From Dyella telluris (lineage in GTDB: Bacteria > Pseudomonadota > Gammaproteobacteria > Xanthomonadales > Rhodanobacteraceae): 64,000 bases of DNA. The position numbers and the translations under genes are program-made. Below the pieces are notes generated by a model. That model saw only the letters and a list, made by a program, of their open reading frames with translations, searched no databases and had not been told where the DNA came from. Below, one piece after another: positions 1 to 64,000 of this stretch; the stretch's first letter is position 1; each line of letters starts with the position of its first letter. The stretch lies in contig NZ_CP060412.1 in the NCBI RefSeq assembly GCF_014297575.1, positions 558,001 through 622,000 on the forward strand. The letters run 5' to 3'.

Positions 1-249
1 GGCACCATCGCCAACGCCGCAGAAGTGATTGCCGACGGCAGCATCCACATCTACGGCAGCCTGCGCGGCCGTGCGATGGCCGGCGCACAGGGCGATGAGA
101 AAGCACGCATATACATTTCGAACTTCCACGCGGAACTGGTGGCCATTGCCGGCCACTACCGCGTGTTCGAACAAATTCCCAAGGACCTGGAAGGCCAGTC
201 TGTGCGATGCTGGCTCGAAGGTGAAAAACTGCTGATCGCCAAGCTGTGA
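1..249 (+). CDS. minC: Septum site-determining protein MinC, C-terminal part (5' truncated by window edge)
   Basis: MinC inhibits FtsZ polymerisation away from mid-cell and is recruited to the membrane by MinD. The reading frame is open from base 1 and ends in TGA at 247-249, giving the last 82 residues. These form the C-terminal beta-helical domain that dimerises and binds MinD; the motifs IHIYGSLRGRA and RIYISNFHAELVAIAG are typical of it. The start lies outside the window. It is followed at 292 by minD and at 1113 by minE in the usual minCDE order, presumably one transcript ending at the hairpin at 1421-1449. Confidence 0.95.
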   Translation, partial: GTIANAAEVIADGSIHIYGSLRGRAMAGAQGDEKARIYISNFHAELVAIAGHYRVFEQIPKDLEGQSVRCWLEGEKLLIAKL

Positions 250-291
250 CGATCACTACTACTACAACAAAGCATTACGCGGAGATGAGCC

Positions 292-1107
292 TTGACTGCT
301 GAGATTATCGTTGTCACCTCGGGCAAGGGCGGCGTGGGCAAGACCACGACCAGCGCCTCGCTTGCCACGGGCCTTGCCATGTCCGGCAAGAAAGTCGCGG
401 TGATCGATTTCGACGTCGGCCTGCGCAACCTCGACCTGATCATGGGCTGCGAGCGTCGCGTGGTGTACGACTTCGTCAACGTCGTGCACGGCGAAGCCAC
501 GCTCAAGCAGGCGCTGATCAAGGACAAGCGCTACGAGAGCCTGTACGTGCTGGCCGCCAGCCAGACGCGTGACAAGGACGCCCTCACCCAGGAAGGCGTC
601 GAGAAGGTGCTCGAAGAGCTGGGCAAGGAAGGCTTCGATTACGTCGTCTGCGATTCGCCGGCCGGTATCGAAAAGGGTGCACACCTGGCGATGTACTTCG
701 CCGACCACGCCGTGGTGGTGGTGAACCCGGAAGTGTCTTCCGTGCGCGACTCGGACCGCATCCTGGGCCTGCTTTCCAGCAAGACCCGCCGCGCCGAACG
801 TGGCGACGGCGCCATCAAGCAGCACCTGCTGCTGACCCGTTACAACCCGGCTCGCGTGGCCGTGGGCGAGATGCTGAGCGTGAAGGACGTCGAGGAAATC
901 CTCGGCATCAACGTGGTCGGCGTCATCCCCGAATCCGAGAACGTGCTGGCCGCGTCGAATGCGGGCGTGCCGGTGATCCTGGACGACAACTCCTTCGCCG
1001 GTCAGGCCTATAGCGACACGGTGGCCCGCATCCTCGGCGAGGAACGCGTCATGCGCTTCCTCGACGCGCCCAAGAAGGGCTTCTTCCAGCGCGTATTCGG
1101 AGGCTGA
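292..1107 (+). CDS. minD: Septum site-determining ATPase MinD
   Basis: MinD is a membrane-associated ParA-type ATPase that carries MinC to the membrane and oscillates between the poles under MinE control. The 271-residue length matches the family (E. coli about 270). The deviant Walker A KGGVGKTT lies at residues 11-18, and the C terminus ends in a short amphipathic membrane-targeting stretch ([11 protein letters not shown]). The start is TTG, preceded by GGAGATGAG; no ATG fits the conserved N terminus. It sits 42 bp after minC and 5 bp before minE. Confidence 0.97.
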
Positions 1108-1112
1108 TCTCG

Positions 1113-1382
1113 ATGGGTATTCTTGATTTCCTGAAGCGCAAGCCGGAACCCACCGCTGCCGTCGCCAAGGAGCGTCTTCGCATCATCGTGGCCCAGGAGC
1201 GCTCCACCCGTGGCGCGCCTGACTACCTGCCGTTGCTGCGCAACGAGCTGCTCGAAGTGATCAAGAAATACGTCCACGTCGACCTCGAAGCCATCAACAT
1301 CAACGTCGAGCGCGACAGCGGACACGAGATCCTCGAGCTTTCGGTAGCACTGCCCGAACACGCCGAAGCCAAGTCCGGCTGA
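1113..1382 (+). CDS. minE: Cell division topological specificity factor MinE
   Basis: MinE stimulates MinD ATPase at the membrane and confines MinCD inhibition to the poles. The 89-residue length is normal. It starts with the membrane-binding segment MGILDFLKR, followed by the MinD-contact region around residues 13-35 ([14 protein letters not shown]) and a C-terminal topological-specificity domain with [12 protein letters not shown]. It begins 5 bp after the minD stop, so translation is probably coupled. A hairpin plus T-run at 1421-1449 follows. Confidence 0.97.
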
Positions 1383-1420
1383 TGTCGTGGCGCGGCCTGG
1401 CCGCGCCACCTTGCCATGCC

Positions 1421-1449
1421 ATCGCCGCCGCGAACCGGCGGCGATTTTT
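1421..1449 (+). terminator. Rho-independent terminator of the min operon
   Basis: A perfect 10-bp stem (1421-1430 with 1436-1445) and a 5-nt loop CGAAC run into TTTTT. It lies 38 bp after the minE stop. A second GC-rich dyad without a T-run is at 1387-1409. The hairpin overlaps the leader of the gene starting at 1456, so some read-through into that gene is possible. Confidence 0.85.
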
Positions 1450-1455
1450 ATTCCC

Positions 1456-1962
1456 ATGTCAGCACCCTCCTCTCCCAACGAAGCAAGCGTGATGCGCCTG
1501 GCCGAAATCGGCTTCGAGGCACCTGCCCGCCTGCTCGCCCGCTACGGGCTCACGCTGGAGCGCGTGGCCGCCGGCACGGCCATTCCCGGCAGTTTCTGGG
1601 GGGACGAGGAAGCCGGCATCATCGGCAGCACGGTGTATGCCCGCGACGACACGCCGGTGCACTCGCTGTTGCACGAGGCCGGCCACCTGATCGTGCTGCC
1701 GCCCGAGCGGCGCGCCTTCGTGCATACCGACGCCACCGATTCCATCGCCGAAGAAGACGCCACCTGCTATCTGGAGATCGTCCTTGCCGACGAACTGCCG
1801 GGGGTCGGACGCAGGCGCCTGATGACCGACATGGATGCCTGGGGCTATACGTTCCGGCTCGGCTCGGCGCAGGCATGGTTCGAACAGGATGCGGACAACG
1901 CGCGACAGTGGCTGGTCGAACACGGTTTGCTGGATCAGGACGGGCAGCCGGTTTACAGCTGA
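1456..1962 (+). CDS. Small HEAGH-motif protein, putative zincin-like metalloprotein
   Basis: I do not recognise a named family. The 168-residue product has no signal peptide or membrane segment. It contains HEAGH at residues 73-77, the HExxH zinc-binding and catalytic motif of zincin proteases. Acidic residues EED at about 99-101 could supply the third ligand in a HExxH-x(20 or so)-E arrangement. ATG at 1456 is chosen because translation from upstream starts would cross the min terminator hairpin. It lies alone between minE and the NfeD gene. Protease activity is inferred from the motif only. Confidence 0.7.
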   Translation: MSAPSSPNEASVMRLAEIGFEAPARLLARYGLTLERVAAGTAIPGSFWGDEEAGIIGSTVYARDDTPVHSLLHEAGHLIVLPPERRAFVHTDATDSIAEEDATCYLEIVLADELPGVGRRRLMTDMDAWGYTFRLGSAQAWFEQDADNARQWLVEHGLLDQDGQPVYS

Positions 1963-2066
1963 GCCGCGGCCTGGGCACGGCCGCGGTAGCCTGGCTGCGC
2001 CACACCTCACGCCAACAGAACATCCTCCGGCGCAATGTGTCCGCGCGCCCTCCAAGGAGGCATGGC

Positions 2067-3437
2067 GTGACACGAACGCTCGCGATATGGGCCAGCGCGC
2101 TGTTGACGATCATGTTGGCCGCCAGCACGACGGCGCAGGACGCCGCCGGCAACGTGCCGCGCTCCAACGACTTCGTGGCGCGCATCGATCTATCCGGCCC
2201 CATCGGCCCGGCCGCGGCGGAATACGTTGACGACAGCCTGCGCCGCGCCACCCGTGACGGCGCAACCGCCATCGTGCTGCAGCTGGATACCCCGGGCGGC
2301 CTGTCCGACTCGATGCGAGAGATCATCGCCAGCATCCTGGCCAGTCCGCGGCCGGTGATCGGTTATGTCGCGCCCAGTGGTGCGCGCGCTGCCTCCGCTG
2401 GCACGTACATCCTCTATGCCTGCCCGGTGGCGGCGATGGCACCGGCTACGCATGTCGGCGCGGCAACGCCAGTGTCGCTGGACGGCAGCGGTTCGCTGCC
2501 GTCGATGAACCCGCCAGCCACACCGGGCAGCACCACGCCGCCGCCCTCTTCCGACGCCGAATCGACCAAGGTGCTCAACGACGCCGTCGCCTCGATCCGC
2601 TCGCTGGCGCAGCTCAACGGCCGCAATGCCGACTGGGCGGCCAAGGCCGTGCAGGGCGCAGCCACGCTGACCGCCGACGAAGCCGTGCAGCTGCACGTGG
2701 CCGATCTGATCGCACCGGACGTTGCCACCCTGTTGTTGCGGCTTCAGGGACGGCACGTGCATGTCGGTGGGCAGGACCTGACCCTGCACCTCGCCGGCCT
2801 TTCCGTGCGCGATTACGCGCCCAACTGGCGCACCCATCTGCTCGCCCTGGTGACCCATCCCACCATCGCTTACCTGCTGCTGCTCGCCGGCATGTACGGC
2901 CTGGTGCTGGAAGCCTTCCATCCCGGCGTGTTCGTGCCGGGCGTGGCGGGAGCCATCTGCCTGCTGGTCGGTCTGTATGCGCTGCAATTGCTGCCGGTCA
3001 ATTACGCAGGCCTTGCGCTGATGCTGCTGGGCATCGGGCTGGTGCTTGCCGAGGCGTTGATGCCCTCGGTAGGCGCCATCGGTATCGGCGGCGTCATCGC
3101 CTTCGTCATCGGCTCGATCATGTTGTTCGATACCGGCGTGCCCGGTTATTCGGTGAATCTCGGTGTGATCGCCGGCATGGCACTGGGCGCGGTAGCGGTG
3201 CTGGCGGTGCTGCTGCGGCTGGTGGCGCGGTCGCGGCGCACGCGCACCTTCAACGGCGACGCGCAGATGCTGCTCGCCACCGGCGAACTGACCCAGCCCA
3301 CGGACGCGCACGGCGACGGCTGGGCGCGCATCAGTGGCGAACAATGGCGCGTGCATAGCGAAACCGCCCTGCCGGCGGGAACGCGTGTACGCGTGGTGGG
3401 ACGCGAAGGCCTGCTGCTGCGGGTCACCCGCGCCTGA
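2067..3437 (+). CDS. NfeD family membrane-bound ClpP-class serine protease
   Basis: NfeD1b-type proteins are membrane serine proteases with a ClpP-like fold that cleave near the C terminus of partner stomatin-like proteins. The 456-residue product starts with a signal peptide, then the ClpP-like domain with DTPGG at 74-78, the likely nucleophile Ser110 in RAASAGTY and a candidate catalytic Lys168. Several membrane segments follow at roughly 265-390, and a C-terminal OB-fold domain completes it. The start is GTG at 2067 with AAGGAGG 8 bp upstream; the frame is open further 5' only as a shadow of the previous gene. The slipin gene follows after 24 bp, the classic NfeD-slipin pair. Confidence 0.88.
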   Translation: MTRTLAIWASALLTIMLAASTTAQDAAGNVPRSNDFVARIDLSGPIGPAAAEYVDDSLRRATRDGATAIVLQLDTPGGLSDSMREIIASILASPRPVIGYVAPSGARAASAGTYILYACPVAAMAPATHVGAATPVSLDGSGSLPSMNPPATPGSTTPPPSSDAESTKVLNDAVASIRSLAQLNGRNADWAAKAVQGAATLTADEAVQLHVADLIAPDVATLLLRLQGRHVHVGGQDLTLHLAGLSVRDYAPNWRTHLLALVTHPTIAYLLLLAGMYGLVLEAFHPGVFVPGVAGAICLLVGLYALQLLPVNYAGLALMLLGIGLVLAEALMPSVGAIGIGGVIAFVIGSIMLFDTGVPGYSVNLGVIAGMALGAVAVLAVLLRLVARSRRTRTFNGDAQMLLATGELTQPTDAHGDGWARISGEQWRVHSETALPAGTRVRVVGREGLLLRVTRA

Positions 3438-3461
3438 TCCTGACAACCCAAGGAGATGCAC

Positions 3462-4211
3462 ATGTTCGGCTTTGTCGGCGTCATCGTGATCTGGTGCATA
3501 GCGTTGCTGTTCCTTTCCATCAAGGTACTGCCCGAATACCAGCGTGGCGTGGTGCTGACGCTGGGCCGCTACACGGGCACCAAGGGGCCGGGACTGTTCG
3601 TGCTGGTGCCCATGGTGCAGCGGATGATCCGCGTGGACCTGCGCGTGACGGTGATGGATGTGCCGCCGCAGGATGTGATTTCGCGCGACAACGTTTCCGT
3701 GCGGGTGAACGCCGTGGTCTATTTCCGCGTGGTGGAACCGGACAAGGCGATCCTGCAGGTGGCCGACTTCTTCCAGGCCACCAGCCAACTGGCGCAGACG
3801 CGACTGCGCTCCGTGCTTGGCCAGCACGAGCTGGACGACATCCTCTCGCAGCGCGATTCGATCAACCACAGCCTGCAGCAGATCCTGGACGAGGCCACCG
3901 ACCCGTGGGGCATCAAGGTCAGCAACGTCGAGATCAAGGACGTGGACCTCAATGAAACCATGGTGCGCGCCATCGCTCGGCAGGCCGAGGCCGAACGCGA
4001 ACGCCGCGCCAAGGTGATCCATGCCGACGGCGAACTGCAGGCCGCCGAAAAGTTGCGTGACGCTGCCGCGTTGCTGGCACAGCAGCCGCAGGCGCTGCAG
4101 CTGCGCTACATGCAGACGGCGGCCGACATGGCCAGCGGCGGCAAGGCATCCACCGTGTTTTTCCCGCTGCCGCTGGATCTGGTGAAGCCCTTGCTGGACA
4201 GGATGAGCTGA
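3462..4211 (+). CDS. Slipin / stomatin-like SPFH-domain membrane protein
   Basis: Slipins are membrane-anchored SPFH proteins that form oligomeric scaffolds; they pair with NfeD proteases. The 249-residue product has one N-terminal membrane segment (about 3-20). The SPFH domain follows with [37 protein letters not shown] and the conserved WGIKV. A coiled-coil stretch rich in Ala/Glu/Arg ([13 protein letters not shown]) comes next. ATG at 3462 is preferred over ATG at 3456, which overlaps the AAGGAG ribosome site. It is the second gene of a two-gene unit with the NfeD protease. Confidence 0.92.
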
Positions 4212-4224
4212 GCGCCCCCAACCC

Positions 4225-4357
4225 TGTAGGAGCGCACTTGGGCGCGACCGCGGCGTAATGACGTGCCGCTCAAGTCGGTCTTCGCAAAGTCTCCATGAGG
4301 CCCTGCCGTGCTCAACTGACCTGACGCCCGCGGTCGCACCCAAGTGCGCTCCTACAA
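4225..4357. repeat. REP palindrome pair (REPIN-like), 'acttggg' variant
   Basis: Two inverted copies of a REP-type unit: tgtaggagcgcacttgggcg at 4225 onwards and its complement ending in cgctcctaca near 4357, about 70 bp apart. The arms can pair. It lies between the slipin gene and the flavoprotein gene, both plus strand. No RAYT transposase (usual mover of such elements) occurs in the window. Confidence 0.8.
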
Positions 4358-4420
4358 AGATCAGAAAGGCCCGGCCGGGGCAGCCTGTACAATGGCCCGC
4401 CAATCGCCAAGCCTGCCTCC

Positions 4421-5680
4421 ATGTCCGCCACCCCCACCCACGTCAGCCTCGCCATCATCGGCGGTGGCCCTGCCGGCCTGATGGCGGCTGAAGCCGCGCA
4501 TGCGGCGGGTGTATCGGTGGATGTGTTCGATGCCAAGGGTTCGGTGGGCCGCAAGTTCCTTATTGCCGGCAAGGGCGGCATGAATCTCACCCACGGCGAA
4601 CCCAAGCCGGATTTCATCCAGCGCTACGGCAAGCGTGCCCGGGAAGTCGGCGAGTGGCTGGCCAGCTTCGATGCCGACGACCTGCGCGCATGGGCCCGCG
4701 GTCTTGGCGTGGAAACCTTCGTGGGCACCTCGGGGCGTGTGTTTCCCAGCGACCTGAAAGCCGCTCCACTGCTGCGCGGCTGGGTACGCCGGCTGCGCGA
4801 AGACGGCGTGCGCTTCCACGTGCACCATCGCTGGCTGGGCTGGTCCGACGATGGCGCCCTGCGCTTCGCCACGCCCGAGGGCGAACAACATGTGCGCGCC
4901 GATGCCGTGGTGCTGGCCATGGGTGGCGGCAGCTGGCCGGAGCTGGGTTCGGATGGCCAGTGGCAGGAACCGCTCGCCGCACGCGGCGTGGACGTCGCCC
5001 CGCTGGTGCCCTCCAACTGCGGCTTCGATATCGGCTGGAGCGAACACCTGGCCACCCGTTTTGCCGGCGCGCCACTCAAGCCGGTGACCATCCACCTGCG
5101 CGACAAGGACGGCCTGGAACACTCGCGCCAGGGTGAATGCGTCATCACCGCCGACGGCATCGAAGGCAGCCTGATCTATGCCTGGTCAGCGATCCTGCGC
5201 GATGCCATCGCCACGCATGGCAGCATCACCATCGAGCTGGACCTGGCACCGGACCGCCCCGTGGAACGTCTGCGCTCCGATCTGGCCAAGCCCCGCGGCA
5301 GCCGTTCAATGAGCGAACACTTGCGGCGGCAGACCGGGCTCAGCGGCGTCAAGGCGGCCCTGCTGCACGAAGTGCTCGACCGCGAGCAGTTCCACGATGC
5401 CGGCACACTCGCCCGCACCATCAAGCGCCTGCCGTTGCGCCTGCTGCGCGCGCGCCCCATCGACGAGGCCATCAGCAGCGGTGGCGGCGTGCGGCTGGAA
5501 GTGCTGGACCCGACCCTGATGCTCGACTTGCTGCCCGGCGTGTTCTGCGCCGGCGAAATGCTCGACTGGGAAGCGCCCACCGGGGGCTATCTGCTCACCG
5601 CCTGCTTCGCCAGCGGGCTTCGCGCCGGCCAGGGCGCGGCCGACTGGATCAAGCAAAACCCGGTTGCGGCCGATAACTGA
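4421..5680 (+). CDS. BaiN/HI0933-like NAD(P)/FAD-dependent oxidoreductase
   Basis: A 419-residue flavoprotein of the HI0933/BaiN family, the branch often annotated as TIGR03862. The N-terminal Rossmann motif for FAD is GGGPAGLMAAE (about 13-23), followed by VGRKFLIAGKGGMNLTH. A second nucleotide-contact region GGGSWPELGSDG lies in the middle, and the C-terminal FAD contact is CAGEMLDWEAPTGGYLL. The substrate is unknown for this family; BaiN itself acts on steroid rings, but that specificity should not be transferred. It stands alone, between a REP pair and the HDOD gene. Confidence 0.88.
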   Translation: MSATPTHVSLAIIGGGPAGLMAAEAAHAAGVSVDVFDAKGSVGRKFLIAGKGGMNLTHGEPKPDFIQRYGKRAREVGEWLASFDADDLRAWARGLGVETFVGTSGRVFPSDLKAAPLLRGWVRRLREDGVRFHVHHRWLGWSDDGALRFATPEGEQHVRADAVVLAMGGGSWPELGSDGQWQEPLAARGVDVAPLVPSNCGFDIGWSEHLATRFAGAPLKPVTIHLRDKDGLEHSRQGECVITADGIEGSLIYAWSAILRDAIATHGSITIELDLAPDRPVERLRSDLAKPRGSRSMSEHLRRQTGLSGVKAALLHEVLDREQFHDAGTLARTIKRLPLRLLRARPIDEAISSGGGVRLEVLDPTLMLDLLPGVFCAGEMLDWEAPTGGYLLTACFASGLRAGQGAADWIKQNPVAADN

Positions 5681-5776
5681 GCATCGCGTCGCAATGCGGC
5701 GACGCCGCATTACATTATTTCCGCCAGCGGCCGATATACAGCCAAGCGGGTGCCATTCGAGGGAGCTGGCAGCACG

Positions 5777-6808
5777 ATGATGGGGAACTGGTGGCGAGTA
5801 TTCGGACGTGAACGCACGGCGGATTTACCGACGGCGCGCCCGGCTGCCCCCAGTGCCGGGCTGGCCGCGGACGCCGTGCCGGTTCAACCCGCCATTCCCT
5901 GCGACGAGATCGCCGAGCGTTTCTTCCGCTTCATCCTCAGCCAGCCGGTGAGCGCGGGCGACAACCCCAACAAGGTGCGCGAGCAGGCGATCCTGCAGCG
6001 CCTGCGGGACCAGTGCGAGAGCGGACGCTTCGACGTGCGTAGCCTGCCCCGCATGCCCACCGTGCTGCCGCAGCTGATGCGTGCCATGAAGAACGACCAG
6101 CTCAGCGGCTCGCAACTGGCCGACCTCATCAAGCGCGATCCCGTGCTGGTGGGCGAAGTCATGCGCGTCACCGGCAGCGTGACCTATCGCACCGCCCACC
6201 CCATCGGCAGCCTGCAGCACGCCGTGGTACTGCTGGGCCAGATCGGCCTGCGCCACGTGGTGACGTCCTATGTGATGAAACCCATCCTGATGGCCAGTGC
6301 CGGCACCAACGGCCAGCTCGTGGGCCAGCGCCTGTGGGATCACGCCGAACGTTGTGGCCATGCCGCGGTGTACCTCAGCAAGGGCCAGTGCGATGCCTTC
6401 GAGGCGTACCTGGTGGCCCTGATGGGCTACAGCGGCCTGGGCGCCGTGGGGCGCATGCTGGACCGGGAACTGCAACTCACTGAACTGCCCGCGAGCTCAC
6501 CCGCCTTCATCGACGAATGCGTGCGGCTGGCCGCGCAACTCACCGTGCAGGCCGGACAGCACTGGGAACTTCCGCCGCCCGTACTGGAGGCGCTGGTTGA
6601 ACATGCGGACCACGGCAGCGCCGCACTCGCGCTGCCGATGAGCCGCGTGCTGCACGTGGCCCAACGTCTGGCGATGTATCAGCTGCTCTCCGAGCAGGGC
6701 CTGCTCGACCGCGATTCCGGCTACGGCAACGACCCCATCGCCACCTTCCCGCCGCAGCTGCTGGCGCGTTGCCAGCAGGATCTGCGCAAGAGTTTCGACG
6801 CAGCCTGA
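5777..6808 (+). CDS. HDOD domain-containing protein
   Basis: HDOD domains resemble HD phosphohydrolases without the catalytic metal site and occur in regulatory proteins of signalling and stress responses. The HDOD core spans roughly residues 90-290 of the 343-residue product, with LPRMPTVLPQLMRAM, a helical segment LADLIKRDPVLVGEV, and HPIGSLQHAVVLLG. The N terminus (first 40 residues) is low-complexity. I chose ATG at 5777 (followed by ATG at 5780) with GAGGGAG upstream; a GTG at 5750 in frame is an alternative. The output target is unknown. Confidence 0.85.
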   Translation: MMGNWWRVFGRERTADLPTARPAAPSAGLAADAVPVQPAIPCDEIAERFFRFILSQPVSAGDNPNKVREQAILQRLRDQCESGRFDVRSLPRMPTVLPQLMRAMKNDQLSGSQLADLIKRDPVLVGEVMRVTGSVTYRTAHPIGSLQHAVVLLGQIGLRHVVTSYVMKPILMASAGTNGQLVGQRLWDHAERCGHAAVYLSKGQCDAFEAYLVALMGYSGLGAVGRMLDRELQLTELPASSPAFIDECVRLAAQLTVQAGQHWELPPPVLEALVEHADHGSAALALPMSRVLHVAQRLAMYQLLSEQGLLDRDSGYGNDPIATFPPQLLARCQQDLRKSFDAA

Positions 6809-6820
6809 TTCGCCGTCGCG

Positions 6821-7819
6821 TCAGCGACCGGCGACGATGCGCTCGCGCACCTCGGCGGCGATGGCGAACGAACGGCAGCGCGCCTCGTGGTCGAACACGT
6901 TGGCGGTGACCATCAGTTCATCCGGACGATGGCGTGCGATGAACGCTTCCACGCCCTCTTTCACCGTGTCGGCATGGCCCACCACGGCACAGGCCAGTGC
7001 GCGCTCCACGCCGAATTTCTCGGTGGGCGTCCAGTAAGTCTCGATATCGTCGATGGGCGGCGGAATCAGGCCCGGCCGTCCGCGCCGCAGATTGATGAAG
7101 CTCTGCTGCTGCGTGGTGAACAGGCGCTTGGCCTCGGCATCGCTTTCCGCCGCGACGATATTGATGCCCAGCATCGCGTACGGCGCCTGCAGGCGTTTGG
7201 ACGGCCGGAAATCGCGCCGATACAGCGCCAGCGCCTCGTCCATCGCATCGGGCGCGAAGTGCGAGGCAAACGCAAACGGCAGGCCCATCGCAGCGGCGAG
7301 CCGCGCACTGAACAGGCTTGATCCCAGCAACCACACCGGCACCGGTATGCCTGCGCCTGGTACGGCGCGCACGGCCTGCTCCGGCGTGGCCGGTTCGAAA
7401 TAGGCGAGCAGCTCGGCCACGTCCTGCGGGAACGCGTCGGCGCTGTCGAAGTAGCGACGCAATGCGCGCGCCGTGGGTTGGTCCGTGCCCGGCGCGCGCC
7501 CCAGCCCCAGGTCGATGCGCCCCGGATAGAGCGATTCCAGCGTACCGAACTGCTCGGCCACCTGCAGCGGCGCGTGGTTCGGCAACATGATGCCGCCGGC
7601 GCCCACGCGGATGGTCGATGTACCACCTGCCACGTGACCGATCAGCACCGCCGTGGCGGCGCTGGCGATACCGGGCATGTTGTGGTGCTCCGCCAGCCAG
7701 TAGCGCTGGTAACCCAGCCGCTCGGCGCGACGCGCCAGGTCCAGCGTGTTGGCGAATGCCTGGGTGGTGTTGCTGCCCTCGGTAACGGGCGCCAGATCGA
7801 GTACGGAAAACGGAATCAT
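6821..7819 (-). CDS. Luciferase-like (LLM class) flavin-dependent oxidoreductase
   Basis: A 332-residue TIM-barrel flavin-dependent monooxygenase-like protein of the bacterial luciferase superfamily, similar to the MsnO8 group. Characteristic features are the N terminus [12 protein letters not shown], the [14 protein letters not shown] segment and the [14 protein letters not shown] strand-loop. The reaction and substrate cannot be deduced. The start at 7819 is preferred over upstream in-frame starts because GAGGAA lies just upstream and the family begins at this point. It is convergent with the HDOD gene, 12 bp apart. Confidence 0.88.
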
Positions 7820-7954
7820 GGGGATTCCTCGACGGGGAAGCCCAAGACGTGGGGTCTCGGGCGGTGAATACCAGCCCCTCCCCCGCCCCATGCGCACGCC
7901 CCGGACATCCCTCACCGCCACAGCCGCGCCTGACCCGGCAGGCGATGGCGCATG

Positions 7955-7984
7955 AAAAAGGCGGCCCGATGAGGCCGCCTTTTT
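7955..7984 (-). terminator. Bidirectional-type terminator downstream of the beta-propeller gene
   Basis: A perfect 12-bp stem (AAAAAGGCGGCC at 7955-7966 with its complement at 7973-7984) encloses the 6-nt loop CGATGA. A/T runs on both flanks make it usable in both directions. It lies 22 bp after the stop of the minus-strand gene at 8007-9182. Confidence 0.85.
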
Positions 7985-8006
7985 CGTTCAACGCCGACGC
8001 AAGGGC

Positions 8007-9182
8007 TTAGCGCATGATGCCCGTATGGCCCAGCGAGTAGCGACCCGGCTGCGGCCACACCGCCAGACCGTGCGGCTCCTGGCCCACCTTGATGCTGCGC
8101 ACCTGGCCGGTGGTGGTGTCGAAGGCGTAGACAACGTCATCGAAACGGCCCGACAGCCACAGGGTCTTGCCGTCCGCGCTCACGTTGCCCATGTCCGGGC
8201 TGCCGCCGCCGGGAATGCCCCAGTTGGCGACGACCTTCTGCGTGGCGAAGTCGACCACCGACACGCTGCCCTTGCCGCCGCGCGGACCGTGCACCTTGTT
8301 GGAGCCACGGTTGGCCACGTACAGCTTGGTGCCGTCACGGCTCGGGTACAGGCCGTGCGTGCCCACGCCGGTCTTGATGAAGCCGACCTGCTTGAAGCTG
8401 TAGGGATCGATCAGGTACAGGCCATCAGCCATCATGTCGGCGACGTAGAACGTCTTGCCGTCCGGGGACGAGCGGATGTCCTGCGGCATGCCCTTCTTGG
8501 ACAGGTCCAGGTAACCCACCACCTTGCGGTTCACCATGTCGATCTTCGCCAGCTTGCCGGTGAATTCGCAGGTGAAGATGGCGAAGCTGCCGTCGATGGA
8601 AAACTCGGCGTGGTTGATGCCCTTGCACTCCGGCGCCTGCAGGCTGGAATGCAGCACCTGGGTGTGCGCATCACGGAAGTCCAGGCGTGCGAAGGCCTCG
8701 GCCACCACGATGGATTCCTTGCCGTCCGGCGTGAAGTACATGTTGTACGGGTCATCCACCGGCACCGCGGTGCCCGGCTTGCCGGTGGCGGCGTTGATCG
8801 GCGTGAGGCTGCCGGTCTTCTTGCGCTCGGCGTTGTTGGTGACCCACAGCGTGCGCAAGTCATAGGACGGCACCACGTGCTGCGGGCCCTCGCCCACCTT
8901 GAACTTGTCCACCACCTTGTAGGTGGTCGGATCGATCACGTACACGTCGTTCGAACGCAGGTTCGGCACGTAGATGCGCGCGGGGTCGTTCTTCACCACC
9001 GGGCTCAGCTTGCCCAGCCCCGCCTCGGTGTACATGTTGGCGGGGTTCACCACCGCCGGCATGCCGGGCACGGTGGTCACGGCCGAAGCCGCCAGGGCGG
9101 TGCCGCCCAGGCACGCTGCGGCAAGCGCGAACGGTGCGAGACGGAACAGACGGGAGGAGCGCAGGGATTTAGCGATGGCCAT
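8007..9182 (-). CDS. Exported YncE/YVTN-type beta-propeller protein
   Basis: A 391-residue secreted protein with a signal peptide (hydrophobic core about 14-30, AxA near 31). It is built of beta-propeller repeats of the YVTN/YncE kind. Several blades are recognisable by the pattern 'D..T.KV...': VIDPTTYKVVDKFKVGEGPQ, KIDMVNRKVVGYLDL, LIDPYSFKQVGFIKTGVG, VVDFATQKVVANWG, AFDTTTGQVRSIKVGQEP. Such proteins bind ligands or partner proteins in the periplasm; the ligand is not known here. A strong terminator follows. The creatininase-like gene is immediately upstream on the same strand, 38 bp away, so the two may be co-transcribed. Confidence 0.85.
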   Translation of the reverse strand: MAIAKSLRSSRLFRLAPFALAAACLGGTALAASAVTTVPGMPAVVNPANMYTEAGLGKLSPVVKNDPARIYVPNLRSNDVYVIDPTTYKVVDKFKVGEGPQHVVPSYDLRTLWVTNNAERKKTGSLTPINAATGKPGTAVPVDDPYNMYFTPDGKESIVVAEAFARLDFRDAHTQVLHSSLQAPECKGINHAEFSIDGSFAIFTCEFTGKLAKIDMVNRKVVGYLDLSKKGMPQDIRSSPDGKTFYVADMMADGLYLIDPYSFKQVGFIKTGVGTHGLYPSRDGTKLYVANRGSNKVHGPRGGKGSVSVVDFATQKVVANWGIPGGGSPDMGNVSADGKTLWLSGRFDDVVYAFDTTTGQVRSIKVGQEPHGLAVWPQPGRYSLGHTGIMR

Positions 9183-9220
9183 GGGTCACAACTTGGTTGA
9201 GTGATACAGGGGGAAGTCGT

Positions 9221-10033
9221 TCAGTGCGCCTGCGTGTCGCGACGCAGGGCGTTGGCGGTATTTACCACAATAGCATCCACGCCCAGCTGACCGAGGTCAG
9301 CCGAGGAGCGGCGAGGGTCGCCGCCGTAGACGCCGTCAGCCGTGCCCAGCTTCGGGCCGTGCTGCAGGCGATCCAGCCGTACCATCTGCGGAGCCACGGC
9401 GAGCTGCAGCGAGGTATCGGCCAGGCCGGCGTGCGTGCCGATCTCGTCGTCCTTGATGCCGTGCTGGCGCAGGATCTGGTTGAAGCCGTCCGACGAGGTG
9501 GCGTAGTACTCCGGCGGCACGATGGCGCGGGCCTTGCCGCCCCACGCCTTGTTCAGCTTTGCCGCCACGCGGTCCAGGTCTTTCTGGTAACCGCCGTGGT
9601 CGCCCAGGAACACCACGTTGCGGAAGCCGTGCACGGCAAAGCTCTGCGCGGCAGATTCCAGCATTTGCTCGAATGCAGTGTCCGATACGGTGATGGTGCC
9701 CGGGAAACGCATGTGCGAGCTGGGCGGCGCGGTATTGCCCTCGGGCACGTACGCCACCACAGGGGCCACCAGGGCATTGCCCAGGCGCTCGGCGATCTTC
9801 TGCGAAAGATAGGCCGCCCGCGCGTTGTGCTTGCCCACGGCAATGCCCGGGCCACTCTGCTCGGTGCCGCCGATGGGAATGATGATGGTGGTCTTGCCGG
9901 CCTGGACCTGGTCGCGGATCTCGGTCCACGTGAGGTCTTCGAGCTGCACCGTGCGCGGGGTCTGGGCCATGGCAGCTTGCGCGCCCAGCAGCAAGAGCCC
10001 GCACAGCAGGGCTCGCAACGACGGGTAAGGCAT
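9221..10033 (-). CDS. Exported creatininase family protein
   Basis: Creatininase-fold enzymes are metal-dependent amidohydrolases. The 270-residue product has a signal peptide (to about residue 24, AMAQ), then the family motif IIPIGGTEQSGPG with KHNARA, and later FLGDHGGYQKD. Relatives usually read E-Q-x-G-P-H; here the last residue is Gly, and the usual EQHG His is Ser, so the metal ligand set appears altered. ATG at 10033 is chosen because it starts the signal peptide; in-frame upstream sequence contains a REP copy. It lies upstream of the beta-propeller gene on the same strand. Confidence 0.8.
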   Translation of the reverse strand: MPYPSLRALLCGLLLLGAQAAMAQTPRTVQLEDLTWTEIRDQVQAGKTTIIIPIGGTEQSGPGIAVGKHNARAAYLSQKIAERLGNALVAPVVAYVPEGNTAPPSSHMRFPGTITVSDTAFEQMLESAAQSFAVHGFRNVVFLGDHGGYQKDLDRVAAKLNKAWGGKARAIVPPEYYATSSDGFNQILRQHGIKDDEIGTHAGLADTSLQLAVAPQMVRLDRLQHGPKLGTADGVYGGDPRRSSADLGQLGVDAIVVNTANALRRDTQAH

Positions 10034-10076
10034 TGGATCGTCCTGAAAAACCAGACGCCAAGTGTAAAGCCCTGCC

Positions 10077-10106
10077 TGTAGGAGCGCACCCCGTGCGTGA
10101 CCGCGG
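10077..10106 (+). repeat. Single REP unit, 'accccgtg' variant
   Basis: The unit tgtaggagcgcaccccgtgc followed by gtgaccgcgg is the same family as the copies at 4225 and 11342-11944. It lies between divergent genes (creatininase-like minus, amidase plus). A degenerate opposite copy may be present near 10125-10140 (cgtcgcgctcc), but it is weak. Confidence 0.7.
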
Positions 10107-10244
10107 CCGGCCTGCGTCCCGGTTCGTCGCGCTCCCCACAAGCGTTACCGCAACAAGGGCTTACCCGCTACACAGGCCTTTCATGCCGGCCATGGTCTGT
10201 TCCAACCCAGCGGCATTTGCCCTCGCCCTGCCACGGAGCTGCCC

Positions 10245-11327
10245 ATGCGTCGCCAGATTCTCGCCGTTGCCCTCGCCCTGTCCGCATCGATGGCCACCGT
10301 CTCGTCGTATGCCTGCACGCGCACGCTGTACGTGGGCCAGGACAACACCGTCATCACCGGCCGCAACATGGACTGGTCCGAAGACATGGACTCGAACATG
10401 TGGATCTTCCCTGCGGGCATCCAGCGCGACGGCAACGCCGGGCCCAACTCGCCCAAGTGGACCTCGCGCTATGGCAGCGTGATCGTTGCCGGCTACGACA
10501 TCGGCAGCGTCGATGGCATCAACGAGAAAGGCCTGGTGATGAATGCGCTGTACCTGGCCGAAACCGACTTCGGCAAGCCCGACCCCAAGCGCCAGCACCT
10601 GGCGATCAGCCTGTGGGGCCAGTACATCCTCGACAACTTCGCCAGCGTGGACGAAGCGGTGAAGGTACTGGCGAAGGAGCCGTTCCAGATCATCGCGCCG
10701 CCGCTGCCCAACGGAAAGCCGCTCACCATCCACATGTCCATGTCCGACGCCAGCGGCGATTCGGCCATCCTCGAATACATCGGCGGCAAGCTGGTGATCC
10801 ATCACGGCCACCAGTACAAGGTGATGACGAACTCGCCGGTCTACGACGAGCAGCTGGCGCTGAACACTTACTGGGAAGGCATTGGCGGCCTGAAATTCCT
10901 GCCGGGCACGAACCGCGCGGCCGACCGCTTCGTGCGCGCCTCGTTCCTGCTGGATGCCGTGCCCAAGAAGCCCGACCCCAACTACATCAAAGGCGTGCCC
11001 AACCAGAACTACCAGTACCAGGCCGTGGCCGAAGTGCTGAGCGTGCAGCGCGCGGTGAGCGTGCCGCTGGGCATCTCCACGCCGGACCAGCCGAACCTTT
11101 CCTCGACCATCTGGCACACCGTGGCCGACCAGAAGAACCTCACCTACTACTTCGACTCCGCCACTACGCCCAACACGTTCTGGGTCGACCTGCACAAGGT
11201 CGACCTGAAACCGGGCGCGCCGGTGAAAAAGCTCACCATGGCCGGCGGCAAAGTGTATGCAGGCGAGGTGTCGGCACAGTTCGTGGAAACGCCGTCGTTC
11301 AAGTTCATGCCGGCGCCGGCACCGTAG
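10245..11327 (+). CDS. Choloylglycine hydrolase family Ntn-amidase (linear amide C-N hydrolase)
   Basis: A 360-residue exported N-terminal nucleophile hydrolase of the choloylglycine hydrolase/penicillin V acylase family. The signal peptide ends in SSYA directly before Cys24 (CTRTLYV). Removal of the signal would expose the catalytic Cys, as in this family. Other family marks are GRNMDW (Arg-Asn-Met-Asp-Trp) and INEKGLVMNALYL. Gram-negative exported members hydrolyse aliphatic penicillins or acyl-homoserine lactones; which applies here is unknown. Remnants of its 3' end are repeated downstream at about 11520 and 11751. Confidence 0.88.
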   Translation: MRRQILAVALALSASMATVSSYACTRTLYVGQDNTVITGRNMDWSEDMDSNMWIFPAGIQRDGNAGPNSPKWTSRYGSVIVAGYDIGSVDGINEKGLVMNALYLAETDFGKPDPKRQHLAISLWGQYILDNFASVDEAVKVLAKEPFQIIAPPLPNGKPLTIHMSMSDASGDSAILEYIGGKLVIHHGHQYKVMTNSPVYDEQLALNTYWEGIGGLKFLPGTNRAADRFVRASFLLDAVPKKPDPNYIKGVPNQNYQYQAVAEVLSVQRAVSVPLGISTPDQPNLSSTIWHTVADQKNLTYYFDSATTPNTFWVDLHKVDLKPGAPVKKLTMAGGKVYAGEVSAQFVETPSFKFMPAPAP

Positions 11328-11341
11328 CGAAACCCCTCACC

Positions 11342-11944
11342 TGTAGGAGCGCACCCTGTGCGCGACCGCGGACTGGATGATGACCTCATGGGAGCGGTTG
11401 TCGCGTCAGGCTAGCGCCGGATCGAGAGGTGACTCTGCCACGGGACGGTCGCGCACAGGGTGCGCTCCTACCGTTGGAGCCCTGGCCGGGACGGTGTATG
11501 TGGTCTGGGTGAGGGCACGGTTCATGGAAACGCCGTCAGTCAAGTTCATGCCCGCGCCGGCACCGCAGCGAAAGCCCTCACCTGTAGGAGCGCACCTTGT
11601 GCGCGACCGTCCCGCGGCAGGATCACTTCACCGGTCTGCACACCACGCGAAGACCGGCCACTGATGTCACTGTGAATTCTGCGGTCGCGCACAAGGTGCG
11701 CTCCTACAGTTCAGGACTCAGCCGGGTGATTCGCACAGTCCGGGGGAAAAGCCGTCGTTCAAGATCATGCCGGCGCCGTAGTCACGTCCAGCGACACCTG
11801 CGGGGAACGACAACGGTGGGAGCGCACCCTGTGCGCGACTGCGGACTGGATGATGACTTCAGAGGTCGGTTGTCGCGCCAGGCGAAAGCCGCATCAAGAG
11901 GTAATCCTGTTGCGGGACGGTCGCGCACAGGGTGCGCTCCTACA
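11342..11944. repeat. Cluster of three REP inverted pairs with duplicated gene 3' end
   Basis: This 626-bp gap (11328-11953) holds three inverted REP pairs: 11342/11471, 11583/11708 and 11815/11944. Each arm matches tgtaggagcgcaccctgtgc or a one- or two-base variant. Between pairs lie diverged copies of the end of the upstream amidase gene. The segment gccgtcgttcaagttcatgc at 11291 recurs at 11532 and 11751, spaced 241 and 219 bp. The arrangement looks like tandem amplification of a unit made of gene tail plus REP pair. I see no gene in this stretch. Confidence 0.85.
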
Positions 11945-11953
11945 ATTCGCGCC

Positions 11954-12184
11954 TCAACCGGGCGACTCGCCCGGATGCCGCTCTTTCCACGCGGCAAGCG
12001 CTTCGCGATAGCGCCCCATGGCTTCGTCATAGAGATCGAAGATGCAGGGCACGCAGCCCTGGCCGCAGCAGTCTTCGTCGTCGGGGCGCTGCGGTGGCGT
12101 GGGCGATGGATCGTTGGAGGGCGCGCCTGCGCCCTCCGCCTTCGTGGTTTGCAGTGGATCAGTCAAATCGGGAATACCAAACAA
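11954..12184 (-). CDS. Oxidoreductase-like domain protein (small Cys-rich)
   Basis: A 76-residue protein with the C-C-G-x-G-C-x-x-C pattern (CCGQGCVPC at about 39-47) followed by IFDLYDEAMGRYREAL. This matches the short 'oxidoreductase-like protein, N-terminal' domain (PF09791 type) found alone in bacteria and in plant and fungal proteins. Its biochemical role is not established; the four cysteines suggest metal binding. The start is TTG at 12184, two bases after the stop of the upstream methyltransferase gene, so translation is probably coupled. Confidence 0.75.
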   Translation of the reverse strand: MFGIPDLTDPLQTTKAEGAGAPSNDPSPTPPQRPDDEDCCGQGCVPCIFDLYDEAMGRYREALAAWKERHPGESPG

Positions 12185-12186
12185 TT

Positions 12187-12954
12187 TTAGCCGGGCTTGC
12201 GGAATCGATAGACGAACTGGTCGGTATGACCGCGGATCGACTTGTCGAATACCTTGATGTTGTGCGGATCTTTCGGGTTGCGCAGCACGTCGCTCTCGCC
12301 ATCGAACACGAAGCCGACCGATTCGACCTGCTTCTTCACGATGGCCGGGTCGATGCGATGCAGCGTGTCGGTGTCACGCATGCCCGAGCCGGCTTCGGCC
12401 ACGTGGTCGATCACCACGAACAGGCCGCCGGGCTTGAGCGAATCGAACACCTGCTTGTCGAACACCACCGGATCGACATTGCCCATGAACTTGTCCGGGT
12501 AGTCGTGGTAGTTCTGCGACGTGAAGACCAGGTCAACCTTCTCCGGCGTCTTGAACTCCTTCGAGGGCACCATCAGCACGCCGACGTTGGAATAGTGCGG
12601 ATTGGCGACCAGCGCCTTGGACGCCTGCACATCGGAGGTGGCCTCCTTGCCGTACTCGTTCGGCCACACCGCGTACACGCGCCCCTTGGCACCGACGATG
12701 CCGCTGAACACGCGGGTGAAGTAGCCACTGCCCGGGATCAGGTCCACCACCGACTGGCCGGGCTTCACCTGGGCGAAGGTCATGATGTCGGCAATCTTGC
12801 GGCGGTCATCAGCCCCGGTATCGTCCTTGCGGGCGGGGTCGCTGACGGCCGCGGTGACGTACGAGGGAACTTCGGTCGACGCCGGCGCAGCGGCCAGCGT
12901 GGCGGTGACAGGGAAAGCGAGAGCAACCAGCACGGCAAGGGCGGTGGGACGCAT
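12187..12954 (-). CDS. Predicted exported class I SAM-dependent methyltransferase-like protein
   Basis: A 255-residue protein with an apparent signal peptide (LAVLVALAFPVTATLAAAPA, cleavage near 24). It continues into a class I methyltransferase fold: VVDLIPGSGYFTRVFSGIVG (motif I region), VYAVWP, VDLVFTSQNYHDYPD and LKPGGLFVVIDH. Export would separate it from cytosolic S-adenosylmethionine, which is odd; the family is nonetheless common in this group of bacteria. ATG at 12954 has GACGGAG upstream. It is followed after 2 bp by the Cys-rich protein gene. A strong hairpin lies at 12973-13000 upstream. Confidence 0.8.
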   Translation of the reverse strand: MRPTALAVLVALAFPVTATLAAAPASTEVPSYVTAAVSDPARKDDTGADDRRKIADIMTFAQVKPGQSVVDLIPGSGYFTRVFSGIVGAKGRVYAVWPNEYGKEATSDVQASKALVANPHYSNVGVLMVPSKEFKTPEKVDLVFTSQNYHDYPDKFMGNVDPVVFDKQVFDSLKPGGLFVVIDHVAEAGSGMRDTDTLHRIDPAIVKKQVESVGFVFDGESDVLRNPKDPHNIKVFDKSIRGHTDQFVYRFRKPG

Positions 12955-12972
12955 ATCGAACTCCGTCTCGGA

Positions 12973-13000
12973 TGTGGGGGCGCCAGTTTGCGCCCCCACA
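12973..13000 (-). other. Strong hairpin between peptidase and methyltransferase genes
   Basis: A perfect 11-bp stem (12973-12983 with 12990-13000), loop CAGTTT, without a T-run on either strand. It sits 18 bp upstream of the methyltransferase start and 42 bp after the stop of the M20 peptidase gene on the same strand. It could attenuate read-through or protect mRNA ends; no direct evidence. Confidence 0.5.
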
Positions 13001-13042
13001 GGATAAACCGCGACACCCCTTTCGGCACGGGCACCCGTCGCG

Positions 13043-14440
13043 TTATTTCGCCGAACCGGGCCCCGCCAGCAGGGTCAGCAGCGCGTGCCAGTAGGCCACG
13101 TCGTCATAGAAGGACTTCACCGGCACACGCTCGTTCAGGCCGTGGGCGAAGGAATCGCTGTTCTTCATGAACATGCCATTCACGCCATACGTGGGGATGC
13201 CGGCGGCCCGGAAGTAGATGCCGTCGGTGGCACCCGATTCCTGCACCGGCGTAACCGTGACGCCCGGGCGGATCGTATGCACGGCCTTGGTGACGGCATC
13301 CACCACGTCTGGACGCAGCGGCGAAGCGTCGCTGGCCACGGCATGGCCGATCAGGGTGACCTCGACTTTCGGGCCCACTTGATCCTGCAGTGTCTTGCGC
13401 ACCGTTTCGATGGCCACACCCGGGAACACGCGACAATTGATGTTGGCCGTCGCCGACTGCGGCAGCGCGTTGTCCGCGTGCCCCCCGCGCAACATGGTCG
13501 CCACGCAGGTGGTGCGCGTCTTGCCCACTTCCGACGGCTCGGCAGCGAGTACGGCAGCCGCCGCCGCGTCATGCGGATCCTTGGCGAAGTCGCGCATCGC
13601 CTGCCCCACCTTGCCCTGCGTCGTCGCACCCAATGCCTTGAACGATGCGATGGTGGTGTCGTTCCACATCACCGGAAACGCGTAACCCTGCACCTTCTTC
13701 AACGCATCGGCCAGCTCATAGATGGCGTTGTCGGCGCGCGGCAACGAGCTATGACCGCCGGGGTTGCGCGTGGTGAGCTCGAAATCCGCATAGGCCTTTT
13801 CAGCCGTCTGCAGGCCGAACACCAGCGGCTTGCCGTCTTCGCCGAGTTCGCCACCACCGGCATCGGTGTTGAGGGCGAACTCCGCGTCGACCAGGTCGCG
13901 ATGGTTCTTGACCAGATCGTCCATGGTGTCCTGCGAGGTTTCCTCGTCACCGGTGTAGACGATGATGAGGTCACGCGTGGGCACGAAGCCGGCCTTCTTC
14001 AGCTGGATGAAGTTGGCCGCCAGCACGGTGACGCCGCTCTTGATGTCCTCGGTACCGCGCCCGTAGAAATAGCCGTTCTCTTCGATCAGCTTGAACGGGT
14101 CGCGCTGCCAGTCTTCCGGCTTGGCGGTAACCACGTCCATGTGCGCCATCAGCGCGATAGGCTTGCCGCCCTTGCCGGTGCCGCGGTAGCGCACCACCAT
14201 CGCGGCGGTCTCGCCGTGCGGAATGATATGGATGTCCGAATCGGGAAAACCCGCCGCACGGAACTGATCGGCCAGGTAGTTCGCCATCACCGGCACCTGC
14301 CCCTGCCCGATCTCGGTCTTGAAGGCGATGAGGTGACTGAAGATATCCCGTGCACGGGCCTGGTTGGCGTCCAGTGTCGCCCCCATGGCAGGCAGCGCGA
14401 CGGAACAGGTCAGCAGGGAAACGAACAGGGGCTTCAGCAT
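13043..14440 (-). CDS. Exported M20 family metallopeptidase
   Basis: A 465-residue di-zinc exopeptidase with a signal peptide (to about residue 21, AMGA). The M20 zinc ligands are visible: His100 in ALMAHMDVV with Asp102, the bridging Asp132 in GRGTEDIKSG, catalytic and ligand Glu166-Glu167 in TGDEE, Asp in LNTDAGG, and a C-terminal His in SDSFAHGLNERV. A dimerisation (lid) domain lies in the middle. It would release amino acids from peptides in the periplasm. ATG at 14440 starts the signal peptide; upstream in-frame codons are not supported. Confidence 0.9.
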   Translation of the reverse strand: MLKPLFVSLLTCSVALPAMGATLDANQARARDIFSHLIAFKTEIGQGQVPVMANYLADQFRAAGFPDSDIHIIPHGETAAMVVRYRGTGKGGKPIALMAHMDVVTAKPEDWQRDPFKLIEENGYFYGRGTEDIKSGVTVLAANFIQLKKAGFVPTRDLIIVYTGDEETSQDTMDDLVKNHRDLVDAEFALNTDAGGGELGEDGKPLVFGLQTAEKAYADFELTTRNPGGHSSLPRADNAIYELADALKKVQGYAFPVMWNDTTIASFKALGATTQGKVGQAMRDFAKDPHDAAAAAVLAAEPSEVGKTRTTCVATMLRGGHADNALPQSATANINCRVFPGVAIETVRKTLQDQVGPKVEVTLIGHAVASDASPLRPDVVDAVTKAVHTIRPGVTVTPVQESGATDGIYFRAAGIPTYGVNGMFMKNSDSFAHGLNERVPVKSFYDDVAYWHALLTLLAGPGSAK

Positions 14441-14663
14441 TGGCGGCTCAGCAGCGTCGGAAGGAGACCGGAGTATGTCGCCTCCCACGCCTGTGCGACA
14501 CCGCGCCATGGCTTGGGATCAAACGAAACCATCTGCGGCATCGCACCACCAGATGGCCGGCCTTGCGTGCCTCCCCGGCAGCAGGAGTAAGCTGCAGTCG
14601 CCGGCGCATCCCCAGGCCCGGCATCCCACATCGATGCAACATCACGCCGTCAGGAGGAAGAAC

Positions 14664-15065
14664 ATGGCTTTCTCTGCTCGCGCTTCCGATGCTCCGCTCG
14701 CCCAGATCAACGTGACACCACTGGTCGATGTCCTGCTGGTGCTGCTGGTGATCACCATGATCACCTCGCCCGTGCTCACCCACAAACTGAAGCTCGACCT
14801 GCCGCAACCGGGCACCGTGGACAAGGCAACGCCCACCGAAACCGTGCAGCTGTCCATCCATGCCGATGGATCGATGACCTGGAACGACAGCCCCGTCGAT
14901 GCCGCGATGCTGTCCTCTCAACTCGCCGTGGCCGCACACCGGTCCGAACAGCCGAGCCTGCTGATCGACCCCGCGGACGGCGTGTCCTACCAGACGGTTG
15001 CCGACGTGATTGCCGATGCCCGGCGACAAGGCCTGCAGAAGATCGATTTCATGGGTTCGCGCTGA
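14664..15065 (+). CDS. ExbD/TolR family biopolymer transport protein
   Basis: A 133-residue inner-membrane protein of the ExbD/TolR family, which couples the proton gradient to TonB- or Tol-dependent processes. The N-terminal INVTPLVDVLLVLLVITMI contains the membrane helix with the functionally essential Asp (VDVLL). A periplasmic domain follows. An AGGAGGAAG ribosome site precedes ATG at 14664. No exbB/tolQ or tonB gene is adjacent, so it is an orphan here. Confidence 0.88.
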   Translation: MAFSARASDAPLAQINVTPLVDVLLVLLVITMITSPVLTHKLKLDLPQPGTVDKATPTETVQLSIHADGSMTWNDSPVDAAMLSSQLAVAAHRSEQPSLLIDPADGVSYQTVADVIADARRQGLQKIDFMGSR

Positions 15066-15078
15066 ATCGAACGCATGG

Positions 15079-15108
15079 CCTGCGAAGGTGCCTGCGCACC
15101 TTCGCAGG
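15079..15108. terminator. Hairpin between convergent exbD-like and 2H-phosphoesterase genes
   Basis: A 12-bp perfect stem (15079-15090 with 15097-15108) and 6-nt loop lie exactly between two convergent genes. It lacks a T-run, so termination by it is plausible from position rather than certain. Confidence 0.5.
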
Positions 15109-15119
15109 AGTCGCGTGGC

Positions 15120-15779
15120 TCATGCCTGCGGCAAGGCGACCTCGCTCGATGCATCCAGCGTTATCCGGTGGACGGTGTGCAAGGGCCCCAGCTGATCACG
15201 CGCATCGAAAGTGACGTACTGAATTTCGTCGACCACCATCGACAACGGCGGCGCATCGAGGGCCGCCAGGCGCTCGCGCACCACGGCCGCAGGCACGCAT
15301 TGGCGATACAGGCCCAGGGTAATGTGAGGCACATACGCCGCCTGCCTGATCTCGCGCGCCGCCTGCCCCAGGACACGTCGCCAATCCGCCAGCCGCTCCA
15401 TGGGATCGCCCACGGGAACAAAGGCGGCGCTGGCGAAACTGTCCGGTCGAGCCAACGGCAAGCGGCACGAAGCGCCTGCGAAACGTTCCAGCGACGCCTG
15501 CTGCTGCGCCAGACCGCTGGCGGGAAAGTCATCATCCAACGGGCCCTCGCCCGGGAAGCCGCAGACATACAGGGTGAGGTGGGGCTGTCGACGGGGGCTG
15601 GGGTGGATCAGGTCGGCGAGCTGCGCGCGCGCCGTCTCGAGGTATCCGAGCAAGTCGGCATCCTGCACCGGCACCACCCAGACACCATAGCGCCGGCGTC
15701 CCCGGTGCCACTCGGGATAATCACGCAGGTCGGCAACCAGCGTTTCGGAGGGGCCCGCCTGAAGGTCGGAAAAGAGCAT
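15120..15779 (-). CDS. 2H phosphoesterase / 2'-5' RNA ligase-like protein
   Basis: A 219-residue cytosolic protein with two H-x-T-L motifs: HLTLYVCG (about residue 66) and HITLGLY (about 151). These are the paired catalytic histidines of the 2H phosphoesterase (LigT/ThpR) superfamily. Members act on 2',3'-cyclic phosphates or 2'-5' linkages; the precise substrate cannot be deduced. It is convergent with the exbD-like gene and transcribed away from the membrane-protein gene at 15890. Confidence 0.8.
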   Translation of the reverse strand: MLFSDLQAGPSETLVADLRDYPEWHRGRRRYGVWVVPVQDADLLGYLETARAQLADLIHPSPRRQPHLTLYVCGFPGEGPLDDDFPASGLAQQQASLERFAGASCRLPLARPDSFASAAFVPVGDPMERLADWRRVLGQAAREIRQAAYVPHITLGLYRQCVPAAVVRERLAALDAPPLSMVVDEIQYVTFDARDQLGPLHTVHRITLDASSEVALPQA

Positions 15780-15889
15780 GACCTGATGGTACCGGTTCCC
15801 TCGTACACGCTGCGCCCCTGCGTAACGTCATGTCGCCGGCGCGCGCCCGGCCCGCTAAAGTGACCCGGCCAGACGCCCAGGAGAATGCC

Positions 15890-16345
15890 ATGCCCCGCTC
15901 GCGTCATCCCGTACTCGCCGCCATCCTCTGGGGTGGCTTCGTCGCCGGCACGCTGGATATCGGCGCCGCCTCGCTCATCAGCGGCTACAGTCCCATGGTG
16001 ATCCTCAAATACGTCGCCGGTGGCGTGCTGGGCAAAGGCTCCCTCGCCGGCGGGCCCGCGGAAGCCGCGCTGGGCATGGTGCTGCAGTGGGCCATGTCGT
16101 TGCTGATCGCCGCCATCTTCGTGCTCATCGTCGGCCGACGCGTGGCCGCCACGCGCCAGTGGCCCGTCTGGGGCGTAGCCTACGGCGTGGTGGTGTTCTT
16201 CGTGATGAACTACGTGGTGATGCCGCTCTCGGCGCTACAGAAAGTGCCGCACTTCAGCGTCTTCAGCTTCATCGCCAACTTCGCAGCGATGCTGCTGTTC
16301 GGCTGGATCATTGCGCTCTTCACGCGCAACAAGCTCGCTGGTTGA
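15890..16345 (+). CDS. Hypothetical four-helix inner-membrane protein
   Basis: A 151-residue protein with about four membrane helices: near 9-30, 60-80, 90-110 and 125-145. It lacks a recognisable catalytic motif. The pattern WGGFVAGTLDIGAA at the N terminus recalls YagU/DUF1440-like proteins, but I cannot place it with certainty. ATG at 15890 is used, with CAGGAGAA upstream. It is followed by a REP-type pair. Confidence 0.7.
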   Translation: MPRSRHPVLAAILWGGFVAGTLDIGAASLISGYSPMVILKYVAGGVLGKGSLAGGPAEAALGMVLQWAMSLLIAAIFVLIVGRRVAATRQWPVWGVAYGVVVFFVMNYVVMPLSALQKVPHFSVFSFIANFAAMLLFGWIIALFTRNKLAG

Positions 16346-16364
16346 GGCTCGTCGCGCACATCTT

Positions 16365-16449
16365 GGCAGGAGCGCCCCCGGGCGCGATCGCGACAATTCA
16401 AACGCAAGGCAGGCCTGATGTTGCCATCGCGCCCAAGGGCGCTCCTACA
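16365..16449. repeat. REP palindrome pair, 'cccccgggcgcgatcgc' variant
   Basis: An inverted pair: caggagcgcccccgggcgcg near 16367 and the opposing gcgcccaagggcgctcctac at about 16429-16448. Same family as 4225-4357 but with a different stem tip. It lies between the hypothetical membrane protein and the GIY-YIG gene. Confidence 0.75.
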
Positions 16450-16502
16450 TTGCCGGCGTCGGATGCGGCACACTGGCGGCGACTGAACGCTTTGCCTGCC
16501 CG

Positions 16503-16787
16503 ATGCCCTATCCCCCACACATCGCCACGCCTTCCGGCACCTGGTGCCTCTACCTGATCGAGTGCCGCGACGGCTCGTATTACGCGGGCATCACCAACGA
16601 TCTCGATGCACGCTACCAGGCGCACGTGGACGGCAAGGGTGCACGCTATACACGCTCTCACCCTCCCCTGCGCCTGATCGGTTCGCGCGTTTATGAAAAC
16701 CGTTCGGCGGCATCGCGTGCCGAGTGGGAGATCAAGCAGCTGCCGAAGCAGCGGAAGATTGCATACCTGACGGCGCCGGCAGGTTGA
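16503..16787 (+). CDS. GIY-YIG nuclease superfamily protein (YhbQ-like)
   Basis: A 94-residue single-domain protein of the UvrC/YhbQ-type GIY-YIG group. The motif appears as CLYLIECRDGSYYAGITNDL, with Tyr-Leu-Ile and Tyr-Ala-Gly in place of GIY and YIG. The conserved Arg of RYQAHVDGKGARYTR and the Glu of RAEWEIKQL follow. Stand-alone members are putative structure-specific nucleases; activity is not demonstrated for most. Confidence 0.88.
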   Translation: MPYPPHIATPSGTWCLYLIECRDGSYYAGITNDLDARYQAHVDGKGARYTRSHPPLRLIGSRVYENRSAASRAEWEIKQLPKQRKIAYLTAPAG

Positions 16788-16793
16788 ACGCCG

Positions 16794-17411
16794 TCAGGGC
16801 CGGAACCAGCCGTATACGAGATTGAGCAGGTCACCCGCGGTCGACTCCGGCCGGGTGTAGCCGCCGAAGAACTTCACGTCCCGGCCATCCCACAAACGCA
16901 CGTAGGACACAGAGTGCGGCGGAACCGGGGCGCCCTCGGGAATTTTCGGCGGAGGCGCGGACCAAGCCTTGTTGGCCAGGCAGGTGAAGGCAGCGATGTC
17001 GCCCTTGTCCAAAGGCCGTGTTTCCAAGGCCTCCCATTGCTCGAACTTGTTGCGCACCACACGGTGCGTCACCAGTTGGGCGCGCTTGGCGAAACGTGCC
17101 CACAGCGCATCGTAATCGGAGGATCCCTCGCTGCAGCGGTGGATCTCCGCAGCACGTGCCCTGTCCAGATCGACGATCAAGGTCGTCGAACATCCCCAGC
17201 CCCATGAGGTCAGGGTCAGGCCACGCGATGGGCGTGGTGCCGCCTGGTGATCGTCGACCGGAAACCATTTGTCGTTCGCATCGGGCGGGTTCTCCACACC
17301 CTGCTTCACGACCGCACCAAATGGGCGGTGATCGCAGTCATCCTGAGCGACCGCCGCAGTTGCAGCGAACGCCAGCAGGCAAGCCGAAGCCCATACGCGG
17401 CAACGCTCCAT
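16794..17411 (-). CDS. Hypothetical exported protein
   Basis: A 205-residue protein with a signal peptide (CLLAFAATAAVAQ, cleavage near 22) and no family I recognise. The mature part has at least four cysteines (early CDH, GWGCS, HRCSE, FTCLANK) that may form disulfides in the periplasm, and a Trp-rich C terminus. It is 78 bp upstream of nothing on its own strand except the M28 peptidase, which is transcribed toward it and could read through into it. Confidence 0.65.
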   Translation of the reverse strand: MERCRVWASACLLAFAATAAVAQDDCDHRPFGAVVKQGVENPPDANDKWFPVDDHQAAPRPSRGLTLTSWGWGCSTTLIVDLDRARAAEIHRCSEGSSDYDALWARFAKRAQLVTHRVVRNKFEQWEALETRPLDKGDIAAFTCLANKAWSAPPPKIPEGAPVPPHSVSYVRLWDGRDVKFFGGYTRPESTAGDLLNLVYGWFRP

Positions 17412-17489
17412 GTCACTTTCCCTGTCCAGACCAGACCACGCATCCTACGTGATCCGGCCTGTGCAGGAACAGCAACGGCAGGCTGGCGA

Positions 17490-19799
17490 TCAGGACGGCT
17501 TCTTCAGCATCGCCGTGATCTTGTCCAGCTGCTCGCGATATCCGTCCAGTGTTTTCGCGGTGACTTGCGCGAACTGGCTGGCCTCGTCCCAGCGACGTGC
17601 CTCGATGGCTTCGCGCACGCCCGGCACGGTCTTCACGCCGTAACCGGTGAGCATGCCGGGCGCATAGATCATGTGCTGGAACCACGGGCGCCCCGGCAAA
17701 CCCTCACCACGGGTGAGCGCATGCTCCATCTGCCCCATCAGCGCGTTGACCTGCTCCTGCTGCGCGGCCGACAGTTTGAAGCCGGCGGACGCACGCTCGT
17801 TGTAGGCCACATCGAATGCCTGCGCGCTCTTCTTCAGTTTCTTCGCGGCATCGTCCAGCGGCGCGAGCTTGATGTCGGGCACATCGGAATCACGCTCGGG
17901 CGGCAGGATCGGACGCGTCGGGTCGGACACCAGCGCATAGGCATGCTTGTCCAGCAGCTGATGCTGCTGCTCGGTGTCCTTGCGGGTGTCCTCCACCAGC
18001 TTGTGCAACTGATCCACGTAGCGATCCAGCGTGTCGCTGAAATCGCCGAAGCGCATTGGCAGCACGCTGGCATCGGCGGTGCGCAGCACGATATGGCCGG
18101 CCACCTTGGACAGCGCCACGCCGTACTGGAAATCCGGATCGCCAAAGCGCACGTAGTGGTCGAACGTATCGTACGCGGAGTGATACACGCCGCCGCTTTC
18201 GTCCTCACCATTGAAGCCGATATCCAGCGAAGCGACGCCCACGTGCTGCAGGAAGGCACTGTAATCGGAGCCCGAGCCCAAGGCTGCGATCGGCACGTCG
18301 CCGCCCGCCGCGGCGAGCTTGGCGAACTCCTTGGTTTCCGCCTTGGCATCCTTGCTGCTGCCCTCGACCATCACATGCGCGCGCATGCGTTCGAGCACGC
18401 TGCCCTTGGTCTCCGGATCGGTCACGCTGCCTGCCACCTGGTTCACCAGATGCTGGAAGGAATGGCTGCCGCCCGCCTCCAGGAAGCCGCGCCCGTTGGT
18501 ATCGGAGTTGAGGTAGAGCACGGCCTTCTGCCGGAGCTCGTCCGCATGCGTTTCGGCCCATTCGGTGGAACCGAGCAGGCCGGCTTCTTCGCCGTCCCAA
18601 CTGGCATAGACCAGCGTGCGCTGCGGCTTCCAGCCCTGCTTGTAGAGCGTGCCGATGGCTTTCGCTTCAGCCAGCAAGGCCACGTTGCCGGCCAGCGGAT
18701 CCCATGCACCGAACACCCAGCCGTCATGGTGGTTGCCGCGCACGATCCAGCGATCGGGCTCGGTGGAACCCTTGATGGTCGCGATGACGTCGTACACCGG
18801 CTTCTGGCCCCAGTCCGACAGCACCGTCAGGTGCACGGGCGCCGAGCTCGGTCCGATGTGATAGGTGATGGGCAACGCACCGCGCCAACCGCCAGGCGCC
18901 ACCGGACCGGTCAGCGACTTCAGCAACGGCGTGGCGTCGGCATAAGAAATTGGCAGCACCGGAATCTTCAGGACGGTCTTGGCATCCTTCAGCGCCAGGC
19001 GCTTGGCGTCGGGCGTGGAGCCGATGCCGGGTGTCAGCGGGTCGCCGGGATACTGCTGCATGTCGGCCACCGAGCCGCGCTGCACGCCGTCTTCCGGGCG
19101 CCAGCCGCCCTTCGGATAGGTGTCGCCCTCGGCATAACCATCGTCGCGCGGGTCGGAATAGATCAGGCAGCCCACTGCGCCATGCTCCTGCGCCAGCTTG
19201 GGCTTGAGGCCGCGCCAGCCACCGCCGTAACGCGTGATGACGATCTTGCCGCGCACGTCGATGCCGCGGCGGGCGAGATCCTTGTAGTCATCGGGCATGC
19301 CGTAGTTGACGTACACCAGCGGCGCGCTCACGTCGCCGTCGCCGCCGTAGACGTTGTACGGCGGCAGCACGTCCTGCTTGATGGCGGACGAGGCATCGCC
19401 AGCCACGGCCGGCTCATGCAGCTTCGCGGTATACGGATGCGGTCCCTTCAGTTCCAGCGCCACTTTCTTCGGCGTGGGATAGAGCACGTTGAAGGTTTCG
19501 ATGTGGGCATCCCAGCCCCACTCCTTGAACTTGGCCAGCATGAATTCCGCATTGGCCTTGTCGTGCGGCGAGCCCACCTGGTTGGGGGCCGAGGACATCT
19601 GCTTGAGCCACTCGCGCTGGTCGGCCGGATCGAGCAAGGCATCGAAGCGCTGCTCCAGGCTTTGCTGCGCGGTGGCACCGTCGGCGCTGAAGCCGAGCAT
19701 GCCCGCGTCCTTGTGGCTGTTGTCATCCGCGGCCAGGGCGCCGCCCATGGAAGCGAGCAGGCAAGCCGCCAGCAGCGGCCGTATCGTCAAACGGGTCAT
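17490..19799 (-). CDS. Exported M28B metallopeptidase (glutamate carboxypeptidase II-like)
   Basis: A 769-residue exported di-zinc peptidase resembling human PSMA/transferrin receptor. The order is signal peptide (to about 23), PA-like apical domain (about 150-300), M28 catalytic domain with His357/His358 in GNHHDGW, bridging Asp367 in AWDPLAGN, Glu404-Glu405 in WDGEEAGLLG and Asp433 in LNSDTNGRG. The last His is in GGVYHSAYDTFDHY, and a helical TfR-type dimerisation domain ends it. It would trim C-terminal residues from peptides in the periplasm. ATG at 19799. Confidence 0.9.
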   Translation of the reverse strand: MTRLTIRPLLAACLLASMGGALAADDNSHKDAGMLGFSADGATAQQSLEQRFDALLDPADQREWLKQMSSAPNQVGSPHDKANAEFMLAKFKEWGWDAHIETFNVLYPTPKKVALELKGPHPYTAKLHEPAVAGDASSAIKQDVLPPYNVYGGDGDVSAPLVYVNYGMPDDYKDLARRGIDVRGKIVITRYGGGWRGLKPKLAQEHGAVGCLIYSDPRDDGYAEGDTYPKGGWRPEDGVQRGSVADMQQYPGDPLTPGIGSTPDAKRLALKDAKTVLKIPVLPISYADATPLLKSLTGPVAPGGWRGALPITYHIGPSSAPVHLTVLSDWGQKPVYDVIATIKGSTEPDRWIVRGNHHDGWVFGAWDPLAGNVALLAEAKAIGTLYKQGWKPQRTLVYASWDGEEAGLLGSTEWAETHADELRQKAVLYLNSDTNGRGFLEAGGSHSFQHLVNQVAGSVTDPETKGSVLERMRAHVMVEGSSKDAKAETKEFAKLAAAGGDVPIAALGSGSDYSAFLQHVGVASLDIGFNGEDESGGVYHSAYDTFDHYVRFGDPDFQYGVALSKVAGHIVLRTADASVLPMRFGDFSDTLDRYVDQLHKLVEDTRKDTEQQHQLLDKHAYALVSDPTRPILPPERDSDVPDIKLAPLDDAAKKLKKSAQAFDVAYNERASAGFKLSAAQQEQVNALMGQMEHALTRGEGLPGRPWFQHMIYAPGMLTGYGVKTVPGVREAIEARRWDEASQFAQVTAKTLDGYREQLDKITAMLKKPS

Positions 19800-19947
19800 G
19801 CGTTGTCTCTCCCCAGCGGTGGCACGAATGGTTACCGGCGCGCTCTCCCTTCGCGCCGACGTTCAATGCTGTCGCGACACTTATACCCTCTCACCTGTCC
19901 CACGGCGTTCGCCTAGGGCAAAAGTCATGCTTCCGGGATGCCGCCGC

Positions 19948-21387
19948 TCAGGATGCGGGCAAGCGCGACGCCTTCCATGCGGCCAGCCGCTCGTCAATGT
20001 AGCGATCCACCTCCGCCTCGGTCTTCAGTACCGGCATCACGTGCCCGGTGTTGCCCTGCGCATCGGGTACGGGCAGGCGCGACACCAGCTCGGCGTAGAC
20101 CTGTTGCAGATGCGAAGGCTCGCCTGCCGCCGGGTTCTTGCCCTTGGAGGTGGGCGGCATCACGCCGGCCAGCGGATCGTCGGTGCGCGGCGTGGCGAGC
20201 GTGAGTGCATCGCCCACGTCGGGCGCCGCCGCGTCGCGGGCGGTCAGCGCCGCCACGCCCCAGCGTGTTTCCACCGTGCGCAGGATCGAGGTGTGGTCCA
20301 GCGCCATGCTGCCGGCGGGCACGCGGAACACCGTGCCGGCGGCAATCAGCGGCGAGATCAGCAGCGTGGGCACGCGTGGCCCGAAACGTTTGAAGTCGAA
20401 GCCGTATTCGCCAGCCGTCGCATCGGGCGGAACCGCGTTGGTCGGCGGCGGCACGTGGTCGTAGCAGCCGCCGTGCTCGTCATAGGTCACGATCAGCAGC
20501 GTCTGGTTCCACAGCGGGCTGCTGCGCAAGGCGGTATAGACGTCGTGGATCAGCTGCTCGCCCAGCGACACATCGTAGTTGGGATGCTGGCTGTTGCCGC
20601 TGGAACCCCAACTGGGTTCGAGGAACACGTAACTGGCCAGCGTGCCATGGGCAGCCGCCGCCTGGAAATCCGCGAACTTGCCGAAGTTGGCGTCCGGCGC
20701 ATTCACCAGGTCGCTGTACGACACGCGCGTGAGCGGTTCGGCGTTGTAACCGTAGACGGCCCACGACACGCCTTTCTCCGACAGGGATGCATAAATGGTT
20801 GGCGCGGTGAATGACTTGGTGGCGTCATCCATATGGCCCTGCGACGTACCCGTCTGCGTGAACGCGCGATTGGGCAGCGTTTCGGTGGGCGCCGAACCGA
20901 ACCAGTGATCGCATACGGCAAAGCCGCGCGCCAGCGCCGACAGCACCGGCAAGGTCTGCGGCGTGTGCATGCCCATGATGTCGGAGGCCACGGTGCCGGC
21001 CAGGATAGAGCGCTTCTGCTGCGCCTCCCACGCCAGCGTGGCGGCGAAATTGCTCACGAAACCGTTGTTGCCGGCCACCGGCGGCGTGGGCGCCGTGCTG
21101 CTGCCGAACAACTGCGCATTGGTGGCGCTGTAGCCCTCGCCGGGATCGGCGCCCGGCATGAAATAGGTGCTGGTGGTGCCCTGCGCGATGGGAAACACGG
21201 TCACGGCACCGCTCGCACCCGGGTTGCTCTCCTTGCCGGTCAGCCCTTCGAACGGCTGTCCGGTGGGCGATACATTGCCGGTATCGGCGTAGAGGTAGCC
21301 CAGCATGTGATCGAAAGAACGGTTCTCAAGCATCAGCACCACGATGTGGTTGATCGCAGACAACCGGTTCGCCTTCGGAGTAGCCAT
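19948..21387 (-). CDS. Phosphoesterase family protein (phospholipase C / acid phosphatase AcpA type)
   Basis: A 479-residue protein of the PF04185 phosphoesterase family. It begins INHIVVLMLENRSFDHMLGY, where Glu-Asn-Arg-Ser-Phe-Asp-His is the signature metal and nucleophile region. Later come LPNRAFTQTGTSQGH, LLIVTYDEHGGCYDHVPPP (metal site) and LDHTSILRTVE. These enzymes hydrolyse phosphatidylcholine, sphingomyelin or phosphate monoesters. No Sec or Tat signal is seen at the N terminus, unlike most secreted members, so the location is uncertain. Confidence 0.88.
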   Translation of the reverse strand: MATPKANRLSAINHIVVLMLENRSFDHMLGYLYADTGNVSPTGQPFEGLTGKESNPGASGAVTVFPIAQGTTSTYFMPGADPGEGYSATNAQLFGSSTAPTPPVAGNNGFVSNFAATLAWEAQQKRSILAGTVASDIMGMHTPQTLPVLSALARGFAVCDHWFGSAPTETLPNRAFTQTGTSQGHMDDATKSFTAPTIYASLSEKGVSWAVYGYNAEPLTRVSYSDLVNAPDANFGKFADFQAAAAHGTLASYVFLEPSWGSSGNSQHPNYDVSLGEQLIHDVYTALRSSPLWNQTLLIVTYDEHGGCYDHVPPPTNAVPPDATAGEYGFDFKRFGPRVPTLLISPLIAAGTVFRVPAGSMALDHTSILRTVETRWGVAALTARDAAAPDVGDALTLATPRTDDPLAGVMPPTSKGKNPAAGEPSHLQQVYAELVSRLPVPDAQGNTGHVMPVLKTEAEVDRYIDERLAAWKASRLPAS

Positions 21388-21592
21388 GTCGCCGCCTTGG
21401 GATTGCGGGGGGATGGGGCCTGTTTCGCCGGCCGGCCTGTATGCATTCCATCATCGCAAGGTGTCTGGTGCATTACCCGGCGGCCCTCGCGGCGCTCAGC
21501 TTCAGGCGGACTGAAGTTTCGCCACGCCACGCCGATAAAGCCCACGTCGCCTGATGAACCGGGCGCCGACCACCCTTCATGGCGGAACACGC

Positions 21593-22210
21593 ATGCTGCA
21601 AACGGCACCGGACATCGCTTATCTCAAGGCCGCATGGGCCGCATTCGCGGGCATCAGCGGCGCCAACGCCCAGCAAAGCTACGAGGCGGCCGGCCTGAGC
21701 TTCACGCGCATCAACCACTCCACCCTGGTGCGCAAGAACAACGTTCAGGTGTCCACCATGCCTCTGCACTACACGCGCCATGACTTGCGCGTGGGCTTTC
21801 TTGGCCGCATCGAGAATGAAGTGCGCAAGGCGGTCAACGAGATGGATGCCGTGTTCTGGCGCGACCTGTGCGTGCCCGAAGGCCATCGCGTGGTGGTCGA
21901 GCTCGAAGAATGCCTGCGCATGCTGCGTCGCCGCGGCAACCGTTCGCTGTCCATCCTGATCCAGCCCGATGGTAACGCCTCCGACACCCGCGTGCAGGTG
22001 GAGATACGCGTGTTCCTGGACTCCCCGCGCGCCTGCCTGTACGCCCATGCGGCGGACGCCACCACCCATGGCTTTGTCGACCTGCTGGAAGATGTCCCCA
22101 AGCGCGCGCGCATGCCCCGTGCCCGCGACTACGCCGAGCTGGCCAGCCAGGTGAGCGCCACGCTGAACGAGGCCATCGCGGCCTTCCCGCGCGCCCAGCT
22201 GGCCGCCTGA
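21593..22210 (+). CDS. Hypothetical protein
   Basis: A 205-residue soluble protein of unknown function. It is rich in charged residues, has no signal or membrane segment, and contains a central helical-then-strand pattern (VVVELEECLRMLRRRGNRSLSI). ATG at 21593 with GGCGGAA upstream is chosen over the ATG at 21554. It is divergent from the phosphoesterase gene, with about 205 bp between starts. Confidence 0.65.
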   Translation: MLQTAPDIAYLKAAWAAFAGISGANAQQSYEAAGLSFTRINHSTLVRKNNVQVSTMPLHYTRHDLRVGFLGRIENEVRKAVNEMDAVFWRDLCVPEGHRVVVELEECLRMLRRRGNRSLSILIQPDGNASDTRVQVEIRVFLDSPRACLYAHAADATTHGFVDLLEDVPKRARMPRARDYAELASQVSATLNEAIAAFPRAQLAA

Positions 22211-22230
22211 ACGGCTATTCGGCGGGACGT

Positions 22231-22683
22231 CTATTCGACAGGAATGTAGATATCCGTTTCCGAGGCCGGGTCATCCGGCCCGGTGAAGCGCTCGTCGTAA
22301 CGCTCAAATTCCACCCCGGACCGCGAACGCAGCCCCAGCTTGGGCAGCAGGCGGGTATGGATGGCCTGGAAGGCTTCACCAATGCCCGCCACCACGCCGC
22401 GGTGGGTGAATACGCCGTACTTCTGCGCGGGCACCGTGAACTTCACCATGCCATCGGGCACGGCCGCATCGTGCGCCACCGGAATGCCCGCCACATACCG
22501 CAGCATGCCGTCCGGCATGGCCGCGCACACGCCATAGGCAATGCCGGGTTCCACATTGGGGCCCACTTCCTGCTCACGCGGCAGGAACCGGTCCCACAGC
22601 GCCCCGATGCCCGTGGGGCTGCGCGAGATGTACTCCAGTCCGACAACCGTAAAAGCGGGCAACGACACGATCCGATGATCCAT
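22231..22683 (-). CDS. GyrI-like/AraC effector-binding domain protein
   Basis: A 150-residue protein with the GyrI-like small-molecule binding fold (SOUL/AraC effector-binding). Signs are VVGLEYISRSPTGIGALWDRFLPRE, IAYGVCAAMPDGMLRYVAGIPV and VPAQKYGVFTHRGVVAGIGEAFQAI near the middle and end. Stand-alone members bind hydrophobic drugs or act as hydrolases for cyclopropanoid compounds; the ligand here is unknown. ATG at 22683 is used because the fold starts there. Confidence 0.82.
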   Translation of the reverse strand: MDHRIVSLPAFTVVGLEYISRSPTGIGALWDRFLPREQEVGPNVEPGIAYGVCAAMPDGMLRYVAGIPVAHDAAVPDGMVKFTVPAQKYGVFTHRGVVAGIGEAFQAIHTRLLPKLGLRSRSGVEFERYDERFTGPDDPASETDIYIPVE

Positions 22684-22910
22684 GGGGGCGTCCCGGCGAC
22701 AGCGATGAACGAAGCCCAAGCCTAAGCCACACGCCGCCCAGCACAAGGGGGATAAATGGGCTACGTGCGCCATTGGTCCCGATGCGTCTCGCCCCGTGCG
22801 GAGATGTCGAAACCGGCGGCCGCCGTTCGTCGCAAGGATAGACGCGGCCTTCGCCCCCGGCGGCCGAGGATGCGTCCACCCTCACACCGTCCCAGCGCCC
22901 GAGGCCCGTC

Positions 22911-23633
22911 ATGTCCCAAGCGTCCCCCGTGATCCCTGCCCTGCTTCCTGTTGCCGAGCTGGTCCAGCGCAACGGCAGCAGTTTCAGCGGCGAAAGTCCC
23001 GAGTACCGCCATGCCCGCAACGCGTTGCTGGCCGAAGAACTGGAGCTGCGCCGGCACATTGAACGCGTGGCCGAGCAACGCCGCGCGCTGCCGCCAGGCC
23101 CCGAGGCAAAGGGCGACTACCGCTTCATCGGCGAACACGGCCCGGTGGACCTGGCCGGCCTGTTCGGCGACAGGCAGACCCTGGTGACCTACAGCTACAT
23201 GTTTGGCCCCCAGCGCGAACGGCCCTGCCCCATGTGCACGTCGTTGCTGGGTGCATGGAATGGCGAAGCCCGTGATATCCAGCAACGCGTCGCCCTGGCG
23301 GTCATCGCCCGCTCGCCACTCGAACGCCTGGCCGCCTTCAAACAGGAACGCGGCTGGAAGGATCTGCCGCTGTATTCGGACCACAACGGCGAGTTCAGCC
23401 GCGACTACCACGCCATCGCCGACGACGGCAGCGACATCCCTGCGTTCAATGTCTTCACCCGACGCGATGGCCGCATTCGCCTGTTCTGGGCCGGAGAAAT
23501 GGGCATGGCCACCGCCGACCCCGGCCAGGACCCGCGCGGCGCCCCGGACCTCATGCCGATCTGGACCATCCTGGACTGCGTGCCCGAGGGCCGCGGCACC
23601 AGCTGGTATCCGAAGCTGGATTACGGCAGTTGA
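22911..23633 (+). CDS. DUF899 thioredoxin-like family protein
   Basis: A 240-residue protein of the DUF899 family, predicted thioredoxin-fold proteins. The motif PCPMCTSLLGAWN carries a CxxC pair (Cys-Pro-Met-Cys), preceded by LVTYSYMFGP. The helix EELELRRHIERVAEQRRALPPGP before it is typical. The function is not established. It is divergent from the GyrI-like gene. Confidence 0.85.
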   Translation: MSQASPVIPALLPVAELVQRNGSSFSGESPEYRHARNALLAEELELRRHIERVAEQRRALPPGPEAKGDYRFIGEHGPVDLAGLFGDRQTLVTYSYMFGPQRERPCPMCTSLLGAWNGEARDIQQRVALAVIARSPLERLAAFKQERGWKDLPLYSDHNGEFSRDYHAIADDGSDIPAFNVFTRRDGRIRLFWAGEMGMATADPGQDPRGAPDLMPIWTILDCVPEGRGTSWYPKLDYGS

Positions 23634-23679
23634 TCGACACGGAACGGGTCGCCACGCGGCGGCCCGTCCGGGTGATCCA

Positions 23680-24087
23680 TCACCCCATCGTCTTCAGGCA
23701 ATTGACCATCCACGCCTTGCCGAAGCGGTCGGTGAGCATGCCGAAGCGATGCGCCCAGAAGGTTTCGGCGATGGGCATGGTCACCTCGCCGCCTTCGGAC
23801 AAGGCCTTGAATACGCGTTCGGCTTCGGCCGGGTTGTCGACGTCGATGTTCACGCATCCCCTGGAGATGGCCGCGTTCGGCGGCGCGTCCGCACCCATCA
23901 GGATGCTGTGGGGCGTTTCCAGTTGCGAATGCATCACGCGCCCGTGGGTTTCCGGCGGCATGTCCTTGGCCATGGGCGATTCGCCGTAGGTCATGCGCAT
24001 GGTGATCTTGCCGTTGAACGCCTTGGCGTAGAAATCGAACGCTTCCCGCGCCTGGCCATCGAAATCGAGATAGGGAATGAACTTCAT
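23680..24087 (-). CDS. VOC/PhnB-like family protein
   Basis: A 135-residue vicinal-oxygen-chelate protein of the PhnB/3-demethylubiquinone-methyltransferase-like group. The N terminus is FIPYLDFDGQAREAFDFYAKAF, with the ILMGADAPP and ETFWAHRFGMLTDRFGKAWMV strands. The usual metal ligands of glyoxalases are only partly kept. GGAGACGCC precedes ATG at 24087. The role is unknown. Confidence 0.85.
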   Translation of the reverse strand: MKFIPYLDFDGQAREAFDFYAKAFNGKITMRMTYGESPMAKDMPPETHGRVMHSQLETPHSILMGADAPPNAAISRGCVNIDVDNPAEAERVFKALSEGGEVTMPIAETFWAHRFGMLTDRFGKAWMVNCLKTMG

Positions 24088-24283
24088 GCGGCGTCTCCTG
24101 CCTGGTGGGTACCGTGCGCCTCCCGGCCGGCCACGCGCACGCGGCAACCGCCATCGAGGTCACCCATGGAACCGCGCCAGTCATCAGGGTGGTCAGGCGC
24201 GCGGTTCATCAGAATGACGAACGCGCGTCTCATGGATCGACATCAGGCCACGCACCGGGCGAGCCCGGCGCCCGGCCGGGCGA

Positions 24284-26059
24284 TCAGGCGCGGGCCATGC
24301 CGTGCAGTTCGGTATCGGCAATCACGCGGTTGCGACCGGTGCGCTTGGCGCGATACAGCGCGGCGTCCGCTTCCTTTCGCAACAGCCCCAGCTCGTAGCC
24401 GGAGCTGTCGGTGGAGGCCAGGCCAATGCTGGCCGAGAACGTCACCAGGCGACCATCGCCATCCACCGGGGTCGATTCGATGGCAGCGCGGATGCGATCA
24501 GCAATGGCCACGCCCTGCTCGCGCGTGCAATCCGGCAGCAGGATGCCGAATTCCTCGCCGCCCAGCCGGCCGAACAGGTCGGTAGGACGAAGCTGGCGCC
24601 GGCACAACGCCACGGTATGACGAAGCACCACGTCGCCCACGGCATGGCCGTGGGTGTCATTGATCAGCTTGAAGTGATCCAGGTCGATGGAGATCAGGCA
24701 GGCCGCACCGGACTTCCGCTCCGTCTGGTGCAGCACGCGATCGGCCTCGCTCACGAAATGCTGGTGGTTGTAGATGCCGGTCAGGCTGTCCTGGTACGAC
24801 AGCATCTTGAAGCGCAGCTGCGAGCGCTTGATGCGGAACAGCCAGAACACGATGGATACCATCAGCATGATCAGGAAGGCGATGTAGAGCCGGCTGGTCT
24901 CCACCGCCTTGGTGTCCAGCTGCTGCTGCAGGCGCAGGATGTTGTTCTGCTTGCTCAGGCCTTCCGCCTCCAGCCGTTGTGCAAGCAGATGCTGCTGCAC
25001 GGTGGCATAGGCCAGCGACCGGGCGCTTACGTCGTTGAGGTAACCCTTGTCCTGCGCCACGAAGTGTTCGTAGTAGGCCAGCGATGCGGCGGCGTTACCG
25101 CGCTTTTTCTCGACCTTGTAGAGCACCTCGTAGGCGTTCCTCACCCACTGGCTGACTTCGTCCTGGCCGCTCATGGACAGCACGGCCAGCGCCGCCTTGC
25201 GGGCGTTATTGTCGTCGCTCAGCTTTTCATAGGCCTGGCCCAGCTGCACCTGGGCCGCCCGCATGTGCGAGTAGTAGCCGTTGGCGTTGATGCCGGGCAG
25301 GATGCGATGGATCAGTTCCAGCGTCTTGGCGGGCTGGTCTTCGCTCAAGTAGAGATCGCCCTTGATCAGCATGAGCGTCTCGGCGAATACGGGTTGCCCG
25401 GCCGCGGTGCAGGTGTCGATCGCCTCCAGCAGCTTCTGGCTGGACGAGGTCAGCTTGCCGCTGTTGTTCAGCGCAGCGACTTCGATCGACAACGGGTTGC
25501 ACAGGCTTTCGCCCGGGGGCAACGAATCTTCCATCATGCGGGCGTACTTGATGGCCAGGTCGCTCTGCTCCGCGAACATCATCAGCTGCGACAGGTTGGA
25601 CAGCACGGTGAAGCGCGCGAGCCGGTCGCTGATGCTGGGCAGGTCCGAAGCCAGCTGATTGGCCAGGCCGAACGCATCCTCGTAGCGGTTGCCCAGGCCG
25701 TAGTTGTGCATGAGCAGGGCCGTGGCCTTCGCCTGCAGGGTGACATCGCCGGAGTGATCCATGATGTCCCGCAGCATGGCGTTGGCCTTGCTGGTGTCGC
25801 CTTCGAACGCCAGCTGCCAGGCATCCAGGTAACGCAGATACCAGCGCTGCGCCGAGGTCAGCTCCGGGGCTTCGTCGTGGATCTGCGCCAGCATGCGCAG
25901 GAAGCGCGGATGATCGGTGGTCCGCACGCCTTCCGTCTGTTCGAGAAACGCCGTCGGGTCGGAGACGACCTCGACGGCGTTTGCCGTGCCCAGCAGCGCG
26001 CAGGCCACCATGCCCGCCGAAGCGAGCCGTAGCAGAACCCTGTGCCACTGCCGGTGCAT
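24284..26059 (-). CDS. TPR-transmembrane-GGDEF diguanylate cyclase
   Basis: A 591-residue sensor that would make cyclic-di-GMP from two GTP. In order: signal or anchor segment (about 8-28), an extended periplasmic TPR-like helical domain (about 45-360), a coiled coil (about 360-390), one membrane helix (391-409) and a cytoplasmic GGDEF domain from about 420. The active site reads GGEEF at 500-504. The inhibitory RxxD site is intact as Arg491-Pro-Thr-Asp494, five residues before it. The gene starts 9 bp after the stop of the borosin-precursor-like gene, so they are likely co-transcribed. Confidence 0.92.
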   Translation of the reverse strand: MHRQWHRVLLRLASAGMVACALLGTANAVEVVSDPTAFLEQTEGVRTTDHPRFLRMLAQIHDEAPELTSAQRWYLRYLDAWQLAFEGDTSKANAMLRDIMDHSGDVTLQAKATALLMHNYGLGNRYEDAFGLANQLASDLPSISDRLARFTVLSNLSQLMMFAEQSDLAIKYARMMEDSLPPGESLCNPLSIEVAALNNSGKLTSSSQKLLEAIDTCTAAGQPVFAETLMLIKGDLYLSEDQPAKTLELIHRILPGINANGYYSHMRAAQVQLGQAYEKLSDDNNARKAALAVLSMSGQDEVSQWVRNAYEVLYKVEKKRGNAAASLAYYEHFVAQDKGYLNDVSARSLAYATVQQHLLAQRLEAEGLSKQNNILRLQQQLDTKAVETSRLYIAFLIMLMVSIVFWLFRIKRSQLRFKMLSYQDSLTGIYNHQHFVSEADRVLHQTERKSGAACLISIDLDHFKLINDTHGHAVGDVVLRHTVALCRRQLRPTDLFGRLGGEEFGILLPDCTREQGVAIADRIRAAIESTPVDGDGRLVTFSASIGLASTDSSGYELGLLRKEADAALYRAKRTGRNRVIADTELHGMARA

Positions 26060-26068
26060 GCCGATGGC

Positions 26069-26341
26069 CTAGCCGTTGAGCACCGAAGCGTCGGGCTCCG
26101 TCGGCTGGTCCTCTTCCTCTTCCTCTTCCTCGGGGAAGGTCTGCGAGCTCTGGCTGCCGTACATGGAAAGCGGCGTACCGAACTCCTGCGCAAGCCACGC
26201 GCTGTCACCGGACGCCACGGCAGCCTTCAACGCTTCGGATGCGTCAGCCGCATCAAGCGTGTCGACCAGCGAATCACTCGAAGCATGACGCAGCGTGGCG
26301 TCCTGCCCGATGGCTTCAAGCCAATCCATCGTATCAGTCAT
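26069..26341 (-). CDS. Putative split-borosin precursor peptide
   Basis: A 90-residue peptide. Residues 1-55 resemble the borosin-binding (recognition) domain seen in split-borosin precursors such as Shewanella SonA: MDWLEAIGQDATLR, an intervening helix, then LKAAVASGDSAWLAQEFG. The tail from 56 carries a short candidate core (TPLSMYGSQSSQTF, 56-69), seven Glu and Asp at 71-78, and a C-terminal VLNG. There is no signal peptide. AGGGGGACA lies upstream of ATG at 26341. The adjacent upstream gene is a SonM-like N-methyltransferase, which strongly supports the assignment; the downstream GGDEF gene is 9 bp away. Which residues are methylated cannot be read from sequence. Confidence 0.72.
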   Translation of the reverse strand: MTDTMDWLEAIGQDATLRHASSDSLVDTLDAADASEALKAAVASGDSAWLAQEFGTPLSMYGSQSSQTFPEEEEEEEDQPTEPDASVLNG

Positions 26342-26509
26342 ACATTGTCCCCCTCGTTTTAGCTGTGATGGTATTGCAACGATCACTGCTCCCTGCGCGC
26401 CTCAATCGCACAGGCCTAGCTTGCCGAAACACGATGACAAGCGTCACCGTTTTCTCTGATCACGCCCCGCGCCAGCGGCCCTCTCCGCCGCGCCGGGTCA
26501 CTCACGTCT

Positions 26510-27349
26510 TCAGGCCGGTTCGCCGGCCGCTTCCATGGCTTCCAGTTCCGCCAACCGGGCACGCACGGCCTGGTTCGGCTTCATCGCACGCGCCGGGGGC
26601 AACACCACGGTTTCCTCGGCGGTCAACTCGATATGCGGCAGTTCGCGCAGCGCAAAGCGACGGATGCGCGGCTGCTGGATTGGCAGCGTAGCCGCCCGAT
26701 AGACGATCAGCTCGTGGTCGAGCGGATAGTCCTGGGCCAGCAGGTCCACGAACAGTTGCCGATAGGCCGGCCCCGTGGCACGGAACCGCGCCAGCGACTG
26801 GTCGCCCACATGCCCCACCTGCCACAGCACCAGATAGCCGGTGGGGTCGATGCGGCGTTCAAACAGCAACAGCTGGCTGGCCTCGAAATGCTGGCAGCCG
26901 AAGCGGCCGGGATCGATGCCCAGGTCCGCATAGAGGCAATCCTCGGCGGAAATGCCGGGCTCCATGTGGGCGTGGAATCCCTCGGCGCGGGCCACCTCGA
27001 TGACCTTGTGCGGCGACCAGGCAAAGATGCCGGGATGCCCGTAGAACACGCCGCAGACGCGCTTGCCGGCGCGCACCTCGGCCATCATCACGGCGACCCA
27101 CTCTCGGTAGGTGGTCGCGCGCGACTTGCCTTCGCGGTAATAGGGCTGGAGGCTGCGCACGTCCGCATGCATGCGCTGTAGCCAGGCTTCCACGATGCCA
27201 TCGGACAGACCGGCAAAAACCACGTCCGACTGGGTGATGTGGCTGCGCGCCAGCGGCGTCAGGTGCGACCCCAGGGTCATGCCCAGCCCGACACACGCGA
27301 GGCTGCCGCGGCGTGTCTCTGTCGATGTCGACATCGTGGAAGGTTCCAT
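26510..27349 (-). CDS. Borosin-type peptide backbone alpha-N-methyltransferase (SonM/OphMA-like)
   Basis: A 279-residue protein of the tetrapyrrole-methylase fold that matches the borosin methyltransferases, which methylate backbone amides of ribosomal peptides with SAM. Visible family features are SLACVGLGM (SAM-binding loop, 16-24), KSRATTY with Arg77 and Tyr81 at the place of the catalytic Arg/Tyr pair, VFYGHPGIFA with Tyr103, EPGISAEDCLYADLGIDP (130-147) and YLVLWQVGHVGD. The C-terminal third (YPLDHELIVY, LPIQQPRIR) fits the bacterial split type rather than precorrin methylases. There is no fused precursor at its C terminus; the separate precursor lies 168 bp downstream. ATG at 27334 is an alternative start. 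Confidence 0.85.
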   Translation of the reverse strand: MEPSTMSTSTETRRGSLACVGLGMTLGSHLTPLARSHITQSDVVFAGLSDGIVEAWLQRMHADVRSLQPYYREGKSRATTYREWVAVMMAEVRAGKRVCGVFYGHPGIFAWSPHKVIEVARAEGFHAHMEPGISAEDCLYADLGIDPGRFGCQHFEASQLLLFERRIDPTGYLVLWQVGHVGDQSLARFRATGPAYRQLFVDLLAQDYPLDHELIVYRAATLPIQQPRIRRFALRELPHIELTAEETVVLPPARAMKPNQAVRARLAELEAMEAAGEPA

Positions 27350-27742
27350 CCGTCGATATTAAGGCAATTTTCAGCTGCCGGGGGCTCCATGCGGTCTATG
27401 ACAAAGAGCTACCCGATCCAGGCTCACGCCGCGGGGTTGAACCATGGGCGCGAAGCGCTGCGAAATAGGCATGAAGCACGAGGCAGGCAGCAGAAATCGA
27501 GCCCCTTCGCGCAGGCAACCTTTCGATGCCAGCGGGGCACTCACGCAGGTTTGGACAGCCGGTGCGCCACCCGCGCCGGCGACCGGACAGATATGACAGC
27601 GTTGGACATGGCCGGTAAAACTCCTGGCTCTTGCGGCAGCCCGGCGGATACGCGCATGGTTGCCTGCCCGGACCCCCGGCCGACTGCCCCGGCACGGGCC
27701 GCCCGCCTGTCTCCCTCCACGTGCATTTCGAGGTTTACCGCA
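27350..27742. other. 393-bp intergenic region between divergent genes
   Basis: It separates the divergent methyltransferase and peroxiredoxin genes. On the minus strand an AT-rich TTAATATCG lies only 8 bp before the methyltransferase ATG at 27349, which could be a -10 element giving a near-leaderless transcript, but no good -35 accompanies it. I see no repeat, RNA or additional gene. Confidence 0.4.
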
Positions 27743-28357
27743 ATGAACAAGCGCCTCATGGGTTCCCTGGCCACCGCCGCACTCGGCGTCGGCATGATGC
27801 TCGCCTCGCCCGCCTTTGCCGCGATCAGCCAGGGTGCAACCGCTCCCGCCTTCACCGCCCAGGCCAGCCACGACGGCAAGAGCTCCACCGTCTCCCTGGC
27901 GGATGCGCTCAAGAAGGGCCCGGTCATCGTGTACTTCTTCCCCTCGGCCTATACCGGCGGCTGCGACATCGAGGCACACGCCTTCGCCACCGAGGCGGCG
28001 AAATTCGCCGCTGCCGGGGCCACCATCATCGGCGTCTCCGCCGACTCCATCGACCGGCTCAACAAGTTCTCGGCCGACCCGAGCTACTGCGCCGGCAAGT
28101 TCCCGGTGGCTTCCGACCCGGACGGCAAGATCGCCAAGCAGTTCGACGTGAAAATGTCTGCCGCCGAACCCGGCGCCAAGGACGTGCAGGGTGAAGCCAT
28201 CGAACACGGCTTCATCTCCCGCGTGACCTTCGTGATCGGCAAGGACGGCAAGGTGGCGGCGGTGTTCTCTTCCGAAGCCGACCACCTGCACCCGCAGGAG
28301 CATGTGAGCAAGTCGCTCGCCGTGGTGCAGCAGTTGCAGGCGGGCAAGGCGCCCTGA
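27743..28357 (+). CDS. Exported peroxiredoxin (BCP/PrxQ-like)
   Basis: A 204-residue thiol peroxidase with a signal peptide (to about residue 27, AFAA), so it would reduce hydroperoxides in the periplasm. The peroxidatic Cys74 lies in FFPSAYTGGC, which keeps Pro67 and Thr71 of the P-x-x-x-T-x-x-C motif. A second Cys116 (PSYCAGKFP) could be the resolving Cys. ATG at 27743 follows CGAGGTTTACCGCA. It stands alone. Confidence 0.88.
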   Translation: MNKRLMGSLATAALGVGMMLASPAFAAISQGATAPAFTAQASHDGKSSTVSLADALKKGPVIVYFFPSAYTGGCDIEAHAFATEAAKFAAAGATIIGVSADSIDRLNKFSADPSYCAGKFPVASDPDGKIAKQFDVKMSAAEPGAKDVQGEAIEHGFISRVTFVIGKDGKVAAVFSSEADHLHPQEHVSKSLAVVQQLQAGKAP

Positions 28358-28412
28358 GGTTCGGGGCATCGGGGCAAAGGCGCTGGGTGACCAGCCCTTC
28401 GGCTGTTGAAAA

Positions 28413-28446
28413 GCGCCTCCCGCTTCCGCGGGAATGACGGTGAGGA
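28413..28446 (+). repeat. Half copy of the 'gcgggaatgacggtgagg' repeat
   Basis: The sequence ccgcgggaatgacggtgagg at about 28427-28446, preceded by cgcttc, matches one arm of the large inverted repeat at 53352-53456. It lies in the 193-bp gap between the peroxiredoxin and the acidic protein. The opposite arm is not present here. Confidence 0.65.
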
Positions 28447-28550
28447 TACCGGGCCTCCACCAGCGCCTCACCGCGCCCCGTCACGGAATCGTCGCTTGCA
28501 GTCCCACGGGGCACCCGGCAAGCTTCCGCGTTTGACCAACCGGAGCCCCC

Positions 28551-28826
28551 ATGTCCTCGCAAGAAACCATCATCCAGATCATGCCCGCCACGGGTTGGGT
28601 TGCCGTGTTCGACGAAAGCGGCGACGAGAGCGCGGAAGCGCTCGTGTGCTTCGCGCTGGTGGAGTCCGTGCAGAACGGCACCACGCGCCGTGACGTGCGC
28701 CCGATGCTGGTGAACGGCAAGCAGATCAGCTTCGCCGACGCCGCGCCGAACTTCCTGCGCGTCGAAGAACTCGAAACCTTCGAGGACGAAGAGGAAGAAG
28801 ACGAAGAGGAAGACGGCGAGGAGTAA
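28551..28826 (+). CDS. Hypothetical small protein with acidic tail
   Basis: A 91-residue protein. The first 70 residues look like a small beta-rich domain (IIQIMPATGWVAVFDE, EALVCFALVE). The last 16 are almost all Glu/Asp (EDEEEEDEEEDGEE). I do not recognise the family. It lies 1.2 kb from the borosin locus but lacks the recognition-domain pattern of the 26069-26341 peptide. A strong terminator follows, so it is probably monocistronic. Confidence 0.7.
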   Translation: MSSQETIIQIMPATGWVAVFDESGDESAEALVCFALVESVQNGTTRRDVRPMLVNGKQISFADAAPNFLRVEELETFEDEEEEDEEEDGEE

Positions 28827-28853
28827 TCCTCACCACTCCGCTTCATCCACGAC

Positions 28854-28883
28854 GGCCGGCAGCCTTGCCGGCCTTTGTTTTTT
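28854..28883 (+). terminator. Rho-independent terminator
   Basis: An 8-bp stem (28854-28861 with 28866-28873), loop GCCT, followed by TTTGTTTTTT. It ends the acidic-protein gene and touches the end of the convergent oxidoreductase gene. Confidence 0.88.
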
Positions 28884-29878
28884 CAGGGTGCCACTTCCAC
28901 GACGACCTTGCCGCGCGCTTCCCGCCGCTCGATCAGGGCGTAGGCATCGGCCACGGAGGCCAGGTCGAAACGGCGCGGGTCCACGAACGGCGTGATCTTC
29001 CCCTCATCCGCCAGCCGCGCGACATTGCGCAGGATATGGCCATGGTGTTCGCGGCCTTCGCCTGTCAGCAACGGCAGCAGGGTGAACACGCCCGAATACG
29101 TGCCGGCGCGAAACGACAGCGGCGCCAGCGCATGCGTGCCCCAGCCCAGCGCGCTCACCACGTGGCCAAAGCGCTTCACCGCATTGAACGACGCATCGAT
29201 GCCGCTGCCACCCACCGTGTCGTAGACCAGGTCGAAACCGCGTCCGCCCGTATGCTCGGCCACGTACTGCTCCACCGGCGTGTCGCGATCGATCGGCGCG
29301 GCGCCCCAGCCGCGGATCTGCTCCGCCTTGGACGCGCCGTCCACCGCGAAAACCGTGGCGCCAAAAGCGCGCGCCAGCTGGATCACGGCATGGCCCACGC
29401 CGCCGGCACCCTGCACCAGCACGGTCTGCCCGGCCTTCACCTGGGCGCGATCGACCAGGCCTTCCCATGCCGTGATGTACACCAGCGGCATCGCCGCTGC
29501 CTCGGGCACGCCGATACCGGATGGGCGTGGCGCGAGCAGGCGCGCGTCCGCCGCCTGGTATTGGGCCAGCGAACCGGGCACGCCACCGACGCCACCGGTC
29601 ATGCCGTACACCTCGTCACCGGGGCGGAAGTCGGAAACGCCCGGCCCGACACTTTCCACCACGCCGGCCATGTCGATGCCGAGGATGGCCGGCAACGGCT
29701 GCGCCGCGTGACCGGCCTTGCCGGCGCGAATCTTCAGGTCGAGCGGATTGACCGCGCTCGCCCCCACGCGCACCAGTACCTGCCCGCGCCCCGGCACGGG
29801 ACGCGGCACGTTGGCCACCTGGAAGGCGTCATCGTGTTGGGTGAGCAAGGCAGCCTGCATCGACGGAACAGCATTCAT
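28883..29878 (-). CDS. Quinone oxidoreductase-like zinc-independent alcohol dehydrogenase family protein
   Basis: A 331-residue medium-chain dehydrogenase/reductase. The N-terminal GroES-like domain contains VLVRVGASAVNPLDLKIRAG. The nucleotide-binding domain has VLVQGAGGVGHAVIQLARAFGA (NADPH-type loop). It lacks the structural-zinc cysteines, as in the QOR group. It would reduce quinones or enones. ATG at 29878 has GAGGA 8 bp upstream. A small membrane protein gene lies 17 bp upstream on the same strand and may share the transcript. Confidence 0.9.
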   Translation of the reverse strand: MNAVPSMQAALLTQHDDAFQVANVPRPVPGRGQVLVRVGASAVNPLDLKIRAGKAGHAAQPLPAILGIDMAGVVESVGPGVSDFRPGDEVYGMTGGVGGVPGSLAQYQAADARLLAPRPSGIGVPEAAAMPLVYITAWEGLVDRAQVKAGQTVLVQGAGGVGHAVIQLARAFGATVFAVDGASKAEQIRGWGAAPIDRDTPVEQYVAEHTGGRGFDLVYDTVGGSGIDASFNAVKRFGHVVSALGWGTHALAPLSFRAGTYSGVFTLLPLLTGEGREHHGHILRNVARLADEGKITPFVDPRRFDLASVADAYALIERREARGKVVVEVAP

Positions 29879-29895
29879 CGCACGGTCCTCATGAT

Positions 29896-30246
29896 TCAGC
29901 GGTACGAACCCCGCATCGCCTCGCGCCCGTTGCGCACCAGCGATACCGGTTTGCGCAACAGTGCGCCCAACGGGTGATTCGACACATAGGCCGCGCGAAT
30001 CAGCGCCATCAGCTGCTGGGAGTAAAGCGCGCACCCCACCAGCACCTGCAGCTCCAGCACGGCAAGAAACGCATCAATGCCCACGGAGTCGATGGCCAGC
30101 GCAGCGGGCGCTGACTCCGGGTGGCACAGCAATGCCAGTACCACCACCGTGGTGGCCACGCCAATCAACCACTTGCGTATGTCCTTGCGCCGCCACTCGG
30201 CCGACAGCGCCTCCAGCGTGAACCACTGCGGATCCAACCAGGCCAT
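29896..30246 (-). CDS. Hypothetical small membrane protein
   Basis: A 116-residue protein with two predicted membrane segments (about 26-42 and 56-78) and a basic C terminus. No family is recognised. The start is fixed by GGAGGTGTC directly before ATG at 30246. It lies 17 bp before the oxidoreductase gene at 29878 and is divergent from the Tat hydrolase gene at 30451. Confidence 0.75.
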   Translation of the reverse strand: MAWLDPQWFTLEALSAEWRRKDIRKWLIGVATTVVVLALLCHPESAPAALAIDSVGIDAFLAVLELQVLVGCALYSQQLMALIRAAYVSNHPLGALLRKPVSLVRNGREAMRGSYR

Positions 30247-30450
30247 GACACCTCCTTGCGGGCTCCCCCGCCCGGTCCTGCCCTGCATATAGGCGTCGAT
30301 CTGAAAACAAAAGGGGCCCCGGCGGGTTTGTATCCGAATGTATCCCCGGGCCCCTCGGGTACACGACCTTTCAATACCGCCGCTTCTCCACACAGAGGCG
30401 ACACATGCGGATGGTCTTCTATACGCCTGCCCACCGGAGAAAGACCCGCC

Positions 30451-31509
30451 ATGTCCGACCTGATCAACCCCAAGCGCCGCAGCTTCCTTGGCGCCACCGC
30501 CCTTGGCCTGGCCATGGCACCGTTCGGCTTCGCTACGCTGGCCCGTGCCGAATCCAACGGCCCGGCCGCCGACGGCGCCGCCGGCAAGCAGGTGCCCAGC
30601 GGCGGGCGCACCTCGTTCAAGTCCATCAAACACGTGAAGGCGGGCGTGCTGGACGTGGCCTATGCCGAAGATGGCCCGGCCCACGGCACACCCGTGCTGC
30701 TGCTGCACGGCTGGCCGTATGACATCTACAGCTTCGTGGATGTGGCCCCCGTCCTGGCGGCCGCCGGCTACCGCGTGATCATTCCCTGGCTGCGCGGCTA
30801 CGGCGAGACGCGCTTCCTCTCCGCCGACACCCCGCGCAACGGCCAGCAGGCAGCACTGGCGCAGGACGCCATCGACCTGCTCGATGCACTGAAGATCGAC
30901 AAGGCCATCGTCGCCGGCTTCGACTGGGGTGCACGCACGGCCGACATCCTGGCCGCGCTGTGGCCGGAACGCTGCAAGGCGCTGGTGTCGGTCAGCGGCT
31001 ACCTTATCGGCAGCCAGGAGGCCAACCATGCCCCGCTGCCGCCCAAGGCCGAGCAGCAGTGGTGGTACCAGTACTACTTCACCACCGCGCGCGGCGAAGC
31101 CGGCTACGCCAAGTACACGCACGACTTCGCGCGCCTGATCTGGGAAACGGCCTCGCCGAAGTGGGGCTTTGACGACGCCACCTTCGCCCGTTCCGCCGCC
31201 GCGCTGGACAACCCCGACCAGGTCGCCGTGGCCATCCACAACTACCGCTGGCGCCTGGGCCTGGTCGAGGGCGAGTCGCGCTTCGACGCGCTGGAGAAGA
31301 AGCTCGCCGCCTTCCCCACCATCGGCGTACCCACCATCACCATGGAAGGCGACGCCAACGGTGCCCCCCACCCGGATGCCAGCGCCTACGCCAAGAAGTT
31401 CACCGGCAAGTACGAGTACCGCCTGATCACTGGCGGCATCGGACACAACTTGCCGCAGGAAGCACCACAGGCCTTCGCCAAGGCCGTGATCGACGTCGAC
31501 CACTTTTGA
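30451..31509 (+). CDS. Tat-exported alpha/beta hydrolase with Asp nucleophile
   Basis: A 352-residue alpha/beta hydrolase with a twin-arginine signal (NPKRRSFLGATALG, residues 6-19). The nucleophile elbow is GFDWGAR with Asp158, the oxyanion loop HGWPYD at 86-91, and the catalytic His in GGIGHNLPQEA near the end. An Asp nucleophile points to epoxide hydrolase or haloalkane/haloacetate dehalogenase chemistry rather than esterase. It is followed after 20 bp by a cytochrome P460-like gene. Confidence 0.85.
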   Translation: MSDLINPKRRSFLGATALGLAMAPFGFATLARAESNGPAADGAAGKQVPSGGRTSFKSIKHVKAGVLDVAYAEDGPAHGTPVLLLHGWPYDIYSFVDVAPVLAAAGYRVIIPWLRGYGETRFLSADTPRNGQQAALAQDAIDLLDALKIDKAIVAGFDWGARTADILAALWPERCKALVSVSGYLIGSQEANHAPLPPKAEQQWWYQYYFTTARGEAGYAKYTHDFARLIWETASPKWGFDDATFARSAAALDNPDQVAVAIHNYRWRLGLVEGESRFDALEKKLAAFPTIGVPTITMEGDANGAPHPDASAYAKKFTGKYEYRLITGGIGHNLPQEAPQAFAKAVIDVDHF

Positions 31510-31529
31510 CCGGCTACCTGGACTCTTCG

Positions 31530-32039
31530 ATGAAAACCTTGCTGGCTACCACGGCCGCCATCGGAATGATGATGGCGGGCATTCTCGCCGCGACCTCGCA
31601 TGCCAGCGAGCCGGCCGCCACGCCCGCCTCGCCCGTCTACGGTGTCACCCTGCCCCAGGGTTATCGCCAGTGGGAACTCATCGCACCCGCGCTGGAGGAT
31701 GCACCGCTCAACGAACTGCGCGCGGTGGTGGGCAATGCCGTCGCGGTGGATGCCTATCACCGCGACAGCCAGCCCTTCCCCGACGGCACCGTGCTGGTGA
31801 AACTCGCCTGGAAGCGCCAACCCTCCGCCGAGTTCGCCAGCGCCACCGTGCCCGGTGCAGCCACCACTGTGCAGGTAATGGTGAAGGATTCGAGGAAATA
31901 CGCCGCCACCGGCGGCTGGGGCTTTGGGCGCTTCGTCAATGGCCAGCCCGCCGACGAAGCCCAGCACCGCACCTGCTTCGCCTGCCACGAGGCGCGCGCC
32001 AAAGGACACGACTATGTGTTCACGAGGTATGCGCCCTGA
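31530..32039 (+). CDS. Exported cytochrome P460-like protein
   Basis: A 169-residue periplasmic protein with a signal peptide (about 1-26) and a single heme c motif CFACH at 149-153 near the C terminus, as in cytochrome P460 family proteins. Upstream are the family patterns GYRQWELIAPAL and GWGFGRFVNGQP. P460 enzymes oxidise hydroxylamine or detoxify NO; many homologues in heterotrophs are of unknown role. The Lys cross-link residue cannot be confirmed. It starts 20 bp after the Tat hydrolase gene, so is likely co-transcribed. Confidence 0.83.
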   Translation: MKTLLATTAAIGMMMAGILAATSHASEPAATPASPVYGVTLPQGYRQWELIAPALEDAPLNELRAVVGNAVAVDAYHRDSQPFPDGTVLVKLAWKRQPSAEFASATVPGAATTVQVMVKDSRKYAATGGWGFGRFVNGQPADEAQHRTCFACHEARAKGHDYVFTRYAP

Positions 32040-32182
32040 GCGCTGAAAGGCGTTATCCGGCGTCCGGTCATCGGCCCGATCACGGGGACTCGACGCAACG
32101 GTGATGCGGCAGGGCCTACCCTCCAGATGAAAAGCAAAGGCATGCCTGACACGTCTGCTTTCAAACGGACAGGGAGCTGCGT

Positions 32183-32575
32183 ATGCAAGTGGAATACCGG
32201 GAAGTTCCCATGCTGGCACGGTGGCAGCACTCCAACCCGCATCGCCCCGCACCGCCCGACCTGGGTAGCGGGCAGATCCGGAGCTGGGAGTGTCGGATCG
32301 ACTCTTCCACCGTCGGGCATTGCTCCGGCAACGCGCGCACTGGCCAGGTGCTGGGCCTGATGGTTGAGCACGGCCATGAGGGCAAGGGCATCGGCACCCA
32401 GCTTCTTTCGCTGGTCGTCAGCTGGCTTCGCGCGGAGCAGGTAAAGAGGCTCTGGCTTGAAGCACCCTTGTCGCCCCAACCGCGTGCCCGCCGGTTCTAT
32501 CAGTCACGCGGGTGGGTTTCCACCGGGCGCAGGGTAGGTACTGAGATGGAGATATTCGAACTTCGGAACGAATAG
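32183..32575 (+). CDS. GNAT family N-acetyltransferase (short)
   Basis: A 130-residue protein with the C-terminal half of a GNAT fold: VLGLMVEHGHEGKGIGTQLL (acetyl-CoA loop with G-x-G-x-G-type pattern) and LEAPLSPQPRARRFYQSRGWV (motif B). The N-terminal half is shorter than usual and the target is unknown. The first 30 residues fit poorly, so the start or completeness is uncertain. Confidence 0.65.
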   Translation: MQVEYREVPMLARWQHSNPHRPAPPDLGSGQIRSWECRIDSSTVGHCSGNARTGQVLGLMVEHGHEGKGIGTQLLSLVVSWLRAEQVKRLWLEAPLSPQPRARRFYQSRGWVSTGRRVGTEMEIFELRNE

Positions 32576-32714
32576 CCGGCGACCCGAACTTTGCCGGGCC
32601 GACACGGTCCCAACCCCGACTGCTCCATACCTGCGGGACACCGCCGGCACTGGCTGCGCCCTTTCCGGCGCGGACAGGGAGGGGGCAGGCAACGCTGCCG
32701 AACGGAGTTCGCAG

Positions 32715-33413
32715 ATGGGGATGGAACAAGCCACGTCGAATGACCCTCACCCATCCGCCCGCCGGGTGGTGGCCCTGGCCGTCGCCATCAGCACCCATCT
32801 CGTCATCCTGCTGGTGATGCTTCGACCCGCAGCCCCGGGCGCCGATGCACCGGTGAAATCGGAAAGCCGCCCAGCCACGCTGAAGCTGCGCCTTGTTTCG
32901 CAACCGCGGGTGGTGTCTGCCTCGCCTCCCCCGCTACGTACGGCGGCCACATCGTTCGACCGTGCACAGCGCCCAGGAAAAGTGAAGTCACCGCCTCCCA
33001 CACACGCCTCACCGCCGGTTGTCACCAGCGCGCCGGAAACGGAGTCCCGGCCCCTGGCATTACCCGCCGTCGCCACCGGGCAGCCCGCGAACTTGGCACC
33101 CACCGACGGCGACGGTGGATTCCGTGACCGCATGCGCAACGCCCAGCACGTGCAGGATATCCATGGCGTTCCCGGTTCAGACCGCGCCGTGGCGCCAGGC
33201 ATGGCGTTGATCAACCCCATGGATCAAGGCATCGGTGCCGTGGTGCGAAACGCGCAACGCCTGTTCGGCGTCGCCGACCATCACTGCATCGACGTTGATG
33301 TCTGGCTGCACCTCAGCGCCGACGAACTCATCGCACGACACCTCACGGTGGCCGACGTCGACAAGGTCTCGGAGAAATACCACTGCAACCGACCGATGGG
33401 GCTCAACTTCTGA
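32715..33413 (+). CDS. Proline-rich membrane-anchored protein, TonB-like N terminus
   Basis: A 232-residue protein with one membrane segment (about 17-36, VVALAVAISTHLVILLVML). A Pro/Ser/Ala-rich periplasmic linker (about 45-125) and a C-terminal domain with two cysteines (HHCIDVD and YHCNRP) follow. The architecture resembles TonB, but no TonB C-terminal signature is visible. No ExbB/ExbD is adjacent. Function unknown. Confidence 0.7.
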   Translation: MGMEQATSNDPHPSARRVVALAVAISTHLVILLVMLRPAAPGADAPVKSESRPATLKLRLVSQPRVVSASPPPLRTAATSFDRAQRPGKVKSPPPTHASPPVVTSAPETESRPLALPAVATGQPANLAPTDGDGGFRDRMRNAQHVQDIHGVPGSDRAVAPGMALINPMDQGIGAVVRNAQRLFGVADHHCIDVDVWLHLSADELIARHLTVADVDKVSEKYHCNRPMGLNF

Positions 33414-33909
33414 CACCCTCCGGTTCAGACGTACCGGGTGATCCAGCCCTGGCGGCGCAACCGTCTATTGAGGACAGCCGAGGGTGTATGCGTTCGACCC
33501 GAAGCAGACATGCTCGTCGCCGGAGACCCGGAGCGAAAGCATGACAGTGCAAGCGTGGATCGGCTCTGGAACGAGCGGAGGCGCCTCACTGCAGCCCCTC
33601 AAGCCCGCACGTACTCCACGTTGTTGAAGGTCATGCTGGGAACACCCACTTCGACCATCGACAAACCCGGTTACACGCCAATTTTTCGCACGTGGTGCAT
33701 GATTCGCTGGTTCGAGCTCGTACCCCGCCCGGGTTGTCCGCATAGCAGGCTGAATTCAACCGGAAGGCAGCGCCCAGTCTGCTCACGATCAACGGGGGCA
33801 CTTCTGATGGAGGTCGGCCCGGCTGACAGATACACGTGGGTGACCATGCAGTCGGTCACCGACGAGATTCACGAATCCGGTCATCAAGAAATCATCGATC
33901 GAGGCGGCC
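33414..33909. other. 496-bp region without convincing gene
   Basis: Open frames occur on both strands, including one from 33438 that overlaps the next gene by over 100 bp, but none has recognisable content or a good ribosome site. GC appears somewhat lower than in flanking genes. This marks the left edge of the fermentation gene island. Confidence 0.4.
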
Positions 33910-34446
33910 ATGCAGCACGACGATTTCGACCTGGGCACGTCTCTCAGGATTCTGGCACTGCGGGATGGCCGGATAGTTCACGTGCGGACGATTCAGTCGC
34001 AGGACAAGGATATTCTTGACGACGCTTTTCAAAAACTCGGCAGTGAATCGCGCTACTCGCGCTTTTTCGGGACGGTGCGCGAGGTGCCGGACGATATCCT
34101 GCAGCCCGAGGCGCCGGGCCCCCATGGCCACGTCGTGGCGCTGGTTGCGCTCAGCAACGCGGGTGCCGGGGACATCATGGTCGGCGGTGCACGCTACGTG
34201 ACCAGCCCTTCGGGAGAGAACTGCGAGTTTGCCGTCACGGTTGCCGACGACTGGCGTGGCCTCGGCCTTGCCCGTCAGCTCATGCAACAGTTGATCAACA
34301 CGGCGCGCGAGCGCGAGGTTCGCCAGATGGAGGGCACCGTGTTGGCAACGAACACCGGCATGCGCGGATTGGCAAAACGACTTGGCTTCAAGGACGGTCC
34401 TTACCCGGGTGACTATTCGCTGCGGCTCGTCACGCTGGAGCTGTAA
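33910..34446 (+). CDS. GNAT family acetyltransferase linked to acetate genes
   Basis: A 178-residue acetyltransferase resembling the C-terminal GNAT domain of protein acetyltransferases (Pat/YfiQ type). Evidence: LRDGRIVHVRTIQSQDKDIL, FQKLGSESRYSRFFGTV, the acetyl-CoA loop VADDWRGLGLARQLM and ATNTGMRGLAKRLGF. It lacks the CoA-ligase-like domain of full-length Pat. Placement directly before phosphate acetyltransferase and acetate kinase suggests it may adjust enzyme activity by lysine acetylation; that is inference. Confidence 0.83.
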   Translation: MQHDDFDLGTSLRILALRDGRIVHVRTIQSQDKDILDDAFQKLGSESRYSRFFGTVREVPDDILQPEAPGPHGHVVALVALSNAGAGDIMVGGARYVTSPSGENCEFAVTVADDWRGLGLARQLMQQLINTAREREVRQMEGTVLATNTGMRGLAKRLGFKDGPYPGDYSLRLVTLEL

Positions 34447-34617
34447 AGGGAGCAAGGAGCGCCGGCCAGGACACCCCCGCCTTCCACACGCGCGGCCCTT
34501 GTCGGCGGCCTGTGGATTTGCGCCTGCTTCACGGTCCCGGGTAGATGCTCCGGCAGTCCGGACAGTCGCTCCCAATCACTCGGCAATACTCCCTGCGTCA
34601 GGCAACGAGGTCATCCC

Positions 34618-35556
34618 ATGGATGCACGCCACGCGAAGTACCAGCGACTCATCGATCGTTGCCAGAGCATGCCGCCTACGCCTACTGCCGTGGCGCATCC
34701 TTGTGACGGATCGTCTCTGCAGGGAGCGATGGAAGCGGCACGGCTCGGCCTGATCGCGCCCATCCTGGTCGGTCCGCTGGACCGGATCAGGGCGGCTGCC
34801 GCCGACAGCGGCATCGACCTTTCAGGTGTCGACATGGTCGACGCACCGTACAGCACCGCCTCGGCAGCGGCAGCGGTGGCCCTGGTACGTGAAGGCAAGG
34901 CCGAAGCGCTGATGAAGGGAAGCCTGCATACCGATGAACTGATGGGCGCGGTGGTGAAGCGCGAGACGGGGTTGCGCACCGCTCGCCGGGTCAGTCACTG
35001 CTTCGTGATGGACGTGCCGGGGCATGAAGACGCGCTGATCATCAGCGATGCCGCGGTCAACATTGCGCCCACGCTGGAGGAGAAGGTGGACATCCTGCAG
35101 AACGCCATCGACCTCGCCCACGCCCTGGGCGTGCCCGAGGTGCGGGCGGCCATTCTCTCGGCGATGGAAACCGTCAATCCGAAAGTACCCTCCACGGTGG
35201 AAGCGGCGGCCTTGTGCAAGATGGTGGATCGCCATCAGATCACGGGCGCGATCGTCGATGGTCCGCTCGCGCTGGACAATGCCATCAATCTTGAAGCGGC
35301 AAAGATCAAGAAGATCGAGTCGCCGGTGGCTGGGCGCGCGAACATTCTTCTGGTGCCGGACCTGGAAGCCGGCAACATGTTGGCCAAGAGCCTTACCTTT
35401 CTGGCCGGAGCCGACGCGGCGGGCATTGTGCTGGGTGCGCGCGTGCCCATCATCCTCACCAGCCGCGCTGATTCCGTCATGAGCAGGCTCGCGTCCTGTG
35501 CGATAGCGAGCATGGTCGCCGCGGCCCGCCGTGAGGGCGGGAAGATCCTGGGGTAA
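34618..35556 (+). CDS. Phosphate acetyltransferase (short, Pta/Ptb family)
   Basis: A 312-residue phosphotransacetylase that would convert acetyl-CoA and phosphate to acetyl phosphate. The fold and motifs match the short Pta/phosphate butyryltransferase group: AMEAARLGLIAPILVGP, ALMKGSLHTDELMGAVV, DAAVNIAPTLEEKVDI, GPLALDNAINLEAA and NILLVPDLEAGNMLAKSL. GAGGT precedes ATG at 34618. Acetate kinase follows after 4 bp. A butyryl or propionyl substrate cannot be excluded. Confidence 0.9.
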   Translation: MDARHAKYQRLIDRCQSMPPTPTAVAHPCDGSSLQGAMEAARLGLIAPILVGPLDRIRAAAADSGIDLSGVDMVDAPYSTASAAAAVALVREGKAEALMKGSLHTDELMGAVVKRETGLRTARRVSHCFVMDVPGHEDALIISDAAVNIAPTLEEKVDILQNAIDLAHALGVPEVRAAILSAMETVNPKVPSTVEAAALCKMVDRHQITGAIVDGPLALDNAINLEAAKIKKIESPVAGRANILLVPDLEAGNMLAKSLTFLAGADAAGIVLGARVPIILTSRADSVMSRLASCAIASMVAAARREGGKILG

Positions 35557-35560
35557 TGCC

Positions 35561-36745
35561 ATGGCGGATGTCGTCCTCGTCCTCAACGCCGGATCCTCCA
35601 GCATCAAGTTCAGTGCCTTTGACGGAGGCAAGGCAAGCTTGCCATTGATTCTTCGCGGACAGGTCGAAGGCCTGTATACCGCGCCGCGCTCGCTTGCCAA
35701 GGATGCCGCGGGGGCCGAGATCGAATCGAAATCGTGGAGTGACAACGCCACCTTTGGGCACGAAGAAGCCATTGCCTATCTGATCGACCTTCTGCGTTCG
35801 CAGCGGGGCGACCACCGGCTGGTCGCCGTGGGCCACCGCATCGTCCATGGGGGCATGTTTTTCGACAGGGCCACGCGGATCGACGAAGGCGTGATGGCCA
35901 AACTTCAGACGCTGACGCCACTGGCACCACTGCACCAGCCGCACAACCTCAAGGCGGTCGACATCGTCACCCGGATTCGCCCTGATCTTCCCCAGGTCGC
36001 CTGTTTCGACACAGCCTTTCATCGGACGCAACCCGAATTGGCGCAGGCCTTCGCCCTGCCCGCCGCCATTACCGATCGCGGCGTGCGCCGATACGGATTT
36101 CACGGTCTATCGTATGAATACATCGCCAGCGTCCTGCCGACGTTCGATGCGAAAGCAGCGCGGGGGCGCACGGTGGTGGCACACCTTGGCAACGGCAGCA
36201 GCATGTGCGCCATGGTGAACGGCCGCAGCGTGGCGAGCACCATGGGCTTCACGGCGGTCGAGGGTCTGCCGATGGGAACGCGTTGCGGCAGCGTCGATCC
36301 CGGCGTCATTCTCTATCTGCTTGCCGAGTTGAAGATGGACGCCAAGGCCATCGAGGATCTCATCTACAAGCGCTCGGGCCTGCTGGGCGTATCCGGCCTG
36401 TCCAGCGACATGCGTACCTTGCTGGCCAGCGACGATGCACGCGCGGCGTTCGCCATCGACCTGTTCACCTATCGCATCGCGCGTGAGCTCGGCTCGCTCG
36501 CCGCAGCCAGTGAGGGCATCGATGCCATCGTGTTTACCGCGGGCATCGGCGAAAACTCACCCGACATCCGGCAGCGTGTCTGCGAGCGCGCGGCCTGGCT
36601 GGGCGCTGTCATCGACGAGGATGCCAATCGTGCAGGCAGTGCTTGCATCAGCACGCCGTCCAGCCTTGTCTCCGTCTGGTCCATTCCGACCAACGAAGAG
36701 CTGATGATTGCCCGGCACACGCAAGCGCTTCTGGCCGAAGCGTGA
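35561..36745 (+). CDS. ackA: Acetate kinase
   Basis: A 394-residue acetate/propionate kinase that turns acetyl phosphate and ADP into acetate and ATP. The N terminus VLVLNAGSSSIKF is the phosphate-binding signature. GHRIVHGG, CFDTAFHRTQP, RRYGFHGLSYEY, VVAHLGNGSS and TAGIGENSPDIR are all family motifs. The length is normal. ATG at 35561 is 4 bp after the pta stop, so coupling is likely. It is convergent with the transporter gene, 51 bp apart. Confidence 0.96.
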   Translation: MADVVLVLNAGSSSIKFSAFDGGKASLPLILRGQVEGLYTAPRSLAKDAAGAEIESKSWSDNATFGHEEAIAYLIDLLRSQRGDHRLVAVGHRIVHGGMFFDRATRIDEGVMAKLQTLTPLAPLHQPHNLKAVDIVTRIRPDLPQVACFDTAFHRTQPELAQAFALPAAITDRGVRRYGFHGLSYEYIASVLPTFDAKAARGRTVVAHLGNGSSMCAMVNGRSVASTMGFTAVEGLPMGTRCGSVDPGVILYLLAELKMDAKAIEDLIYKRSGLLGVSGLSSDMRTLLASDDARAAFAIDLFTYRIARELGSLAAASEGIDAIVFTAGIGENSPDIRQRVCERAAWLGAVIDEDANRAGSACISTPSSLVSVWSIPTNEELMIARHTQALLAEA

Positions 36746-36796
36746 GACCCGGAACGGGTTGACGGCCATGCTTGCCCTGGTCGCCGCGCTACGTCA

Positions 36797-38386
36797 TCAC
36801 GAGAAAAACGCCGGGACAATGTTGACGAAGAGGATCTTCACGATGGTCATGCCGGGAAAGATCATCGCGTAGCCAAGGTCGGGCCGGTCCGTGGGCGTAA
36901 GCTTGTTCGCATAGGCAAGAATCGCAGGATTGCCGCACGCACCGGCAACGATGCCAGCCACCTCGTCGAACGGCATCTTGTACATCCACAAGCCCATGAT
37001 GAGGATGGGAAGCACGAGCACCATCAGGACAATGGCGCCAAGGCCGAGCATTTCCAGCCCGGTCTGGGTCACGGTGGCCGCGAATTTCGGGCCGGAGGAC
37101 ATGCCCACCTGCGCCAGGAACAACGTCAGGCCCAGATTGCGCAGCACCAGGCTGGCTGACAGCGGGATGGTCCAGCTGAGCCCCGCCGTACGCCGTTGCC
37201 GTCCAAGCACGAGTGCCACGATGAGGACACCGCACAATCCAATGGCGAGCTTGCCGATACCCGGCAACGGAAACGGGATGGCACCCAGCAGAAAGCCAAT
37301 CGCCATGCCGATGCCGATGGAGATATAGCTGAATTCGGCCGTTGCCTTGATGGAGTCGCCAAAGTACTTCCGTAGCGCCGCGAAGTCAGCGCGGCTGGCC
37401 AGCACGCCCACGCGATCGCCAAACTCAAGCACGAGATCAGGCCGTGGCGTGATATCGGCATCGCCGCGTCGCACCTGCACCACGATGTTGGCCGCTTCTC
37501 CGGGAAGCTCCAGTTCGCTGAGGGTCCGCCCGACCACGGCTGGGCGCGAGGCAAAGATGCGCACGTAGTCGATGTGGCTGCGGTCGCTCAGGATTTGTCC
37601 GGGCGCCGTTTCCCCGAGATAACTGCTGGCCTGCTGCAAGGCTTCCTGATCAGGGCTGACGACAAAGACGACGTCGTTCTCCGCGACCACCCTTTCGGGC
37701 GAGGCGGCCTGGCTGCGATGTGCCGTGCGCAGCGCGACGATCTGTACACTGGCAGGGAGCTTTGCGGCAATTTCCCCGATCGTCCTTCCCAGGGCGGCTT
37801 CATTGCGCACCACGATCTCGAGAAACTGCAGCCCGGCTGGGGCGGAGGGCTGGATCTTGGGCTTGAGCGCCATGAAGGCGAAGTACAGGAACAGGATGGG
37901 ACCGGCGACGCCAAACGGATACGACACCGAATAGCCGACGGCGGGATCGTCATTGCCCAACGTTGCGATCGCGGCCTGCAACGTCGGCGTGCTGGTGCCG
38001 GAGCCCGCGAACAGACCCAGCGAGTAGCCCAGCTTCACATCCAGCATCTTGGTGAACAGGATGCTGACCACGCCCGCGAGTGCCACGCCGATGAGGGCCA
38101 TCAGGTTTGCCCGTCGACCCGCGGCGCTGGTCAGTCCGGCGAAAAACTGCTTCCCGTATTGCACGCCTACCGTGTACAGGAAAAGCGCGAGACCCAGCGT
38201 ACCGACCATGGGTGCCGGCACGGACTTGGGCGCGAACCAGCCCATGGCGAGCGCCACGAAAAGCACGGCTCCCACGCCAAGGGAGAAGCCCTTGATGTTG
38301 ATTTCGCCGACGAGATAGCCAATGGCGATCGTGAGGAACAGCGCCATCATGGGTTGCTGCTCAAGCAGCGTCTTGATGACATCCAC
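36797..38386 (-). CDS. AspT/YidE-YbjL family transporter with two RCK_C domains
   Basis: A 529-residue inner-membrane protein of the aspartate:alanine exchanger (AAEx) family. There are five N-terminal helices with FAGSGTSTPTLQAAI, then two cytoplasmic RCK_C (TrkA_C) domains at about 185-355, and a second helix bundle with GACGNPAILAYANKL. AspT swaps carboxylates across the membrane; many homologues are unassigned. Lying after pflB and pflA on the same strand, it may export a fermentation acid or exchange dicarboxylates. That role is inference. Confidence 0.88.
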   Translation of the reverse strand: MDVIKTLLEQQPMMALFLTIAIGYLVGEINIKGFSLGVGAVLFVALAMGWFAPKSVPAPMVGTLGLALFLYTVGVQYGKQFFAGLTSAAGRRANLMALIGVALAGVVSILFTKMLDVKLGYSLGLFAGSGTSTPTLQAAIATLGNDDPAVGYSVSYPFGVAGPILFLYFAFMALKPKIQPSAPAGLQFLEIVVRNEAALGRTIGEIAAKLPASVQIVALRTAHRSQAASPERVVAENDVVFVVSPDQEALQQASSYLGETAPGQILSDRSHIDYVRIFASRPAVVGRTLSELELPGEAANIVVQVRRGDADITPRPDLVLEFGDRVGVLASRADFAALRKYFGDSIKATAEFSYISIGIGMAIGFLLGAIPFPLPGIGKLAIGLCGVLIVALVLGRQRRTAGLSWTIPLSASLVLRNLGLTLFLAQVGMSSGPKFAATVTQTGLEMLGLGAIVLMVLVLPILIMGLWMYKMPFDEVAGIVAGACGNPAILAYANKLTPTDRPDLGYAMIFPGMTIVKILFVNIVPAFFS

Positions 38387-38404
38387 GGCCCTTCTCCTTA
38401 CGGA

Positions 38405-39262
38405 TCAGTAGACGGTCAGACCCCTGCTGCGAAACTGCCCGCGCACGCGTTCTGTCAACGCCGCATCCGGGGCTTCGCAGTCCTTCAAGGTGTAGTCGAG
38501 TCCCAGTTCCTTCCACTTGTCGCTGCCCATCTGGTGAAAGCGCAGTACCTCCACGCGTTCAAGAGACGTCAGCTGCGCGCAGATATCCGCGACTTTTTCC
38601 ACGTTGTCATAGCTGTCCGTCAGGCCGGGCACCAGCACGTAGCGAACCCACAGGGGACGACCCAGCGCCGAAAGGCGATAGGCATAGTCGAGCGTGGGTT
38701 GCAGTGGTTGCCGGGTCACCTTCTGGTAGATCTCCGGGTCGCCTGATTTGATGTCCAGCAGATGCAGGTCGATATCCATCAGATCCTGGTCGGTGAAGCG
38801 ATCGCCCAGTCGCCCCGAGGTGTCCATGCAGGTGTGCAGGCCAAGCTCCTTGCAGCGGCGAAAAAGGCGCAGCACGAATGGCCGCTGGACCATGGGCTCG
38901 CCACCCGAGAGCGTGATGCCCCCGCGGCAGGTCTTGAGCACGTGGGCATACTTGGATATCTCGCCCATGGCGCGCGACACCGTCACGGGATACCCGTTGC
39001 GCTTGTGCCAGGTGTCGGGGTTGTGACAGTACTGGCAGCGCAACAGGCAACCGCTGAGAAATGCCACGAAGCGGATACCCGGCCCGTCCACGGTGCTTCC
39101 CACCTCATACGAATGCACGTAACCCAGGAGGTCGCCCTCGTCCGCGACCTCCTCCACGTCGCCCGGGTGCACGGCGAAGTAGTCGTGCGCCACGGCCGAT
39201 TCGTGGGCGCCCTCCTCGTCCACCTTGAGCTCATAGCGGCTGCCGACTCGTGGCTCGGTCAT
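38405..39262 (-). CDS. pflA: Pyruvate formate-lyase activating enzyme
   Basis: A 285-residue radical SAM enzyme that installs the glycyl radical on PflB. The cluster motif C-x3-C-x2-C is Cys72, Cys76, Cys79 (GCLLRCQYCHNPDTW). GGEPMVQ follows as the SAM-binding motif. It carries about 40 extra N-terminal residues compared with E. coli PflA (VDGPGIRF starts at about 59). The gene begins 9 bp after pflB and precedes the transporter by 18 bp, so the three form one operon. Confidence 0.95.
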   Translation of the reverse strand: MTEPRVGSRYELKVDEEGAHESAVAHDYFAVHPGDVEEVADEGDLLGYVHSYEVGSTVDGPGIRFVAFLSGCLLRCQYCHNPDTWHKRNGYPVTVSRAMGEISKYAHVLKTCRGGITLSGGEPMVQRPFVLRLFRRCKELGLHTCMDTSGRLGDRFTDQDLMDIDLHLLDIKSGDPEIYQKVTRQPLQPTLDYAYRLSALGRPLWVRYVLVPGLTDSYDNVEKVADICAQLTSLERVEVLRFHQMGSDKWKELGLDYTLKDCEAPDAALTERVRGQFRSRGLTVY

Positions 39263-39271
39263 GGCCGGTGT

Positions 39272-41527
39272 CTACAAGGCGCCATGGAACGTGCGATTGA
39301 TCACATCCATCTGCTGCTCACGCGTAAGTCGGACGAAATTCACCGCGTAACCGGACACCCGTACCGTGAGTTGCGGGTACTTTTCGGGGTGCTTCATCGC
39401 ATCCTGCAGCGTCTCGCGATTGAGCACGTTGATGTTGACGTGGAAGCCGCCACTGGAGAAATACGCGTCCAGCGCATCGACGCCTCGCGAAATGCGGTCA
39501 TCCTCCTGGCCGAGCGCTGCCGGAACCACCGAGAGCGTCAACGAGATGCCATCTTCCGCATCGTCATAGGGGATCTTGGCCACCGACATCAAGGCAGCAA
39601 GTGCACCGTGCGTATCCTTGCCGTTGGCCGGATTGGCTCCCGGCGCGAAAGGCTCGCCCATCTTCCGCCCGTCCGGGGTATTGCCTGTCGCCTTGCCGTA
39701 AACCACGTTCGAAGTGATCGTGAGCACCGACTGCGTGTGCGTGGCACCGCGATAGCTCGGATACATGCGTATCTTGTTCATCATCATCGAGACAAGCATC
39801 TTGGCGATGTTGTCCACGCGGTCATCGTTATTGCCAAAACAGGGGAAAGTCCCGTCAATGTGGTAATCGGTGATGAGTCCCCGATCGTCCCGTTGCACCG
39901 TCACCTTCGCGTACTTGATGGCAGACAGACTGTCGGCGGCATGGGAAAGCCCGGCGATACCGCAGGCCAGCGTGCGCAGCACATCGCGGTCGTGCAGCGC
40001 CATCTCGATTGATTCGTAGCAATACTTGTCGTGCATGTAGTGAATGATGTTGAGCGCATTCACGTAGGTCTTGGCCAACCAGTCCATCATCGGATCGAGC
40101 CGCTCCATCACCTCTTCGTACTTGAGGACGTCGCCGGTGATGGGGGCGAGATTGGGCCCCACCTGCTCGCCGGTGACTTCGTCACGGCCGCCGTTGAGTG
40201 CATAGAGCAAGGTCTTGGGCAGGTTCACGCGGGCGCCGAAGAACTGCATCTGCTTGCCGACGCGCATGGCCGAGACGCAGCACGCTATGGCGCAGTCGTC
40301 ACCCCATTTGGGTCGCATGAGGTCGTCCGATTCGTACTGGATCGAACTGGTGTCGATGGATGCCTTGACCGCAAAGCGCTTGAAACCCTCGGGAAGACGG
40401 GGGGACCAGAACACCGTCAGATTGGGTTCGGGGGCCGGACCGAGGTTGTAGAGCGTGTTGAGCATGCGGAACGCGGTCTTGGTGACCAAGGTTCGCCCGT
40501 CCTCGCCGTTGCCGCCGAGCACTTCCGTGACCCATACCGGGTCGCCCGAGAACAGCTGGTTGTACTCCGGCGCTCTAAGGAAGCGCACGATGCGCCACTT
40601 GATCACCAGGTCATCCACGATTTCCTGTGCCTGCGATTCGTTGAGGGTCCCCTCGCGCAGGTCACGTTCGAAATAGATGTCCAGGAAACTGGAAAGCCGA
40701 CCGGCCGACATGGCCGCCCCATTCTGCTGCTTGATCGCCGCCAGGTAGCCAAAATAGGTCCATTGCACGGCTTCCTTCGCGTTGGCAGCCGGACCGGAAA
40801 TGTCATAGCCATAGTGCGACGCCATCACCTTGAGTTCTTTGAGCGAGCGGATCTGCTCGGCCAACTCTTCCCGCAGGCGAATCACGTCTTCGACGGAGTG
40901 ACGATCGTCCAGTTCACTCTTCTCGCGCTCCTTGTCCTGGATCAGGAAGTCGACGCCATAGAGCGCAACGCGCCGATAATCGCCAATGATGCGCCCGCGC
41001 CCATAGGCGTCCGGAAGTCCGGTCACCACGCCTGAAGAGCGTGCCTTGCGGATGTCAGGGGTGTATGCATCAAAGACGCCGTCGTTGTGCGTTTTCCGAT
41101 ACTTGGTGAAAATCTCGCCGACCGCGGGATCGGGCGTACGCCCATACGACTCGAGGCTGGCTGCCACGACACGCCAGCCGCCGAAGGGCATGATGGCCCG
41201 CTTGAGCGGCGCATCCGTCTGCAGGCCGACGATGATTTCGTTGTTCTTGTCGATATAGCCGGCGTCGTGCGCCAGGATGCCTGAGGGCACCTGAGACACA
41301 TCAAGGATTCCCTTCTCCCGCTCTTCGGCAAGCAACGGCTGCAACGTCTGCCACATGCCACGGGTGCGTTCGGTGGCACCCTGGAGGAAGCTGTCATCGC
41401 CCTCATAAGGCGTGTAGTTGCGCTGGATGAATTCGCGAACGTTGACACGCTCTTGCCAGGAACCCGGAGCAAAGCTCCGCCAGGCGGATTGATTCAAGCC
41501 GCCCAGCTCAAATGATGCTGCTGCCAT
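39272..41527 (-). CDS. pflB: Formate C-acetyltransferase (pyruvate formate-lyase)
   Basis: A 751-residue glycyl radical enzyme that cleaves pyruvate with CoA into acetyl-CoA and formate without oxygen. The catalytic cysteine pair is Cys416-Cys417 in [10 protein letters not shown]. The radical glycine is Gly726 in RVSGYAVNF, near the C terminus as in E. coli PflB (760 residues). AGGGG lies upstream of ATG at 41527. First gene of pflB-pflA-transporter. This enzyme is unusual in this mostly aerobic group of bacteria. Confidence 0.97.
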
Positions 41528-42314
41528 GGCGTACCCCTAACTTGGCCTTTGCCAAGGTGATTGGTGGATCTCTCTGATGCGCTGAGCTCAAATCGATACC
41601 AACGGCGACCCGGTTGGACGCGAGATGGCCAACGGCCAACTCCTTTCTTTCCCCGTGCACCGCCACCCCTGCATTTGCGCCGATGGCCGCCTTACTTCGT
41701 CGCATAAACGACGTCGCTTTCCTGACCATTTAATTTGCGCTCAGGTGCCTAAAGACCCCGTGAAGGCAACCCGACAACGCGGGTCTATCTCTCTCTGATT
41801 TCTCCCTTTTCTTTCGCAGGACGCTTCGGCCGCGAGCTTGGTCGCTGGCCAGCATGTGTAGACCCACGTACTTTTACGCAAACGCTGGAACCCTGCGTTC
41901 TGGCGCCGCAAACGTGAGCCAAAGCCCAGGCCCCCGGAACCGTAATCTTCTCGTCGCTGGGGAGTCGCAAGGCGACCGTCGGTCAGGCCGTCGCACTAGA
42001 GGTCAGAGACACCGGTCCACCGTTGGACCGGTGTCGCAATTCCTTTCGGCTCTCACGTATCGGGCATCGACGGGCTGCCGCGTGCGTGACGTGTCCAGAC
42101 AGAGCCCCTGGTCGCCCGAACCCAGACATAAGCCACCAACGAGGAAAGGCCAGGCGGTCGTGACGTGTACCGGCCACCGGGTCCGATGTGGTTCCTGGTC
42201 CGCGCATCCGGGAATAAACACAGGCGCAAACCGCCCAGGTTTTTTCCGTTCTTTTGACAAGTGAATGGCGAAAATCAAGGATCGGTTTCGATAGCCGAGC
42301 CTCAGGGGATCGAG
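41528..42314. other. 787-bp intergenic region upstream of pflB with two dyads
   Basis: It contains the promoter side of pflB and no convincing gene; a 136-codon plus-strand frame at 41854-42264 has a random-looking product. Two dyads are visible: CTTGGC-CTTT-GCCAAG at 41541-41556, just upstream of pflB, and the 12-bp-stem hairpin at 42008-42035. I searched for an FNR box (TTGAT-N4-ATCAA) by eye and found none. Confidence 0.5.
42008..42035. other. Perfect 12-bp hairpin
   Basis: GACACCGGTCCA at 42008-42019 pairs with its complement at 42024-42035 around the loop CCGT. No T-run follows on either side. It is about 480 bp upstream of pflB and 280 bp before the next plus-strand gene; it could be a terminator remnant, an RNA hairpin or a protein-binding dyad. 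Confidence 0.55.
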
Positions 42315-43121
42315 ATGCTCTCTCCCGCATCGTCCGCCATCGTCACCTTCTTCGCCTTGGTTGCCGCCGCACTCATCGGCACGGGCATCAGGCGGGCCTT
42401 GCCCGAAGAGCACAAGGCACAGGAAACAGTCCAGCTGGTCCAGTTGGTCATTGGCATGCTCGTTACCTTTGCGGCACTCATGCTCAGCCTGCTGACGGCC
42501 TCGGCCAAGACGAGCTTCGACACGGTCACGGACGACTTCCACGTCTTTGCTTCGGATCTGATCCAGCTGGACAGCACCCTTCGTGCCTATGGAGGAGAAG
42601 CCGATCGGGCAAGAGAGCTGTTGCGCATCTACACGGCGGCGGCGACGGCGAGTACGTGGCCCCATGAACGCCCGCCACCCGGTGACTACTATCCCAAGGA
42701 TCTGGATCCCAAGGATACGACCGACAATCTGGACGACGTGCGACTCGACAAGCTGCTGGACACCGCGGGAAACGAAGTACGTCGACTCAACGCAACCGAC
42801 CCTTATCACGAAGCACTTCGAACCGAGGGGCTGGAGCAATTTGCCCGGGCTACCACCGCCCATTGGAAACTGATCGAAGAAGCACACAGTTCGATTTCAT
42901 TGCCATTCTTCCTGACCATGGCGTTCTGGCTTTTCGTGATCTTCCTGAGCTTCGGCCTGGTCGCACCCCACAACGCCCTGGCACTCGTCACGGTGGGGCT
43001 CGGGGCCATACTGCTGGCTTCGGTCGTCTACGTGATCGTGGATTTCGACACCCTGTTCCGGGGTCTCATCATTGTTCCTAGCCAGCCAATGCGCGATGCG
43101 CTGAACCACCTGTCGCTCTAG
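42315..43121 (+). CDS. DUF4239/bestrophin-like membrane protein
   Basis: A 268-residue protein with paired membrane helices at the N terminus (about 8-28 and 45-66) and the C terminus (about 193-213 and 217-240), flanking a helical cytosolic part. This is the DUF4239 (bestrophin-like) layout. The motif LVTFAALMLSLLTASAKTSFD in helix 2 is characteristic. The function is unknown. I use ATG at 42315 with AGGGGA upstream; a GTG at 42261 in frame lacks a ribosome site. Confidence 0.75.
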   Translation: MLSPASSAIVTFFALVAAALIGTGIRRALPEEHKAQETVQLVQLVIGMLVTFAALMLSLLTASAKTSFDTVTDDFHVFASDLIQLDSTLRAYGGEADRARELLRIYTAAATASTWPHERPPPGDYYPKDLDPKDTTDNLDDVRLDKLLDTAGNEVRRLNATDPYHEALRTEGLEQFARATTAHWKLIEEAHSSISLPFFLTMAFWLFVIFLSFGLVAPHNALALVTVGLGAILLASVVYVIVDFDTLFRGLIIVPSQPMRDALNHLSL

Positions 43122-43433
43122 GCGAGGCCTTGCTGGTGTCCGCTTTCGTCGCGAAGCGGACCTTGCCCGGCGCAACAAGCGTGCCCTTTTCCAAAGGCCC
43201 GGCCACGCAGAATCGACGCGCCGACATCCTTCTTAGCCTTTAGTAGATTTACTCACCGCCGCCAGAGTAGAAATACAGTCGCGCCGGGGTTGTCCGGTTG
43301 TGCAAGCTTTGCTCGTCAAGGCGGGTCGCAGGGGAAACAGGGCGCCACCGCCAGGTGCCCTGCATGGTTAGGGGCCCATCCTTATGACGCTATCCCGGGG
43401 CATTCGATTCGAAGTTCTGACGACGGGTCGCAT
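43122..43433. other. 312-bp gap without gene
   Basis: A relatively AT-rich stretch around 43235-43275 (agcctttagtagatttactc) probably holds the promoter of the next gene. I see no repeat, RNA or coding region. Confidence 0.35.
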
Positions 43434-44645
43434 ATGACATCGACGACGCGCAAGACCAATCACGAGCTCCTCCAGAGCGCGCAGAACTTCTCGGTGGTTC
43501 TTGGCGGCCCTCTCTTCCAGCTTTTGCGTCGAGCGCACCTGTCGGATGACTCGCTGTCCCTCTTGCGCAAACGCATCATCGTGATCGCTCTTTTTGCGTG
43601 GTTGCCACTCCTGGTGCTCTCCGCGCTGGAGGGTCATCTATGGGGTGGCGGCGTGGCGGTGCCTTTCCTCAAAGACATGGAAGTCCACATCCGTTTCCTT
43701 GTCGCGGTGCCCTTGCTGATCGTTGCCGAGGTTGAGGTCAACCGGCGCCTGCTTCCGATTGCCCAAACCTTTCTTGACAGGAACCTGATTCCCGAAGACG
43801 CCGAGTCGCGCTTCGATGACTCGATAAAGTCGGCCTTTCGCCTGCGCGACTCGGTGCTTGCGGAAGTGCTGATCATCGTCGCCGTCTATGCGGTGGGGGT
43901 CTTGATCGTATGGCGCCACTACACCGCGCTCGACGCCGATACATGGTACGGATCGTCTTCCAGGACGGGCTCGGAGCTCTCGCTTGCGGGCCTATGGTAT
44001 GGCTACGTGAGCCTTCCGCTGTTTCAGTTCCTGTTGGTTCGCTGGTATTTCCGCATCTTCATCTGGACGCGATTCCTCTGGCAGGTATCGCGCATCAAGC
44101 TCAGCCTGGTTCCAACACACCCGGACCGGCTCGGCGGCCTGGGATTCCTGCCGGCCACGGCGTATGCCTTCGGTGTGTTGCTGATAGCGCACGGTGCCAT
44201 GGTTGCCGCCCAGCTTGCCAACCGCATCATTCTTCTCGGGGCCAACCTGTTCGAATTCAGGGTCGAGATCGCGGTGATGCTGGTGTTCCTGTTGTTCGTG
44301 GTCTTTGGCCCATTGCTGGTGTTTTCGCCCCAGCTGGCGTCTGCGAGGCGAATCGGCCTGCGGGAATACGGCACGCTTGCCGAGCGCTACGTGCGCGACT
44401 TCGATCGAAAATGGCTGCGAGGTGGCGCCCCCGATGATGAGGCTTTCGTAGGTAGCTCCGACATCCAGTCGCTGGCGGATCTGGGCAACAGCTTCGAAGT
44501 CGTCCGGAGCATGCGCATCATCCCCGTAACGCGGGACGCGCTTATCCAGCTCGCGGCGTTTGTCCTGGTACCGATTGCGCCACTCGCGCTGACCATCTGG
44601 TCGCTGGAAGACCTGGCGAAGAAGCTGTTTGGCATTCTGTTCTAG
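43434..44645 (+). CDS. Hypothetical polytopic membrane protein
   Basis: A 403-residue inner-membrane protein with about six helices (near 50-65, 85-100, 143-160, 187-205, 245-265, 278-300, and one at the C terminus). Charged cytosolic loops contain PTHPDRLGGLGFL and REYGTLAERYVRDFDRKWL. It is related to uncharacterised membrane proteins often near carbonic anhydrase or transport genes, but no function can be assigned. It follows the DUF4239 gene with the same orientation. Confidence 0.75.
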   Translation: MTSTTRKTNHELLQSAQNFSVVLGGPLFQLLRRAHLSDDSLSLLRKRIIVIALFAWLPLLVLSALEGHLWGGGVAVPFLKDMEVHIRFLVAVPLLIVAEVEVNRRLLPIAQTFLDRNLIPEDAESRFDDSIKSAFRLRDSVLAEVLIIVAVYAVGVLIVWRHYTALDADTWYGSSSRTGSELSLAGLWYGYVSLPLFQFLLVRWYFRIFIWTRFLWQVSRIKLSLVPTHPDRLGGLGFLPATAYAFGVLLIAHGAMVAAQLANRIILLGANLFEFRVEIAVMLVFLLFVVFGPLLVFSPQLASARRIGLREYGTLAERYVRDFDRKWLRGGAPDDEAFVGSSDIQSLADLGNSFEVVRSMRIIPVTRDALIQLAAFVLVPIAPLALTIWSLEDLAKKLFGILF

Positions 44646-44837
44646 CATGGTGTGAGCCCCTTCCCGCCAGCCATCGATCCGGATAAGCCTTGCGAAGCGG
44701 TCGCGCGGCTTTCACCGAACGGCCTCGCGACCCATCCATACGGTCATGAAAGCGACGGCCCCGGGCATCGTCAGGCTGCCCGAGAGGCCAGCCTTTCGAC
44801 CCAAGCGCCACCCTGCCTGACGCACTTCCCCTGCGGC

Positions 44838-45779
44838 TCATTGCATCGATGGGGCGTGCGTGTCCAGGAAATGGCCAATCAGGTTCGCCACCGCGTCAGG
44901 GGCGTCCAGGGTGGCGAAATGCGTTGAATCGATGACATGGACTTCCGCATCAGGCACGGTGCGCTGGTACGCATACGCCCCCGGTGTCGTGAAGAACGGA
45001 TCACGGTTGCCCCATAGCACCAGCACCGGCACATGCAGGCGAGCCAGCAGCGCCTGCCATTGCGGGTAGCGCCTGACGTTGCTGCCATAGTCGTACCAGA
45101 GGTCATTCCGGGCATCGATCACTCCCGGGCGTTGCTCCGCCGCCACCATCTGCATCAGCGCATCCGGGCCTGCATGGTCTTCGTCGTCCACGTGGCCAAA
45201 CGTTGGATAGCCCAGGGACCGCACGTAGTCCGCGCGGCGCTTGTCCACGGCCGGGTTGCGATGCGCCCAGTGTTGCCGCAGTTCGCCATGGGGATCCTGG
45301 GCGGCCGGGAAACCGTCCAGATGGATCACGCCGTTCTGCACCATCACGGTCTGGATGGCATCGGGATGCAGCGCCATCAGTCGAAAGCCGACGGGCACGC
45401 CATAGTCCTGCATGTAGAGGCTGTAGCGGCTGATCCCTCGCGCCTTCAGGAAGGCGTCCACCGTTTGCGCCAGGTGGTCAAAGGTATAGGCGTAAGTGCG
45501 GTGATCCGGCGCGTCCGAGTAACCGAACGAGGGGTAGTCCATGGCAATCACGTGCACGTGCCGCGTACTCGCCAGGGTTTCCATCACGCGCGCATACATG
45601 ATCGACGAGAGCGGATTGCCATGCAGAAACACCACCGTCGGCGCATGCGGTTCACCCGCTTCCCGGTAGAACACTTGCATGCCATCCACCGCCTGCCACC
45701 CCTCACGCAGGGCTTCGGAACGCGCGGGGAACGACAGGAGGCTGCACAACAGCAAGGAAAGCAGACCGGCAATTCGCAT
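44838..45779 (-). CDS. Exported alpha/beta hydrolase, haloalkane dehalogenase/epoxide hydrolase-like
   Basis: A 313-residue protein with a signal peptide (to about 23). The oxyanion motif is FLHGNP (51-56), the nucleophile elbow YMQDYGVPVG has Asp125, and the acid/His region is DSTHFATLDAPDAV. The Q-D-Y-G elbow is typical of epoxide hydrolase-like proteins in LysR-linked pairs. ATG at 45779 follows GGAGAATAT. It is divergent from a LysR regulator with 169 bp between starts, suggesting control by that regulator. Confidence 0.85.
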   Translation of the reverse strand: MRIAGLLSLLLCSLLSFPARSEALREGWQAVDGMQVFYREAGEPHAPTVVFLHGNPLSSIMYARVMETLASTRHVHVIAMDYPSFGYSDAPDHRTYAYTFDHLAQTVDAFLKARGISRYSLYMQDYGVPVGFRLMALHPDAIQTVMVQNGVIHLDGFPAAQDPHGELRQHWAHRNPAVDKRRADYVRSLGYPTFGHVDDEDHAGPDALMQMVAAEQRPGVIDARNDLWYDYGSNVRRYPQWQALLARLHVPVLVLWGNRDPFFTTPGAYAYQRTVPDAEVHVIDSTHFATLDAPDAVANLIGHFLDTHAPSMQ

Positions 45780-45908
45780 ATATTCTCCATCCGCCTGAAA
45801 GGCATGCACGCCCCGCCCCGACAATCGCGTGGTGGCAAGGCAGGAAAGGGTCACCGTGGGGTGGCATGCAGTATCAGCGCCCCGAAAAACGGCGTACATC
45901 GATATCTC

Positions 45909-45924
45909 CTCAACCACGGTTGAG
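45909..45924. promoter_or_regulatory. Candidate LysR operator in divergent promoter
   Basis: The dyad CTCAACC-AC-GGTTGAG (7-bp arms) lies 24 bp before the LysR start and 130 bp before the divergent hydrolase. It fits the T-N(11-12)-A layout of LysR-type sites (T at 45910, A at 45923) and is the only strong dyad in the intergenic region. Confidence 0.5.
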
Positions 45925-45948
45925 CTGCTTTCAACGCAAGGAACAAGC

Positions 45949-46833
45949 ATGCCCCGCACCCTTCCGCCCATGCACACGCTCAGCACGTTCGAATGCGTCA
46001 GCCGGTTGCGCAGCTTCACGGCGGCAGCGGAAGAACTGCACCTCACCGTGAGTGCCGTGAGCCACCAGATCCGGTCGCTGGAGACCTTTTATGGCACGCG
46101 GCTGCTCCAGCGTGGCCATCGGGATGTCACCCTGACCAAAGCCGGCGACATGCTTTGCAGCGTGGTGGAAGAGTTGCTCGAGAAGCTCGGCACTGTAGGA
46201 CGTGCGTTGCGCAGCCAACCGGGTAACCGGCTTTCGCTGAGCGCGCCACCCTCCTTCGTGAGCCGGTGGCTGATGCCCCGGCTGGCAGGGTTTCTCGATG
46301 CGCATCCGGATATCGATTTCACCTTGAAGGCAACGACCGAGCTGGTGGATCTGGAGAACGACGAAGTGGATTTCGCCATCCGCTACGGCGATGGAACCTG
46401 GCCGGGCCTGCAGGGAGAAAAGCTGCTCGACGAAGAACTGTTTGCCGTAGCGTCGCCCGCTTATCTGGAAAAGGCCGGCATTCGCGACGCAAAGGATCTC
46501 GGCAAGGGGCTGCTGCTGCGTGACGACTTCTTCAGCTGGGCAGCCTGGCTGGGCCACATGGGGATGACGGACGTTGCCACGCCATCAGGGCCGGTCTACG
46601 GCGATTCGTCCCTGCTGCTGCAGGCCGCCGAAGAGGGTCATGGCATCGCCCTTGGCCGCAGCGTGCTGGTGGAAACCGCGCTGGCCAGCGGCAGGCTCGC
46701 CCGGGCGGGTTCAAAGGCGCTGAAAGTGGACCGAAGCTATTACCTGGTCCGCTCGCTGGCGATGCCCAGCAGCCCCACCATGGAGCTGTTTCGCGCGTGG
46801 CTCTTTGCACAGGCCCAGCGCCTGCCGGCCTGA
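45949..46833 (+). CDS. LysR family regulator (GcvA-like)
   Basis: A 294-residue transcription factor. The N-terminal winged HTH is FECVSRLRSFTAAAEELHLTVSAVSHQIRSLE, typical of the GcvA/AmpR branch. The effector domain has SAPPSFVSRWLMPRL, HPDIDF, DLENDEVDFAIRYGDGTWPGL and YYLVRSLAMPSSPTMELFRAWL. AAGGA precedes ATG at 45949. It is divergent from the hydrolase gene, with a candidate operator between them; autoregulation is likely. Confidence 0.92.
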   Translation: MPRTLPPMHTLSTFECVSRLRSFTAAAEELHLTVSAVSHQIRSLETFYGTRLLQRGHRDVTLTKAGDMLCSVVEELLEKLGTVGRALRSQPGNRLSLSAPPSFVSRWLMPRLAGFLDAHPDIDFTLKATTELVDLENDEVDFAIRYGDGTWPGLQGEKLLDEELFAVASPAYLEKAGIRDAKDLGKGLLLRDDFFSWAAWLGHMGMTDVATPSGPVYGDSSLLLQAAEEGHGIALGRSVLVETALASGRLARAGSKALKVDRSYYLVRSLAMPSSPTMELFRAWLFAQAQRLPA

Positions 46834-47099
46834 GCGCAAGGCCAGCGGCCGGGCACGCCGACAATCAGCCCAAGGGGAATGCCAACCCGCCCTTCACAGA
46901 AGCGCGAGGGTTTGCGCGCGAAGATGCCCGCGCCAGACGGGGGTTCCTCCTGTCGGGGGGGATAGGGGTCGCGGGGCACTCACGGCGGCGAGTCGAGCCG
47001 AAAACCGCAGGGGCAACCGGCAACCCGCGCAGCATCGATGCCTGGATAGCGACAGACGCAAGGCCGTGGTGGCGTTCCACAACCTTCGGGGGAATGATC

Positions 47100-47897
47100 A
47101 TGCATAGCACCAAGCGGCACGTGGCCGGTTTGACCGCGCTGGCAGTCACGGTGGTCTCGGCAGGCGTTCTCGCCCTGCCCCTGTCATCCGACAACTGGGG
47201 ATCGCAGCCCCATTGGGCCTACGCGGGCAACCACGATCCCGCGCATTGGTCCGACATGGACCCCAAGTTCACGGCGTGCGGCAACGGCCAGGCTCAGTCA
47301 CCGATTGACCTTGAGTCGCGCGATGCCAAAACCGGAAAGGCCGGCGAGTTTCATATCGACTATGAAAAGGGCGCGGTGTCCCTGGTCAACAATGGCCACA
47401 CCATCCAGGCCAACGTCAGCGATGCCAAGGACACCGTCGTGTTCGATGGCGACACCTATCACCTTGCCCAGTTCCACTTTCATGCGCCAAGTGAACACGT
47501 GACCGACGGCAAGCGCTTCCCGCTGGAGCTTCATTTCGTCAACGAAGATGGAAGGAAGGTGGCGGTCATTGGGGTTCTGGTGAAGCTCGGCGAAAAGAAC
47601 GAGACCCTCGCGCCGGTGCTCAACAGCCTTCCCGCGACAGGGCCCGTCAGCTTGAAGAGCACCAAGCCACCGGTCACCGTGGACCTGGCCTCCGTACTTC
47701 CCCACGATCACAAGGCCTTCGTCTACACCGGGTCGCTGACCACCCCGCCCTGCACCGAAGGCGTGCACTGGATCGTGCTCTCGGAGCCGATTCAGATGTC
47801 GAAGGACCAGATCGAATCCTTCACCCACATCTTCCCTGACAACCACCGGCCGCTGCAGAAGATCAACGGAAGAGAGATCGACAACGAGTCGGAGTGA
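47100..47897 (+). CDS. Alpha-type carbonic anhydrase (periplasmic)
   Basis: A 265-residue alpha-carbonic anhydrase that hydrates CO2 in the periplasm. It has a signal segment (about 8-27), then HWAYAGNHDPAHW, GNGQAQSPIDL and the zinc ligands His126, His128 (AQFHFHAPSEH) and His145 (LELHFVN). LTTPPCTEGVHWIV is the substrate-pocket motif, and its Cys pairs with Cys60 (FTACGNG). ATG at 47100 has GGGGGA upstream; ATG at 47094 is an alternative. Confidence 0.94.
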   Translation: MHSTKRHVAGLTALAVTVVSAGVLALPLSSDNWGSQPHWAYAGNHDPAHWSDMDPKFTACGNGQAQSPIDLESRDAKTGKAGEFHIDYEKGAVSLVNNGHTIQANVSDAKDTVVFDGDTYHLAQFHFHAPSEHVTDGKRFPLELHFVNEDGRKVAVIGVLVKLGEKNETLAPVLNSLPATGPVSLKSTKPPVTVDLASVLPHDHKAFVYTGSLTTPPCTEGVHWIVLSEPIQMSKDQIESFTHIFPDNHRPLQKINGREIDNESE

Positions 47898-48071
47898 GTG
47901 GCGCGGATCATCGCCGTCGCTCGTTCACCGACCGGTTCGGAGGCAACGGGTGCACCCAGCCGGCACCGAGGTGTCCGCTTCAGGCCCGAAGCGGACGCCG
48001 CACGTTCGGCTCCCGCGGCCACGAAGCACATGGCAACCTCTTCCATCGCAGTCGCAGGGCGGACCAGGTCT

Positions 48072-48494
48072 TTAGCCGTCCGTCCCGCCAAGGGGTGCTG
48101 ATGTCCCGGTGGCGATCACACCATTGAGAATGTCTTTCACTGCGACCAGCGCATTGCGCACGGCGGCCCCGCCTGCATAGAAAAGCAGCTGCAGGATGGT
48201 CTCGATGACTTGTTCCCGCGTAGCGCCCGCCCGCAGCGCCGCCTGGGTATGTGCACGCAGCTGCAGCACCGGATGCCCCAGCGTGACGCACGAGGCGATC
48301 ACCACCAGTTCCCGCGTCACCCTGTCGAGCCCCGGGCGGCAAGCCACGCCGCCCAATGCCCACTCGATCGACATGTCGGCGAAGTCCGGGCACAGCCCAT
48401 CCATGTCGCTGATCAGCGCATCCGCCGCGCCATCGCCAAACATCTGCTCCAGATAAGCCATGCCCCGGGGGCGTAGTTCCTGGTTGGGAATCAA
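48072..48494 (-). CDS. Carboxymuconolactone decarboxylase (AhpD-like) family protein
   Basis: A 140-residue protein of the CMD/AhpD fold: RELVVIASCVTLGHPVLQLRAHTQAALRAGATREQVIETI and LFYAGGAAVRNAL. The AhpD CxxC is absent (only one Cys in ASCVTLGH), so a gamma-CMD-type role rather than a disulfide reductase is likelier. The start is TTG at 48494 with AAAGGAG 7 bp upstream; an in-frame ATG at 48524 lacks such a site. It is divergent from a truncated LysR gene. Confidence 0.83.
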   Translation of the reverse strand: MIPNQELRPRGMAYLEQMFGDGAADALISDMDGLCPDFADMSIEWALGGVACRPGLDRVTRELVVIASCVTLGHPVLQLRAHTQAALRAGATREQVIETILQLLFYAGGAAVRNALVAVKDILNGVIATGTSAPLGGTDG

Positions 48495-48618
48495 GGCACG
48501 TCTCCTTTGTCCGCTGATGTGCATGGCCGGTGCCGACCATGTGGCAAACCTTATTCCGCAGCCGACAGTAGATAAATGGCGATTTGCTTCAGGCTTTCGA
48601 TAACCCGGGTTTATAATC

Positions 48619-48789
48619 ATGGACACGCTGAAACCCTTGGCCGCCTTTGTCCGTGTGTTCGAGCGCGGCAACTACACCGCCGCCGAGGATTTCCGGATAA
48701 CGCCCGCCATGGCCGGCGTCCACGTGCGCGCGCCGGAGCAACGCCGGCCGTGTGGATGTTCGCTTTCAACCCTGGGCGAACCTATTTGA
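48619..48789 (+). pseudogene. Truncated LysR-type regulator remnant
   Basis: The frame from ATG at 48619 reads MDTLKPLAAFVRVFERGNYT, then AAEDFRITPAMAGVHVRAPEQR. This is the start of a LysR HTH (usual pattern S-F-T-A-A-A...T-P-A-M-V-G-K-H-I-R-A-L-E). The frame then degenerates and stops at 48789, after 56 codons. No effector domain follows. It is divergent from the CMD gene, the usual layout for a LysR and its target, so the regulator has probably been lost. Confidence 0.75.
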
Positions 48790-48964
48790 AGACAGAAAGC
48801 GAGCATCTTCCTCCGGTAGATCTACGTAATCCGGGGCCGCCGGTCCACGGTCGCGCACCACGTCCCGTGGCGAAACCTTTGTCGCCGACGTGACCTAAAC
48901 TATGCATTCGTAGGCTTGCCGTCCCGCTTGAGGACGACCACGGTCATCCCGCGAGAATGTGGCC

Positions 48965-50800
48965 ATGATTAAGGATCAACTCGGATTGGCCCTTGGCTCT
49001 TCGCGCACGCGAGAGCGAATGAGTTGGCTCAAGTGGACATTGCCCGTACTCGTGGCGCTGGCGTGTTCGAATATCGGTGTGCGCGTATGGCAATCGTGGA
49101 AGGAGCGCGCCGACGTCGAGGCTCTCGCCGCCAATCGGGTTTCCGTGCTTGCCACGCTTTCGGCCAGCATCGTGCAGAGCCACATTTCCAGCATCGATGC
49201 GGCCTTTTCACTGACGACCGGGGCGATTGGTTCCCAAACGGTCAGCGATGACACGCTCGGCAAGATCACTCAATCGCTTAATCCGCTGCTCAGGGATTTT
49301 GTCGTGTCGGTTTATGGCAACGATGATCGGCTCATGGCCACCTCCCGGCGGCTTCAGCATGTCGACGCGCCCACGATCGCATCCCTGCTGGAAAGTGCGG
49401 GGAAACAACCGTCGGTGACTCATGTCATCGTGTTGCCGGGCGATGGCGAAGGCGTTCTGTACTTTGCCAAAGCCCACCTGGATGGTGCCGGCAGGCATGA
49501 CGTCACCACCATCGTGACATTGCGCATGACGCAGAGCCTGTTTGTGGGCATGAACCTGGCGACTCATACGATGGCCATTCTCCACGTTGGAGACCAGGTC
49601 ATTGCCAGGATCCCTCCTCTCCCTGGCATGCCCATCGCAAGTTTCGTCCCGCTGGGTCAAGAAAGGCGCCATGCATCGGTGCTCGGGACTTACTACAGCA
49701 CGTTGCCGCTGGATGGTCAGGAACGGTTGTTCGCTCAGCGCGACATCCTTCTGGATTCGGGGAGACAGCACTGGCGACTGGACGTCGGCTATGCCGTGGA
49801 TACCTACCGGAGTGCATGGAGGCGAGGCTTCTATCTGAACCTTGGCGCCATGGTGATCGTGGCCGCCCTGCTCCTGGGCGGCTACTTCATGCTTCGCCGC
49901 GAAAGGCAGATCCGGAGCGAAAGGGCCGCATGGACCAGGATCACCAATATGATCCTCGAGAACATGCCGATGCCGGTCCTCGTGGTTGCAGCAGGTGACG
50001 GCGCCATCATTCTTGCCAACGATGCGTCATTGGGCCTGTTTGGAGCCATGGCATCGCCGGGCCAACCCTTCCCCAATCTGTTTACGGTGGTGTCGGCCTG
50101 GGAGGCTATCCATGATAGCGATGTCTCGGAAACCACAAGCATGCAGACACGGAATGGACCGGTGGACATGCTGATGCGATGCCGGGAGATCGACTCTCCC
50201 GGGAACCTTGGAAGCATGTTGCTGGTCACGCTGACCGACATCAGCGAGCAGGCACAGCAGATGCGGCAGTTGCAGACGGCTGCCGATCTCGACCCGCTGA
50301 CCGAGTTGCCGAACAGGCGCTACTTTGACAACGCAGCCGAACGGCTGACCACCATGGCAAGAGAGCAGCCATCGAGCCTGGCCGTGATCGAGCTCGACCT
50401 CGATCACTTCAAGCGGGTCAATGACAGTTACGGGCATGCCGCGGGAGATAGAGTCCTTGGCGTGGTCGCCAAGTTGATTCGAGGTGCAGCCAGAGAAGCC
50501 GATGTAGCGGCGCGCATAGGCGGCGAGGAATTCGCCATGCTTCTCCCTGACACATCGCTGGAGCAAGCCGAGACGGTGGCCAACCGCCTGCGACGCTCGG
50601 TGGAAGGCACTCCGATCCTCCTTGAGGACGGCACCACCATCGTGCAAACGATCAGCATGGGTGTATCGGTATACCTATCGCGAGAGCCCGGTATCGACGC
50701 CGCGCTGGCCAGGGCCGATGCCGCCCTTTACGAGGCAAAGGCAAGCGGGCGAAACCGGGTCGTGGTGGCACCCGCTGACGTTGCGTCGGCTGCGGACTAG
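48965..50800 (+). CDS. Membrane diguanylate cyclase with periplasmic sensor and PAS-like domain
   Basis: A 611-residue GGDEF protein. In order: membrane helix (about 23-40), a large periplasmic dCache-like sensor (about 45-285), a second helix (about 291-310), a PAS-like domain (about 325-430) and the GGDEF domain (about 440-600). The active site is GGEEF at 519-523 and the inhibitory RxxD is Arg510-Glu-Ala-Asp513, five residues before it. It would make cyclic-di-GMP in response to an unknown periplasmic signal. GTG at 48959 is an alternative start. Confidence 0.93.
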   Translation: MIKDQLGLALGSSRTRERMSWLKWTLPVLVALACSNIGVRVWQSWKERADVEALAANRVSVLATLSASIVQSHISSIDAAFSLTTGAIGSQTVSDDTLGKITQSLNPLLRDFVVSVYGNDDRLMATSRRLQHVDAPTIASLLESAGKQPSVTHVIVLPGDGEGVLYFAKAHLDGAGRHDVTTIVTLRMTQSLFVGMNLATHTMAILHVGDQVIARIPPLPGMPIASFVPLGQERRHASVLGTYYSTLPLDGQERLFAQRDILLDSGRQHWRLDVGYAVDTYRSAWRRGFYLNLGAMVIVAALLLGGYFMLRRERQIRSERAAWTRITNMILENMPMPVLVVAAGDGAIILANDASLGLFGAMASPGQPFPNLFTVVSAWEAIHDSDVSETTSMQTRNGPVDMLMRCREIDSPGNLGSMLLVTLTDISEQAQQMRQLQTAADLDPLTELPNRRYFDNAAERLTTMAREQPSSLAVIELDLDHFKRVNDSYGHAAGDRVLGVVAKLIRGAAREADVAARIGGEEFAMLLPDTSLEQAETVANRLRRSVEGTPILLEDGTTIVQTISMGVSVYLSREPGIDAALARADAALYEAKASGRNRVVVAPADVASAAD

Positions 50801-51126
50801 CGATTTCCCTACGGGCGAGGAAGCCTGTTGCACGTGCTGCCTGAAGTGATCATGCCGACGAGTTCCTGCAGCCCAGCACGTGTCTTGTCGAGGGGCATCC
50901 GCTTGCCTGGTCGTACCGAGGATTCCAGCCCCAACCCGTGATAAGGCGCCCTGATCCCTTTACTCTGGCCGTTGACCCAAGGCACCTATCACCCGCGAGG
51001 ATTCAGTCAGCGGGAGCCATTCCCCTGGATGCGTCCGCGATCTGATCACCGGGTTCGAAACCAGGGCAGCCATGCTTCGCTGGACACCATCGACTCGACG
51101 AAGCTCGTGCGTGTGCTGCACTTGGG
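50801..51126. other. 326-bp gap without gene
   Basis: It lies between the convergent diguanylate cyclase and PH-like membrane protein genes. Short imperfect dyads occur (around 50829, cacgtgctg against cagcacgtg at 50874), but there is no terminator with T-run and no gene I can support. Confidence 0.35.
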
Positions 51127-51585
51127 CTAGTCCACCCGCCAGGCCTGCCCGGAAGCCGGTGCGCGTTCGATATACGGGATCGAAAGATGGGCGGGCAACC
51201 TTGCATTGATCGCCGCAACGCAAGCACGGAAGTCCTCGAGGGTCTCCCCTATACCGATATGCATGCCGTTGCTGGCGTGGAGGACGATCTGTCCGCTGTC
51301 ACGGCCATGGACGTACGTTGCTCGAACAACATCGGCAAACCTCATCTTCCGCAGGAAGAAGCTGCCCGCCTGTATCGATGTGGCGTCAAGAATCACGCGA
51401 AAGCGATAGAGATGTAGGCAGAACAGCGTGGCCACGAAGAAGTACGACGCAACAGCCACCTTTCCGGCGAAGACATGGGTGAGCTCTGGCTGCGCCGCCA
51501 GCAGGACGCCCAGGGCGCAGAGGCCGATGACGCCGAAGAGCGGCGTGCCCCTGGGCCACACGTAGGTCAACGGTTCGTCTGTCAT
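51127..51585 (-). CDS. Hypothetical two-helix membrane protein with PH-like C terminus
   Basis: A 152-residue protein with two membrane segments (about 15-31 and 42-60). A C-terminal soluble part (FRVILDATSIQAGSFFLRKMRFADV, then IVLHASNGMHIGIGETLEDF) resembles the bacterial PH-like (YdbS/bPH) fold. No function can be assigned. The ribosome site before ATG at 51585 is weak. Confidence 0.65.
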   Translation of the reverse strand: MTDEPLTYVWPRGTPLFGVIGLCALGVLLAAQPELTHVFAGKVAVASYFFVATLFCLHLYRFRVILDATSIQAGSFFLRKMRFADVVRATYVHGRDSGQIVLHASNGMHIGIGETLEDFRACVAAINARLPAHLSIPYIERAPASGQAWRVD

Positions 51586-51889
51586 AAGCCTGTACTTCGT
51601 CACCGTGATCAGCACGCCGTCATGCGTGGGATTCCCGGACGACCGCCGTCCGGCGTCGCTGGGCTGGGCGTTGCAGGGCTCTTCCCGCGCGTATTGCTGG
51701 AACCCTGGCGCGAGTATTTGCCACCGCCCGCCGCTTTTGAAATAACAAAATGGCCGGAAAATCTGACCGTAGGGCATAAGCCCCGGCATTCGCCGGGTGA
51801 TCAAGCCTTGGCGCTCGACTGCCAAATGAAGCTGAAGCCCCCGTCGCCGCACCGTTGCCCGGGCCGGCCTGGAGACCCGGCGCGCATCC

Positions 51890-52200
51890 CGTAGCCCGGA
51901 TGAAGCGCAGCGAAAATCCGGGATCACCGCACCCGGGCAACCATGGCATGCAGCGCTTCGGTCCATCCCGGATTCCGCCGATGGCTCCATCCAGGCCACA
52001 AATGCTGAAGCGTCCGCTTTCGACCCCAAACGTGACTTTGGAGGTGCGGGGCGCAGTCCGTAGCCCGGATGAAGCGCAGCGAGAATCCGGGATCGCCGCA
52101 CCCGGGCAACCATGACATGCAGCGCTTCGGTCCATCCCGGATTCCGCCGATGGCTCCATCCGGGCCACATATGCTGAAGCTTCCACCTTCGACCCACATC
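51890..52200. repeat. Tandem 169-bp direct repeat built of 'gtagcccggatgaagcgcag' palindromes
   Basis: This gap (51586-52213) contains two tandem units starting at 51890 and 52059, 169 bp apart, each beginning cgtagcccggatgaagcgca. Each holds a second motif in opposite sense (tcccggattccgccgatggc), so each is an inverted pair. The copies differ by scattered substitutions. The same repeat family recurs at 56347-56440 and 61391. No gene is seen; 51586-51889 holds no gene I can support. Confidence 0.85.
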
Positions 52201-52213
52201 GGACGTCGGCACC

Positions 52214-52540
52214 CTACCTGGGCAAAACGCCGGGCGGGTTCTCGCGCAGCGCCTTTTCCAGATCGTGGCGAGCCTGCAGCAGCAGCCAGTAGATGGCGCT
52301 GGTCTTGAGCGCGGCGGCCAGGCGCAGGGCTTCTTCGGCATAGATGGGCGCGCCGTCGAGCAGGCGGCGGACTTGCCAGGCGGGGATGCCGGAGCGGCGT
52401 GCCAGTTCGTCGGCGCTCATGGCTTGGGGAAGCATGTAGTCGTCGCGGAGCACGGCGCAGGGGGCGCGTAGTTCCGCGGTGGTGTCGAGCTGCATGGACG
52501 GATGCAGTACTACCTTGGGCGGCGGAAGTTCGTGGCGCAT
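52214..52540 (-). CDS. HigA-like XRE family antitoxin (orphan)
   Basis: A 108-residue protein with a helix-turn-helix of the HigA addiction-module group: QAMSADELARRSGIPAWQVRRLLDGAPIYAEEALRLAAALKTSAIYWLLLQARHDLE. In HigBA modules the toxin gene directly precedes the antitoxin. Here the 148 bp upstream hold no RelE-type frame, so it is an orphan. It may act as a DNA-binding repressor only. Confidence 0.78.
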   Translation of the reverse strand: MRHELPPPKVVLHPSMQLDTTAELRAPCAVLRDDYMLPQAMSADELARRSGIPAWQVRRLLDGAPIYAEEALRLAAALKTSAIYWLLLQARHDLEKALRENPPGVLPR

Positions 52541-52688
52541 GGATTGCTTTCCTTCGGGATGCACGGAACCGGCGGATACCAGTGACGGAATCCGTGTAGG
52601 CAAAAGTCGGGCTGGGCTGTCCGCAATGGCCGGGTGTGGCGCGCCGTCAAGGAGGCGACACGCCACAAGGCTCGATCATTCCGGTCGC

Positions 52689-53015
52689 TTACGCGCTCGT
52701 CACCTGCCCGCTGCCGAGCTGCCGGGCGTACTGCGCCAGACACTGCATGGCCACCGTGACGCCTTGCTTGAAGTAAGTGGCCAACGGCAGCAGCGGCGGC
52801 ATATCAGGGTGCCGCCCCGCATGACGTAACCGCTCGTCATCCCGGCAAAGCAGTTCCAGTGCATGCAGTGCAAACGCCACGTCATCCAACGTGGAAAGCC
52901 GAAGCGATGGCGACGTGTGGTCGTGCGCCGGTGGATCGGCGGCGGGCGAAGCGCGTGAGGCGTTGCCCATTGGAATGGATAGGCACAGGCGTGCCGTATG
53001 ATCGACTGTAGCCAT
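52689..53015 (-). CDS. Hypothetical protein (DUF3077/DUF6124-like size class)
   Basis: A 108-residue protein with a disordered, Pro-rich first half and a helical second half (LSTLDDVAFALHALELLCRDDERLR). No confident family. It starts at ATG 53015, 32 bp downstream of a very strong hairpin (53047-53080). Same strand as the HigA-like gene. Confidence 0.6.
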   Translation of the reverse strand: MATVDHTARLCLSIPMGNASRASPAADPPAHDHTSPSLRLSTLDDVAFALHALELLCRDDERLRHAGRHPDMPPLLPLATYFKQGVTVAMQCLAQYARQLGSGQVTSA

Positions 53016-53046
53016 GATCAACTCTCGTGATAGTTGGTGATGGTTA

Positions 53047-53080
53047 GCGGGCCGCAGGTGTTTCAGCACCTGCGGCCCGC
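53047..53080. other. Perfect 14-bp hairpin upstream of the 108-residue protein gene
   Basis: GCGGGCCGCAGGTG at 53047-53060 pairs with its complement at 53067-53080 around the loop TTTCAG. No T-run follows on either strand. On the minus strand it would fall in the leader of the gene at 52689-53015, 32 bp before the start codon. Confidence 0.65.
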
Positions 53081-53351
53081 GACTCACGGCATGACTGCCG
53101 TGGCCGCTCGCAACCCCGTCCGAAGACACCCGCGAGCAGCCATTCCACCCTAGCGGAGCAGGTCAGGCGGCGTCATTGGGGATTCGCCTTTGCGACGTGT
53201 GGGGTTTATCCAGACTCGCGGGTCGTGGCGGCAATAGCGGGGTGTCAGTGAATGGGTGACGTTGACTGCTTCGTAGCGGTCGAGGCGATTTGTTGTGTCG
53301 TTGTGTCGTTGTGTCGCTCTGTCGTTGTGTCACTCCGTGATGACACCAGTC

Positions 53352-53610
53352 CCCCTCACCGTCATTCCCGCGAAAGCGGGAATCCAGCGACTTCAGGCTC
53401 TTCCGCATGCTGCAAAGGCACTGGATTCCCGCTTTCGCGGGAATGACGGTGAGGGGATCGGATGGCCTCAGGGAAATGACGGTGAGGGGATCGGATCGCC
53501 CGAGGGGAATGACGGTGAGTGAGCCGGATCGCCTTCGTGGAAATGACGGTGAAGATGCCCGATGGCCCGAGAGGGATGACGATTAGGACGCCCTTATGGC
53601 CTGAGGGTCA
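53352..53610. repeat. 36-bp perfect inverted repeat followed by 33-bp degenerate tandem repeats
   Basis: The 716-bp gap 53016-53731 contains, from left: a simple repeat of ttgtgtcg-like units (about 53290-53335); a perfect inverted repeat of 36 bp (53352-53387 with 53421-53456, 33-bp spacer) built on ttcccgcgaaagcgggaatc; and degenerate copies of its end (gaatgacggtgagggg) at about 33-bp spacing near 53477, 53510, 53544, 53577 and 53608. No gene is supported. The arrangement resembles a small non-autonomous element with tail amplification. Confidence 0.85.
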
Positions 53611-53731
53611 TCAGCGTAACGAGGCGCAGGGCAGACGGAGTCCAGCCGTGGTGACGCTCACGACAGCGCAACCTTCGAGAGGAACACAGGCGGCCAGTCT
53701 CGCTGGCGCGCCTGCGCCCTGCCCCACACCG

Positions 53732-54673
53732 TTACTTGGTTAGCGCCGATGCCACCGGCTTGCCGTCGATGAAGTTGTGCACGGCCGGAATGACGATGGC
53801 CGGCGCTTCTTCCATCAGCCAGTGACCGGCCTTGGGAACGACCAGTTCCGTCACGTTGGTCGCGGCGTTGCGCATCACGATGGCTTCGTTTTCGCCGAAG
53901 GATTTTTCACCGCCCATCGCCAGCACGGGCATGGGGAGCTTGGTGGCCAGCCCGGCCTTGTTGTCTTCGGCGTCCTTGCGGATGGAACGGAACTGCGCGA
54001 AGGCGTCGTGCATCGCATGGGGGCGTGCATACAGTTCGGCATAGTGTTGCCGCGTGGCTTCGTCCACCTTCGACGGATCACCGGCAAACTCGTTCCAGAA
54101 GCGGTCCAGATAGATGCGCTCGCGCCCGGCCACCAGGCGTTCCATGTCCGGGCCGCCAAAATCGAAATGCCACAGGGCGGGCAGTCGCACGATCTGATCC
54201 CACGGCGGGATGCCGGGAACCGGTGCATCCATCACCACGAGCCGATCGGTCTTGTCCGGATAGCGGGCGGCATAGGCGTAGGCCACCATGGTGCCGATGT
54301 CATGTCCCACCACGGCGGAATGATCGATGCCGAGCTTGGTCAGCACGCTGCGGATATCGGCCGCCTGGGTGCGTTTGTCGTAGCCGCCCTCCGGATGCGA
54401 GGACAGGCCCATGCCGCGCAGGTCGGGCACGATCACCGTGTGGTTGCGCACCAGGTCAGCCGCCAGCGGCGCCCACATGTCGCCGGTGTCGCCAAAGCCG
54501 TGCAGGAGGACCACGGCAGGCCCCTTGCCGCCGACGCGAACATGGATGGTGGCACCGTCCGTGGCGATGTCCTGCACGCGGAACGACGGGGGAAAGGGTT
54601 CAACCGTTGCGGCGGCCGGCAGGCTGATGCCCGCGATCAGGCACGCCAGGACAAGCAGGCGAATCATCGACAT
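53732..54673 (-). CDS. Exported alpha/beta hydrolase, epoxide hydrolase-like
   Basis: A 313-residue protein with a signal peptide (to about 22, AAA). The oxyanion loop is LLHGFGDTGDMW (57-68), the nucleophile elbow VVGHDIGTMVA has Asp125, and the catalytic His is in PKAGHWLMEEAP. An Asp nucleophile with H-x-W-x-x-E-E indicates the epoxide hydrolase/dehalogenase branch. TAGGGAG precedes ATG at 54673; ATG at 54667 is also possible. Confidence 0.88.
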   Translation of the reverse strand: MSMIRLLVLACLIAGISLPAAATVEPFPPSFRVQDIATDGATIHVRVGGKGPAVVLLHGFGDTGDMWAPLAADLVRNHTVIVPDLRGMGLSSHPEGGYDKRTQAADIRSVLTKLGIDHSAVVGHDIGTMVAYAYAARYPDKTDRLVVMDAPVPGIPPWDQIVRLPALWHFDFGGPDMERLVAGRERIYLDRFWNEFAGDPSKVDEATRQHYAELYARPHAMHDAFAQFRSIRKDAEDNKAGLATKLPMPVLAMGGEKSFGENEAIVMRNAATNVTELVVPKAGHWLMEEAPAIVIPAVHNFIDGKPVASALTK

Positions 54674-54832
54674 GACTCCCTAAGACAAGGATGGAATGGG
54701 TAGCTCCCCTGAGCGGGCGGGACGCACTGCGCCCTCGCCCGGCCGTAGTTCAGTGGAGAACCCGTTATGCGGGCGTGATCGGGGCAAGGCGCCGCCCCGC
54801 GTTCGGCCCGCGTGGGAGAACGCAGGACGCCG

Positions 54833-55366
54833 TCAGGCCGGCACGTAGGTCAGCCGGATCACATCGTTGGCGATCACCTCGCTGGCGACCAGGTGCAGGC
54901 GTGGATGCGTGCCGGAGAAGTAGGGTTTGCCGTGGCCAAGCACCAGGGGATGCAGGTAGAGGCGGTACTCATCGATAAGGCTCAACTCGGCCAGGCTCTG
55001 CGCCAGCACGGTACCGGCGATGTCCATTTCGCCGTCGACCTCGCTCTTCAGCCTGCGCAACGCGGCATCGATGTCATCGGAGATCAGCGTGGCATTCGGG
55101 CCAACGGACGAAAGTGAACGCGACACGACCCATTTGTGACGGCTCCGCCATGCGGTGGCGTAGTCGTGCTCGTCGGCTCCCCAGTTGTCGCCGTCTTCGT
55201 CCCAGTAGCGCATCACCTCGTACATCTGGCGGCCATAGACCATGCCGGCGAGGCCACGTACCTGTGCGACGAAGTGCCGGAAGAGCACGGGATCGGGAAC
55301 ACCCATGCGCTGGTGATCGATGTAGCCATCCAAAGACACGTTCAATCCGTAGACAAACTTCGCCAT
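54833..55366 (-). CDS. Dihydrofolate reductase-like (RibD C-terminal fold) protein
   Basis: A 177-residue protein of the YyaP/RibD_C group. It has FVYGLNVSLDGYID at the N terminus, GMVYGRQMYEVMRYW, KWVVSRSL (NADPH region), GTVLAQSLAELSLIDEYRLYLHPLVLGHGKPYF and a terminal IRLTYV. It would be an NADPH-dependent reductase of unknown substrate; it is not the essential folA enzyme. ATG at 55366 starts the fold. Confidence 0.88.
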   Translation of the reverse strand: MAKFVYGLNVSLDGYIDHQRMGVPDPVLFRHFVAQVRGLAGMVYGRQMYEVMRYWDEDGDNWGADEHDYATAWRSRHKWVVSRSLSSVGPNATLISDDIDAALRRLKSEVDGEMDIAGTVLAQSLAELSLIDEYRLYLHPLVLGHGKPYFSGTHPRLHLVASEVIANDVIRLTYVPA

Positions 55367-55634
55367 GGAATGTCTCCACGCAAGGTGTGTGGTGCCATGC
55401 ATGCTGCGGCAGGCGATGGCGGGCCGATGAACCTTGGGGAGTCTACGCCTGACAGGGTCGCGTGAACCGCCGGCGGCATTCGCCATGCTGGCTGAACGGC
55501 GCGGCAGCATCACGCGGCCAGCAAGCGACCTGTCAGCTTTATCTGCGATAACCAGCTGCCAGCCATGCGCCATGGCGACAACACGCGACACTGGTTCGGT
55601 TTGTGTGGTTTTCCAGATCAGGAGGCTTGCACAG

Positions 55635-56327
55635 ATGCCCCATGCAACGATTGATGTCCGCGGCGCGGGGAAATCGCCCCTGCTGCCACTCCGTACCCGG
55701 CTTTGCTTTGGTCTTGTCGCCGCCTTCGTGCTGTGGGGTGGATTCGTGCTGTTGCCGCTGCTGGTGCCGGGCTACGACTCGATCAGGCAGACCGTCAGCG
55801 AAATTGGCGAGCTGGACTCCCCTGCCCGCGTGCCGTTTGCGGTCATGCTCTGCATGGTCAGCGTGTGCGTGCTGCTGTTTGCCAGTGGCCTGAGGGATGC
55901 GTCGCGCAGGCTGGGTCGCTCGTCCGCCGCCGCCTGGTTGACCGGCTTCATGGCCATGTCGTCGGCGGGTGTCGGAATCTTTGCGTATCCCCATCCGCTG
56001 CATGGCGTGTTCGGCCTGTCGGAGTTCGTCGGCTATCAGGCCCCGTGGGTGTTCGCGCTTACCTGGCGCCGTGAAACGTCGGCGGCCGGACTGGTGCGGT
56101 TCTCGTGGGTGATGGGCGTGCTGATGTGGGTGGCGATCACCGCGAACCTGAGCGTGCTCGATCTGCACAGCCGTCTTTGGCAGTTTGAGCGGCCGTTCTA
56201 CGGCATCGTGCAACGCATGCTCTTTTTCACCTGGTGCCTGTGGCTGGCCGGCGTCAGCCTGGCGCTGACGAAGAACCGGAACATCGTGGATGACTCGCCA
56301 CGCACGGCTGCATCCGTGGCGGAGTGA
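55635..56327 (+). CDS. DUF998 family integral membrane protein
   Basis: A 230-residue protein with about six membrane helices: near 23-45, 65-85, 97-117, 126-145, 153-172 and 190-212. The pattern LLVPGYDSIRQTVSEIGELDSP after helix 1 is the DUF998 signature. The function is unknown. AGGAGG precedes ATG at 55635. It is followed by an inverted repeat pair at 56347-56440. Confidence 0.82.
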   Translation: MPHATIDVRGAGKSPLLPLRTRLCFGLVAAFVLWGGFVLLPLLVPGYDSIRQTVSEIGELDSPARVPFAVMLCMVSVCVLLFASGLRDASRRLGRSSAAAWLTGFMAMSSAGVGIFAYPHPLHGVFGLSEFVGYQAPWVFALTWRRETSAAGLVRFSWVMGVLMWVAITANLSVLDLHSRLWQFERPFYGIVQRMLFFTWCLWLAGVSLALTKNRNIVDDSPRTAASVAE

Positions 56328-56346
56328 CCTCGTCGCATGGCATCTC

Positions 56347-56440
56347 GTAGCCCGGATGAAGCGCAGCGCCATCCGGGATGGCGGCGTGCGGTATCCGGAA
56401 AGGTGGCGTCCCGGATTGCGCTACGCTCCATCCGGGCTAC
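56347..56440. repeat. Inverted pair of 'gtagcccggatgaagcgcag' repeats
   Basis: One arm at 56347-56378 and the opposing arm at 56409-56440 (tcccggattgcgctacgctc), 30 bp apart. Same family as 51890-52200 and 61391. It lies between the DUF998 and YciI-like genes. Confidence 0.8.
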
Positions 56441-56527
56441 GGGGTTACGCCGCGGGTGTCGATTTCGGGCGGCGTCGTTCGTCGTTGCAGTACAGGACCG
56501 ACAAAGGCTCCAACGAGGAGACAGGCG

Positions 56528-56911
56528 ATGCGCGTGATGGTGCTGGTGAAGGCAACGGCCGATAGCGAAAAGGGCTTCGTCCACACGCCCGAATCGCTCG
56601 AGATGCTCGAAGCGATGGGCAAGTTCAACGACGAGCTGGTCAAGGCCGGCGTGCTGCGCGCCGCCGATGGTTTGCGGCCATCATCGGATGGCAAGCGCGT
56701 GGCGTTTGACGGCGCCAGTCGCACTGTCATCGATGGGCCGTTCACCGAAACCAAGGAGCTGGTTGCCGGCTACTGGTTGTGGGAAGTGAAAGACATGGAC
56801 GAGGCCATCGCCTGGGTGAAGCGTTGCCCCAACCCCATGCCGGGCCCCAGCGACATCGAGATCCGACCGCTGTATGAAATGGCGGACCTGATGCCTTCGT
56901 CCAGCGACTGA
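56528..56911 (+). CDS. YciI/DGPF-domain protein
   Basis: A 127-residue protein with MRVMVLVKATADSE, the central DGPF motif (VIDGPFTETKELVAGYWLWEVKDMDEAIAWV) and EIRPLYE. These YCII-related proteins have a ferredoxin-like fold; in some genomes they sit beside ECF sigma factors, but none is here. AGGAGACAGGCG precedes ATG at 56528. Confidence 0.9.
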   Translation: MRVMVLVKATADSEKGFVHTPESLEMLEAMGKFNDELVKAGVLRAADGLRPSSDGKRVAFDGASRTVIDGPFTETKELVAGYWLWEVKDMDEAIAWVKRCPNPMPGPSDIEIRPLYEMADLMPSSSD

Positions 56912-57126
56912 ACCCTGCTCACGTGATCGACTGGCCCGGATGGATCACAACGACATCCGGGCCTGCGGTCAGGCGACGTCGGCATGGCGCGTGGCGAAGC
57001 GGATGACCTGTGGGACTGTCTGCAAAAACGTAAGCTGGCATGGTGGATATCTGAAGGCGCCTTGGCTTAGATAGGCTCAGCACGCCGACGACGAGCGGCG
57101 TTCCACCCTCCCGGAAAGGTTTGATC

Positions 57127-58710
57127 ATGTTCAAAGCCCCCTCGCTTGCGCGACACCTGATCCATGGTTTGATCATGACCGCCGTCTCGCTGCCCGCACT
57201 CGCATCCCCATCGACGCCGGTGGTGGGCACCGCCAACGGCCCGTTGTCAGGCGTGAGCGATGCAGGGTTGAACGTGTTCAAGGGCATTCCCTATGCCGCG
57301 CCGCCGGTGGGTCCGTTGCGCTGGAAGCCGCCGCAGCCGGTGAGCCCGTGGCAAGGCGTGCGCACGGCCGATCATTTCGGCCCGCGCTGCATGCAGCGCC
57401 CCGTCTACAACGACATGGTGTTCCGCTCCGACGGCATGAGCGAAGACTGCCTGTACCTCAACGTGTGGACGCCCGCCGACAGTGAGGGCAAGAAGCTGCC
57501 GGTGCTGGTGTACTTCTACGGCGGTGGCTTCATCGCCGGCGATGCATCGGAGCCGCGTTACGACGGTGCAAGCATGGCGCAGCACGGCGTGGTGACGGTC
57601 ACCGTGAACTATCGCCTGGATGTGCTCGGCTTCCTGGCCACCCCGGCACTGGCGGCGGAATCGCCGGCACACGCCGCGGGCAATTACGGGCTGCTCGATC
57701 AGCAGGCGGCATTGCAATGGGTGCGCAGCAACATCGCCCGGTTCGGCGGCGATCCCGACAAGGTCACCATGGGTGGTGAGTCGGCGGGATCGATGTCGGT
57801 GTCGGCACAGCTGGCTTCGCCCTTGTCGAAGGGCCTTGTGCGCGGCGCCATTGGCGAAAGCGGCGCCATGCTCGGCAACCTCAAGCCGATTCCCCTGAGC
57901 GAGGCCATGCATAGGGGCGAACAGTTCACCCGGCTGGCCAAGGCACATTCCCTGGACCAGCTGCGCGCGATGAGCGCACAGGCCCTGCTGGACGTGTCGG
58001 GCCGCAAAGACGCGCCCTCGTTCCGCCCCACCGTGGACGGTTACTTCTTCCCGCGCTCGCCCGAGGCGATCTACGAGGCCGGGGATCAGGCGCGCGTTCC
58101 CCTGCTGCTGGGCACGAATTCACAGGAAGGCAGCTATGCCAACCTGCTCGATAACCGGGCACCGACGCCGGCCAACTATCGCGCGGCGGTGCAGAAGCTG
58201 TTTGGCGTCCACGCCGCCGAGGCGCTGAAGCTCTATCCCGGCAGCACCGAGGACGAGGTCAGGCACTCGGGAACGGCCCTTGCGGGCGACCGCTTCATTG
58301 CCTGGTCCACCTGGCGCTGGATGGAACTGCAGCGCCGCACGGGGGCGCCGGTGCACTTCTACTACTTCACCCGGCCGCGCCCGGCCAAGCGCGACGGCAG
58401 CGGCGGCCCCGACGAGGGCGCGGTGCACAGTGCGGAGATCGAGTACGCGCTGGGCAACCTGCCCGGCAACGCTGTCTTTGCCTGGACCGACGCCGACCGC
58501 CAGGTCTCGGCACTCACCCAGGGGTATTGGGTCAATTTCATCAAGACAGGCGACCCCAACGGCCCGGGCCTGCCGGCATGGCCCGCCGTGGCCGAGCAGG
58601 ACGGGGGCCTGCTGCGCCAGCGTATTGGCGAGCACACGTCCACGGAAGTCGATCAGGGGGCCGCCCGCTACCGCTTCCTGCTGGCCAACGACCCGGGCGG
58701 AGAGCGCTGA
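57127..58710 (+). CDS. Exported type B carboxylesterase
   Basis: A 527-residue carboxylesterase/para-nitrobenzyl-esterase family enzyme. The signal peptide runs to about 27 (ALAS). The motif FKGIPYAAPPVG precedes EDCLYLNVWTP, and the oxyanion hole is YFYGGGFIAG. The nucleophile Ser219 lies in GGESAGSMSV. A late His in AVHSAEIEYALGN is the third member of the triad. It would hydrolyse carboxylic esters in the periplasm. ATG at 57127 with GGAAAGG upstream; TTG at 57121 is an alternative. Confidence 0.93.
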   Translation: MFKAPSLARHLIHGLIMTAVSLPALASPSTPVVGTANGPLSGVSDAGLNVFKGIPYAAPPVGPLRWKPPQPVSPWQGVRTADHFGPRCMQRPVYNDMVFRSDGMSEDCLYLNVWTPADSEGKKLPVLVYFYGGGFIAGDASEPRYDGASMAQHGVVTVTVNYRLDVLGFLATPALAAESPAHAAGNYGLLDQQAALQWVRSNIARFGGDPDKVTMGGESAGSMSVSAQLASPLSKGLVRGAIGESGAMLGNLKPIPLSEAMHRGEQFTRLAKAHSLDQLRAMSAQALLDVSGRKDAPSFRPTVDGYFFPRSPEAIYEAGDQARVPLLLGTNSQEGSYANLLDNRAPTPANYRAAVQKLFGVHAAEALKLYPGSTEDEVRHSGTALAGDRFIAWSTWRWMELQRRTGAPVHFYYFTRPRPAKRDGSGGPDEGAVHSAEIEYALGNLPGNAVFAWTDADRQVSALTQGYWVNFIKTGDPNGPGLPAWPAVAEQDGGLLRQRIGEHTSTEVDQGAARYRFLLANDPGGER

Positions 58711-59016
58711 GACGACGGTTTCGCCCTACCTGTCGCCAGACTGTCGCACGACCCCAAAGTGTGCGGAACCCGCCAAAAATCAGCATCAAAAGTAGGAAAA
58801 GGCCTGCCCAAAAGGGGTAGGCCGTGTGCCGGATCTATTTCTGCTTGGACTTTAGGCCGGCGATTCGTTATTGTGCGCCGGCTGAGTTTCAAGGGTCACC
58901 GTGAATTGTGGCCGCATGCTGTAGATCGCAATTTCACTACGCCGTTGCACTCCATTCCTCCTTGTGACCAGCTTTTTCGCCGCTTTGCGGCTTTACATTT
59001 TCCAAGGAGAAATATC
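58711..59016 (+). promoter_or_regulatory. Cold-shock gene promoter and long leader
   Basis: The 306-bp gap has no gene. A candidate promoter is TTGGAC (58845-58850), an 18-bp spacer and TATTGT (58869-58874). This would give a leader of about 135 nt before the ATG at 59017, as is common for cold-shock mRNAs. An imperfect dyad ggcctgccc...ggggtaggcc lies at 58801-58823. The promoter call is tentative. Confidence 0.45.
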
Positions 59017-59229
59017 ATGTCCCAGGCAGAAACCGGCACCGTCAAGTGGTTCAACGACGCCAAGGGTTTTGGCTTCATCAGCCGTGACCAGGGTGGTGAC
59101 GACGTGTTCGTGCACTTCCGTGCGATCCAGTCCAATGGCTTCAAGAGCCTCGCCGAAGGCCAGAAGGTGTCCTTCGTCGTGACGCAGGGCCAGAAGGGCC
59201 TGCAGGCCGACCAGGTCAAGGTGCTCTGA
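59017..59229 (+). CDS. Cold-shock protein (CspA family)
   Basis: A 70-residue single-stranded nucleic-acid-binding protein that loosens mRNA structure. The RNP1 motif KGFGFI and RNP2 motif VFVHF are present, after [16 protein letters not shown] is 8 bp before ATG at 59017. It has its own terminator at 59252-59278 and a long upstream leader. Confidence 0.97.
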
Positions 59230-59251
59230 TCAGGCATTAGCCTGTAAGAAG

Positions 59252-59278
59252 AAAAAACCGGCCTTGTGCCGGTTTTTT
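59252..59278 (+). terminator. Rho-independent terminator of the cold-shock gene
   Basis: An 11-bp stem (AAAAAACCGGC at 59252-59262 with its complement at 59268-59278), loop CTTGT, running into further T residues. It also has an A-run on the left, so could act on the opposite strand. Confidence 0.92.
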
Positions 59279-59363
59279 TTGCCTGCGATCCGGCCCCCGG
59301 GCCAGCTCCGCCGTATAGCCCGCGTCACACGGGCCACCGCTCTCTTCCATCGATGAGACACGG

Positions 59364-60245
59364 CTAGTCGGGCAGTCTGCGCCTGGCAACCTGTGACGGG
59401 CTCAGGCCCAGCACCTGCCGCATGCACCTCGCCAGATGGCTGGCATGGGCAAAGCCGGTTTCCAGCGCCACGTCCATCACGCTGGCACGCCCCTGCTGCA
59501 ACAGCCAGCGCGCCCGCTCCACGCGGCGCTCCAGCACGAAGCGATGCGCCGGCTTGCCGGTGGCCTCGCGGAACAGCGGCTTGAAGTGGGACACACTGAA
59601 GCCTGCCACGGCCGCCAGTTCGGCCAGCGTGAGGTCCTGGTCCAGATGGGCCTCGATGTATTCGACCACCTGGTTCAGCCGCCACGACGGCAGCGCGCGT
59701 GGCGCGGACTCCTGCGCGCGCCGATGACGGGACTGCAGGGCCAGCAGGCGCGCCGCCAGCGCGGAGGCCAGGCTGTCCACGAACAACCGGCCGCCCGGAT
59801 ACGCATGGTGATCTTCGGCCTGCATCATCCAGCCGATTTGCTCGATCTGTGAGTCGCGGACGTGGATGGAGGGCGCGAGCTCGCCGTTGTGCCCGGCGAG
59901 CCCCATGGTTTCACCGGTTTCCCGCAGCAACGAGGGCGACAGCCGCAGCAACAGCGAGCGCGCCGGGCCCGACAGGGTCCACACGGTACTGGAGCCCGCC
60001 GGCACCACGCAGAACTGCCCGTGCAGGCGCGTGCCCTGCCGCTCCACCCGCCCGGCCCGGTACGACACCGGCACCGGCTCCCCCAGATGCAGGCAGAGCA
60101 CGTGACGGGTATCCACTGGCGAAGGAAACAGGCCGGTGGGCACCGGGGACGTCAGCACATCAAGCAGCGGCAGGCGAAGCCCCTCCGAGCCCGACGACAG
60201 TGCGGCGGGGGGCGTGGGGTAGCACGAGGGCCGGTCGTTGCTCAC
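59364..60245 (-). CDS. AraC family transcriptional regulator
   Basis: A 293-residue regulator. The N-terminal cupin-like effector domain contains HVLCLHLGEPVPVSY and GQFCVVPAGSSTVW. The C-terminal double HTH (about 190-290) has LTLAELAAVAGFSVSHFKPLFREATGKP and SVMDVALETGFAHASHLARCMRQVLGLSPS. It is divergent from the dehalogenase-like gene at 60384 (138 bp between starts), which is the likely target. Confidence 0.92.
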   Translation of the reverse strand: MSNDRPSCYPTPPAALSSGSEGLRLPLLDVLTSPVPTGLFPSPVDTRHVLCLHLGEPVPVSYRAGRVERQGTRLHGQFCVVPAGSSTVWTLSGPARSLLLRLSPSLLRETGETMGLAGHNGELAPSIHVRDSQIEQIGWMMQAEDHHAYPGGRLFVDSLASALAARLLALQSRHRRAQESAPRALPSWRLNQVVEYIEAHLDQDLTLAELAAVAGFSVSHFKPLFREATGKPAHRFVLERRVERARWLLQQGRASVMDVALETGFAHASHLARCMRQVLGLSPSQVARRRLPD

Positions 60246-60383
60246 GTGGTCCTTGTAAGGGCGATTTCCTGCGGTGGCAAGGCACCAAAGTCATCCCTTT
60301 GTATCCGGCAGCATCCGAACGTGCGCGCGGCGGCATGGCGCGATCGCCAAGCTGGCTTCATCACCAACCCATGGAGTATCACG

Positions 60384-61364
60384 ATGAAGCGCAGGCAATT
60401 CCTGCAGTGGAGCAGTGCCGGCCTGGCCGCGAGCGTGCTTGGCCCCGCCCTGCTCGGCACCCCGCCGCTGGCGCTGGCCCGGGGCGGCGAAGCCTCTGGC
60501 GTGTCGGATGCCGCCTGGTTCCACGCCTCCCGCCGCTACGCCAGCCTGCCATTCGGGCGCATTGCGTATGTCGAGCGTGGCACCGGCGAGGCAGCGGTGT
60601 TCCTGCACGGCGCACCGCTGAATGGCTTTCAGTGGCGCGGCGCGCTGGACCGGCTGTCGTCGCAGCGGCGCTGCATCGCGCCGGATTTCATGGGCCTGGG
60701 CTACTCCGAGGTGCCGGAACACCAGTCGCTGTCCGCCGACGCCCAGACCGACATGCTGGCCGCCCTGCTCGATCACTTGCACGTGAACAGGGTGGACATC
60801 GTGGCCAGCGACATCGGCTGCGCCGTGGCGCAGCTGTTCCTGGTGCGCCATCCGTCACGCGTGCGGTCGATGCTGCTGACCAACGGTGACGTGGAGCCCG
60901 ACAGCCCGCCCGCCGGCGCCAAGCCCGCCATCGACATGGCCAAGGCCGGCACCCTCGCGGATGCCACCGCGAAATGGCTCACCGACCCTGCATTGGCCCG
61001 CGCCACCTTTGGTGCGGCAGTGTTCGCCCGACCCGGGCAATTGAGCGCGGAGACCATCGCCTATTACGTGACGCCATTGGTGAGTTCGCCCTTGCATCGC
61101 AAGCAGTACGAGGCGTTTCATCTCGCACTGGAACCCAATCCGCTCGCCGGGATCGAAGCCGCGCTGAAGAAGAGCCAAGTGCCCGTGCGCATCGTCTGGG
61201 GCGCCAGCGACACCGTGTTCAAACAGGCCGATGCTGGCTACCTCGACCACCTCTTCCCCCGCTCGCAAGGCATCCGCCATGTGCCGGAGGGCAAGCTGTT
61301 CTTCCAGGAAGAATTTCCGGACGTGATTGCCGAAGAGGCAAGGCGCCTGTGGAACGTCGCCTGA
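60384..61364 (+). CDS. Tat-exported dehalogenase-like alpha/beta hydrolase lacking the usual catalytic His
   Basis: A 326-residue alpha/beta hydrolase with a twin-arginine signal (MKRRQFLQW). The oxyanion motif is FLHGAPLNGFQW (73-84) and the nucleophile elbow VASDIGCAVAQ has Asp143. The C-terminal segment that in haloalkane dehalogenases carries the catalytic His (G-x-H-Y/F-x-Q-E-D/E) reads GKLFFQEE at about 303-310, without His. His299 is four residues before Gly303. The protein may be inactive as a dehalogenase or use another base. It is divergent from an AraC regulator. Confidence 0.85.
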   Translation: MKRRQFLQWSSAGLAASVLGPALLGTPPLALARGGEASGVSDAAWFHASRRYASLPFGRIAYVERGTGEAAVFLHGAPLNGFQWRGALDRLSSQRRCIAPDFMGLGYSEVPEHQSLSADAQTDMLAALLDHLHVNRVDIVASDIGCAVAQLFLVRHPSRVRSMLLTNGDVEPDSPPAGAKPAIDMAKAGTLADATAKWLTDPALARATFGAAVFARPGQLSAETIAYYVTPLVSSPLHRKQYEAFHLALEPNPLAGIEAALKKSQVPVRIVWGASDTVFKQADAGYLDHLFPRSQGIRHVPEGKLFFQEEFPDVIAEEARRLWNVA

Positions 61365-61390
61365 TCTGATCCCCCGCGTGTCCCGTGTCC

Positions 61391-61422
61391 CGTAGCCCGG
61401 ATGAAGCGAAGCGGAATCCGGG
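61391..61422 (+). repeat. Single 'gtagcccggatgaagcg' repeat unit
   Basis: The unit cgtagcccggatgaagcgaa followed by gcggaatccggga is a self-complementary REP-type element of the family at 51890 and 56347. It lies 27 bp after the stop of the dehalogenase-like gene. Confidence 0.75.
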
Positions 61423-61463
61423 AAGCCACCTACGAAGTCCAAAACGGCACAAGACCCCCAAAC

Positions 61464-61489
61464 CAAAAAGCCCGGCACAAGCCGGGCTT
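61464..61489 (-). terminator. Terminator for the small minus-strand gene
   Basis: A 9-bp stem (AAGCCCGGC at 61468-61476 with its complement at 61481-61489), loop ACAA. On the minus strand it is followed by TTTTTGG. It lies 22 bp after the stop of the gene at 61511-61741. Confidence 0.8.
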
Positions 61490-61510
61490 CTTCTCGATCA
61501 CGCCAGCCAC

Positions 61511-61741
61511 CTACCGTTTCGACGTATCCAGCTTCCACACAAACACGATCAGGAAAGCGACCGTCAGCCCCACCATGCTGGCAACGCGCACACGGTGATC
61601 AAGCTGTGCGCCCATCACATCCGGCAACACCATCATCAGCAGCGCATACAGGCCAATGGCCGCCCATCCCTGCCACGACCGCGGCCCGAAGCCGATGCCG
61701 ACACGCTTGGGGCCGAACCAGTAGGTCTTGTCCGTTTTCAT
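61511..61741 (-). CDS. Hypothetical small membrane protein
   Basis: A 76-residue protein with two membrane helices (about 24-42 and 53-71). The N-terminal stretch KTYWFGPKRVGIGFGPRSWQGW resembles small uncharacterised Xanthomonadales membrane proteins. GGAGGGACC precedes ATG at 61741, which fixes the start. It is divergent from the DUF3820 gene. Confidence 0.75.
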   Translation of the reverse strand: MKTDKTYWFGPKRVGIGFGPRSWQGWAAIGLYALLMMVLPDVMGAQLDHRVRVASMVGLTVAFLIVFVWKLDTSKR

Positions 61742-61839
61742 GGTCCCTCCTGTCACCATGGACGCGGAGTCTACTCCTCGCACATCGCCGGACCGACGCC
61801 ACACAACAGGCCCCTTGAACACCTGCGACAATCCACCGG

Positions 61840-62055
61840 ATGAAACCCGAAGACCTGCAACGACTGGTCACCATGACCATGCCCTATGGCAAATACCAGG
61901 GCCGCCTTATCGCGGACCTGCCTGGCGCTTATCTGGCCTGGTATGCCCGCAAGGGCTTCCCCAAGGGGGACCTGGGCAATCTTCTGGCGTTGGCGCTGGA
62001 GATCGATCACAACGGACTGAAGTCACTGCTCGATCCGCTGCGCAAACGCAGGTAG
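61840..62055 (+). CDS. DUF3820 family protein
   Basis: A 71-residue soluble protein with TMPYGKYQGRLIADLPGAYLAWYARKGFPKGDLG, the DUF3820 signature. The fold resembles small domains of some exonuclease-associated proteins, but no function is established. It is convergent with betT, 32 bp apart. Confidence 0.88.
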   Translation: MKPEDLQRLVTMTMPYGKYQGRLIADLPGAYLAWYARKGFPKGDLGNLLALALEIDHNGLKSLLDPLRKRR

Positions 62056-62087
62056 CGGCCGCTGCGACTGCAACCGCCAGGATGACG

Positions 62088-64000
62088 TCACGCGTCCGTC
62101 GGCGGTGGGCCGGCGTGCTCGGGCGCGCCCTTGAGCAGATCGGTGCGGCGGTCCGTGGCGAGCAGCATGTAACGCTCGTACTGACGCAGCACGTCCGCGA
62201 TGATTTCTTCCGGACGCAGGTAGCTGATGATGTAGCCCTCGCGTCCGTCCGCGAAAAACACCGACACGTCATACGCGTGCGGGCGCTCCGGATCCGGCTC
62301 GGCAGCCTCGCGCGGAAGGAACGCCGGCACACTCTTGATGAGCACGTGGGCGCCATACACGAAGTCCCGCTGCCCTGATGCAGGCACCGTGAGCTGCACG
62401 CTGCCCCCGCTGCCCGCGTCCACCTGAGCCGGCACGCCCGCCGCGCGCAGTTCCTCCCCCACGTTTTCCAGCGCAGGGGCCACGGTCTGCGCGATGAACT
62501 CGCGGGCATCCGCCTCGGAGTAGCGATGGAGCATGCGCGACAGCCGGAACCGCCAGTGCTGTCCTGACCAGAAGCTGGTTGCCGGCGCCATGTCCTGCGA
62601 GTAATGCGCCTGATCCGCCTGCAGGCCGCGCCATAAGCCATAACAGAGCGCCAGCATGATGATGGTGACGGGCAGCGCCGAGATCAGCGTCATGGCCTGC
62701 AACGCCTTCAGGCCGCCGGCCACGATAAGCACCACCGCGGTGACGCCGAGCAGGAACGCCCAGAACAGGCGCTGCCACACCGGCGAGTCAGGCGCACCGC
62801 GCGTGGCAATGGTATCGATCACGAAAGCACCGGAATCGGCCGATGTCACGAAGAACACGCCGATCAGCACGATGGCCACGATGGACAGCGCGCGCGTCAA
62901 CGGCAGGTAATCGAAAAAGCGGAACAACAACGCATCCACGTTCGTTGCCGTCTGCGCGAGCGCCCCGCCGGCCTCATGCGTGTCCAGCCAGATGGCGCTG
63001 TTGCCGAACACCGTCATCCAGATCAGGTTGAATGCGGTGGGCACCAGCAGCACGCCGACTACAAACTGCCGCAACGTCCTTCCGCGTGAGATGCGCGCGA
63101 TGAACATGCCGACGAAGGGCGACCACGACACCCACCATGCCCAGTAAAGAATGGTCCAGTTGGCGAACCAGCCTTCCTCCTGCGGAGGCTGATAGGCATA
63201 CGTGTGGAAGGAAAGATCGACCAGGCTGGACAGGTAATTGCCGATGTTGTCGCCCAGCGCACGCAGGATGTACGACGTGGGTCCGGTGACGGCAACGAAT
63301 ACCAGCAGCAGGATCGCCAGCAACAGGTTCAGTTCGGAAAGGCGGCGCACGCCCTTGTCCAGACCGCTGGCCGCGGACAGGCCCGCCAGCCCTACCACCA
63401 CGACCACCAGTCCGATGCGGAAGACCGTGCTTTCGGTATTCCAGCCGGCCACCTCGTGCAGCCCGGCGCTGAGCTGCATCACGCCGAACCCCAGCGTGGT
63501 GGCGATGCCGGCAATGGTGCCGATCAGGGCGAAGGCGTCCACGGCATGCCCTATCCATCCGTTCACGCGCTCGCGCAGGATGGGATAAAGGCCGGAACGG
63601 AACGTCAGCGGCAGGTTGTAGCGAAAACCGAAGTACGCCAGCACCAGGCCCATCACGCCATAGACGGCCCATGCACTGAAGCCCCAGTGGAAGAACGTCA
63701 TCAGCATGGCTTCGCGCGCCGCGTCGGGCGTGCCGGCCTGTGCGCTCGGCGGTGACAGGTAATGCTGCATCGGCTCGCCGACGCCAAAGTACATCAGGCC
63801 GATGCCCATGCCGGCGGCGAACAGCATGGCCGTCCACGACAGGAAACTGAAATCAGGTTCCACATCGTCCGGCCCCAGTTTGATATCGCCGAACTTGCTC
63901 ATGGCGATGATCACGAGGAACGCGAGGAACGCGGCCACGGAGAGCACGTAGAACCAGTCGAAGCGCGCAATGACCCACGCCTGCACCGACTGGAACCATT
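62088..64000 (-). CDS. betT: BCCT family choline transporter BetT (5' end outside window)
   Basis: A high-affinity, proton-coupled choline transporter that supplies glycine betaine synthesis under osmotic stress. The frame is open to the window edge, giving 637 residues; about 40 N-terminal residues are missing. Twelve membrane helices, the BCCT signature WTILYWAWWVSWSPFVGMFIARISRGRT and MGIGLMYFGVGEP are visible. A long cytoplasmic C-terminal domain (about 150 residues) is typical of BetT and is involved in osmotic control. No bet enzyme genes lie in the window. Confidence 0.9.
   Translation of the reverse strand, partial: WFQSVQAWVIARFDWFYVLSVAAFLAFLVIIAMSKFGDIKLGPDDVEPDFSFLSWTAMLFAAGMGIGLMYFGVGEPMQHYLSPPSAQAGTPDAAREAMLMTFFHWGFSAWAVYGVMGLVLAYFGFRYNLPLTFRSGLYPILRERVNGWIGHAVDAFALIGTIAGIATTLGFGVMQLSAGLHEVAGWNTESTVFRIGLVVVVVGLAGLSAASGLDKGVRRLSELNLLLAILLLVFVAVTGPTSYILRALGDNIGNYLSSLVDLSFHTYAYQPPQEEGWFANWTILYWAWWVSWSPFVGMFIARISRGRTLRQFVVGVLLVPTAFNLIWMTVFGNSAIWLDTHEAGGALAQTATNVDALLFRFFDYLPLTRALSIVAIVLIGVFFVTSADSGAFVIDTIATRGAPDSPVWQRLFWAFLLGVTAVVLIVAGGLKALQAMTLISALPVTIIMLALCYGLWRGLQADQAHYSQDMAPATSFWSGQHWRFRLSRMLHRYSEADAREFIAQTVAPALENVGEELRAAGVPAQVDAGSGGSVQLTVPASGQRDFVYGAHVLIKSVPAFLPREAAEPDPERPHAYDVSVFFADGREGYIISYLRPEEIIADVLRQYERYMLLATDRRTDLLKGAPEHAGPPPTDA

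Follow-up and report, generated by a model that had tools for sequence, protein, structure and literature searches.

The window analysed here is the whole stretch of 64,000 nucleotides from Dyella telluris, whose genome is a single contig of 4,991,029 bases. On its minus strand three genes follow one another in the order methyltransferase, precursor peptide and GGDEF protein, with gaps of 168 bp and 9 bp between them. The earlier note had described the first two as an enzyme with its peptide. The open reading frame 26510-27349 is present with the motifs SLACVGLGM, KSRATTY, VFYGHPGIFA and EPGISAEDCLYADLGIDP, and the precursor-like peptide is found on the same strand, 168 bp past the methyltransferase stop codon, running from 26341 to 26069. 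Both genes were thus correctly recognised, while the third, the GGDEF protein that begins 9 bp past the peptide, was omitted. The features of the locus are the following:

26510..27349, minus strand: SonM-like peptide alpha-N-methyltransferase, 279 residues, ATG start (coordinates include the stop codon)
26069..26341, minus strand: borosin precursor, 90 residues, ATG at 26341 (open reading frame, homologous frames and profile match to SonA)
26177..26341, minus strand: borosin binding domain (leader), precursor residues 1-55, five predicted helices
26132..26176, minus strand: candidate core peptide TPLSMYGSQSSQTFP, precursor residues 56-70, placed by its position after the leader as in SonA
26108..26131, minus strand: acidic tail EEEEEEED, precursor residues 71-78
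24284..26059, minus strand: sensor diguanylate cyclase, 591 residues, Pfam GGDEF at 140 bits
24998..25969, minus strand: TPR-like helical sensor, predicted periplasmic, residues ~31-354, with invariant Cys187 and Cys217
24836..24889, minus strand: predicted transmembrane helix (residues 391-408), flanked by basic residues towards the GGDEF domain
24311..24808, minus strand: GGDEF domain, residues 418-583, with GGEEF (500-504) and RxxD (491-494)

The two gaps carry no terminator-like site on the minus strand, and neither a promoter-like site between 24000 and 27900 nor an Rfam family within 20000-33000 was found. The best explanation, to which we give a probability of about 0.5, is that the locus is a split-borosin operon of three genes, which would be transcribed together, and that the methylated product or the precursor would be the input of the cyclase.

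Elsewhere in the window, genes for a phosphotransacetylase, an acetate kinase, an Asp-Al_Ex permease, a radical SAM protein and a pyruvate-formate-lyase-like glycyl radical enzyme stand in a row at 34618-41527, in what looks like a fermentation cluster, and another GGDEF protein, with a PAS domain, is encoded at 48959-50800 on the plus strand. The plus-strand frame 28551-28826, of 91 residues with the acidic C-terminus FEDEEEEDEEEDGEE, has a weak DUF6253 match below the cut-off; it was considered as a second precursor and discarded, the leader-profile scan of window frames of at least 40 residues having listed only 26072-26401.

Identity of the three gene products

The earlier note had proposed to weigh borosin against tetrapyrrole scores for the methyltransferase, and the comparison came out in favour of its reading. 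In a search of all PDB sequences, SonM (7ltc) is matched over residues 15-266 with E 1.1e-71 and 245 bits and OphMA-type enzymes with 6e-46 to 1e-50 (160-176 bits), whereas the best tetrapyrrole methylase, a precorrin-2 methyltransferase, reaches 24 bits (2.2e-4). The fold, matched by Pfam TP_methylase with 71 bits, would also suit a tetrapyrrole (cobalamin or siroheme) methylase standing beside an unrelated small frame. However, besides the difference in PDB scores, seven NCBIfam tetrapyrrole models score 12-17 bits against cut-offs of 163-400, the highest of the tetrapyrrole models, YabN, scores 36.6 bits against 525, and the profile of the precursor matches SonA; we give this alternative hardly any chance of being correct. 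The claim that cobalamin and siroheme genes are missing nearby also held in a Pfam scan, which recognised 0 tetrapyrrole genes among the 20 ORFs between 19948 and 50800.

The nine residues discussed in the accessible part of PMC8429565 were placed through the SonM alignment and tallied in 82 named relatives. Eight of them, Y71, R77, Y81, Y103, F109, E156, W176 and Q177 (SonM Y58, R67, Y71, Y93, F99, E146, W166 and Q167), are kept in 82/82, and the ninth, SonM E173, is replaced by D in 70, by N in 11 and by I in one. Arg77, Tyr81 and Tyr103 had already been placed properly and align, by hand-counted positions, with SonM R67, Y71 and Y93. It is close to certain that methyltransferase and precursor constitute a split borosin and, judging from their sequences, the enzyme and the small peptide very probably make a backbone-methylated peptide (borosin).

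A homologous small frame was found at 117 of the 121 loci examined (a count that includes repeated loci), so the precursor of 90 residues is not a chance ORF. At three of the four loci without a match to the precursor profile (L103, L131 and L143) the contig ends 0-124 bases past the enzyme. The fourth, L121, has 2.1 kb more sequence and a cyclase; its frame 1607-2122 appears by eye to be a divergent precursor that the leader profile missed; its leader is shortened, its core reads CCVMFPVKEDD and its tail is acidic. Precursors were collected from locus L071 onward and, once near-copies, frames above 130 or below 65 residues, weak matches and unclear starts had been removed, 86 were kept; alignment A2 holds 85 of them, one from L110 being left out, together with the window peptide. 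Single-sequence searches of Pfam, NCBIfam and PDB with the precursor gave nothing useful, and SonA surfaced only with the profile of 86 precursors built on this alignment, whose top seven PDB matches are all SonA. The structural model has five helices and its three Foldseek matches are again all SonA. According to profile and model, the leader is a predicted five-helix borosin binding domain.

Conservation of the core among relatives is weak (PQxxQxPGHE). In the window the core TPLSMYGSQSSQTFP is mixed in composition and less hydrophobic than the CC-rich, CCMLMP-like cores of many relatives; by position it is the candidate target of methylation. By hydropathy the precursor lacks a signal peptide, and one of the 86 precursors passes the cut.

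Concerning the third gene, the product of 24284-26059 is predicted to be a diguanylate cyclase, synthesising c-di-GMP, from its intact GG(D/E)EF motif: GGEEF is invariant in the 73 cyclases of alignment A3 (72 of 74 cyclases plus that of the window). The segment ahead of the GGDEF domain is hydrophobic in 73/73 homologues, and in 73/73 the stretch that follows it is more positively charged than the one preceding it; the N-terminus misses the hydropathy cut in 14/73 and a further hydrophobic stretch lies inside the sensor in 5/73. From hydropathy, the TPR-like sensor is predicted to be periplasmic and the GGDEF domain cytoplasmic. Below E 0.2 Pfam matches nothing in the sensor, and the PDB offers no convincing sequence relative (best E 0.18). 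With the AlphaFold2 model of the cyclase (pLDDT 88.9), the matches that cover the sensor, among 50 listed that are mostly GGDEF domains, are 8jaq (CRL2-APPBP2) and three chains O of the anaphase-promoting complex, and the modelled TPR-like superhelix resembles a degron receptor. RRNPP receptors are absent among the same 50 matches, which carries no weight either way.

Conservation of the trio and of precursor-cyclase pairs

We searched 233 genomes of the family and found the enzyme in 162 (E 1e-15) and the sensor in 158 (E 1e-10). Comparison of the two lists by eye gave 157 genomes with both, 70 with neither and 6 with one only; since the genomes are related, these counts are not independent. 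Five of the six have only the enzyme, belong to one genus and carry distant enzymes (E ~1e-64 to 1e-73), and the single genome with only the cyclase is 86% complete. Enzyme, precursor and cyclase stand together in each of 40 family regions chosen among the listed matches, 15 of these 40 fetched loci repeating places among the 80 named loci. The latter, the best 80 named relatives, come from Dyella, Rhodanobacter, Frateuria, Fulvimonas, Luteibacter and a few others, and carry 82 enzymes. For the 71 enzymes (70 loci) with at least 2.5 kb of sequence downstream, a precursor follows in 71/71 and a cyclase within 2.5 kb in 66/71. The enzyme and peptide pair of the earlier note, rightly assigned to the split-borosin type, is therefore part of a module that is neither rare nor isolated, as the 162/233 genomes and the trio indicate.

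In the order as a whole, the enzyme was found in 204 of the 398 genomes drawn from it, and the trio at 8/9 loci from two other families, all of them among the best matches; the exception, [Pseudomonas] boreopolis, has no cyclase. A sample of the class gave the enzyme in 9/369 genomes. At seven class loci outside the family (L187-L193, with flanks of 1.5 kb) neither a leader below E 0.8 nor a cyclase was seen, and for this reason our claim for the trio is kept within the order.

Some variants of the arrangement were also seen. At L110, L126 and L135 (Rhodanobacter) and at L061 and L067 (family), a single enzyme is followed by three to five precursors together with one or two cyclases. An internal stop in some second enzymes was considered as a sign of decay and rejected, since in the one case viewed (G057/L202) it lies, by coordinates, at the edge of the match. 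Distant borosin-type enzymes, with 26-42% identity, occur in 12 plasmid records, whose hosts are Streptomyces, Bradyrhizobium, Sinorhizobium, Burkholderia, Azospirillum, Mycetohabitans, Pantoea, Legionella and one Haloarcula.

The acidic tail of the precursor goes with the cyclase. We counted acidic residues in 129 of 166 precursors (unique, 60-135 residues, with 1.7 kb or more of downstream sequence). Beyond residue 55, at least six D/E are present in 111/119 precursors with a cyclase within 1.5 kb, against 2/10 without one (Fisher 3e-7, ancestry not corrected for), leaving 8/119 cyclase-linked precursors with few acidic residues. Two changes, which we read as losses, are needed to place the cyclase-free state on the enzyme tree, built from 71 rows. 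One is a clade of four (L138, L140, L144 and L147, of which L200, L203, L199 and L197, respectively, are repeats) with short tails such as AVQLFAVQL; in three of these precursors, one of them from [Pseudomonas] boreopolis, the acidic tail is missing and the C-terminus is AVQLFAVQL or nearly so. The other is Luteibacter L148, with precursors ending HEDSLLN or HEDEDSLFN, where those of L137 and L142 continue into an acidic tail. As loss of the cyclase accompanies a short, little acidic tail, the tail seems to have its use with the cyclase and not with the enzyme, although two events are few.

Precursor and cyclase are also found as pairs away from the enzyme. The genome of the window has one enzyme and two precursor-cyclase pairs, the second (G000:C1:2625270-2626723, within L156:4554-7006) lying about 2.04 Mb away with no methyltransferase alongside; its precursor, of the MSSVIEFLERLG type, has an acidic tail and is next to a second sensor cyclase. 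Such enzyme-free pairs occur at 5/9 further places in relatives (L194, L195, L196, L198 and L201), whose genomes have a single enzyme (G047, G056 and G059) or two (G050 and G052). At nine other loci with this precursor type, among those examined, the enzyme is present (L175-L178 and L180-L184). All but one of the six precursors without an adjacent enzyme are intact, with pairwise dN/dS of 0.19-0.47 over ten pairs, dS being near saturation in several. The sixth, L198:5261-5749, has its first leader helix out of frame and looks like a decaying precursor; the cyclase gene downstream of it is open. The existence of these pairs implies that an enzyme elsewhere works in trans or is dispensable. In one further genome, G048, two cyclase matches and one precursor match were seen, and a cyclase may have lost its peptide there.

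Co-variation of core and sensor and the proposed mechanism

To follow which partner each part of the precursor tracks, we used 73 of 88 pairs, dropping 10 in which the GGDEF motif was unclear or the precursor frame too long, and 5 that lacked an upstream enzyme. The core co-varies with the sensor, given the enzyme (r 0.515), and not with the enzyme, given the sensor (r -0.015); the first value is partly due to loci with two pairs per enzyme. With one pair per locus (n=63), the correlation with the core is r=0.265 (p 0.002) for the sensor given enzyme and GGDEF, r=0.019 (p 0.38) for the enzyme given sensor and GGDEF, and r=0.108 (p 0.022) for the GGDEF domain given sensor and enzyme, while GGDEF and leader give r=0.036 (p 0.27) under the same condition; these are mirror-tree permutation p-values, uncorrected for shared ancestry. 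The leader correlates with the sensor at 0.468 and with the enzyme at 0.213 in the 63 pairs; in the DTI-type subset (n=41) the enzyme (0.344) exceeds the sensor (0.258). This pattern would fit contact of the leader with the enzyme and of the core with the sensor.

A use of the peptide in signalling is suggested by the third gene of the operon, which encodes a membrane sensor predicted to make c-di-GMP. In the mechanism that we propose, the SonM-like enzyme would bind the five-helix leader of the 90-residue precursor and methylate backbone amides just past it, as in SonM-SonA. The product, or the precursor itself, would be the cognate input of the co-encoded cyclase: its periplasmic TPR-like superhelix would bind the peptide, and binding would set c-di-GMP synthesis by the cytoplasmic GGDEF domain. 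We put forward this signalling step tentatively, at somewhat less than even odds. The broader proposal, in which each precursor would be the dedicated ligand of its co-encoded TPR-sensor cyclase across much of Xanthomonadales and one methyltransferase would serve several unlinked pairs, is more tentative still.

With the sensor predicted in the periplasm but the precursor devoid of a signal peptide, the gap in this mechanism is transport. No exporter or peptidase was recognised beside the module in 40 loci, for ORFs of at least 120 residues and clusters judged by eye: the neighbour clusters present at more than 10 loci consist of frames that overlap the trio, and a peroxiredoxin cluster seen at 10 loci was taken to reflect shared gene order. 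Clusters in 6-9 loci were identified in part, so that a sporadic helper gene is possible. N-methylation is said, in the accessible text of PMC8429565, to help peptides cross membranes, and passage through the membrane by this means would be one possible answer.

Two other explanations have to be weighed against the signalling mechanism. The cyclase-free branch implies that the peptide can have another use, and it might be an exported natural product, e.g. an antagonist or a metal ligand, with the cyclase controlling only the timing of its production or release. The borosins known to us are natural products, and a cyclase in the operon could report the signal that sets production. However, for such a product one must explain why the core tracks the sensor, and weakly the GGDEF domain, and not the enzyme, why precursor-cyclase pairs persist without an adjacent enzyme, and why no transport or immunity gene was recognised among the recurring neighbours; moreover, the set is kept in most family genomes, which is unusual for a variable product. 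We judge this explanation rather unlikely.

Alternatively, nothing is exported and the precursor is a cytoplasmic partner of the cyclase, its leader or acidic tail touching the GGDEF domain or the coiled coil and methylation tuning the contact. This would agree with the missing signal peptide, with the failure to recognise an exporter or peptidase, with the pairs that have no enzyme alongside and with the weak GGDEF-core signal (r 0.108, p 0.022). Still, co-variation is mainly with the sensor, which is predicted to lie across the membrane, and the leader shows little relation to the GGDEF domain (r=0.036, p 0.27); we regard a purely cytoplasmic contact as improbable. The signalling mechanism, with the peptide as ligand of the sensor, is accordingly kept here as the working proposal, at the tentative level given above.

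Relation to known systems and significance

The closest known system is SonM-SonA of Shewanella oneidensis, a type IV borosin with separate adjacent genes for enzyme and precursor and a five-helix leader, as in the window (accessible part of PMC8429565). The catalytic residues are those of SonM, eight of nine being kept, and, just as the SonM-SonA pair is described in that part as kept in the majority of sequenced Shewanella genomes, the trio of the window is widespread. The window precursor differs from SonA by a different, less hydrophobic core sequence and a long acidic tail, and the locus differs by its third gene, the sensor diguanylate cyclase, of which the accessible part of PMC8429565 makes no mention. 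The fungal OphMA and dbOphMA belong to the same methyltransferase family, but there the precursor is fused to the enzyme, while here it is separate. With its GGEEF, RxxD, signalling helix and transmembrane segment, the cyclase is similar to membrane sensor diguanylate cyclases (GGDEF, PF00990), although its sensor has no convincing sequence relative in the PDB and travels with a borosin precursor. The likeness to RRNPP peptide-pheromone receptors is one of idea only, a TPR superhelix reading a peptide; those receptors are cytosolic and belong to Gram-positive bacteria.

Split borosins are widespread in bacteria according to two groups, and types V-X have been defined (accessible part of PMC11285071). 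A GGDEF-sequence-containing domain is listed, in the legend to Figure 1 of PMC11395268 (2024), among the elements of the type scheme, so the association of GGDEF with borosins is already in print; no function is given for this element in the accessible part of that paper. Our search, which covered literature outside subscription and is weak in this respect, found no paper linking borosins with a diguanylate cyclase, Rhodanobacter or Lysobacter; what came up, for GGDEF and Xanthomonas as well, was the 2024 type III paper and a review on plant peptides. Compared with the accessible parts of the cited papers, the co-occurrence of the sensor at the genome level, the enzyme-free pairs and the tracking of the sensor by the core are apparently new.

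The family-wide trio and the core that tracks the sensor provide a concrete receptor to test. To our knowledge, little has been settled about the role that bacterial split borosins play in the organisms producing them. Should the peptide turn out to be the ligand, c-di-GMP signalling would be seen to use a modification familiar from natural products, and one class among the many cyclases with unknown inputs would gain a named input. Backbone N-methylated ribosomal peptides would then be, if the proposal is true, inputs of c-di-GMP signalling, across or between cells.
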